From Candidatus Adiutrix sp. (GTDB lineage: Bacteria; Desulfobacterota; Desulfarculia; Adiutricales; Adiutricaceae), in the NCBI GenBank assembly GCA_031261565.1, contig JAISJK010000053.1:1-37574 (forward strand): a stretch of DNA of 37,574 nucleotides, read 5' to 3'. The position numbers and the translations under genes are program-made. The notes below the pieces were generated by a model. It had not been told where the DNA came from. It did not search any database and was given only the letters and a program-made list of their open reading frames with translations. This document shows, in pieces, positions 1 to 37,574 of this stretch (position 1 is the stretch's first letter; every line of letters begins with the position of its first letter).

Positions 1-72
1 TTTGAGAGCGGCCTTTGGGACGAGGATGTACGCCAACTATTGCACGCGAAGTACAATATGCCAAATCATTAA
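1..72 (+). CDS. C-terminal end of an unknown gene (partial)
   Basis: The first 23 codons are open in frame 1 and end at a TAA (70-72). The translation finishes with AKYNMPNH. The start lies outside the window. The stretch is too short to assign to a family, and a chance open frame of this length is possible. It is listed because it runs in the same direction as the following autotransporter and ends about 100 bases before it. Confidence 0.3.
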   Translation, partial: FESGLWDEDVRQLLHAKYNMPNH

Positions 73-170
73 CATTTTACCTATAAAAAAAATCTACACC
101 CTTTTGACCCCGCCATATACAATGAATTGTCCTTGTGCAATATTTTAGAGAAAAATGGAGTTTGACCAAA

Positions 171-2924
171 ATGAATATAACCTTAAAATTTAAGGCCGCC
201 CCGGCTTTTTGCGGACTGCTGCTGGCCCTCCTGGCCTTCAGCGCTCAAATCGTCTATTCGGCAACCGTGACTCCGGCAGAACAAGCGACCTACAACAATG
301 CCCGCTATGATGTGCTGTCTTTCATGAAATGGTTTAATGGTCACAGTTATGGCCTGCCCACCACCCCGGCCGCCCAGAACCGCGTGGTGAACGACCCCCT
401 GACCATTACCGGCCCCGGCGATGGCAATATCTGGAAAAGTATTAACGGAGCCAATAAGCTGCTGGTCAGTAACGTAGGTAATTATGCCGGCTATAATGTG
501 TCAGCATATAGCGATATTAGTGGTGGCAAGTTGAACCAGTACGGCAATGTCTGGGTGACGCTCGCGCCCGAGCTGGCCAATCGGCTGCAAAGCGCCTTTC
601 CCGCCGGCAACGACCCCGGCAGCCGTGGGGTATGGTTGCGGACGATTCAGGCCGTTGGTTTGTCGCCGGGGGGGGGAGTTATAACCGCGTCGTTGAGTTT
701 TTCATTGACCCTAAACAGACAGCTAATGAGATGTTTCGCCCGGCAATGAATACGGCCATAAACCAACAGGTGACGGCTGCGGATGTGGCCGGCGCCGCTG
801 GCTGGGATTTTTCCACCTCAGCCCAGCAATGGATTCGCGACCATCCGGCTAAAGATATTGCCGGGGCCGTCGATGATGAGTGGCCCAACCCCTGGACTGG
901 TCTGGGCTACACCTATGACTGGAATCCTGACAATCCGACCCATCAGGGGCTGACGGAATTCATTGCGCCGGGAGACAACACCAGCGCGACCGTAAGCGGC
1001 GTGGCCAGCCTCGGTTCCTATTTGTATGCCCAGCGCGACAGCGCCGGAGCTTACGCTGACGAGCTTAACGGCAACTTCAAGATTTGGGGCACGGCCGACA
1101 CGGTGTGGGGCAAACGAGACTATTTCCGTAAACTGTATTATACCGGCGACAGTAGCAGCGTTATTGACCTCACTCCCACCGGCCGCCTTGAAAAGGGGGT
1201 TCTTATTGAGGATGCGAGCTACACCGTGCGTAATGCCGGCCTGATCACCGCGCGGGAGGGCCGTTTGCCGGCTGACTCAAGGAACTCAAGTAGTGAGATT
1301 GGCCACACCAGTAATGTTTTTTTCATCAATCACACCGGAGCCGCCTATGGAGGCTCCTCGACAGACTTGACCGTCAATGTTGAGAACAGCGGGGCCATCG
1401 GCCATGACGGCCTGGGGTCCGCCTATACCTTCGAAAGCGCCGCCGCAAGCGGACAGGCGACCAGTCTCAATATCAACAATACCGGTGCCCTCTATGCCGG
1501 CTCTCGGGGTTTGATCCTGACCGGTGGCGCTGGCGCAGAAACGGTCAACATAGACAATCACGGCTGGCTCTATAGCGGCCCGGAATCTCATACTTTCGGG
1601 CCTACAGGCGGGGATGACATAAGTTTGCGGCAACATAACAATAGCGTCTATGTTTCACGCGGGGCGATGGCTATCAACGGCCGGGTTGATTTTCAGGACG
1701 GCAGCTTATTTTTTCTCGATTTGACGCGGGTCAACAATCCCCTGTTGATGGCCAAAGAGGCGAATATCACCGGTGGCGCGGTCTTTGAAGGGCATATGCC
1801 CGGTCAACGCGGCCCCGCCGGAATTGCAGCTTATCAGCGCTCCCACTCTGACCAGCGCCGCCACCCAGGCCAGCCTCCTGCAGGGAGCGACCCTGCTCCA
1901 CACTTACGGCCTGAATGGGGGCGGAGGATTTCTGTCCGCCAGTTATAATTATAGCCAGGCTTCGCCGAAGGCCAAGGCGCTTTCCGAAGGCTTTCTGAGC
2001 GGAATGGCCCTCATCAACCAGGGGGCGGACGCTGTTGCCGGCGCGGGCCTGGACAATGCCAGGCGGGCCGCCCGGAGGGGCGCAGACCGGGAAGGTTCCG
2101 GTTTGGCCGCCTTCGCTTCCTTCTCCGGGGGCCATTCGCGTTATAACAGCGGCTCCCAGGTGGATATGAACAGCTTTGCCCTTCTAACCGGCCTTTCTTA
2201 CGGCTCGGAACTCCCCGCCGGTTTTCTGACTTTAGGCGCTTTTTTTGAATACGCCAATGGCGGATACGACACCTACAACTCTTTCCATAACGCCGCCTCA
2301 GTCAGGGGCGATGGCGATGCCCACTCTGTCGGCGGCGGCCTCTTGGGCCGCCTGGACTTCCAGCCGGCCGGGCCGGGCCATTTTTACGCCGAGGTTTCAG
2401 GCCGGGCAGGCCGTCTCTATAACGACTATTCGGCGGCCCCTTTCTCTGATGTTCCGGGCCTTGGGTCAGGCTATGACGCCAACTCAGCCTATTACAGTCT
2501 GCACACGGGCCTGGGCTATCTCTGGAACTTGAGCGGGAAGTCTTCTCTGGACCTATACGGCAAGTATTTCTGGACGCATCAGAATGGCGCGGATGTCACC
2601 CTGTCCACGAATGACCCGGTTAAATTTGACGATCTTGCTTCCAAACGTCTGCGGGCCGGAGGGCGGTTCAGTTACGCCCTTAGCGAATACGCCAGCCCCT
2701 ACCTTGGCGCGGCCTATGAACACGAATTTGATAACCGTGCGCGGGCCACGACCTACGGCTATGCCATTGAAGATCCAAACTTGCGCGGCGATATCGGCAT
2801 CGGCGAGATGGGCCTAACTGTAGCCTGGGAAGCTCTGCCCCTGAGCCTTGATTTGGCTTGCCAGGGTTATGTAGGCCAACGCGAGGGGCTGGGCGTCAGC
2901 TTGGAGATGAAATACGAATTTTGA
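171..2924 (+). pseudogene. Autotransporter (type Va secretion) interrupted by two frameshifts
   Basis: Three overlapping frames join into one protein of about 917 residues. The N-terminus (ATG at 171, GGAG upstream) has a signal peptide: charged MNITLKFK, a hydrophobic stretch, then a likely AlaXAla-type cut near residue 30. The passenger is rich in Gly, Asn, Ser and Thr with NNTG/ENSG-type turns, as in beta-helical passengers. Residues from about 600 form an autotransporter barrel (family PF03797-like) ending in EMKYEF, the terminal aromatic expected for Bam-dependent insertion. The frame changes in a G9 tract at 668-676 (one extra G would restore it) and again near a C4 run at 1813-1816 (removing one base would restore it). 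Protein similarity is continuous across both breaks, so the gene is recently broken, phase-variable at the G tract, or miscalled in homopolymers. An upstream ATG at 135 is less likely because the signal peptide fits the start at 171. Confidence 0.8.
668..676. repeat. G9 homopolymer at the first autotransporter frameshift
   Basis: Nine consecutive G residues lie exactly where the reading frame of the autotransporter passenger shifts. A tract of ten (or seven) would keep one frame from the signal peptide into the passenger. Long G tracts in surface-protein genes are classic slipped-strand phase-variation sites, but they are also where assemblies commonly lose a base. Confidence 0.6.
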
Positions 2925-2949
2925 CCTGCACCTTAACCTTTTTTGGCGC

Positions 2950-3689
2950 TTGCCTACTGATTCCGTGCCTGCCGCTGGTCGCGGCGCTTTTTGGGGGTCT
3001 GTTCACCCCCTGGCCCAGGCAGCTGATTTGACTGTCGCGGGCGGTTATGGCGGCTGGTCGCGCTACGAAACCGGCTCCCATGTGGATGTGAGCGGCGCCT
3101 CCCTGCTGGCCGGTCTGGCCCTCGGTAATGATGTGGGCTACGGGCGGCTGACCGTGGGCGCTTTCTTTGAAGGCGGCCGGGGCGACTACACCTCGCACAA
3201 CAGTTTCAGCAACTTCGCCTCGGTCAAGGGCCACGGTGATATCTCCTACCTCGGCGGCGGTATTTTGGGCTGCTATGACCTGAATTCCGGCCTTCTCACC
3301 GGCCTGTATGTGGATGGTTCGGCTAGAGTGGGCCGCTCCAAAATGGATTTCAACAGCCGAGACATTCTGTATAACGGCGCCCGGGCGGACTTTGATTCTT
3401 CCGCCCTCTATTACGGCCTCCACGGCGGCCTGGGCTACATCTGGGGTATCTCAGACGCGGCCAGCCTGGATTTTTCGGCCAAACTCCTCTGGACGCGGCA
3501 GCAGAGCGACAGCCTGACCGTCTATCAGGATCGGTTGCGCTTCGAGGAAATTCCGGGCTGGGCGAGCTGGGCTTTAGCCTGAAACCGACGGGGGCGGATT
3601 CGCGTTTGGCCCTTGACCTGGGCCTGCAGGGCTATGTGGGCCGACGGGAGGGGGTGGGCGGGAGCTTGCAACTGAGGTGGGAGTTTTGA
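2950..3689 (+). pseudogene. Decayed autotransporter barrel fragment
   Basis: This stretch repeats the barrel of the preceding gene without signal peptide or passenger. Shared segments include a block near VGAFFEGGRGDYTSHNSF (compare LGAFFEYANGGYDTYNSF upstream) and GLGYIWGISDAASLDF (compare GLGYLWNLSGKSSLDL). At about 3552 roughly 46 residues present in the first barrel are missing and the frame changes. The remainder continues as GLGELGFSLKP and ends in QLRWEF, with a TGA at 3687-3689. One out-of-frame deletion explains both the missing strands and the frame change. The fragment begins 26 bases after the first gene. It is probably a non-functional remnant of a tandem autotransporter, though it could act as a gene-conversion donor. 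Confidence 0.7.
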
Positions 3690-3832
3690 GCTGAAGGTTC
3701 AGAACCGCGAGCAGTGGCAGGCCAGAGCCAGCCGGACACATCTTGGCACATGAAGCGGAACATGATGTCAAAGGGGGCGACCACGAATTGGGAGGAGTTG
3801 GCGGTGGTGAATGCCTGAAATTTGGCGCTGAT

Positions 3833-4348
3833 TTAGTAGTGTTTATGTCCTGGCTGGTTTAACCAGTAGTCATACAGCTCTTTTCCTTCCGGCAATGTCA
3901 ACGGGGAGATGGCAATCAGGCTGGTGTGACTTTTCTCTGAAAAAGTGGGGCTACACTGGTATATCTCGCCCAGGGTGTGCATAAAGGCATCATCATCGAA
4001 ACCAATAGCCTTGGCCATCGTATAATCGTTACAATAGTAAACTTTGGGTATCCTGGCCCAAAGTAGGGCGGCCAGGCACATGGGACAGGGATAGCCCGTG
4101 GCGAACATGGTAACACTGGGGAGAGAATAGCTGCCCAAAGCACGGATAGCCATAATTTCGGCATGGCTGGTGGGGTCTCCCGTTTTAAGCACTTCGTTAT
4201 GCGCCCCAGCCAGAATGTTTCCACCTTCATCGGCAATTACCGCGCCGAATGGGCCGCCAGCTCCGGAATCTATCCCCTGATAGGCTAGACGGATCGCCTC
4301 TCTCATAAGCTGTTCAGCAGATACTGTATTTGGGCGGATCATCCTCAT
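3833..4348 (-). CDS. Guanine deaminase-like nucleoside/base deaminase
   Basis: A 171-residue cytidine/deoxycytidylate-deaminase-fold protein, predicted to be a cytosolic zinc hydrolase that deaminates a purine base. The zinc and catalytic signature is complete: H62-A-E64 (zinc ligand and proton shuttle) and P87-C88-x-x-C91 (the other two ligands). The overall pattern (GGPFGAVI, the PTSHAEIMAIR block, PCPMC, LLWARIPKVYYC, GFDDD, a C-terminus ending in an aromatic residue) matches the small bacterial guanine deaminase family typified by Bacillus GuaD rather than tRNA adenosine deaminases. Substrate is inferred from family likeness only. An AGGAG lies too close to the first ATG and fits the ATG two codons later (4342) better. 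It stands alone between the autotransporter remnants and the integrative element. Confidence 0.8.
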   Translation of the reverse strand: MRMIRPNTVSAEQLMREAIRLAYQGIDSGAGGPFGAVIADEGGNILAGAHNEVLKTGDPTSHAEIMAIRALGSYSLPSVTMFATGYPCPMCLAALLWARIPKVYYCNDYTMAKAIGFDDDAFMHTLGEIYQCSPTFSEKSHTSLIAISPLTLPEGKELYDYWLNQPGHKHY

Positions 4349-4781
4349 ATCTCCTAGCCCGAGTTTACAAGTTATTTGGTGACAATCTTAAAATTACCTG
4401 ACATATAAGCCAGTTTTAAGAAAATGCCTGATTAAAAAGTATCGGCGATAAATTAACTGCGCCAAACTTTCATTTTTTGTAACATTTGGCGCACCTGACA
4501 TGGCTTCAAGATATTCGGCGAATGAAAACGGAAGCATCGCAATTTCGATATATCTACCGTCGTTCAATGAGTTGCATCTACCTCCTCCTAGACAAGCATC
4601 TTTTCAAGCAGGCCTTTCTTCAATGCTGGCTGTTCGGCTTTAACTTTTATGGTCGGGCAGGGTGTGCCCCTTTACTGGAAATACCCTCCAGGTCTTAAAA
4701 TCAGCGTTTGGTTTCAATTAGAATAACGGGTGTATTTGTGTGGGGCGGGTTTTAATGTAACCTGTTGATTTTATTGTGGTG
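4349..4781. other. Gene-free stretch between the deaminase and the element junction
   Basis: About 430 AT-richer bases hold the upstream region of the deaminase and host sequence up to the tRNA-derived junction. A 70-codon open frame (4486-4698, plus) shows no domain, no convincing ribosome site and no operon partner, so I do not call it. No clear promoter or hairpin stands out. Confidence 0.5.
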
Positions 4782-4799
4782 CCGGGGCCGGAGTCGAAC
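4782..4799. repeat. Distal attachment site (tRNA-Leu 3'-end copy)
   Basis: These 18 bases are identical to 15586-15603 and correspond to the T-arm and part of the acceptor stem of tRNA-Leu. The likeness extends through the CCA end (4776-4781) except that one G of the acceptor stem is missing. The sequence then diverges completely at 4800 and there is no anticodon arm, so it is a recombination footprint and not a tRNA gene. Confidence 0.85.
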
Positions 4800-4849
4800 T
4801 TTCTTATAATGTATTGTAATTTGTAAATAAAATTTATTGGCTATTCGTC

Positions 4850-4868
4850 ATACCCCAGGGGATACCCC
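4850..4868. promoter_or_regulatory. Putative integrase arm-type sites, left end
   Basis: Two direct ATACCCC heptamers begin at 4850 and 4862, a 12-base pitch, about 50 bases inside the left attachment site. The right end carries TTACCCC twice with the same 12-base pitch (15446, 15458) plus an inverted GGGGTAT. Matching short repeats at both ends fit integrase N-terminal-domain (arm) binding sites. Function is inferred from position and symmetry. Confidence 0.5.
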
Positions 4869-5034
4869 TATTCCGGGCCGCTACCTAAAATTGATGATTA
4901 TGGAAACTTGAGGGCAAGCATACCACAAGGGGAGAGACAGGGCAACCCCCGCCCCGGCACCCCGGCACCCGCCAGAAAAGCAAAGGGCCAGACGATCGCC
5001 GCCCGGCCCCTGCTGGTGGTCTATGTTGCGCCGG

Positions 5035-5241
5035 TCAGGTGGCGTCCGTCTCCCCGATCGCCCTGGCCACTCTAGCCAGGTCAGCGAATACCCGCCCCAT
5101 AGCCGGCGGCATCGGCCTGGCCTTCAAGGGTAAAAACCCGGGTTTCCCCTTGTGGGTCAGCTCCTCAATGCCGGGCTGGTCGGCCATCCAGCGGCACCTT
5201 TCAGCGGCCGGGCGGCGATCGTCAAGCCATAGGTCTCTCAT
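5035..5241 (-). CDS. Small hypothetical protein, left operon gene 4
   Basis: A 68-residue protein with no family I recognise. It is mostly charged (MRDLWLDDRRPAAERCRW at the N-terminus) and has no membrane segment. Its ATG overlaps the stop of the upstream gene (ATGA at 5238-5241), typical of translational coupling. It is the last gene of a four-gene minus-strand run that starts near 6014. It contains one copy of the element-specific motif at 5146-5155. Confidence 0.55.
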   Translation of the reverse strand: MRDLWLDDRRPAAERCRWMADQPGIEELTHKGKPGFLPLKARPMPPAMGRVFADLARVARAIGETDAT

Positions 5242-5474
5242 TTGGCCACCCCCATTTCAGCTTTGATTATTTCGTGCTCTCTCCGTCTGCGGTCTGTATC
5301 CCATTCATCAAAAGATACACCGTCCAAAGATACATCGTCAATTGATCGGCCGGCCATGATCTTAAAAATATCCTCGAAATAAAGCGCCTCGTGAGGGTTC
5401 ACTTTGGCCTTGCCTTGGCCGGCCGTTTGGTCTACACTCTCTTTAGCCTTCATGGCTTGCTCCTCGATTCTCAT
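5238..5474 (-). CDS. Small hypothetical protein, left operon gene 3
   Basis: An acidic, probably cytosolic protein of up to 78 residues, with a short DDVSLDGVSFDEWDTD stretch and a basic RRRRE patch after it. I do not recognise it. The ATG eight codons in (5453) has GAGGAG six bases upstream and is the likelier start, giving 71 residues. Its end overlaps the next gene by four bases. Its job cannot be read from the sequence; neighbours suggest a regulatory or accessory role in the element. Confidence 0.55.
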   Translation of the reverse strand: MRIEEQAMKAKESVDQTAGQGKAKVNPHEALYFEDIFKIMAGRSIDDVSLDGVSFDEWDTDRRRREHEIIKAEMGVAK

Positions 5475-5531
5475 GTTGGTTGTGAAGGTGAGGCCCTGTC
5501 TGGTGGTGGTTTCACCATGATGGGGCCGCTT

Positions 5532-5792
5532 TTATTCGCCATTAAGCAGGCGGTCAATTTCCGCTTTCTTTATTCGCCATTCCCTGCCAATTTTGGCCGC
5601 TCGAATCTTGCCTTCCTTTAGCCACTTCAAAACAGTTGAGCGATTCACCTTTAAAAACTCTGCGGCCTCATCCACTGTCAGGGGCCGCTCTGCTCTCTCC
5701 TCATCCGTCAATGCCGCCATCCTGCTTCCTCCTTTCCGGCTTTCATGTTTCAGCCATGCCAGCCTAATTTTTTCGTCTTCGCTTAACGCCAT
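5532..5792 (-). CDS. Excisionase/HTH_17-type DNA-binding protein
   Basis: The 86-residue protein carries an excisionase-type winged helix: PLTVDEAAEFLKVNRSTV, then KWLKEGKIRAAKIGREWRI and KKAEIDRLL. This is the MerR-like helix-turn-helix fold of Xis and AlpA proteins. Two starts are plausible. The ATG at 5792 abuts the stop of the upstream gene (TGA-ATG). The ATG at 5720 has AGGAGG eight bases upstream and begins closer to the conserved domain. It lies in the left operon near the distal attachment site and is a candidate recombination directionality factor or operon regulator. Which of the element's three HTH proteins is the excisionase cannot be told from sequence. Confidence 0.8.
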   Translation of the reverse strand: MALSEDEKIRLAWLKHESRKGGSRMAALTDEERAERPLTVDEAAEFLKVNRSTVLKWLKEGKIRAAKIGREWRIKKAEIDRLLNGE

Positions 5793-6014
5793 TCAGTCAC
5801 CTACCTTGTCAACTACTTCAACACCGTCCTGATTCAGGTGGCAAATAATGCGGCCATCGTCCACCAGGTTCCAGAAAACAGAGGCGGCCCGGTGATCCAC
5901 AATGCGTCTCTTCCGGGCGAATCCGGCAATAACATCAAGGCAAGCCCGGCCTACGAAGGTGGTCGCAAATTTTAACATCAAGGTGAGGTCTGTAGGTTTT
6001 GTTTTGGTTCTCAT
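5793..6014 (-). CDS. Small hypothetical protein, left operon gene 1
   Basis: A 73-residue basic protein (MRTKTKPTDLTLMLKF at the N-terminus) without a domain I recognise. It is the first gene after the strong promoter at 6043-6071 and has a GAGAGGG ribosome site. It ends directly at the ATG of the excisionase-like gene. Conserved-looking features are limited to KRRIVDHRAASVFW and an acidic C-terminus. Position at the head of the operon suggests an element regulator or early protein; this is inference only. Confidence 0.55.
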   Translation of the reverse strand: MRTKTKPTDLTLMLKFATTFVGRACLDVIAGFARKRRIVDHRAASVFWNLVDDGRIICHLNQDGVEVVDKVGD

Positions 6015-6042
6015 TTGACGCCCTCTCTCTATCTATGACCCT

Positions 6043-6071
6043 ATATTAACAGCACTATCAATCGTTGTCAA
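6043..6071 (-). promoter_or_regulatory. Sigma70-type promoter of the left operon, with flanking repeats
   Basis: On the minus strand TTGACA (6066-6071) and TAATAT (6043-6048) are separated by exactly 17 bases, close to consensus, about 30 bases before the 6014 start codon. The octamer CACTATCA occurs at 6053-6060, inside the spacer, and again at 6083-6090, just upstream of the -35 box, 30 bases (about three helical turns) apart. These could be operators for one of the HTH proteins. Confidence 0.7.
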
Positions 6072-6206
6072 CACTTAATTTACACTATCACTCTATAAAT
6101 ACTTTATTGCAACTCTATACTGTCCGATAAGTGCCATTATGTAAACCTGGCCACTTTATTGCGAATGGCTTTATTGTCGTAATATCACTATGTTATACCA
6201 GTATAG

Positions 6207-6236
6207 CCGCCGGGACAATAATTATCGGCCCGGCGG
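6207..6236 (-). terminator. GC-rich hairpin downstream of ssb
   Basis: CCGCCGGG (6207-6214) and CCCGGCGG (6229-6236) form a perfect 8-base stem with a 14-base loop, about 35 bases after the ssb stop on the minus strand. No clear T tract follows, so termination by this hairpin is uncertain. Confidence 0.35.
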
Positions 6237-6269
6237 GGCGGTTATCGGTTGCCAGTCGTCAATAATTTG

Positions 6270-6737
6270 TCAGGGAGCCGGAGGGGAGGTAGGCCGGCCA
6301 CAAGGGGAGAGACAGGCCCCGGCCAACGGTAAAGTAATTCTTGACAGTTCGCCGCCCGTATTGACAAACGCCACCGGCGGCTCACTCGGCTTGGGCTGGC
6401 CACCGTTTCCCCCCTTGCCGGTTCCACCTCCCAGGAGGGTCAGGGCACTGGCGATGATCTCCGTTATCCAACGGTCAACCCCGGCCTTGTCCGTCCACTT
6501 GCGGTATTGGATCCGGCCCTCAATGCAGACCTGGCGATCTTTGGCCAGATATTTTATAGCCACCTCGGCCAGCTTGCCGAAGATCAACACGGCATGATAT
6601 TCCGTCCGCTCCTCACCATTCCACTTGTCCGCAGTGGCCAGGGAAAGCCGGCAATAGTCGGCCCCGGCCTGGCTCTGTCTAATGTCCAAATCTTTGGCCA
6701 CCTTGCCGATTAAAATAGCCTTGTTCATAGACGCCAT
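6270..6737 (-). CDS. ssb: Single-stranded DNA-binding protein
   Basis: A 155-residue protein with a bacterial SSB OB fold: MNKAILIGKVAKDLDIRQ, then YCRLSLATADKW, TEYHAVLIFGKLAEVAIKYL and GRIQYRKWTD. It should coat single-stranded DNA during element replication and RecT-mediated annealing. The start at 6737 is chosen because AGGGG lies about nine bases upstream; a further upstream in-frame start would add non-family residues. A Gly/Pro-rich linker follows the OB fold, but the acidic aromatic tip (DDIPF-like) that docks partner proteins is absent. The tail instead runs into GACLSPCGRPTSPPAP, encoded partly by the element repeat at 6298-6316. It follows recT in the same direction. Confidence 0.9.
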   Translation of the reverse strand: MASMNKAILIGKVAKDLDIRQSQAGADYCRLSLATADKWNGEERTEYHAVLIFGKLAEVAIKYLAKDRQVCIEGRIQYRKWTDKAGVDRWITEIIASALTLLGGGTGKGGNGGQPKPSEPPVAFVNTGGELSRITLPLAGACLSPCGRPTSPPAP

Positions 6738-6803
6738 ATTGTTTTCCCCTTTCTCTTTCATGGGTAATGGCCCCACTTCCGGCGGGAGCCGGGCCGCAAG
6801 GGG

Positions 6804-7676
6804 TTAAAGCTTATTTAGCCGGGCGGCCGCTTTCCGGCCCTGGGCTTCCGTCAGTTCCCCGGGGTCACCGGTCTCAAACTTTTCAGCCAGCTCCGGCGGC
6901 AGGTGGCCGGGCGTCCCCAGGCGGGTCAGTTCCACCTCAATAGCTTGAAGCGTGGCCGGAGATATGGCGGCCGCCTCCTCTTCGGCCACCGGTTGGGCCT
7001 CAATAACCCGCCCCTGTATCTCTCCCGTGGTAATGGTGGCCGCCCCGGCGCTCTCATAAACCCCACCGGGGCCGGGCCGCATATCCAGCATTTCCTCAGC
7101 CGTATGCAACCCCATGGCAATCTCCGGCGCATAGGCCCTCACCAGCCAGGCGGCCGCCCGGTACATCAACATCTGTTTGGGCATGGTCTGCCATTTAGAC
7201 CCCGTCCGCTGAAACCAGCCCTCTTTTTTGGCTATGGCAATGGTCACCGGAGACCCTTCAAGGGTATCATTGGTGGCCTTTTCCACTGCCCAGGCCTGGC
7301 AACCATAGTCGTCTTGCCCCTCAGTCCCCACCCACTTGTAGTGGATGCTGGAGAAGCGGCCGCACATGTTGAAGGAGGCTATCAGGAATTGAGAAGACCA
7401 ACCGGGATTGCCGTTGATGATATGTAGATTTTGCATGGCCATCAAGGGGTCAGCTCCCAGGCGCTTGGCCATATTCAGGGCTATCAGGCAGTTGGCCGGG
7501 TTGCCCTGATAATGCTTGGGAACCAGGGTTGATTGACTAAACATCGTCCCCACCCTCATGGCCAGGGAGAAGGAAGCCCCGGAATAAAAGCCCAGGTCAG
7601 TGGCATCGTCTCCCGGCTTGACCGGCGGGGCGGCGTTGTGTTTCAGTTCGGTAAGGCTGGTAGTGGCAACAGACAT
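6804..7676 (-). CDS. RecT-family single-strand annealing protein
   Basis: A 290-residue protein matching phage RecT: the core has NCLIALNMAKRLGADPLMAMQ, an INGNPGWSSQFLIA block, the KKEGW segment and, near residue 165, QMLMYRAAAWLVRAYAPEIA followed by GLHTAEEM. RecT proteins bind single-stranded DNA and anneal homologous strands, here likely for element replication or exchange with other phage DNA. AAGGAG sits nine bases before the ATG. It begins four bases after the Cas4/RecB-like nuclease gene ends and is followed by ssb, a standard exonuclease-annealase-SSB arrangement. The C-terminal 80 residues are variable, as usual for this family. Confidence 0.93.
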   Translation of the reverse strand: MSVATTSLTELKHNAAPPVKPGDDATDLGFYSGASFSLAMRVGTMFSQSTLVPKHYQGNPANCLIALNMAKRLGADPLMAMQNLHIINGNPGWSSQFLIASFNMCGRFSSIHYKWVGTEGQDDYGCQAWAVEKATNDTLEGSPVTIAIAKKEGWFQRTGSKWQTMPKQMLMYRAAAWLVRAYAPEIAMGLHTAEEMLDMRPGPGGVYESAGAATITTGEIQGRVIEAQPVAEEEAAAISPATLQAIEVELTRLGTPGHLPPELAEKFETGDPGELTEAQGRKAAARLNKL

Positions 7677-7680
7677 TTTC

Positions 7681-8478
7681 TCATCTCCTTGATTTACAAT
7701 TGTTGTAGATTGGGCAGTAACGCGAATGGCACATCATAGACCGGGGGTTGCCGAAAAAAGCCCCGGAGTTAATCAGCTTGGCGGCCATTTCCAAAACGCC
7801 GGGCACATCATCGGAGCCGACCAGGGCCGCCCTGGCCCCCTCTATCCGGCCTATACCGGCCCGCTGGCCCTTTGGGGTTTTCCCGGTTTGCAGGCCGATG
7901 ATCTTGGCCGGGGCGCTCATCGGCTGGCCAGTGGCCGCCTCGGCCAGAATTTCATACACCCCTATCTGGAAAGCATGGCCGGCGGTTTTTACCCTGCCGT
8001 CTGTGCCCACCACCTGGCCGCCGGTTTTAATGTCGGCAATGCCCAGGCCGTCATCCGTCCGTTGGATTCGGTCAACCGTGCCGGTCAGGGTAATCCCCAG
8101 GTCAGCAATGGTCAGGGCTTCACAGGTGGCCTCCACCGCCACATAATCCGCCGCCGGCGCAATCTGAGCGCAGTAAAGACCATGCAGACCCAGGGCGATC
8201 TTTTCAGCCGTAGCCGGGTTTAAATCGTCCTCCCAAACCACATCCTCCCCCGGCCTGGCCAGCACATCCACCGCCGCCCCGGCCGCCTCGTCTGCGGTCA
8301 GGCCTTCACCCTTGAGGCGGGATTCATCATAGACCGCCGTTGATTTATGCACAGCCGTGCCCAGCATGGCCTTGCCGCTTGACGGCATCCGCTTCCCCTG
8401 AATATGCACAGCTTCCCACCGGGCCGGGCAGTCAAACAGCCCCGGCAGAGAACTGGCCCGTATAGTCGTTTTAATCAT
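7681..8478 (-). CDS. PD-(D/E)XK nuclease, Cas4/RecB-like with Cys cluster
   Basis: A 265-residue nuclease of the PD-(D/E)XK superfamily. It shows an LFDCP N-terminal cysteine, a GTAVHKSTAVY motif (the conserved His), GTVDRI and IADIKTG (the Asp and D-x-K catalytic residues), a QIGVYEILA helix, and three clustered cysteines near the end (CHSRYCPIYNNC). One N-terminal plus three C-terminal cysteines suggest the [4Fe-4S] cluster of Cas4/AddB-type exonucleases. It probably supplies 5'-end resection for the adjacent RecT, as RecE or lambda exonuclease does elsewhere. AAGGAGG lies seven bases before the start. No CRISPR array or cas gene is near, so a CRISPR role is unlikely. Confidence 0.87.
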   Translation of the reverse strand: MIKTTIRASSLPGLFDCPARWEAVHIQGKRMPSSGKAMLGTAVHKSTAVYDESRLKGEGLTADEAAGAAVDVLARPGEDVVWEDDLNPATAEKIALGLHGLYCAQIAPAADYVAVEATCEALTIADLGITLTGTVDRIQRTDDGLGIADIKTGGQVVGTDGRVKTAGHAFQIGVYEILAEAATGQPMSAPAKIIGLQTGKTPKGQRAGIGRIEGARAALVGSDDVPGVLEMAAKLINSGAFFGNPRSMMCHSRYCPIYNNCKSRR

Positions 8479-8587
8479 CTAATTGCCTCCTTGTCATTTC
8501 CTACATTTTGGTAGGAAATTAAATCTATCCCCAAAATTATTAGGTTTTCTTAGTCTCAGCCCCACAAGGGGGAATCCCCCGGCGGCC

Positions 8588-8896
8588 CTATTCATCGTCC
8601 ACCCCGGCCCATTTCAGGCCATCTTGGAAGGGCTGGCTCACCTTGCCGCAGGGATGCCCATAGCTAGGGTATATCTCCATGGCCCGGCGGGCGAAAGCAG
8701 ACCCAGGGTTGGCCGGCTGGTTGCGGTTGCGGCCGGCGGCCAGGAAGTTGGCCTCGGTCTCAGGATCATCAAAATATCGCCCGGCCTCCTGTTCAAGCTC
8801 CTCCTGCCGGTCAAGCCAGCATTGGCGGTCAAGCTCCTTTTCATAGAGGGGGTCAATCCTGGCGTTATAGTCATCCCTCATTGCGGCGAAGTTCAT
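8588..8896 (-). CDS. Small hypothetical protein in the recombination operon
   Basis: A 102-residue, strongly charged protein (Asp/Glu/Arg-rich, DPLYEKELDRQ and RQEELEQEAGRYF) likely to be helical in its first half. I recognise no domain. Its ATG overlaps the stop of the ERCC4 nuclease gene (ATGA, 8893-8896), which indicates coupled translation and supports it being real. A partner or modulator of the nuclease is possible but unproven. About 110 bases separate it from the next gene, including one element motif at 8562-8571. Confidence 0.6.
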   Translation of the reverse strand: MNFAAMRDDYNARIDPLYEKELDRQCWLDRQEELEQEAGRYFDDPETEANFLAAGRNRNQPANPGSAFARRAMEIYPSYGHPCGKVSQPFQDGLKWAGVDDE

Positions 8897-9369
8897 AGGG
8901 CCACCTCCTGGCCGTGAGCCTTGATGATTGCCTTATAGCGGGCCTCGGCCTCCCGGAGATACTTCGACAGTAGCCAGTAGCAGGAATACTCAGCCGCCCG
9001 CCTATTCCCAGCCCAGATAAACGGCACCCGGTGACGAACCTGAAAGGCCAGGATGCTTTGGGCGGCCGCATGCGGGTTTAGGTTGCTGTGGTATTGCTTG
9101 GCCGTCAGCTCCTCAAAGCCGTTTTCGATAATCACCGCGAAGTAGTCCAGCCCCCGCCCCCTGGCCAGCTCCCGCTCAAACCTATCCCGGTTGGAGCCGG
9201 TGAGGCACCCCACCAAATCAGCCAGGCTCTTGCGCTCCAGGGCCACCCGATCCTCCAGGCCCACAAGGGAGTAATCCCCGGTGGCCAGCGTCCCCACCAC
9301 CACCTCCACAGCCTCCCGGCCCTCAAAGGTGAAAGGCTTTTGCTCCCGGGTATCAACTATTATCTTCAT
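8893..9369 (-). CDS. ERCC4/XPF-type nuclease domain protein
   Basis: A 158-residue stand-alone ERCC4 nuclease. The signature is clear: IIVDTREQKPF at the N-terminus, LATGDYSL, then VALERKSLADLVGCL (the ERKx3D catalytic core) and later DRFERELARG. This fold cuts branched or flap DNA. Phage and satellite versions usually act in replication or recombination, resolving intermediates. The ribosome site GAGAGG lies upstream of the ATG. The gene overlaps its upstream neighbour by 17 bases and its downstream neighbour by four, so it belongs to the operon that continues to the Cas4-like nuclease, recT and ssb. There is no helix-hairpin-helix domain, typical of small phage versions. Confidence 0.88.
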   Translation of the reverse strand: MKIIVDTREQKPFTFEGREAVEVVVGTLATGDYSLVGLEDRVALERKSLADLVGCLTGSNRDRFERELARGRGLDYFAVIIENGFEELTAKQYHSNLNPHAAAQSILAFQVRHRVPFIWAGNRRAAEYSCYWLLSKYLREAEARYKAIIKAHGQEVAL

Positions 9370-9571
9370 GCTTTCCTCTCACCAATATCCGGCCACATAC
9401 GCCGCCGCCGCAGATACTTTTAGGGTCAGACCTCATCAGCCGACAGGCCGGTGAATTAAACTTTAGCCTCTGATATTTCCCATCCATGTAATACATACAG
9501 CGGAGACGGCTGGCTTTTTCAGGGGCCACATCCTCCCCCAATGCCTTGTATTCCTTTCTAAATTCAGTCAT
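9353..9571 (-). CDS. Small Cys-containing hypothetical protein
   Basis: A 72-residue basic protein with four cysteines (RLRCMYY, SPACRL and, near the end, SICGGGVCGR), which could form a small metal site although the spacing is not a standard zinc ribbon. It is the first gene after the iteron-like region and overlaps the ERCC4 gene by 17 bases. The ribosome site is weak. No family is recognised. Confidence 0.5.
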   Translation of the reverse strand: MTEFRKEYKALGEDVAPEKASRLRCMYYMDGKYQRLKFNSPACRLMRSDPKSICGGGVCGRILVRGKHEDNS

Positions 9572-9620
9572 CGCCAGCCCCGTCTATCATCAGGATTGCC
9601 ACAAGGGGGAAACCTTGGGC

Positions 9621-9810
9621 GGTGGGTTTGGTGGGTTTGTGGTGGGTTTGCCCGGCCGCAAACCCCCACCCGGAAAGCCAGCACTGTCATACCCTTGAGG
9701 CTTGCGGTGGGTTTGGTGGGTTTCATCTTCTTACCTTACGCGTAGGGAATACTAGAAGTGATTCTAGTACAACGAGAGGAATCACCCCCCTAAAACCCAC
9801 CTAAACCACC
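9621..9810. other. Iteron-like repeat array with hairpin: putative replication origin
   Basis: This gene-free stretch between the helicase gene and the recombination operon carries GGTGGGTTTG at 9621, 9630, 9641 and 9706, and GGTGGGTTTC at 9715. The inverted form AAACCCACC is at 9793-9801 and AAACCACC at 9803-9810. Inside the array are a perfect 8-base inverted repeat TACTAGAA/TTCTAGTA with a 4-base loop (9750-9769) and the palindrome TACGCGTA (9737-9744). Iterons plus a stem-loop beside a primase-helicase pair is the usual look of a satellite or plasmid origin. It could alternatively or also be the operator region for the downstream operon. Confidence 0.6.
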
Positions 9811-9817
9811 AACCCTG

Positions 9818-11428
9818 TCACCCTTCCACTTTCCAAAATTTGATCCCTTGGTAGCGCTTGCTGGATATTTTCAGGCCGTCAACTATCCGGCCCTCGTAAC
9901 TTTTGAGCCACTTCCCCAGGGTTTTAGGTTTCACCCCTTGCGGGGAGTTTATAGCGTTATCAATAGCTTCCTGAAGTTGGGCTGACCCCTGTTTAATGGC
10001 CTCGGCCGCTGTTTTGGATTCATTGCCAAAGCACTCATGCCAGGCCGTCAGCACTTCCCCCAGGCTCTCAGTCACCGGATCAAGCTCGGCCAGGCTATCC
10101 TTGGTCACCAGCGGATCATCCATCCCCAGCCAGACCACCGCCCCGCGAACCAGATCAGACCAGGCCTCGAAGCGTCCGAACTCACTCCACCCTTGTGGCT
10201 TGGGTTTCCCGGCCAGGTGGTAAGCCCGCAGGATGTTTAGCCCGGCGGCCACCAGGCGGCCCCGGTTGGCCGGCACCCATTGCCGCAGGTCAACCTCAAA
10301 AGCCCGTTCCTCTGGATGCTCAACCCCGGCATCCATGGCAATCCTCAAGGCCCTAGTGGTCAGGTCTCCAGCCAGGGTTAGGTTATTCCCCGTGGCCAAA
10401 AATGTTACCAGGTTGGGAATGGTGGATGTTTTTGACTGCCCTAAAATCCGGCCCCCTATTTCCGGGTTGGTTATCCAGTCGCAGAGCTTTCCACTTTTAA
10501 AGGGCCGGTCGATATTGTCGAAACATTGGATCGTCTCCCCGGCCAGGGCCAGACTTAAAACACTCTTGGCCAGCTCCTCAGCGTCAGTCGTGTAGGAAGC
10601 GCTGGCCCAATTATTACGGCCGGCCCCAACAAAGGCGATCAGCCAGGCCAGCAGAGTTTTTCCCGTGGCCATTGTCCTGGCTGTTATCGCGAACATTGGG
10701 ACTACTGATAAGCAGGGCCTGGCGATCACGGTCAACACGGCCGCCACCGCCGCCGCCTTATCAGGATCGTCCACAAAGGGGAAGCCCGCCAACGGCGCTA
10801 AAATGGCCGTCAGGGCCTTTTCAGCGTCTTCCCTTGTCGGCGTATCCAGAACCGGAGAAAACTTGCCCCCGGCCAAAAATAGCCCGGTCTCCGGGTCATG
10901 CCCCGGCCTCTGTAAAATACTTCCATCCGGCCGGATAGTGGGGGCGGTTATCAGGCCCCGTAAAACAGGCAGGCCGCATTTACGGGCCTCGGATAAATAG
11001 GCCCCGGCCGTTTCGCGGTCAAGGCCGCAGGGCTTGAAATCTTTCAATCGCTTGTCAAATTTAGTGAAGGTAACCTTATCAGCCAGGGCGGCCCTCAGCC
11101 CATCCACCGTCAACCCCCTCACCGTGGGCTGGGTCAGCGGCCCCCTAACAATATCAATGGCCGGAACATCAAGCACCACCACCAGCTGGCCCCCCCGCTG
11201 AAAATACCGTCCGTAGCCAGACAGTCGCTCGTCAATGGCTGTATAGGCCTTGTCAAGCTCATCGGCTTTTAGTTGAATCTTGACCTTGACTTGGGGCGGG
11301 GTCTCGTGGTATTCTTCAGATACAACAACCTTTCCCTGAATCTCTTTTAGCCCGGCGGCCGTCCCAGTTGCCGGGCTTGTTTTTGGTTTGGGTTGATACT
11401 TTTTCCGGGTTACAGGTTCAACAGCCAT
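9818..11428 (-). CDS. Replicative helicase-like AAA ATPase of the element
   Basis: A protein of about 536 residues whose centre is a P-loop ATPase: Walker A in FAITARTMATGKTLLAW, Walker B in ETIQCFDNIDRPF, a sensor-like VTFLATGNN and a nearby arginine cluster (TTRALRIAM). The N-terminal 200 residues are less conserved, including the block VDGLRAALADKVTF. The arrangement resembles phage and plasmid replication helicases with a DUF927-like or superfamily 3-type core. ATG at 11428 is preferred over a TTG at 11449 because AAGGA lies six to seven bases before it. It overlaps the primase gene end by 11 bases. Together with the primase and the iteron-like repeats downstream it should drive autonomous replication. 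Confidence 0.8.
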   Translation of the reverse strand: MAVEPVTRKKYQPKPKTSPATGTAAGLKEIQGKVVVSEEYHETPPQVKVKIQLKADELDKAYTAIDERLSGYGRYFQRGGQLVVVLDVPAIDIVRGPLTQPTVRGLTVDGLRAALADKVTFTKFDKRLKDFKPCGLDRETAGAYLSEARKCGLPVLRGLITAPTIRPDGSILQRPGHDPETGLFLAGGKFSPVLDTPTREDAEKALTAILAPLAGFPFVDDPDKAAAVAAVLTVIARPCLSVVPMFAITARTMATGKTLLAWLIAFVGAGRNNWASASYTTDAEELAKSVLSLALAGETIQCFDNIDRPFKSGKLCDWITNPEIGGRILGQSKTSTIPNLVTFLATGNNLTLAGDLTTRALRIAMDAGVEHPEERAFEVDLRQWVPANRGRLVAAGLNILRAYHLAGKPKPQGWSEFGRFEAWSDLVRGAVVWLGMDDPLVTKDSLAELDPVTESLGEVLTAWHECFGNESKTAAEAIKQGSAQLQEAIDNAINSPQGVKPKTLGKWLKSYEGRIVDGLKISSKRYQGIKFWKVEG

Positions 11429-12425
11429 TGCGGTTCCTTTCCAATTCAATCAGGTCAGCCAAGTCAAACTTGGGCGGCCAGTCTTCTTTGATTTCAACAA
11501 ACTCGATATATTCACGATTCTCCGAATATGCGGCCAGGGTCTCGGCTATCCCCTGTATAGCTTTCAGCCCGGTTGGGTCTGCGTCAGGCCAGAGGATAAA
11601 AGGGCCGCAACCGTCCAACATTCGCCAGTCAGACCAATGCCAGGCCCCGCCGCCGCCGTGCCAGGTAACCGGGATACAAAAGCAGTCAACGATTTCAGCC
11701 ACAAGAAAGGGATAGTCAGCGGCCGCTTGATAACATTTTTCGCCCTCGACAATCAACACCGGCCGGGCGTCACCTTCGCGCCGGGCTTGCCAGACCTCGG
11801 CCAGCCCCAACAGCGGGCGGCCCGGGCCAGGGGGGAGCCGCCGATGCCAGCCCACAACGCCGCACAACTCGCCATAGCTTAAGGGCAGTATCAGCTTCCC
11901 CTTGCCGGTCAAGGGGTTGACATGCCAGCGGAGGATATAAAAAGCTGTCTGCCAGTCTGCCGGCCTCTGGTAGTGGCTGGCCAGGTCAGCCTTGCGGCCG
12001 TTGATGATCATGGCTGATTCGGGAGGTTTGCCGGGCGGGATCAGCTGGGTAAATCCCCGGTCAGGCGGGCCAGGCTGGGGAGACTTGGCCCCCACAAGGG
12101 AGAGACCGGGCTGGCTATCTTCCCTTGTGGATCCGCTCCGGGTCTGGCCGCCGGGGTCAAGACCGTATTCATCGCAGAGCCGCCGGGCCGCTTCACCTTG
12201 GCCGCAGTTCCACCTTGTCGCAACCAGGCCGATAATGTCCCGGCCCTTTTCGCCAGTCGCATTGTCGCACCAGGCCCCGTTGGTCATGTTGACGCAAAAG
12301 CTCCGGCCCCGTCCGCCGGTCAGGTCGGCCGCCTGAAATTCACGGCCCGCCCTATGGCCACCCGGTAAAAATGTTGGCCAGTCCAGCCGGGTCAACAGCT
12401 CCCGGTTGATAGCCTTGAAGTCCAT
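11418..12425 (-). CDS. TOPRIM-domain DNA primase of the element
   Basis: A 335-residue primase-like protein. The N-terminal half has the zinc-binding-primase-like block NMTNGAWCDNATGEKGRDII followed by a helix near EAARRLCDEYGL. The C-terminal half has a TOPRIM core: VLIVEGEKCYQAA (catalytic Glu) and FILWPDADPTG (DxD metal site). It should make RNA primers for element replication. Its ATG overlaps the stop of the small AlpA-like gene upstream (TGATG at 12427-12423), and it overlaps the helicase downstream. Its coding sequence includes a perfect 10-base inverted pair of the element motif (12091-12130). Its first bases are duplicated at 12665-12708. Confidence 0.83.
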   Translation of the reverse strand: MDFKAINRELLTRLDWPTFLPGGHRAGREFQAADLTGGRGRSFCVNMTNGAWCDNATGEKGRDIIGLVATRWNCGQGEAARRLCDEYGLDPGGQTRSGSTREDSQPGLSLVGAKSPQPGPPDRGFTQLIPPGKPPESAMIINGRKADLASHYQRPADWQTAFYILRWHVNPLTGKGKLILPLSYGELCGVVGWHRRLPPGPGRPLLGLAEVWQARREGDARPVLIVEGEKCYQAAADYPFLVAEIVDCFCIPVTWHGGGGAWHWSDWRMLDGCGPFILWPDADPTGLKAIQGIAETLAAYSENREYIEFVEIKEDWPPKFDLADLIELERNRNGC

Positions 12426-12447
12426 CAGCGTTTAGCCCCGGCGGCCG
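12404..12447. repeat. 44-base direct repeat, copy 1
   Basis: These 44 bases are identical to 12665-12708. They cover the last codons of the AlpA-like gene at 12425-12634 (ending AAGAKR-stop) and the first codons of the primase gene (MDFKAIN). See the finding on duplication. Confidence 0.95.
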
Positions 12448-12634
12448 CTGGCTGTGTTAAGAGGGCCTCTAAATCAGCGATGCGCCAGACGGTCGTTTTG
12501 TTGCCGATTTTAATTCCGGCTGGCACCTTTCCAGTCTGCACCCAATGCCACCAGGTGGATTCCCCAATCCCGAAAAACTCAGCACACCCCCGCGCCCGGA
12601 GCGCCCCCTTGATTTTTGAATAATCAATAGCCAT
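12425..12634 (-). CDS. AlpA-like HTH protein 2
   Basis: A 69-residue AlpA/MerR-fold DNA-binding protein: CAEFFGIGESTWWHWVQTGK is the helix-turn-helix, followed by the wing (VPAGIKIGNKTTVWRI) and DLEALL. In P4-like elements AlpA proteins activate integrase or excision genes; this one begins the replication run. GGAGG lies six bases upstream. The stop overlaps the primase start by one base (TGATG). Its C-terminal AAGAKR is encoded by the 44-base repeat shared with the next AlpA-like gene. Confidence 0.82.
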   Translation of the reverse strand: MAIDYSKIKGALRARGCAEFFGIGESTWWHWVQTGKVPAGIKIGNKTTVWRIADLEALLTQPAAAGAKR

Positions 12635-12664
12635 TTAAACCTCCAATAACCTAAAACTTATTCT

Positions 12665-12708
12665 GGTTGATAGCCTTGAAGTCCATCAGCGTTTAGCCCC
12701 GGCGGCCG
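12665..12708. repeat. 44-base direct repeat, copy 2
   Basis: An exact copy of 12404-12447. It spans the end of the AlpA-like gene at 12686-12892 and a dead fragment of the primase start (first seven codons), which shows that a gene plus junction was duplicated or inserted by recombination. Confidence 0.95.
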
Positions 12709-12892
12709 GGTCAACCCTTTGTCTCAAAGCCCAAGCTTCCAGGTCGGCCAGGCGATACCGAACACTCCGGCCAAATTTCATGTAGGGCACCCGATGCCGT
12801 CTGGTCACGATATCTTTGGCCAGGAAAATCTCACTCATCTTTAAAAATTCGGCGGCCTCTTTCCGGCTTAAAAAAGTTTCAGCTTGTTCCAT
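12686..12892 (-). CDS. AlpA-like HTH protein 1
   Basis: A 68-residue AlpA/excisionase-type protein: FLSRKEAAEFLKMSEIFL is the helix-turn-helix, RVPYMKFGRSVRYRLADLEAW the wing and following helix. TAGGTGA lies upstream of the ATG. It is the first gene after the AACGTTA-containing promoter region and may regulate it. Its last residues (AGAKR) and the bases that follow are identical to the end of the second AlpA-like gene, but the helix-turn-helix regions differ, so the two probably bind different sites. Confidence 0.82.
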   Translation of the reverse strand: MEQAETFLSRKEAAEFLKMSEIFLAKDIVTRRHRVPYMKFGRSVRYRLADLEAWALRQRVDPAAGAKR

Positions 12893-12943
12893 TGTTCACC
12901 TACCAGTCATAATGTTTTACTGAGTTTCCCTTGTTCTCCTAAT

Positions 12944-12978
12944 AAGATATGGCAAGTATTAACGTTATTTCAACGTTA
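12944..12978 (-). promoter_or_regulatory. Probable promoter and AACGTTA operators of the replication genes
   Basis: On the minus strand TTGAAA (12968-12973) and TATCTT (12944-12949) are 18 bases apart upstream of the first AlpA-like gene. The heptamer AACGTTA sits in the spacer (12961-12967) and again over the -35 box (12972-12978), 11 bases apart. A third copy is at 13045-13051. Placement over the promoter suggests an operator for an element regulator; the -10 match is modest. Confidence 0.4.
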
Positions 12979-13004
12979 GAATCTCAAAAATTGAAAATAA
13001 AAAT

Positions 13005-13031
13005 GCCGGTATATCAATTAGATATACCAGC
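13005..13031 (-). terminator. Rho-independent terminator after the cargo gene
   Basis: An 11-base stem with one mismatch (13005-13015 with 13021-13031, centred on GGTATATC/GATATACC) and a 5-base loop lies about 30 bases after the stop of the 13063-14169 gene. On the minus strand it is followed by CATTTTTATTTT. A second 8-base hairpin (13040-13047 with 13059-13066) overlaps the stop codon. Confidence 0.65.
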
Positions 13032-13062
13032 ATAAAAAAATAATAACGTTAATTTGATGTTA

Positions 13063-14169
13063 TTATTTTCGCAATGGCCGTAAGTTTGGATATTTTTTCA
13101 TCATGTAATCAATATCACCTTGTATTTTTTTTAAGTCATTCGTGAAATTGTTTTTATTGGTGGATGATTCGGCTTTCCTTATTTTAACGTCAATATAAGT
13201 CCTCAGCCTTCTGGGGCGCGCATAGTTTTTGCGTGGGGCGTCTTTCTCGTCCTGCTTTATCGCCTCCTCCCATGCTGCCAGGTCGATCTCAACATTATCC
13301 CCCTGGCCAACTCGCCCATCGGAACTCGGGGCGCTTTCAAGGGGGGAATCCTGGGCGGCCTGTGCAGGGGGGTCTTTGATAAGTAACTTTTCAACCTCGG
13401 CCTTGTCGAACCACATCCTTGCAAGGTAGGTTTTGTATGCTTCTATAATTCCATCATTGGCATACAGGCTTTTTATATCTCGTTCGAACATATCAAAGTT
13501 GAAAAAGAAAAGCTGGCCTTTAATATCTTCACTGTTAAAGGGCTGGCCGTCAATTAAAACACGCCAGAACACCGGCATAATGGTTTTCCAGGCATAGCCA
13601 TAGGTGTCAAAATTTAGGTTGGGATATTCTTCCCTAAAGCCTTCTGCCGCAACAATAGCCTCAAAATTAGGGTCTGTCAGTTCCCTGATTTCCAGATCCA
13701 ACTGGCGGCATTTAATTTCCCAGGCTGATTTTAGCCGTGTTAGCTCATCAAACGAATAATCTTTAAAATAATTATCCTCATTATATGGTGGAATCCATAG
13801 GCCCGGAATATCCTGCCCGTATCCTTTGCCCATTCTCCCCAGCAAGGTGTGGGGGTTTTTCTCTTCCCAGGCGGCCATCAACTGGCCCAAAGCCCACTTT
13901 ATATTAGCCAATTTAAGCCGGATAGGCTTGACCTTTAAAATATCGTCCCAATCCCACCTAACCTCCTCACCGCTTTGGATATGGTCATGGGGGTCAACTC
14001 CCGGCGGGGGATATTCGGGCACCCGTTGTATTTTGCTGAGCTCATAAATAGGCTTTTCAATTTCGGCTATATAAGCGGTCAGTTTTCCGCTATAGCAATG
14101 CTCTCCCAACCCTGCGGCCGACAGGCCGTAATCTTTCATGACTTTTTGGCCGGTAATCCATTCTCTCAT
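13063..14169 (-). CDS. Unknown cargo protein coupled to the integrase
   Basis: A 368-residue soluble protein that I do not recognise. The N-terminus (MREWITGQKVMKDYGLSAAG, then an acidic, aromatic segment) resembles the short HTH-like leader of many uncharacterised element proteins. The middle is rich in aromatic and charged residues (the segments IKGQLFFFNFDMFERDIKSL and FWRVLIDGQPF). A low-complexity linker near residues 270-290 leads to a basic C-terminus (NYARPRRLRTYIDVKIRK). No catalytic motif or membrane segment is evident. Its ATG overlaps the integrase stop (ATGA, 14166-14169), so it is translated with the integrase, and a terminator follows. It is visibly more AT-rich than its neighbours. 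Position suggests an accessory function such as defence or regulation; that is only inference. Confidence 0.7.
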   Translation of the reverse strand: MREWITGQKVMKDYGLSAAGLGEHCYSGKLTAYIAEIEKPIYELSKIQRVPEYPPPGVDPHDHIQSGEEVRWDWDDILKVKPIRLKLANIKWALGQLMAAWEEKNPHTLLGRMGKGYGQDIPGLWIPPYNEDNYFKDYSFDELTRLKSAWEIKCRQLDLEIRELTDPNFEAIVAAEGFREEYPNLNFDTYGYAWKTIMPVFWRVLIDGQPFNSEDIKGQLFFFNFDMFERDIKSLYANDGIIEAYKTYLARMWFDKAEVEKLLIKDPPAQAAQDSPLESAPSSDGRVGQGDNVEIDLAAWEEAIKQDEKDAPRKNYARPRRLRTYIDVKIRKAESSTNKNNFTNDLKKIQGDIDYMMKKYPNLRPLRK

Positions 14170-15467
14170 TTAGCCCCCCTCAGCTCGTCCAAATAGTCGG
14201 CCCACCAAATCATCAACTCCCGGCGCTCCTCCCGGTATTGGGCGTGGTTATAGGCTTCCCTGATAGCGTTCTTTTCAGCGTGGGCCAGTTGGGCCTCAAC
14301 AACATCCGGCCTGAAACCATGCTCATTGGCCAGGGTAGAGAACATGGCTCGGAAGCCGTGGACAGTAATTTGATCTTGGCCGTAGCCCATGCGCCGGATC
14401 GCGTTCAACAGGCCCATATCAGATATACAGCGCGTGGCGCTATGGGGGGAGGGGAACACCAGAGCGCCGTGCCCGGTAAACTCCTTCAGCGCCTCCAAGA
14501 GGGAGACCACTTGCGGGGCCAGGGGGACTAAATGCGGCTTTTTCATTTTCATCCGGCCGGCGGGGACAACCCATTCACCGGCCTCCAGTTTTATTTCCTG
14601 CCACTCAGCCCCGCGTAGCTCACAGCTCCGCAGGAAGACATAGGGCAAAATCTTTAGAGCGAAGACAATGCTTATATCACCGGGGTAATCGTCAATATCC
14701 CGGAGTAGCTGGCCGATCTCCTGGGGGTCTGTTATGGTGGCGTAGTGTTGCGTTTGAACAGAGGGCAGGGCCTCAGACAGACCGGCGGCCACATCATATT
14801 TCACATAGCCGCAGAGGCGGGCGTAGCGACAAACCTGACCGGCTATTTGGGCCAGCCTGTGCGCCGTCTCGATAGCCCCCCGGGCCTCAGCCTTGCGGAT
14901 AGTCGCCAGTATATGCGCCGGCTCAATGGTCGTAAAAGGCATGGCCCCCAGGTCAGGGAGCAACTGGCGTTCAAGGCGGGAAAGTATCGTTTTTTGGTGC
15001 CCCTCGCAAAAGGTAGACCGTTTTTTAGAGAACCACTCGCGGGCCACCGCCTCGAAGGTGTTGGCGGCCTCCCGGGCCTCAGCCTGGGCCACCGCCTTAG
15101 CCTCCTGCTTCACGGCGCTGGGGTCAACCCCGGCGGCCAGCATCTCTTTGGCCTCGTCTCTTTTTTGGCGGGCGGCCTTGAGGGAAACATGGGGGTAAAC
15201 ACCCAGGGCCAGGAGTTTCTCCCGCCCATCAAAGCTGTATTTCAGCCTCCAGAGCTTGGAGCCGGAGGGACAACACAGTATAAACAGCCCCTGGCCGTCA
15301 AACAGCTTGTAGGGGGTATCTTTAGGCTTGGCCGTGGCTATCTGCCGGTCTAACAGGGGGATGATCCGCTTCATAATAGGGCGCTCCGGGGCCGGGCTTA
15401 ACGGTTGGGGGTATGCCATTTTTGCCCCACCCTCAAACCCAAAACTTACCCCATATATTACCCCCAA
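14166..15467 (-). CDS. int: P4-type tyrosine integrase
   Basis: A site-specific recombinase of the P4/CP4-57 class acting at tRNA-Leu. The N-terminus has the family's DUF4102-like arm-binding domain (AKPKDTPYKLFDGQGLFILC, then LGVYPHVSLKAARQKRDEAK). The catalytic half shows the first Arg in FLRSCELRGAEW, the conserved Lys region (MKMKKPHLVPL), HGFRAMFSTLA (H-x-x-R), AQLAHAEKN (second His) and the nucleophilic Tyr in EAYNHAQY. Family proteins start near MKRIIPLLDRQ, so the ATG at 15374 or 15419 is more likely than 15467. It is the gene nearest the intact tRNA and reads away from it. Its stop is coupled to the unknown cargo gene. Confidence 0.93.
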   Translation of the reverse strand: MGVIYGVSFGFEGGAKMAYPQPLSPAPERPIMKRIIPLLDRQIATAKPKDTPYKLFDGQGLFILCCPSGSKLWRLKYSFDGREKLLALGVYPHVSLKAARQKRDEAKEMLAAGVDPSAVKQEAKAVAQAEAREAANTFEAVAREWFSKKRSTFCEGHQKTILSRLERQLLPDLGAMPFTTIEPAHILATIRKAEARGAIETAHRLAQIAGQVCRYARLCGYVKYDVAAGLSEALPSVQTQHYATITDPQEIGQLLRDIDDYPGDISIVFALKILPYVFLRSCELRGAEWQEIKLEAGEWVVPAGRMKMKKPHLVPLAPQVVSLLEALKEFTGHGALVFPSPHSATRCISDMGLLNAIRRMGYGQDQITVHGFRAMFSTLANEHGFRPDVVEAQLAHAEKNAIREAYNHAQYREERRELMIWWADYLDELRGAK

Positions 15468-15478
15468 AGACGGGGTAT
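15446..15478. promoter_or_regulatory. Putative integrase arm-type sites, right end
   Basis: TTACCCC occurs at 15446 and 15458 (12-base pitch, as at the left end) and an inverted GGGGTAT at 15472-15478, around the integrase gene start and within about 110-140 bases of the attachment core. Overlap with the integrase start region would let bound integrase also limit its own expression. Confidence 0.5.
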
Positions 15479-15530
15479 GTCAAATGGTCTTGATTAATCT
15501 TAGCTGGTCTGTCAAATCACATAAAAGCTA

Positions 15531-15563
15531 AGCCCCATAAGGCTTTTTAGACTTTATGGGGCT
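15531..15563 (-). terminator. Hairpin after tRNA-Leu, likely terminator
   Basis: AGCCCCATAA (15531-15540) and TTATGGGGCT (15554-15563) form a perfect 10-base stem with a 13-base loop, starting 17 bases beyond the tRNA CCA end on the minus strand. A TAGCTTTTA stretch follows. It probably ends the arg-dap-tRNA transcript and shields the element. Confidence 0.6.
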
Positions 15564-15579
15564 GTTTGGGATTCATCTT

Positions 15580-15666
15580 TGGTGCCCGGGGCCGGAGTCG
15601 AACCGGCATGACCTTGCGGTCGAGGGATTTTAAGTCCCTTGTGTCTACCAATTTCACCACCCGGGC
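15580..15666 (-). tRNA. tRNA-Leu (anticodon UAA), integration target
   Basis: Read on the minus strand, the 5' acceptor GCCCGGG (15666-15660) pairs with CCCGGGC (15590-15584), followed by discriminator A and an encoded CCA (15582-15580). The D arm has GGTGAAATTGGTAGACAC. The anticodon stem AGGGA/TCCCT encloses the loop CTTAAAA, giving UAA. A variable arm (TCGACCGCAAGGTCA region) of class II length and the T arm with GGTTCGACTCC complete it. It lies 21 bases after the dapF stop in the same direction, so it may be co-transcribed with the biosynthetic operon. The element has reconstituted its 3' end. Confidence 0.95.
15586..15603. repeat. Proximal attachment site inside tRNA-Leu
   Basis: The 18 bases identical to 4782-4799 fall in the tRNA T arm and acceptor stem. 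With the distal copy they define the element's limits; a circular form would join them into one copy. Confidence 0.85.
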
Positions 15667-15687
15667 TGTTCGACCTCGTGGCCTGTT

Positions 15688-16521
15688 TTATTTCAGGAAC
15701 AGGTCATCCTCCACCTGGCCGGAGAAAAGATAGCGCACCTGGCCCTCCATAAAGACCTTGTCCGGCGAATCCGGGGCACCTTCAAAACTTATGACCAGCT
15801 CTTCTCCGCCCCGGGTCTGACAGACCACAGAATTGCCTTTGACCAACCCCTGAGCGGCCGCCAGGAGCACCGCCGCCGTGGTGCCGGTGCCGCAGGCCAG
15901 GGTTTCATCCTCCACCCCGCGTTCATAGGTGCGGATGGCCAGCCGGCTCGGCCCCAGAATCTTGACGAAATTGACATTGGCCCCCTCCGGCGCAAAGGCC
16001 GTGTGGCGGCGCACAATGCGTCCAACCTTAAAAACATTGATATTTTCCAGATCATCCACCCAGGTCACGGCGTGGGGCACGCCTACGTTCAGGCGGTGAT
16101 AGGTCAGGCTGACGCCATCGGCTTCGACCAGGGCGCTACCCTCCGAACGGCCGACCTTGGGCAGCTGCACTTTGACCAGGCGGTCATGCACCACCGCTTC
16201 CACCACTCCGGCCTTGGTTTTGAAAGACATCTCCTCCGGCGCAATGCCCAGGGCCACAGCCAGATGGGCTGTGCAGCGGCTGGCGTTGCCGCAGGCGTCC
16301 GCTTCAGAGCCGTCAGCATTAAAAAAACGCCAGGCAAAATCAACCTCATCCGGCCCGGGAATAATAAAAACCACCCCGTCAGCCCCAATGCCGTATTTGG
16401 CCCGGCAGACGAGTTTGGTGATTTTAGACATTTCCTTTTCCGGAACCAGGCCTTCCCAGTTATCCACAATGACGAAGTCATTACCGTGTCCGCTGTATTT
16501 ATAAAAGGCAAATTTTTTCAT
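15688..16521 (-). CDS. dapF: Diaminopimelate epimerase
   Basis: A 277-residue enzyme converting LL- to meso-diaminopimelate for peptidoglycan and lysine. Both catalytic cysteines are present: C77 in DACGNASRC and C210 in LACGTGTTA. The N-terminal YSGHGNDFV motif and the GADGVVF, NADGSEADACGN and NVGVPHAV blocks are typical, and the length is normal for the family. It is the last protein gene of the argG-argH-lipoprotein-lysA-dapF run, 50 bases after lysA, and is followed by tRNA-Leu. In related bacteria dapA and dapB often follow dapF; here the tRNA and the inserted element follow instead. Confidence 0.97.
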   Translation of the reverse strand: MKKFAFYKYSGHGNDFVIVDNWEGLVPEKEMSKITKLVCRAKYGIGADGVVFIIPGPDEVDFAWRFFNADGSEADACGNASRCTAHLAVALGIAPEEMSFKTKAGVVEAVVHDRLVKVQLPKVGRSEGSALVEADGVSLTYHRLNVGVPHAVTWVDDLENINVFKVGRIVRRHTAFAPEGANVNFVKILGPSRLAIRTYERGVEDETLACGTGTTAAVLLAAAQGLVKGNSVVCQTRGGEELVISFEGAPDSPDKVFMEGQVRYLFSGQVEDDLFLK

Positions 16522-16571
16522 TTGTTATCTCTCTACTTTATATTTGTGTTCCCGGAGCTGATCCGGCTGGG

Positions 16572-17804
16572 TCACTCGCCCCGCACCAGGTCTTCATAAG
16601 TTTCCCGGGGCCTGATGACCCGGAAATCACCGCCGGAAACCAGCACTTCGGCGGCTCGGGGGCGGGAATTGTAATTGGAGCTCATGGTGAAGCCATAGGC
16701 CCCGGCGCTCTTGACGGCCAGAAGATCGCCGGCGGCCAGCGCCGGCAGACGGCGATCCTGGCCCAGAAAGTCGCCCGACTCGCAGATGGGGCCGACCACA
16801 TCCACCACCACCTCGGGCCGGCCGCTGGGCCTGACTGGAGCGATCTCGTGGCGGGAGCCATAGAGACTGGGCCGGATCAGATCATTCATGGCCCCATCGG
16901 TAATGACAAACCGTTTGTCGCCATTGGTCTTGTGGTAAAGCGTCTTCACCAGCAAAACCGCGCTGTTGGCCGCCACGAAACGCCCCGGCTCCAGGATCAG
17001 GGTTAGGCCGGGCAGACCGGACAGTATCCCTTTCAGGCCGGCGGCGTATTCGGCCAGCGAGGGCGGGGCCTCATCCTGATAGGTTACGCCCAAACCCCCA
17101 CCCAAATCAATATATTTCAGCTCAAGGCCATCTTTTTTCAGCTGAAAAATCAGATCGCGGAGTTTTTCAGCGGCGGCCAGGAAGGGTGAGGCCGTCAATA
17201 GCTGGGAGCCGATGTGGCAGTCGGCTCCGACCACCTCCAGGTTGGGGTTTTGGGCCGCCCAGCGATAGAGTTTCAGGGCCGCCTCCGGGGCTAGGCCAAA
17301 TTTGGATTCCTTAAGGCCGGTGGCCACATAGGGGTGGGTGCCGGGGTCAACCGCCGGGTTGACCCGCAGAGATATCCGGGCCCGGCGCTTCAGGGAAGCG
17401 GCAGTTTCAGCCAGCAGATGCAATTCCTCTTCCGACTCGGCGTTAAATATCAGGATACCGGCCGTCAGGGCCTCGGCCATCTCCCGGGCGGTTTTGCCCA
17501 CGCCGGAGTAAACCACCCGGCCGGGGTCGATCCCGGCCCGGAGGGCCCGATAAAGTTCGCCGCCGGAGACAATGTCAGCCCCCAGCCCTCTTTCGGCCAC
17601 CAGGCCCAAAAGAGACAGGTTGGAGGCGCATTTTACGGAAAAAGCCACCAGGTGGGGGATATCTTTAAAAGCCGATTCCAGGTCGTCTAAAGGAGTGGTG
17701 AAAGCGGCCCGGGAGTAGACATAGACAGGCGTGCCCACCCGGTCGGCTATCTCAGCCAGAGGCAGGTCTTCAACCATCAGTTGGTTGTCGCGATATTTAA
17801 ACAT
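16572..17804 (-). CDS. lysA: Diaminopimelate decarboxylase
   Basis: A 410-residue PLP enzyme making lysine from meso-diaminopimelate. The PLP lysine is K58 in AFSVKCASN (usually YAVKAN, so slightly divergent). DCHIGSQL, a GGGLGV phosphate-binding loop, EPGRFVAANSAVLL, C341 in ICESGDFLGQDR and the GAYGFTMSSNYNSR substrate block are all present in order. Length and fold (alanine-racemase-like barrel plus C-terminal beta domain) fit the family. It precedes dapF, its pathway neighbour, and follows the lipoprotein gene by 37 bases. Confidence 0.97.
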   Translation of the reverse strand: MFKYRDNQLMVEDLPLAEIADRVGTPVYVYSRAAFTTPLDDLESAFKDIPHLVAFSVKCASNLSLLGLVAERGLGADIVSGGELYRALRAGIDPGRVVYSGVGKTAREMAEALTAGILIFNAESEEELHLLAETAASLKRRARISLRVNPAVDPGTHPYVATGLKESKFGLAPEAALKLYRWAAQNPNLEVVGADCHIGSQLLTASPFLAAAEKLRDLIFQLKKDGLELKYIDLGGGLGVTYQDEAPPSLAEYAAGLKGILSGLPGLTLILEPGRFVAANSAVLLVKTLYHKTNGDKRFVITDGAMNDLIRPSLYGSRHEIAPVRPSGRPEVVVDVVGPICESGDFLGQDRRLPALAAGDLLAVKSAGAYGFTMSSNYNSRPRAAEVLVSGGDFRVIRPRETYEDLVRGE

Positions 17805-17841
17805 CTCCTGGGCTCCATCTATTAATCATTATCATCATCTA

Positions 17842-18936
17842 TCATTCCGGCCGGGGCACTTCCTCGGCCGGCGGGTCGAGATAGACATCGGCTCCGGGCG
17901 AGGGCAGGCTCTCATTGGCCCGGGGGCTCTTATCCACGGCCGTGATTTGATAGCGGGCGGTGACCCCCGGCTGCATCCTGACGGGGTCGAAAAAGGCGTT
18001 TTCCTTGAGCAGATTCGGGTTGAGACGGGTGAAGCCGGGCTCTCCCGAAAGTTGGCGATAGACAATATAACCAGCCATATCCGGGTCGAAAAAGAGGCTT
18101 TCCCAAGTCAGGCGCACACCATCCAGGGTCAAGGCCGCGTCCAGATGGCCAGGGGGGTTGGGCGGAGTGACGTCCACCACCTTGATGGTAAATTCCTGGG
18201 ACCAGGGGCCGGGCCGGGCCGTTTCGCCCTGCAGGCGGGCCAGCCGTCCCCGGTAGGTGTAAGTCTGCTCATACTCCACAGCCAGATCGCTGAAATGGCC
18301 GGTGGACTGCTCCAGGGTGGTCAGGCTGGCCCAATCTCCGGCCTGGCCGCGCTTTTCAATTTCGGCCCGGAAGCCCTTGGCCGGGCGGCTCCAGCTCAAC
18401 TCCACCGCTTTATCGCCCATGGAGGCGGCAAAGCCCGGCAGGGGGCCGGGGGTGGCCAGGGCCCAGACAATCGTCTCCACTCCGGCCTGGGGGTGAACCC
18501 CGCCGCCGGGGGCCTGGCCGTAAACCTTGAAATGATAGACATGCCCCTCCCGCAACTGGCGGTGCCAAGTGTAGGGGCCGGGGGCCAGCACCAGCCCCGG
18601 CGGAGGCGTGGCCGCCGGCACCCTATCCACCCGGGCGTATTGGTGGGGGCAGGCCAGACAATAGGACTCGGTCACTTCGTTGTCGGCCATGTCAATGGCG
18701 AAACCGCCTATTTCCTGGAGAGGCCGCCCAACCATATTGGTCTCCGGCGGGCTCCAGCTTAATATTAGCTCTCCCTGGTCAGTCAGGGTCTGGGTCAGGC
18801 CCCGAACCTGGCCGGGCAAGGTGGCCGCCTCGGGATAGGGCGCGGTTTTGACGCCGCAAGCGGCCAGGCTGGTCAGACCGGCCACCGCCGCCAGGAGAGC
18901 GGTTATTTTTATCAGTCTCGCCCAGGCCCGGTTCAT
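17842..18936 (-). CDS. Lipoprotein with LptM-like N-terminus and fibronectin type III-like repeats
   Basis: A 364-residue predicted lipoprotein. The signal peptide ends at a lipobox (SLAAC), so Cys27 would be lipidated, and the sequence CGVKTAPYPEA follows. That resembles the CGxKGPL start of LptM/YifL proteins, which in enterobacteria lie next to dapF. The rest contains about three fibronectin type III-like modules (ELILSWSPPE, AVELSWSRPAKG, GVRLTWESLFFDPD with GYIVYRQ). Its ATG overlaps the argH stop... more exactly its own ATG at 18936 shares a base with the argH TGA (TGATG). Function is unknown; location at a lipid membrane and placement among biosynthetic genes are a conserved-looking arrangement rather than a functional clue. 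Confidence 0.8.
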   Translation of the reverse strand: MNRAWARLIKITALLAAVAGLTSLAACGVKTAPYPEAATLPGQVRGLTQTLTDQGELILSWSPPETNMVGRPLQEIGGFAIDMADNEVTESYCLACPHQYARVDRVPAATPPPGLVLAPGPYTWHRQLREGHVYHFKVYGQAPGGGVHPQAGVETIVWALATPGPLPGFAASMGDKAVELSWSRPAKGFRAEIEKRGQAGDWASLTTLEQSTGHFSDLAVEYEQTYTYRGRLARLQGETARPGPWSQEFTIKVVDVTPPNPPGHLDAALTLDGVRLTWESLFFDPDMAGYIVYRQLSGEPGFTRLNPNLLKENAFFDPVRMQPGVTARYQITAVDKSPRANESLPSPGADVYLDPPAEEVPRPE

Positions 18937-20345
18937 CAGATAGCTCCTTTTCGGGCTTCAGCGGCCAGAGCCCGGCGGGCGGCGGCCAACTGCCGCCCCA
19001 CACTGCGGGGGGCCGTGCCGCCCGTGGTGTCCCGGGCCGCCAAAAGAGCGGGGAGCCGCATCTCCTCCAATACTTCCGGGCCGGCCTGGGGGCAGAATTT
19101 ATTCAATTCCGCCAGGCTCAGATCCACCAGGGCTTTATGACGGGAGAGGGCGTAAACGACAGTCTGCCCGGCCTGTTGGTGAGCCTCGCGGAAAGGGACT
19201 CCCTTTTTGACCAGATGGTCGGCCAGATCGGTGGCCGGGGCGTAGGGGTCGTTAGCCGCTTCGCGCATCCGGTCAAAATTAAATTTTAGCCGGCTGATCA
19301 TGGCCGCAGCCATGGGCAACACCAGCAATAAGGTATCAACAGCGTCAAAGAGGGGCTCTTTGTCCTCCTGCAAGTCGCGGTTATAGGACATGGGCAGACC
19401 CTTGACCACCGTCAGAAGGGTCATGAGGTTGCCGACCACCCGGCCGGCCTTGCCCCGCATCAACTCCGCCCCGTCTGGGTTTTTCTTCTGGGGCATCATG
19501 GAACTGCCCGTGGACAGCTCGTCGGGCAGCTCGGCGAAAGCGAATTCCTGGGAACACCAGAGCACCAGATCCTCGGCCAGGCGGGACAGGTTCACCATGA
19601 GGATGGCCCCGAAAGACAGGAACTCCAGCAGGTGGTCGCGGCTGGCCACAGCGTCCAGGCTGTTTTCCGCCAGGCGGCTGAAACCGAGATCCTCGGCCAC
19701 CATTTGCGGGTTGATGGGCAGACCTGTGCCGGCCAGGGCGCCGCTGCCCAGAGGCATACTGTCCAGACGGCGGGCGAGATCGCCCAGCCGCTCCTGATCC
19801 CGGGTCAACATCTGGTAATAGGCCAGTAAATGGTGCCCGGCCACAATGGGCTGAGCCCTTTGCAGGTGGGTGTAACCGGGCATGGCGGCGGTTTTGGCCG
19901 AGGCCGCTTTATCCACCAGGGCCTGCCGCAACCGGCGCAAAGAGACCCCTATCCCGGCCGCCGCCTCGCGCAGATACAGGCGGGTGTCGAGAGCCACCTG
20001 GTCGTTGCGGCTACGGGCGGTATGGAGCTTTTCTCCAGTCGGCCCGATGAGGTCAGTCAGGGCCCGCTCCAGATTCATATGCACGTCTTCCAGCTTCGAA
20101 TCCCAGGGGAACAGGCCGCTGTCCACCCTCTTTTTCAGCTTTTCCAGGCCGTTGACCATCCGGCGGCTCTCCTCCTGAGTGACCAGCCCCACCTGGCCCA
20201 GCATCCGGGCGTGGGCCTGGCTACCGGCAATGTCAAAAGGCGCCAGCCGCTGGTCAAAATGGATGGAGACCGAGAGTTTTTCCAAAAGGTCGTCCGTGCG
20301 GCCGGAAAAGCGCCCGGCCCATGGTTTACCCGGGTTAGCGGCCAT
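18936..20345 (-). CDS. argH: Argininosuccinate lyase
   Basis: A 469-residue enzyme splitting argininosuccinate to arginine and fumarate. Diagnostic blocks are WAGRFSGRTDDLLEKLS at the N-terminus, EDVHMNLERALTD, the HTARSRNDQVALDTRLYLRE segment, MPGYTHLQRAQP and the superfamily signature GSSMMPQKKNPD near residue 285. It begins four bases after the argG stop and overlaps the lipoprotein gene by one base, so the two last arginine steps are one transcriptional and translational unit. Length is standard for a tetrameric lyase of the fumarase/aspartase superfamily. Confidence 0.98.
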   Translation of the reverse strand: MAANPGKPWAGRFSGRTDDLLEKLSVSIHFDQRLAPFDIAGSQAHARMLGQVGLVTQEESRRMVNGLEKLKKRVDSGLFPWDSKLEDVHMNLERALTDLIGPTGEKLHTARSRNDQVALDTRLYLREAAAGIGVSLRRLRQALVDKAASAKTAAMPGYTHLQRAQPIVAGHHLLAYYQMLTRDQERLGDLARRLDSMPLGSGALAGTGLPINPQMVAEDLGFSRLAENSLDAVASRDHLLEFLSFGAILMVNLSRLAEDLVLWCSQEFAFAELPDELSTGSSMMPQKKNPDGAELMRGKAGRVVGNLMTLLTVVKGLPMSYNRDLQEDKEPLFDAVDTLLLVLPMAAAMISRLKFNFDRMREAANDPYAPATDLADHLVKKGVPFREAHQQAGQTVVYALSRHKALVDLSLAELNKFCPQAGPEVLEEMRLPALLAARDTTGGTAPRSVGRQLAAARRALAAEARKGAI

Positions 20346-20349
20346 TCGT

Positions 20350-21564
20350 TCAGCCTCTCAGAAGTTTTTGAATGCGCAACCGCAGGCCCGAGCAGCGGAT
20401 AAAGCCGGCCGCGTCAGCCTGGTTGTAAACCCCGTCGGTCTCGAAGGTGGCGTAGGCGTCATGGTAGAGGGAATCGGCTGACCGGCGGCCCACCACCGAG
20501 GCGCCGCCCTTGTAGAGCTTCAGTCGCACCACTCCGTTGACCCTGGCCTGAGTCTGATCCACCAGGGCCTGCAGGGCCTCGCGCTCGGGGGAATACCAGA
20601 AGCCGTTATAGACCAGGGCGGCGTATTTGGGCATGAGGGAATCTTTGAGATTAATGGCCTCCCGGTCTAAAGTCAGGGTTTCCATATTGCGGTGGGCCAG
20701 CCAGAGGATGGTGCCGCCCGGGGTCTCGTAGACGCCCCGGCATTTCATGCCCACATAGCGGCTTTCCACCAGGTCAAGGCGGCCGATACCATTGGCTCCG
20801 GCCAGGGTGTTAAGGCGAGCCAATAGCGCGGCCGGGGTCATTTTTTGGCCGTCCACGGCCACGGCATCGCCGCCCTTAAACTCAATTTCCAGATAGGTGG
20901 GCTTGTCCGGAGCCTTTTCCGGAGAGACGGTCAGCACAAACATATCCTCATCCGGCTCCTGCCAGGGATCTTCCAGAATACCGCCCTCAAAGCTGATGTG
21001 CAGGAGGTTGCGGTCAGTGGAGTAGGGTTTGGCCCGGGTCACCGGAATGGGGATGCCGTGTTTCTCCGCAAAGTTGATGAGGTCGGTGCGGGAAGTCAGG
21101 CTCCATTCCCGCCAGGGGGCCACGGTCATCAGGTCTTTATCAAGGGCCATGGTGGTCAGCTCAAAACGCACCTGGTCATTGCCCTTGCCGGTGGCCCCAT
21201 GGGCCACGGCGTCAGCCCCTTCAGCCCGGGCTATTTCCACCATGCGCTTGGCAATGACCGGCCGGGCCAGGGAAGTGCCCAGGAGATACTGGCCCTCATA
21301 GACGGCGTTGGCCCGCACAGCCGGGAAGACGAAGTCTCTGACGAATTCTTCTTTGAGATCGCTGAGATAGAGCTTGGAGGCCCCGGTTTTTAAAGCTTTT
21401 TCCTCCAGGCCGTCCAACTCTTCGCCCTGGCCCACGTCAGCGGTGAAGGCGATGACCTCTTCAGCCCCGTATTCTTCCCTGAGCCATTTTAAAATAATGG
21501 ATGTATCCAGCCCACCGGAATAAGCCAACACGATTTTTTTAGCTTTTTTCTGCTTGTTAGCCAC
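20350..21564 (-). CDS. argG: Argininosuccinate synthase
   Basis: A 404-residue ATP-dependent ligase joining citrulline and aspartate. The PP-loop AYSGGLDTS is at residues 14-22, followed by the usual [15 protein letters not shown], the [20 protein letters not shown] block, and [19 protein letters not shown] at 21564 is chosen because GGAGG lies five bases upstream. A longer frame from a TTG at 21600 would begin next to the -10 box and would not be transcribed. It is the first gene of the arginine-lysine operon. Confidence 0.97.
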
Positions 21565-21600
21565 GAAATCCTCCGTTGAAAAATTGGCTTTAACCTCCAA

Positions 21601-21629
21601 TATATATGATTTTTCAGATATTTTGTCAA
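21601..21629 (-). promoter_or_regulatory. Sigma70-type promoter of the argG operon
   Basis: TTGACA (21624-21629) and TATATA (21601-21606) on the minus strand are exactly 17 bases apart, near consensus. The predicted start site falls near 21594, leaving about 30 untranslated bases with GGAGG before the GTG. The box lies in the 71-base gap after the glucan synthase gene, so the operon has its own promoter. Confidence 0.75.
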
Positions 21630-21635
21630 GATATA

Positions 21636-24600
21636 TTATGGTTTCCCGGCCAGGTGACGGGGAGTGACCACTTCCACCCAGTGTTCCCGGTGGTCGTCCA
21701 CCAGAGTTATGAAGCTGGTTTCCAGTTTCTGGCCGTCCAGGGCATAATCAGGGCGGTCATTATCCGGGGCCGAGGGCCTGATGGTCAGGTGATAGACCGT
21801 TTCCCGAAAGCGGTAGTGGATTTTAAACTCATCCCAGCCCGGAGGAACCAGCTGGTGCAGGCTCAAACGGCCGTTTATCAGCGAAATCCCCAAAAGGGAT
21901 TCCATCATAAACCGATACATCCAGGCGGCTGACCCGGTGTACCAGGTCCAGCCTCCCCGGCCGATATGCTGGGCCGCAGCATAGACATCGGCGGCCATGA
22001 CGTAGGGCTCCACCTTATATATCTCAACTCCCCGGGGCGAGGAGGTGTGGTTCACCGGATTTATCAGGTTGAAAATTTCCCAGGCCCGGCTCTGATCCCC
22101 CAGGGCGGCGAAGGCCATACCGGCCCAGATGGCCGCGTGGGTGTATTGGCCGCCGTTTTCGCGCACGCCGGGGACATAACCCTTGATGTAGCCGGGATTG
22201 GGCTCCGAAACATCGAAAGGGGGAGCGAGGAGTTTGACCAACGCGTGATGGCGATCCACCAGGTATTCGTCCAGCGAATCCATAGCCTGGAGGGCTCGCT
22301 CTCTGGCCCCGGCCCCCGAAAGCACCGACCAGCTCTGGGCTAGGGAGTCGATCCGGCCTTCCGAATTGCCGGACGAGCCCAGGGGCGAGCCGTCATCAAA
22401 GTAGGCCCGGAGATACCACTGGCCGTCCCAGCCTGATTTATTCAGATTTAAGCGCAATTTTTCCGATTCAGCCAGGCACTCGGCCGCGAAATTTTCATCG
22501 CCGCGCTCTTGGGCCAGGCGCGAAAATTTGACCAGAACCTCAAACAGGAAAAAGCCGAGCCAGACGCTTTCGCCCCGCCCCTGGCTGCCCACCTGATCCA
22601 GGCCATCGTTCCAGTCGCCGGAGCCCATGAGCGGCAGACCATGGGCGCCGAATTTCAGCCCGTTCCGAATGGCTTTGACGCAGTGTTCATAAAGAGAGCC
22701 GTCCAGACCGGGGCCCGGCAGATCATAGCAGGAATTTTCACCGGCCCGGAGCGGCCGGCCCTCAATAAATTTGACCGCTTCATCCAGCACTCCATCATCG
22801 GCCGTGGCTTCCACATAACGGCAGGTAATCAGGGGCAGCCAGAGATAATCGTCGGAACAATTGGTGCGCACTCCCCGGTTGGTCGGCGGGTGCCACCAGT
22901 GCTGAACATCGCCCTCGCTGAACTGGTGGGCGGCGCACAATAATAGGTGTTCGCGCACCAGGTCCGGCCGGGCGTGAATGAGGGCCGCCACATCCTGCAG
23001 CTGATCGCGAAAGCCAAAGGCGCCTCCTGACTGGTAGGTGGCGCCTCTGGCCCACAGGCGGCCGGCCAGAGTCTGATACAACAGCCAGCCGTTGGCCAGC
23101 AGGTTAAAGGCCTGATCCGGGGTTTCCACATTGACCGCCCCCAGGGTGTGAGCCCAGTGCTGCCAGACTTTGTCCAGGGCCTCCCTGAGAGTTTTCTTAT
23201 TTTTAAAGCGGCGCGCCAAATCCCGGGCCTCGTTCCGGCTCCGGCCCGAGCCAAGTTTGAAGAAAAATTCCCGCTCGGCGCCGGGGGCCAGCTCAAAGAC
23301 GGATTGAAGGGCGGCGCAGGGATCCAGAGCGGTTCCGGCCCGGCCGGAGAGTTTGACCCTGAACATGGCCGCCGGAGAGGCGAGGCTGGCCCCTGAGCCG
23401 ATAAATTCCAGGCGGTCACAAGTAAAGGAGGTTCCCGGCGGGTCAAGGTCAAAAAACGCGACCCGCCCCGGGAAATCTGAATTGTAACCATTGCTGGCCA
23501 GGAGAGCCCCGGTTTCCGGGTCGATTTCACAGCGCACCTGGGGGCTTGTTTTGAATCTCAAATCGCCCAAAACCCACTCGACATAGCCGGAGACTGACAG
23601 GCGGCGGGCCCGGCCGGAAGTGTTGCGCACCTTGATGGCGGTGATTTTTACCGGCGCGTCAATGGCCACATAGATTTGAGCTTCAGAGGATATCCCGTTC
23701 TCGCAATGCTCAAAAATGCTGTAACCAAAGCCGTGTCTGCTGACATAGGGGGCGGTTCCCCGGCAGGGCCAGGGCATGGGCGACCAGAATTGTCCGGTTT
23801 CCTCGTCGCGCAGATAAAGAGCCTCGCCGCTGGAGTCAGTCACCGGGTCATTGTCCCAGGGAGTGAGGCGAAATTCGTGGGCGTTTTCACTGAAAGTGGA
23901 TGAGGATCCGGTTTCGGAAACAATGGCCCCAAAAGACGGATTGGCCAGAATATTCACCCACGGGGCCGGGGTAATCTGGCCGGGGGCGGTGGTGACGACA
24001 TATTCGCGCCCATCCGGGGTAAAGCCGCCCAGGCCGTTCCAAAAGGTCAGATCCAGGCGAGGCTGGGGCGGGGGGGGCAGTTTCTCCGCCTGAGGCGGGC
24101 GCGAGGCGACCAGGGCCGGGGGCCAGTTTTTTTTGACCCTCAGACCCTCGACCTGATCGGCCAGGCTGCCCCGGTCATCGCTGATGATCACTCTGGCTAC
24201 GGCCTGAATCAATATGCGGTCTTCTTCGGCAATCCGGTCTCCGGCTCTCAAAAAAACTCCGCCCGGCCGGTCAATCAGGTTTTCATCGCCCCTGGCCGCG
24301 ATGGAATCCCGGATCTGATCATGAAGAGTCTGGCGGTAGCCGGACTGGTCTTCATTGATGATCACCAGATCCACCGCCAGGCTTTTGCGCCTCCAATATT
24401 CATGGGCCTGCAGCATCTGGCGCACCAGGTCAATATTGGCCTTTTCGCCGATGATGACCAGGACGATGGGCAAATCTCCGGAAATGGCATAACCCCACAG
24501 GCCGGATTGGCCCCGCCGGTTTCGGGCCAGAATGTTTTCCGGCGCCCGGAGTTTTTCCTGGCTATAGATGACCGAAGAGGCCAACTGGTTAAAAAGGTGG

Positions 24601-27600
24601 GCCTCCGCTTCAGTGGCGTTCAGTTGCCGCAAAAGTATCTGCCCGTGGGTCCAGGCCAGATCAAAGACCCGATCGGCGATCAGCCGGTCACCATATTTTT
24701 CCGACAGGCTGATGGCCGCTCCCCTGGTTTCCCCCAGGCCCGTGACCATATCTATAAGGACTGATTGATCCGGGGCCAGGGTGATCAGAGACCGGATAGC
24801 CGCAATGGGATCAAGCACTGAGCCGACGCCGCCGGCCAGAGGGCCGAATTTTCCGGTCAGGGCGGCCGGAGCCCGGGCGCTGCCCTCCCGCCCGATGAAT
24901 TTAAGGCGGTCGGTTTCAAACGATATTTCAGCCGCCTCGGCCCCATGAACAGTCATCATGTGGAGCATGACCGGCGGGTTTTCGTTTTCCGAGCGGGCCC
25001 GCCTGGCGCTTAAGAGCGCGCGGCCGCCCGGCAGAGCTTCGGTTTCCACGAAAAGCTTGGCAAAGGCGGGGTGGAGAGCGTCTTCCAGGGGCGGCGCCAG
25101 AACGGTTTCGGCAAAACTGGTGATTTCCACGCTCCGGGTTAATTTAGATCGGTTGGTCAGGCGCAGGCGGCGCAGTTCCAGGGCGTCCTCCGGGGATACG
25201 GCTATTTCCAGGCGAGTCTCATAGCCGCGCCTTTGATCGTTGAATTCGACCCGCCCTTCCGAAAAGACGGCTTCATAGTTTTTGGAAATCTTCAGAGTCG
25301 GCTGGCAGGCGGTGGACCAAAACTCGCCGCTGGCCTCATCGCGGAGGTAGCAGAATTGTCCCCAGTGGTCGCGGGTGGAGTCTTCCCGCCAGCGGGTTAC
25401 GGACAGATCCCGCCAGCGGCTGTATCCGCCGCCGGCGCTGGTGACCATAACCTGATAGTCGCTCCCGGCCAGAAGCCGGACTTGAGGCGGCGATTTTTGA
25501 GGATTTTTGAGGATGCGGAAAGGTGTCCCCAGGGGTTTGGCCTTCAGCTCGAGGTGGGCGGAGGTCTGGGCGTAGGGGGCCGTGGCTGCGGGAATTTTTT
25601 CCTGAAGCAGCAAAAGCGTCGCCTGAAGCGAGAGGTCGGCCTTAAAACGCCTCTGCATGGGGCGATTCAGGAGCTGGGCGTCCAGGGCCAGGAGACTCAT
25701 GCTCTGGTGATGAACCATGAAAGAGCGAACCAGGTCGAAGGATTGCCCGCGCGGAACCCGCGCCGGAGTATAATCAGCCGCTTCATAAAACCCAAAGCGG
25801 CCGAGAAAGCCCTCGTCCTTCATCCTTGCGAGATTTAGACATGATTCCCGGGGGGCCACCATCAGGGCCAGCACCGAGGCGTAGGGCGCGATCACCAGGT
25901 CGGCGGCCAGGCCGCGTTTTAAGCCCAGCCCGGGGACGCCAAAGGCCCGGTATTGATAATCAAGGCTGGCGTCAAAGGCGTTGTAGCCGCATTCCGAGAC
26001 CCCCCAGGGGACGGAACGCGACCGCCCGTATTCAATCTGTCTGGCCACCGCCGCCCGGCAGGTTTCATCTAAAAGGGTTCGGTCATAGGTCGGCATCACC
26101 AATAGCGGCATCAGATATTCAAACATTGAGCCGCTCCAGGATAAAAGAACCGGGTCTCCGCCCAGACCACTCTGAAGGCGGCCCAGGGCGAACCAGTTTT
26201 CCTCGGGCAAAGTCCCCTGAGCAATGCCGACGAAGCTGGCCAGCCTGGCTTCCGAAGCCAGGAGATCATAATATCCGGCGTCCGGCCGGTGGGCCTCGAC
26301 ATTATAGCCTATGGTCAGAAGTCGGCGGTCGGGGTTATAGAGGAAGTCATAGTCCATCCGGCTGAACCGGTCGCACTCAAGGGCCAGTTTTTCCAGTTGG
26401 GCCAGGCGTTTTTGGGCCTCCCTCGCTCCGGCTCCGACTTCAGCCCTGGTTAGGGGCTTCAAATGGTCAGAGGTCAGTCTCTCCGGCAGTTCCGCCAGTT
26501 CCCGCCAGGTCATGATCCGGTTTAATTCGGGCCAGTCATTCAACAGGGCGGCCTCCACCTGGTCGCCGAGCCAGGGGCACAGGAGGTCAAACTCGGCCAG
26601 GACTTCCCGGCACTGCCCGTCTAAAGCTGAAGCCCAAAAAGTTGAGTCTTTATCTGCCTGGAGCGGAGAAGCGCTCAAATCTTTTAAAATTTCCCGGCTC
26701 AGGGCGGCCAGTTTGTCCAAAACCAGCCGCGACTCGGTCAGGGTGGCCGGCCGGGCGCTGAAGATCGCGGCCATGGTTTGGGACAGGCCGGCCAGAGCCG
26801 TTGATCTGGATCCGCGCCCCTCGGCCTTTAAAGCGCTTTGGATAAGCCCGGACAGGTCGTTCAGTCCGGCCAGGGTTTGGTCACTCAGGATGGGCTGGCC
26901 GCCAAGCTCCAGGAGGCCGGCCCGGAGCACCATTAAATGGCCGGCCAGATTGCCGCTGTCCACCGATGAAATGTAAAGCGGGGGCAGGGGCTCTAGAGTG
27001 AGGGTGTCATACCAGTTAAAAAAATGGCCCTGGCGCCGTTTTAAGCCGGCCAGGGTTTTAAGAGTCTCGTCCGTGCGGCGGCACAGGCGGCTCAGGGTGA
27101 TGGCTCCAAAATCATAGGCGGCCAAATTGGCCAATAAACTCAGGCCGATGTTGGTTGGCGAAGTCCGGTGGGCCACCTTGGCCACTGGATGTTCCTGATA
27201 ATTGTCGGGCGGTAGCCAGTGATCCTCCGGGCCGATGAAAGTCGTGAAAAAGCGCCAGGTCTGGTGGGCCAGTTGCCGCAGAAAAAGAATTTGCCCGCTA
27301 CTCAATGGTTTTTCGTCTCTGACCAGAGGCTGACTGAGCCGCCAGGCCAGAACCGGGGAAATCAGCCACAGACCAAGTATCAGCCCGGCCGCCGGCAGGG
27401 CGGACGGAGCCCGGGCTATCAGCAGGGCCGCCACCAGCAGGGCCGCCACCGGGCCGGCCAGCATCCGTCGCCCAAAGCTGAGGAGGTCGGCGCGGCTTTC
27501 GAGATTGGCCAGAGCCGAAGGGTTCCATTGCAGGGCGCGGCGATGAGAAATGTTTATCCGCCAGAGAGCGAGGGTGATGGCCTGGAGATGGGCCACGGCC

Positions 27601-30347
27601 TCATAGGCGAGACAGCTCAGGCTGAAAAGGCCCTGGCCCAGATAGCGCGGCCCGTTTCCCAAAACTGCGGCCAGATGCTGCCCCAGGGTCATATCCGCCG
27701 GCTTTGGCCACAAGCTCAAAGCTGAAGAAATCATCAGGGGAATGAGGATGAGGCCGGCCACCGCTGCCGTCCAAAACCAGGGTGATGAAGTCAGGCTCCA
27801 ACCGCCGATCAGGATGGCGACTAGAGCCGGGGAGGTCAGGCTGCGCCGCAGATTATCCAAAATTTTCCAGCGCGACAGCCAAGAGAGGGGGTTGGGCTGG
27901 GGTTGACCATCGGCCCCCGGCGTTTTGGGGAAAATCCAACCGGCTATTTGCCAGTCGCCGCGAATCCACCGGAGCTGTCGTAAAATATCCGCGTCATAGC
28001 GGGTGGGGTTTTCTTCATACAGGTTGACATCGGTCAATAGGCCGGAGCGGGCGTAACAGCCCTCCAGCAGATCGTGGCTCAAAATCCGGTCGTCCGGCAG
28101 CCGGTGGGCCAAAACCCCCTCAAAGGCCGCTAAATCATAAATGCCTTTGCCAATAAACGAGCCCTCGCCAAAGATATCCTGATAAACGTCGGAGGTGGTT
28201 TTGGTGTAGGGATCCAGGCCGGCCTCGGCGGCGTTGAGCCGGCCATACCAGGAGCGCTCGGCCGGCGACAGGCCGGCCGCCAGCCTCGGCTGCAGAATGC
28301 CGTAACCCTTGACGATGCGTTTCAGCCGCTCATCGTAAACCGGCCGGTTAAGTGGATGCTCCATGGCCTCCACCAGTTTTCTGACCGAGTCGCGGGCCAG
28401 CCCGGTGTCGGTATCCAGAGTGATCACATATTTCACGGTGGATAAAATATCGGCCTCGCCGATGACCAGGGAAAAATCATCCCCGGACTGGCCGCGCAAA
28501 AAACCGTTCAGAGCCGCCAGTTTCCCCCGTTTTCGCTCCCGCCCCATCCAGACCTGCTCCTTTGGATTCCAGAGGCGCGGGCGATGAAAGAGAAAGAAAA
28601 TATCGCCGGATTGATTTGAATATTTTTCATTCAATTCCTTTATTTTGCCGACGGCCAGCTTTAAGATGGCCTCATCGTCCGGCCTGGTCTCCTGGCCGGC
28701 GTCCCGGAAATCGGTGAGCAGGGCGAAGTGAAGCTGAGGATCGCGATTGGCCAGAAAGCGGACTTCCAGATCCCGGGCCAAGCTCTCCACCACCGGGGCG
28801 CTGGTAATCATGGTCGGCACCACCACCAGAGCTCGACATCCGGGGGGCAGGCCCTTGGAAAAATCCATTCGGGGCAGACGGGCCGGCTTGATCAGCCAGG
28901 TCGCCCAGCCATTGACCAGGGCGAAGACCAGGTGGGCGCTGCCCCAAAACAGGGCCGGGCTCATCAGCATCAGGAACCGGAGGTTAAAAGCGTCTCTTTG
29001 AAATTTGATCATCAAAACCAGAGCCAGGCCGGCGCTTAAACCCAGAATGGCACCGAAATACAGGGGCCCGGAAAATTTAAGAGCCAAATCAGCGGCCGCT
29101 TCCAGAGGCGATCTCCGCCTGACTATCTTTTTTTTCAACTCCCCCAGGCCATCGTCAATCAGATAGAAGCCCACATGGGCCCGGCGGTCAGCCGGGCCCG
29201 ATTCAGCGGCCGCCAGGCGGGCCAGCTCAATGGCTTCCGCCGCTATTTCCAGTTCCGACCGGGGATTGTTTTTGGCCAGTTTTTCCACCACATGGCGGTA
29301 ACGATCCCGGGCGGCGAAATCCATTTTGGCGTAAACATCGCCCGGATCCCGGGCTAGAACGCCTTCCACCAGGCTGACTTCTTCAATAAAGTTCCGCCAG
29401 TTCATCGCGTCCAGAGTTCGCAGACTGCCGATGCAGTTGCCCATGGACACATTGTTGGCCGCTTGCGACTGATTGTCATCGTTGATCAACTGGTCGATGG
29501 TTCGGGCGGTTTCGGCCAGCCGGCCCTCAATCCAGGTGAGGGGCAGGGACAGGGCCGGCCCCAGACCGCGCAGGCGGTGCGAAAGCTCGGCCACAAACGA
29601 GCCGCTCAGTTCGGGCAGACTCCTAGCCATATCGGCGATGGCCAGAATCAGGTTTTCCTGCTTTTCGCCGGCGATCAGGATCATTCGGTCAGCCCAGTAA
29701 GCGGCTCTGAGACGCGCCTGGCGGCTGACGATCATCAGGTCGGAAATTTTCCTCAAATTTTCGATTAAAGCCAGGCGCAGCATAATGGGGATAGCCCAAA
29801 GCTCGCCCAGGTTCAGGCTGGTGACCGATTGATAGGCCGTCACCAGATCACCCAGACTCTCGGCGTTCATCCGCCCATCGCCGTGGGCAATGGCGGCCAG
29901 GGCAATATCGTAAACTCGCGGCAGATTGACGGAGAGAGTGTTGGACAGATGGGGCAACTCCCGGCTGTAGCCTTTGGGCAGGTGTCGCCGGGCCGTCCAT
30001 ATTTGCTCCTCAATTATGTAAAAATTGTCTAAAAGCCATTCCCCGGCGGGAGTGATGACCCGGTCGGCCTCCACATCTTTGATCAACAATCCATGGGCCT
30101 TCAGCAATAGCGCCTCGTTTTCCCCTAAACGCCTTAATAGGCGGTCGCGGGAACGCCCGGCCTTTAATTGATGCAGACCAGCCATCATCCGGCCGTGCTC
30201 GGCCCGCTGATCGGCGCTGAAGAGCTCAAAAGTCAAGGGCGGCTCAGGGGCGGCATATTGAGGCCGCCGTTGAGGATAGATTTTTGACCGCAGTTGGCCC
30301 AGTAAACGGGCTATTGATCGGGTAAAAGCTGATGGTTGGCTGTCCAT
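21636..30347 (-). CDS. Cyclic beta-1,2-glucan synthase (NdvB/Cgs type)
   Basis: A 2903-residue inner-membrane protein, close to the 2830-2870 residues usual for NdvB/Cgs. Order: a helical cytosolic N-terminal part; membrane segments near 430-485; a GT84 glycosyltransferase domain with TLDTDTG near 645, [14 protein letters not shown] and [12 protein letters not shown] near 800; more membrane segments near 850-890 and 970-1005; a glucoamylase-like domain with [18 protein letters not shown] near 1450; two beta-sandwich repeats of GH94 type (about 1650 and 2140); and a C-terminal GH94 phosphorylase domain with [11 protein letters not shown] near 2500 and [11 protein letters not shown] near 2580, keeping the catalytic Asp. 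Such enzymes start, elongate, trim and cyclise beta-1,2-glucan on themselves for the periplasm. AAAGGAAA precedes the ATG. It is transcribed away from the kinase operon. Confidence 0.95.
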
Positions 30348-30652
30348 AAGTTTCCTTTGACCGGCGGTAAAGGAAACATTCGGCCGGGGGCAGCGGAAAA
30401 TTTCCGGGGGGAAAGCGGGCGCACTGCAGAGTATTATTAATTAAAAATAATCATCATCGAAGCGAAGCACAATAGCCGAAGGGGAGAAAACGATGTTGAC
30501 CAGGCGCCCATCCGCCTTTTCTGAAAGGCCTTGCGGGCATCTGAGGCTTGTGGTAATATAAAAAAATTTTAACCATATGGCCAATTTAGCGCCCTTGGGC
30601 TGAGCCGGGTCGCCTAACACCCCCGACTTGGTTTCCTGTTTTGAGGTGAGAA
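30348..30652. promoter_or_regulatory. Divergent intergenic region, weak promoter candidate for the kinase operon
   Basis: 305 bases separate the divergent glucan synthase and kinase genes. On the plus strand TTGCGG (30531-30536) and TAATAT (30554-30559) are 17 bases apart, with a good -10 but a poor -35 box. An AT-rich stretch (30429-30453) is nearer the glucan synthase. GAGGTGAG precedes the kinase ATG. No operator repeat was evident. Confidence 0.35.
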
Positions 30653-32467
30653 ATGACCGAGCCGCTCAACATCCATAACGCCCTCCCCGATGGAACTGAA
30701 TTACTTCATTACCGCCTTGGCGGGGAATTGGGGCGGGGCGGCTTCGGTCTCACCTATAGAGCCCAAGATACGAAGCTTGACCGGCCGGTCGTAATCAAAG
30801 AATATCTGCCCCAGGATATAGCCGGCCGCCGAAGTGACCATACTGTTTCCCCGCAGACAGGAAATCTGGCCGATAACTTTCAGAGCGGGCTGGATTCTTT
30901 CCTCAAGGAAGCCAAGACCCTGGCCAAGTTTCATCATTCCAACATCGTGCCCATACTGGATTATTTTAAAGAGAACGGCACGGCCTATCTGGTCATGCCC
31001 TTTCTGGAAGGCCAGACTCTGGCCGATAGATTGGCCCGTCAACCGGGGGGCAAGATGTCCGAGGCCGAGGTCATGGCCTGGCTCAATCCGCTGTTGGATG
31101 GCCTCCAGACCATTCATGCGGCGGGCTTTCTGCACCGGGATATTAAACCGGACAATATCTTTCTGCAAAATAACGGCAACCCCATCTTGATTGATTTCGG
31201 AGCGGCCCGCAACGCCCTGGCCAACCGTAGCCGGAGCCTGAGTGTGGTCTTGACCCCCGGTTACGCCCCGGCCGAACAATACACGGCCGCCGCCGCCAAC
31301 CAGGGGCCCTGGACAGATTTATACGCCCTGGGCGCGGTTATTTTTCGTTGTCTGACCGGGACTGAGCCTACCGACTCCACCGAGCGACAGGATGCCACTT
31401 CCAATGGTGAGCCTGATCCGTTTACTCCTCGACTGCGGGAATTGACCAAAGTAGCCGGCCCGGGGCTGGCCCGGGCGGTGGAAGGCTGTCTGCGGGTGGC
31501 CCGCAAAAACCGCATCCAGGGGGTGGCTGAGTTAAGGCAGGTTCTGGATAACCGGCAGCCTCTGAAATCTGAAAGCATTAAACCAGCCCGGCCCAGGGAG
31601 ACGACCGAAACTCCCCCGGCATCTAATGCTAAAATGACGGCGGTCATCATTGGTTTGCTTTTAGTCGCCCTGCTATGGGTGACTTTTGGATACCGACAGG
31701 CTGTTACACCACCAATATCCTCAGCCCTGCAAGTCCCTGGATCGACGCCCCCACCTATCACCCCCAATTACACCAACAGTATCGGCATGGATTTTGTGCT
31801 GATCCCGGCCGGGTCGTTTCTGATGGGCTCAGACCCACAAAAAGATAGTAAAGCTTATGACGATGAGTTTCCCCAGCATAGGGTGAGCATCAGCCAACCG
31901 TTTTATCTGGGGAAATACGAGGTAACCCAGGAGCAGTGGGCGGCGGTCATGGGCAGCAATCCCAGCAGTTTTAAAGGCCGAACCAACCCGGTGGAGCAGG
32001 TTTCCTGGGATGATGTTCAGGTGTTCATCAAAGAGTTGAATCTGAAGGAAGGCACTGGCAAATATCGCTTGCCGACCGAAGCGGAATGGGAATACGCGGC
32101 TCGGGCGGGGACGAACAGCCCTTATTCATTTGGGGATGATGAAAGTGAATTGGGTGACTATGCCTGGTATGGTCATAACTCCGGTCATAATACGCACCCG
32201 GTGGGCCGGAAGCAACCCAACGCCTGGGGTTTGCATGATATGCACGGCAATGTTTGGGAATGGGTGGAGGATTGGTATGGTGTTTACTCCAGCAGCCACT
32301 CGTCTGACCCACGCGGCCCCTCGTCAGGCTCCCTCCGGGTCAATCGGGGCGAGAGTTGGTACTCCCCCGCCGAGGACTGCCGGTCGGCCATCCGGAGCTA
32401 CGCCTCCCCGGGTAGCCGGTACAGCAGACTTCTCGGTTTCCGCCTGGCCCTCTCCCCAGGTCAATAA
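30653..32467 (+). CDS. Membrane Ser/Thr kinase with FGE/lectin-fold domain and DGR-like variable C-terminus
   Basis: A 604-residue fusion. Residues about 20-290 are a Hanks-type kinase: glycine loop GELGRGGFG (24-32), Lys49 in VVIKEY, HRDIKPDN near 161, DFGAA near 181 and an APE-like APAEQY. A Pro-rich linker leads to one membrane segment near 328-347 (VIIGLLLVALLWVTF), which places the kinase in the cytosol and the rest in the periplasm. Residues about 373-600 are a formylglycine-generating-enzyme (sulfatase-modifying) domain, with GMDFVLIPAGSFLMG, YEVTQEQW, RLPTEAEWEYAARAG and HDMHGNVWEWVEDW. Its last about 35 residues vary exactly where diversity-generating-retroelement targets have Asn codons (finding 1). 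It is the first gene of the phospho-signalling operon. Ligand binding rather than enzymatic FGE activity is likelier for the lectin fold. Confidence 0.93.
   Translation: MTEPLNIHNALPDGTELLHYRLGGELGRGGFGLTYRAQDTKLDRPVVIKEYLPQDIAGRRSDHTVSPQTGNLADNFQSGLDSFLKEAKTLAKFHHSNIVPILDYFKENGTAYLVMPFLEGQTLADRLARQPGGKMSEAEVMAWLNPLLDGLQTIHAAGFLHRDIKPDNIFLQNNGNPILIDFGAARNALANRSRSLSVVLTPGYAPAEQYTAAAANQGPWTDLYALGAVIFRCLTGTEPTDSTERQDATSNGEPDPFTPRLRELTKVAGPGLARAVEGCLRVARKNRIQGVAELRQVLDNRQPLKSESIKPARPRETTETPPASNAKMTAVIIGLLLVALLWVTFGYRQAVTPPISSALQVPGSTPPPITPNYTNSIGMDFVLIPAGSFLMGSDPQKDSKAYDDEFPQHRVSISQPFYLGKYEVTQEQWAAVMGSNPSSFKGRTNPVEQVSWDDVQVFIKELNLKEGTGKYRLPTEAEWEYAARAGTNSPYSFGDDESELGDYAWYGHNSGHNTHPVGRKQPNAWGLHDMHGNVWEWVEDWYGVYSSSHSSDPRGPSSGSLRVNRGESWYSPAEDCRSAIRSYASPGSRYSRLLGFRLALSPGQ
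32357..32440 (+). other. Candidate DGR variable region (VR)
   Basis: Within the kinase-FGE gene, the usual family ending (WNNN..NCRSANRNNNNP.NRNNN.GFRL type) keeps its W, CRSA, R, P, R and GFRL anchors, but the Asn slots read Y-S-P, D, I, S-Y-A-S, G-S and Y-S-R-L-L. Of these 16 codons, 13 end in C and none in G, whereas 8 of the 12 anchor codons before GFRL end in G. That is what adenine-targeted change of AAC codons would leave. No template repeat or reverse transcriptase is in the window. Confidence 0.6.
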
Positions 32468-32509
32468 AGTGCGGGCGATGGGCTCAGGAAACAGGCGCGC
32501 CGGAACGCA

Positions 32510-32779
32510 ATGCAGCGTAACGGAGTGGAGCGGAATGGAGTGCCGGCCGACTGTTTCCGGCGGGAAGGTCACAGCAATTATTACGTCGCTCTGGCTCAGG
32601 CTGATAAAGAATCTAAGGCCACGGTTTTTGTAGAATTAATGCTCCAGTCGTTAATCAAGTCGCTGACCATCGACCAGGTAACCGATCAAGCAAGCGACCA
32701 AGTAACCGACATAAATAAAAGCCCTACTCAGAAATATAAATTGCTCAAAAAGATCATTGGCCCCAGACATGAACTGTGA
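32510..32779 (+). pseudogene. Remnant of a Fic-family protein C-terminus
   Basis: An 89-codon open frame whose second half looks like the end of a Fic protein: GHSNYYVALAQADKESKA followed by TVFVELMLQSLIKSL (compare the family pattern with YY-x-AL-x-x-AD, then FIEFML), and then VTDQASDQVTD, like the QVTDQV repeats that lead into a C-terminal winged helix in many Fic proteins. The HPFxxGNGR catalytic motif is missing and the winged helix is cut short, so it cannot AMPylate. It lies between the variable region and the next operon gene. It may be debris of an insertion or rearrangement behind the kinase gene. Confidence 0.5.
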
Positions 32780-32805
32780 TTCTTCAGATATAGAGGGTTA
32801 TTATT

Positions 32806-34212
32806 TTGTCAAATCCATCTGAAATATGCCCCAAATGCCAGAGCCCGGTAGGGGGTCAAGCGCCGTTTTGCGGCCATTGCGGCGCCCCCTTGAGCCACGG
32901 GGCCGGGGCCTCACGGCCGTCCATAGTCATCGGCCGGGGGCCGGAGGCTGATTTTCGCCTGGAGGCCCCCGGCATATCCAAGCGCCACGCCTCCCTGACC
33001 CCCCAGGGTGACGGGCGATTTTTGCTGACGGATCTGGGCTCCACCAATGGCCTGTTTGTGGGCTCGCCGGATAAGCGGGTGCAATCGGCAGTAGTTGGGT
33101 TGAATGACGCCATCTATCTGGCTGGTCACCGGCTGTCCGTGGCCGAGGTTATTGGCCGGCCGGCAGCCTCAGCCCCGGCTCCGGCCCCTCGTCTCAGCAT
33201 CGGCCGAACGGCTGATAACAATATCGTTTTAAAAGACGACAGCGTTTCCCGCCGTCACGCCTTTTTGGTCTATTCCGGCGGGGTCTGGCACCTGGAAGAC
33301 GTCGGCTCTCAAAACGGCACCTTTGTCAACTCCCGAAAAATAACCAATGCGGCCATCACTGACTCCGACCGGCTCAAGTTCGGCCGCTATGAGATCGGGG
33401 CCGGGGAGCTCACCAGCCGAGCCCGAGCCCGGGGCGGGGCTGTTCACCCCAACCATTTATCCCGCGCGGCCCAATCTCTCTGGCCCTCAGCCCGATCTGA
33501 CCGGGTGGCCATTTACATTGGGCTGGCCCTGCTGGCCATTGTAGTTCTGGGTTTTACCCAACTCTACCAGTCTGTTCGCCATGATTCTGGGGCTCCCGGT
33601 CAGCTAGCTCCGGGGCCAAATGTTCTGGATAGATCGGAGCGGGCCACAGTCTTTGTCGTAACAAAGACCAGCTCCGGCTCCGGCTTTTTCATCTCCCCTG
33701 ATTTAGTGCTGACCAATCGCCATGTGGTGGAGGGAACCTGGCAATGCCTGGTGGCCAGTAAGACCCTCGGCCAGCCGGTCGAGGCCGAGGTGGTGGCTCG
33801 GGGAGCAGGAAAGGCTCAGGATTTCGCGGTATTGCGCCTGGGCTCGCCAGCTAACATCAGCCCCTTGATTTTCAGCACCAAAGCCAAGCGGGGCGACCGG
33901 GTCGGCGCCTTTGGCTTTCCGGGCCTGCTGTTAAAAATCGACCCCAATGCCATTCCAGAAGTCGTTTACACCTCTGGGGAAATAAATGTTATCTATGAAA
34001 GGCCTCTGGTCTCAATAATCGCCCATACAGCCGTCGTCTCCCAGGGCAACAGCGGTGGGCCGCTGACTGATGACAAAGGGCGGGTGGTCGGCGTCAACAC
34101 CCTGATAATGGGTAACGAAGAGAGCTATCGACAGGCCAACATCGCCCTGTCGGCCAAGGATATTATCGCCTTTCTGCGGGCCAACAAGTTACCATACACC
34201 GTTGATGAATAA
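32806..34212 (+). CDS. Zinc ribbon-FHA-FHA-membrane-trypsin-like protease
   Basis: A 468-residue protein starting at a TTG with GAGGG eight bases upstream. Cys8, 11, 22 and 25 form a zinc ribbon. Two FHA domains follow (about 39-105 with GRGPEADFRL, KRHASL and DLGSTNG; about 128-200 with GRTADNNIVL, SRRHAFL and DVGSQNGTFV), able to bind phosphothreonine. A membrane segment is at about 234-254. The C-terminal domain is an HtrA/trypsin-like serine protease with His306 (NRHVVEG), Asp339 (AQDFAVLRLG) and Ser416 (QGNSGGPL), so it looks active. Topology puts FHA domains in the cytosol and the protease in the periplasm. No PDZ domain is present. It is likely recruited or controlled by the kinase encoded upstream. 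Confidence 0.9.
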   Translation: MSNPSEICPKCQSPVGGQAPFCGHCGAPLSHGAGASRPSIVIGRGPEADFRLEAPGISKRHASLTPQGDGRFLLTDLGSTNGLFVGSPDKRVQSAVVGLNDAIYLAGHRLSVAEVIGRPAASAPAPAPRLSIGRTADNNIVLKDDSVSRRHAFLVYSGGVWHLEDVGSQNGTFVNSRKITNAAITDSDRLKFGRYEIGAGELTSRARARGGAVHPNHLSRAAQSLWPSARSDRVAIYIGLALLAIVVLGFTQLYQSVRHDSGAPGQLAPGPNVLDRSERATVFVVTKTSSGSGFFISPDLVLTNRHVVEGTWQCLVASKTLGQPVEAEVVARGAGKAQDFAVLRLGSPANISPLIFSTKAKRGDRVGAFGFPGLLLKIDPNAIPEVVYTSGEINVIYERPLVSIIAHTAVVSQGNSGGPLTDDKGRVVGVNTLIMGNEESYRQANIALSAKDIIAFLRANKLPYTVDE

Positions 34213-34227
34213 AAGAGAGGAAACATT

Positions 34228-35664
34228 ATGCCCCCAAAATTTTTAGCCTTTTTCTTTGTTTTGCTTTTAAGCGGCCCGGCCGCCCAGGCCCAGGATTTCG
34301 CGGTCAAAGATATTGACTGCGGCCAGTGGCCGGAAGTGCGGCTGACCGTGCAACTGCCGGAAGCCCAGGAGACCGCAGACCACTACACTTTAAGCCTCCC
34401 GGCCGAGGGCCAGCCCCTGAAGGCCGCCAGCCTGGAAGGCCCCAAAGACCCCATTGAGCCTCTCAGCATTGTGGTGGCCCTGGACACCAGCCCCAGCCTG
34501 AGCCGGGCCGACTTTGCGGCCGCCAAAGAGGCGCTTGGGGATTACGCCGCCCAGTTGGAATCGGGGGAGAGGCTGGCCCTGCTGGGCTTTAACGACCATG
34601 TGCAGGCCGTCACCGGCTTTACCGCTGACCAGGCCGTGATCGCCAACTCTTTAAAAGGGCTGTCCCTCGCCGGCTCCAAGACGGAATTATATAAAGCCAT
34701 GCGCTTTGGCGTGGATTTGTTGAAAGATGCTCCCGGTCGCCGGCTTTTGCTGGTCGTTTCCGATGGCTGGGACGAGGGCCGGGAAGTCACCAGTTGGCAG
34801 GTGCTGAAAGCCGCCCAGGAGCATAAAGTCCAGATAAACGCCATCGGCTTGCCCGGCAAGAGCCCGGACTCAGATAACCATCTGGCCATCCTTGAAAATC
34901 TGGCCAAAGATACCGGCGGGCTGTATCGTAAAGCCGGCTCCCCCGCTTCCCTGTCCCTGGCTGTTTACGATCTTTTGAAGGCCCAGCGCCAGACCCGGCC
35001 CAATGGCTATCAGTATGAGCTGAAATTCATTCTGCCCCCCACCGGGCCGGGGGCGGAGCCGGATATCAAAGCTACCTTGACCCGCCAGATTGGGGCTAAC
35101 GGCCAAACTCTGAGCCTCACCCTGACTCCGCCCAGGGCCGCCGATACACCACCGGCTACCCCGGACGCCGCCGCTCCGGAACCGGAAGATATTCCCTGGT
35201 GGCAGCAGCCCTGGGCCTGGGGGAGCGCCGCCGTTGCTGTCGTGCTGCTTATCATTCTGGTGGTGATCCTGACCCGCCGCAAATCAGCCGCCCGCGCCGC
35301 CCGCAATCAGGCCACCGTGGCTCTGAATATCACCCCAAACCGTCACACCGTGGCTGTTCAGTCGCCCCGCCAGTCCAGCCCCTTTATTTTAGAGCTGACT
35401 GAGCTGGGCCTGCGCTTTTCCCTATCTCCCGGCACGGCCACTCTGGGGGCCGGCCCCGGCAATGATTTTCAGGTGGACATCCCCACGGTGTCCGGCAAAC
35501 ACGCTGAATTTCAGGTGACCACGACCGAGTGCCGGGTCAAGGATTTAAACTCGACCAACGGCACCCAGGTCAACGGCCGGAATATCAGCCAGTGGACAAT
35601 TTTAAAAAACGGCGACTGGCTGACCTTTGGCACGGCCAGGGCCATGCTGCGCCTGAACCGCTAA
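34228..35664 (+). CDS. Secreted VWA-membrane-FHA protein
   Basis: A 478-residue protein with a signal peptide cut after about residue 21 (AAQA-QDF). A von Willebrand factor A domain spans about 80-260 with an intact MIDAS: Asp86-x-Ser-x-Ser in VVALDTSPSLS, a Thr in GSKTELY and Asp in VVSDGWDEG. A Pro-rich stalk leads to a membrane segment at about 331-352 (AAVAVVLLIILVVIL followed by TRRK). The C-terminus is an FHA domain (LGAGPGNDFQV, SGKHAEF, DLNSTNGTQVN). The metal-binding VWA domain should face the periplasm and the FHA domain the cytosol. It starts 15 bases after the protease gene with GAGAGGAAA as ribosome site. It could sense or hold a periplasmic partner and report by phosphothreonine binding. 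Confidence 0.9.
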   Translation: MPPKFLAFFFVLLLSGPAAQAQDFAVKDIDCGQWPEVRLTVQLPEAQETADHYTLSLPAEGQPLKAASLEGPKDPIEPLSIVVALDTSPSLSRADFAAAKEALGDYAAQLESGERLALLGFNDHVQAVTGFTADQAVIANSLKGLSLAGSKTELYKAMRFGVDLLKDAPGRRLLLVVSDGWDEGREVTSWQVLKAAQEHKVQINAIGLPGKSPDSDNHLAILENLAKDTGGLYRKAGSPASLSLAVYDLLKAQRQTRPNGYQYELKFILPPTGPGAEPDIKATLTRQIGANGQTLSLTLTPPRAADTPPATPDAAAPEPEDIPWWQQPWAWGSAAVAVVLLIILVVILTRRKSAARAARNQATVALNITPNRHTVAVQSPRQSSPFILELTELGLRFSLSPGTATLGAGPGNDFQVDIPTVSGKHAEFQVTTTECRVKDLNSTNGTQVNGRNISQWTILKNGDWLTFGTARAMLRLNR

Positions 35665-35677
35665 ACAAGGAGAGAAT

Positions 35678-36283
35678 ATGTCGAGGGAACCAGAAGAAAA
35701 TTTTATTCGCTGCCCAAACGGGCATATCGCCCCCGAGGGCACCCAGTTCTGCCCCTGGTGCGGGGCGGATATCCGCCCGGGCGGCGGTGGCGGGACACAA
35801 AAAATCCAGGATACGGAAAATTATCGGGATACTGTGCCCCTCAACCAGCCCGGCGCGGAAACCGGCGGGCGGCGCACTGTGACCCTGACCCGGCCCGGCG
35901 ATAAGCGCACCATCATCAAACGCCCCGGGGATGATTCATCGCCGGACGCTGGTCAGGCTCGTCTGGTCGGCTTTCTGGTCAGCTACACCCTGTCGCCTTC
36001 CGGCAAATTTTTTGAGCTGCGGGAAGGCCGCCAGAATATCGGCAGTGGCCGGGCCTCCCGGATTCAGGTGGAGGACAAAATGCTGTCCGAGGAACACGCC
36101 ATCATTCTCTATCGCCAGGGCCGCTTCATCTTTGAAGACCGCCTGTCGTCCAACGGCTCCAGCCTCAACGGCCAGGAAGCTATCGGCCAGTTGGAGCTCA
36201 AGCAGGGCGACCAGTTGACCCTGGGCAGTCACACTTATATTTTTGTCTGCATTGAAGTTGAGAAACATGAAGACCATCAATAA
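35678..36283 (+). CDS. Zinc ribbon-FHA protein with Thr-rich linker
   Basis: A 201-residue soluble protein. Cys12, His16, Cys25 and Cys28 suggest a small zinc ribbon (RCPNGH, FCPWCG). A linker carries DTVPL, a RRTVTLTR stretch and a RTIIKR stretch, three Thr clusters that could be kinase targets, as in GarA-type FHA regulators. Residues about 110-190 are an FHA domain (ELREGRQNIGSGRASRIQV, EEHAIILYR, DRLSSNGSSLNG). AAGGAGAG precedes the ATG, 13 bases after the VWA gene. It has no membrane segment and is the candidate soluble messenger of the system. Its end overlaps the phosphatase gene by 17 bases. Confidence 0.88.
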   Translation: MSREPEENFIRCPNGHIAPEGTQFCPWCGADIRPGGGGGTQKIQDTENYRDTVPLNQPGAETGGRRTVTLTRPGDKRTIIKRPGDDSSPDAGQARLVGFLVSYTLSPSGKFFELREGRQNIGSGRASRIQVEDKMLSEEHAIILYRQGRFIFEDRLSSNGSSLNGQEAIGQLELKQGDQLTLGSHTYIFVCIEVEKHEDHQ

Positions 36284-37304
36284 TCAGCCCGGTTTAAGCC
36301 CGGTCATCGGCCAGGCCACCCATACCGGTTTGGTGCGGGAAGCCAATGAAGACGCTTTCGGTTGGTTCAGCACCCCGGCCGGGGAGCTTCTGGTGGTGGC
36401 TGACGGCATGGGGGGCTGCGCCGGCGGGGCCGAGGCCGCCCAGGCGGCCATTGCCGCTTTCCATCAATATGTCAAAGCCGCCCCTGAGGAGCCGGAAACG
36501 CTGTTGCGGCAGGCGGCCAGGGCGGCCGACCAGGCTGTGTCTCAGGTCGGGTTGGCTCACCCGGAGCTGGCCGGGCTGGGCTCCACAATGGTGGCCCTGC
36601 TGATTAAGGGGGCCGAGGCCTATTATATTCATGTGGGGGACAGCCGGCTTTATCGCTTTTCAGGCGGCCGGCTGGAGAGACTGACCCGCGACCATTCCTA
36701 TGTGCAGGAATTGGTGGAGGCCGGGCAGATAACCGAGGAAGAGGCTGAGAGGCACGAAGACCGCAATGTTATCACCCAGTCCTTGGGCGGCAATGTGGAC
36801 GAGGCTCGCCTGACGGTCGGGCGGGCCACCGGCCGGCCCGGGGATATTTTTCTGCTCTGCACCGATGGCCTGTGCGGGCCGGTTTCCGATGTGGCCATAG
36901 GAAAAGCCCTGAGCGGAGCCGGTTCGCCTCAGATCCTGGCCCGGAAGCTGATTGAGCTGGCTTTAAAAGCCGGCGGGCCGGATAATGTCGCCGTGCAACT
37001 GGCCGTCTTCCCCGGCGGGACAGGCCGGACAACTCAGGCCCTGCCCAGAGGCCGAGCCGAGAGGAATGGCCCGCGCTCCCGCCTGCTGTTGGTGGTCTTT
37101 ATTCTGGGTCTGTTGGTCGGCTCGTTGGGCATTTATGTCTGGCAAAACCGGCCGGTTAGGTCTGGCCCACCGGTTGAAGAAACGCCGGCCCCGGCCGAGA
37201 CAGCCCCGGCTTCGGTTCTTGACCAGACCCCGGTGGAAAATAAGCCGAATATCGGCGAGCCGATCCAGATCACCCCGCCCGAACGAAAAAAGCAAGGTGA
37301 GTGA
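36267..37304 (+). CDS. PP2C-type Ser/Thr phosphatase with C-terminal membrane anchor
   Basis: A 345-residue PPM/PP2C phosphatase that should reverse the kinase. Metal and catalytic motifs are complete: REANEDAF, VVADGMGG, LGSTMVAL, VGDSRLYR, TRDHSYVQ, LLCTDGL and GGPDNVAVQL. After the domain, near residue 272, comes a membrane segment (LLLVVFILGLLVGSLGIYVW) and a Pro/Glu-rich tail, which would sit in the periplasm. The ATG at 36267 is chosen because it begins just before the conserved domain and overlaps the FHA gene end; an earlier ATG at 36243 only adds residues in the FHA reading region. Its stop overlaps the start of a second phosphatase (TGATG). Confidence 0.93.
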   Translation: MKTINNQPGLSPVIGQATHTGLVREANEDAFGWFSTPAGELLVVADGMGGCAGGAEAAQAAIAAFHQYVKAAPEEPETLLRQAARAADQAVSQVGLAHPELAGLGSTMVALLIKGAEAYYIHVGDSRLYRFSGGRLERLTRDHSYVQELVEAGQITEEEAERHEDRNVITQSLGGNVDEARLTVGRATGRPGDIFLLCTDGLCGPVSDVAIGKALSGAGSPQILARKLIELALKAGGPDNVAVQLAVFPGGTGRTTQALPRGRAERNGPRSRLLLVVFILGLLVGSLGIYVWQNRPVRSGPPVEETPAPAETAPASVLDQTPVENKPNIGEPIQITPPERKKQGE

Positions 37305-37574
37305 TGAAACTGCCCTGGCCTGAGAGCCAATTAGAGACCATCCTGGGCGCGGTTTCCATGCTGGGCGACCGTGAGGAGCAGCAGGATCGCTATGTGGTCA
37401 GCTACCAAAAGGGGGCGCTTTTCCTGATGGTGGCCGATGGTATGGGCGGGCACAGCGGCGGAGCAGAGGCGGCCGCCATTCTGGCGGCCACCGCTGAAAA
37501 AATGTTTCTGAAAAACCCACATGCCCCGGCCGAAACGCTGTTCCCGGATAATATACAGACATCCCGGCAAAAGA
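37304..37574 (+). CDS. Second PP2C-type phosphatase (partial, cut by window end)
   Basis: An open frame begins at the ATG overlapping the first phosphatase stop and runs off the window, giving about 90 residues. It reads MKLPWPESQLETILGAVSML, then GDREEQQDRYVVSY, LFLMVADGMGGHSGGAEAAA, matching the N-terminal half of a PP2C domain with the metal-binding Asp in ADGMGG. The first acidic motif is QQD rather than NED, as in Stp1-like proteins that read QQD or NQD. It makes two phosphatases in tandem; they differ in sequence, so this is not a fresh duplication. Confidence 0.85.
   Translation, partial: MKLPWPESQLETILGAVSMLGDREEQQDRYVVSYQKGALFLMVADGMGGHSGGAEAAAILAATAEKMFLKNPHAPAETLFPDNIQTSRQK

Follow-up and report, generated by a model that had tools for sequence, protein, structure and literature searches.

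A nine-base motif concentrated in a tRNA-Leu-integrated element of Candidatus Adiutrix: scattered candidate binding sites

Genes and boundaries of the element

Candidatus Adiutrix is a lineage described from termite guts. The window analysed here is the whole stretch of 37,574 nucleotides; it forms contig C37 in a genome of 2.24 Mb and 139 contigs. It harbors an integrated element of ~10.8 kb (4782-15603) which is inserted in a tRNA-Leu gene. All assigned genes of the element are located on the minus strand. The features are listed below with the scores of the family matches in brackets.

4782-4799, left attachment-site repeat of 18 bp, a copy of the tRNA-Leu 3' end, identical to 15586-15603
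5532-5792, minus strand, excisionase-family HTH protein (TIGR01764, 1.5e-17), a candidate binder of the motif described below
6270-6776, minus strand, SSB (PF00436, 1.9e-27) without the acidic C-terminal tip, as read from the translation
6804-7676, minus strand, RecT-like annealing protein (phrog_561, 7.6e-77)
7681-8478, minus strand, PD-(D/E)XK exonuclease (PF12705, 3.3e-18)
8893-9369, minus strand, ERCC4-type nuclease (PF02732, 2.8e-13)
9818-11449, minus strand, D5-like primase/helicase (phrog_29234, 1.3e-84; phrog_19930, 4.4e-37)
11418-12425, minus strand, primase-like protein (phrog_239, 4.2e-5; NF005477, 4.5e-15)
12425-12634, minus strand, small HTH_17/AlpA-like protein (HTH_17, 1.6e-5, just under its cut-off; Phage_AlpA, 1.3e-4)
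12686-12892, minus strand, small HTH_17 protein
13063-14169, minus strand, open reading frame of 368 amino acids without a family (AlphaFold model too poor for use, pLDDT 45.6)
14166-15467, minus strand, tyrosine integrase, int (Phage_integrase, 7.7e-18; Arm-DNA-bind_3, 1.3e-24)
15586-15603, right attachment-site repeat, within tRNA-Leu (TAA) at 15580-15666, identical to 4782-4799

Relaxase, terminase and capsid genes were not found among the element proteins searched, and in the search for RNA families only the tRNA scored above threshold. As an integrated element it is satellite-like or plasmid-like. Two exact direct repeats were observed in it, one of 44 bp at the 3' ends of the two adjacent HTH_17 genes (12404-12447 and 12665-12708), the other of 20 bp, with abundant GGTGGGTTT, in the interval from the helicase gene to the open reading frame 9353-9571 (9619-9638 and 9704-9723). 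Outside the element, a cyclic glucan synthase-like protein of 2903 amino acids with GH94 and glucoamylase domains is encoded at 21636-30347.

A 9-mer enriched in the element and its extension

The 9-mer CCACAAGGG occurs nine times in the element, at a density of 0.83 copies per kb. An earlier note on this DNA had listed these nine copies and had found none in the rest of the window; both statements proved right, and most of its positions hold, although the second copy lies at 5147-5155 and not at 5146. Its estimate that chance would yield less than one copy was borne out as well, since 0.55 copies were expected in the window and 100 shuffles gave at most three. Extended to 17 bp, the copies are as follows.

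4923-4939, plus strand, copy 1 (CCACAAGGGGAGAGACA), exact 9-mer, 20.5 bits with the matrix described below
5139-5155, minus strand, copy 2, in the open reading frame 5035-5241, exact 9-mer and matrix match
6298-6314, plus strand, copy 3, in the ssb reading frame close to its 3' end, exact 9-mer and matrix match
8562-8578, plus strand, copy 4, intergenic, 84 bp 5' of the exonuclease gene, exact 9-mer and matrix match
9261-9277, plus strand, copy 5, within the gene of the ERCC4-type nuclease, at a position aligned free of gaps, exact 9-mer and alignment
9599-9615, plus strand, copy 6, intergenic, 28 bp 5' of the open reading frame 9353-9571, top matrix score (21.2 bits)
10182-10198, minus strand, copy 7, within the gene of the D5-like helicase, where one codon is inserted compared with the sister element L035, exact 9-mer and alignment
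12092-12108, plus strand, copy 8, in the variable linker of the primase-like gene, exact 9-mer and alignment
12114-12130, minus strand, copy 9, inverted partner of copy 8, exact 9-mer and alignment
5122-13351, ten weaker matches above 14 bits with the trained matrix, at 5122 (plus), 6404 (minus), 6794 (plus), 8301 (minus), 9321 (plus), 9927 (minus), 10771 (plus), 10823 (minus), 12204 (minus) and 13335 (plus)

Background rates were derived from whole-genome pattern counts and from a 612-kb sample of host sequence. The genome (2,237,603 bases) contains 26 copies, 9 of them in the 10.8-kb element and the other 17 spread over the remaining 2.23 Mb; the chromosome thus does not carry the word at a similar density, which, according to the earlier note, would have told against its proposal had it been the case. 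With about 0.1 exact copies expected in the element, the density there was about 100- to 110-fold that of the host chromosome, and the Poisson probability of at least nine copies was 4.6e-16 when the genome rate was used and 1.6e-13 with that of the host sample. Among all 9-mers of the element CCACAAGGG was the most over-represented one (z = 15.6), followed by the next non-overlapping word with a z of 9.8. The motif is genuine, statistically strong and, within this genome, specific to the element.

Copies are found within genes (six of nine) as well as between them (three of nine), as had been observed before. A codon effect was ruled out, again in agreement with the earlier reading, by the reading phase and by synonymous shuffling: the six genic copies cover all three codon phases, and the six observed in coding sequence compare with a mean of 0.27 and a maximum of 3 in 2000 synonymous-codon shuffles of the element. 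All exact copies are located in the left two thirds of the element. They occur in both orientations (six on the plus, three on the minus strand), with spacings of 30 to 2264 bp and without clustering or regular direct repeats; an iteron array is not supported, and membership in this class fails because of the spacing.

Several copies are related to one another beyond the core. The identity over 19 bp between the copies at 4923 and 6298 was confirmed (4923-4941 equals 6298-6316). The perfect inverted pair of 10 bases exists also, at corrected coordinates of 12092-12101 and 12121-12130 (its start had been given as 12091), and both reported near matches are present, the one at 6794 as described and the one given as 9934 at 9935. 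Copy 2 is palindromic with a weaker copy at 5122-5138.

Alignment of the sites revealed that CCACAAGGG, which runs on roughly as RRRAnnC, is the core of a longer, one-sided and degenerate motif of ~17 bp, about CCnCAAGGGRRRAnnCC, beyond which the flanks of the element copies diverge. The earlier note had overlooked this extension, as well as the membership of copy 4923 in the promoter-like class described below. Among words containing CAAGGG other than the exact 9-mer, the ..RA pattern followed in 6 of 15 from the element versus 16 of 277 from the host (Fisher P = 2.9e-4). When a matrix was trained on left-hand sites, nine sites above 10 bits were recovered in the right part versus 1.36 expected at the host rate; reverse training yielded nine left-part sites versus 1.02 expected. 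The weaker sites are moderately supported because the held-out excess was smaller once exact 9-mers were removed (4 versus 1.32 and 5 versus 0.96). A matrix built from the whole element gave 19 sites above 14 bits versus 0.23 expected, but it serves description only because training on the element makes it partly circular, and its weak matches certainly include chance ones.

The core in host sequences and related elements

Copy 4923 shares the arrangement AATACCACAAGG-N(6-8)-CAGGGCAAC with seven places on the chromosome. Read on the opposite strand, this class consists of TTGCCC, a 16- to 18-bp spacer ending in CCTTGTGG, and TATTCT or a similar hexamer, and by its sequence it resembles a sigma-70-like promoter with an extended -10 region. 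The core of the host class, TACCACAAGG, is the same as that of the element motif and makes up the spacer and extended -10; only these 9-10 bp are firmly common to host and element sites. The class can also be written as TTGCCKGTTGCCCTG-N-CCCCTTGTGGTATTCT, including a divergent pair between the hemA-like gene and its neighbor. All seven chromosomal members lie 5' of open reading frames in promoter orientation. They precede genes for an MFS-type transporter, pyrC-like, hemA-like (with its divergent neighbor), HAD-type phosphatase, NIF3-like and CHASE2-like products; these names were read from the translations, with no family search. The loci are the following.

L018:113-171
L026:441-499
L027:463-569
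L032:425-483
L106:18151-18199
L114:3683-3731

When this genome was scored with a model of the class, eight members stood out as strong (E at most 2.5e-6), copy 4923 being one of them by model R1 (E = 1.6e-8). At similar strength, no member was detected in 39 relatives (best 0.003, with 150 candidates scored per genome), and the class was not found at comparable strength in six other genomes of the genus.

Within the element, only copy 4923 belongs to the host promoter-like class. On the minus strand this copy forms the spacer and extended -10 of the following sequence.

4916-4945, minus strand, promoter-like sequence of the host class (TTGCCC-N17-TATGCT), directed leftwards over the left attachment-site repeat

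It lies beyond a terminator-like hairpin at 5011-4983. After circularization of the element it would read towards int, which would be its target in the circular form only; int itself has a promoter-like sequence of good quality at 15483-15455. Promoter boxes are missing at the other eight copies. The three intergenic copies have the orientation of the class relative to the gene that they precede or would read towards.

In the region of the ssb end (6270-6400), two blocks, one matching at 17 of 19 bp and the other 22 bp long, are shared in the same order with the host sequence C101:6193-6289, an intergenic region beside the pyrC-like gene; in the window these blocks fall within 6298-6380. Judged from this resemblance, the 3' end of ssb looks as if it had been replaced.

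A 5974-bp contig (L035) from a genome of the same genus was the only close sister element found. Protein alignments gave identities of 70% for the ERCC4-type nuclease, 57% for the helicase and 50% for the primase. Its 6 kb contain a single copy of CCACAAGGG (position 300); the genes that are collinear with five copies of the window have none. More distant primase/helicase relatives (L093-L096, 33-39% identical) have no copy. The idea that the signal is conserved in related elements was thus not upheld, and since L035 lacks the motif in the shared genes there is no conservation evidence for function; this absence, which the earlier note had considered damaging, speaks largely against a conserved function and leaves an element-specific one untouched. 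At 9261 the ERCC4 proteins of the two elements align without a gap, so that the difference at the motif consists of substitutions only and the motif was not inserted. The copy at 10190 coincides with the one-codon insertion, and the linker that carries the pair at 12092/12122 is not the same in the two elements.

Scans of viral contigs with helicase and ERCC4 queries led to no confirmed match. In IMG/VR, the extended motif matched 30 contigs once each, which is the chance level, the stretches examined held at most two 9-mers each, and the promoter-like long form had no match. In another genome of the genus (G003) the 9-mer is part of an interspersed repeat with three hairpins, GGGGGGCTTTGCCCCTCCACCCCACAAGGGG(TAAA)CCCCTTGACCCCACCG..TCCTAAGAAGGA.., often together with CCACAAGGGGTAAACCCC; at least 12 copies occur among the loci examined (L197-L202, L204, L205, L211, L216, L040, L041 and L042). 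In a further one (G002) it lies in a long hairpin. The region C1:64000-95000 of G003 also contains two near-identical stretches 10,006 bp apart near tRNA-Leu(TAA) (L038:1607-1906 and 11613-11912), possibly a tandem element or a duplication at the same tRNA gene; protein similarity between this region and the element of the window was not found.

Candidate binding sites, rival explanations and known systems

We tentatively prefer to regard the copies as candidate binding sites of a sequence-specific DNA-binding protein, encoded by the element or by the host, a reading which we consider a good possibility though short of probable. Protein binding and its resulting effect are what we infer from the ninefold occurrence against about 0.1 expected copies, the information in the flanks, the held-out excess, the use of all codon phases, the origin of the ERCC4 copy by means other than insertion, the core shared with the host class and the common orientation of the intergenic copies. 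Against it count that no motif-binding protein was identified, that eight of nine copies are without promoter boxes, that orientation is mixed (6 to 3) and that L035 has no copies in the shared genes. Under this proposal, copy 4923 would occupy an operator position in a complete, outward-directed promoter-like sequence at the left end, two copies could act from intergenic gaps before genes in the same orientation, and the six genic copies may be transcription road-blocks, anchoring sites, or decoys that soak up a regulator, in a logic akin to that of stoperators or KorB. A more specific version, which we think improbable, is that the satellite-like element uses its scattered copies of the host-promoter-class core, the majority of them genic, as a sponge or road-block tying its expression to a host regulator, with the full promoter reading through the attachment site and being useful mainly after excision.

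The identity of the copies 4923 and 6298 over 19 bp, the likeness of 4923 and 12092 over about 20 bp with one deletion, and the location of four copies in the ssb tail, the linker or the one-codon insertion would also suit a short dispersed (REP-like) repeat that has spread in the element and also, as a separate event, in Adiutrix chromosomes, such that the core reflects common descent and not binding; a tiny mobile repeat had been among the options of the earlier note. The two blocks that 6298-6380 has in common with the pyrC-side host region, in the same order, and the palindromic sequences with the 9-mer in G003 and G002 point in this direction, too. We nevertheless regard such a repeat as rather unlikely, though a serious rival: the similarity of the flanks ends beyond about 17 bp, the copy in the ERCC4 gene aligns free of gaps to a sister without the motif, and the host promoter-like class was not found at comparable strength in six other genomes of the genus. 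Site folding was ordinary, and a uniform hairpin repeat was rejected as the folding energies of the nine sites did not exceed those of GGG-matched windows. A signal for replication, recombination or packaging (primase loading, an element-specific Chi-like function or helper-phage packaging sites) likewise appears rather unlikely to us, though again a serious rival. The exact copies do share the left two thirds of the element with the genes for primase, helicase, ERCC4-type nuclease, exonuclease, RecT and SSB, and the motif uses both strands and is one-sided like Chi; yet there is no iteron cluster, terminase and relaxase genes were not found, and the homologous primase, helicase and ERCC4 genes of the sister lack the motif. 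A Chi site of the host, which the earlier suggestion of a Chi-like signal might have implied, should be frequent in the chromosome and was ruled out as too rare: the 17 copies in 2.23 Mb are about the number that base composition predicts.

Two further explanations carry little weight. Uptake sequences are dense, occur in both orientations within and between genes and form inverted pairs, all of which applies to the element with its 0.83 copies per kb; a DUS/USS-like sequence carried over from a donor lineage rich in it is nonetheless very improbable, as this density was not approached by any of the 395 genomes sampled from the phylum (highest about 0.08 per kb), which speaks against a sampled relative as the source. 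Copies from the densest sampled genome had no shared extension, and in the high-count genomes G007 and G327 the sampled copies were scattered singles with no extension in common. Chance, composition or local duplication can hardly explain the pattern either: single copies such as that in the ERCC4 gene could be accidental, but probabilities of about 1e-13 to 1e-16 stay very small after correction for ~1e5 words, and the held-out excess argues against accident.

To our knowledge, few mobile elements have scattered non-palindromic recognition sites. Should binding by a protein be confirmed, the preferred reading in terms of binding sites would add to these few a small element that is integrated at a tRNA gene in an uncultured lineage, with a site possibly common to host promoters, and the nine natural sites would be a ready-made test set.

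In its gene content the element resembles P4-like satellites (tRNA integration, tyrosine integrase, AlpA-like HTH protein, primase/helicase, RecT, exonuclease and SSB), but its primase-like and helicase proteins are encoded by separate genes. We are not aware of such a motif in P4, nor do we know of a helper relation for the element. Like REP/BIME repeats the motif is short and multi-copy, with an occasional inverted pair, and the palindromic repeat of G003 has the same core; in contrast to them, its copies have ~17 bp in common, form no uniform hairpin and are genic in six of nine cases. Membership in the REP/MITE class fails because of unit length and hairpin formation. Chi sites of RecBCD/AddAB are short, one-sided and found in and between genes, as is the motif of the element. 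The latter is confined to one element, however, and membership fails for want of enrichment in the host chromosome. The palindromic KorB operators of plasmid RK2 are spread over promoters, intergenic stretches and genes. The sites of the element are distributed in the same way over promoter-like sequence, intergenic gaps and genes, but the motif is non-palindromic and a ParB/KorB protein was not found in the element.

L5-type phages possess more than 20 asymmetric 13-bp sites at promoters and in short intergenic gaps, the orientation of which follows transcription (PMC9283540). The stoperators and operators of cluster A mycobacteriophages such as L5 and TipsytheTRex are matched by the element in that many asymmetric copies are scattered and at least one is found at a promoter or promoter-like sequence (PMC9283540). 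The element differs from them in sequence, in having one promoter-like, two other intergenic and six genic copies, and in an orientation (6 to 3) that is independent of its minus-strand transcription; membership in the stoperator class fails because six of nine sites are genic and orientation is mixed. As to a repressor of the stoperator type (HTH plus stoperator domain), the element shows small HTH_17 proteins only, besides the familyless 368-amino-acid open reading frame with its poor model. Among the systems compared here, the closest parallel to the way in which the motif would work is offered by the L5-type phages with their operators and stoperators.
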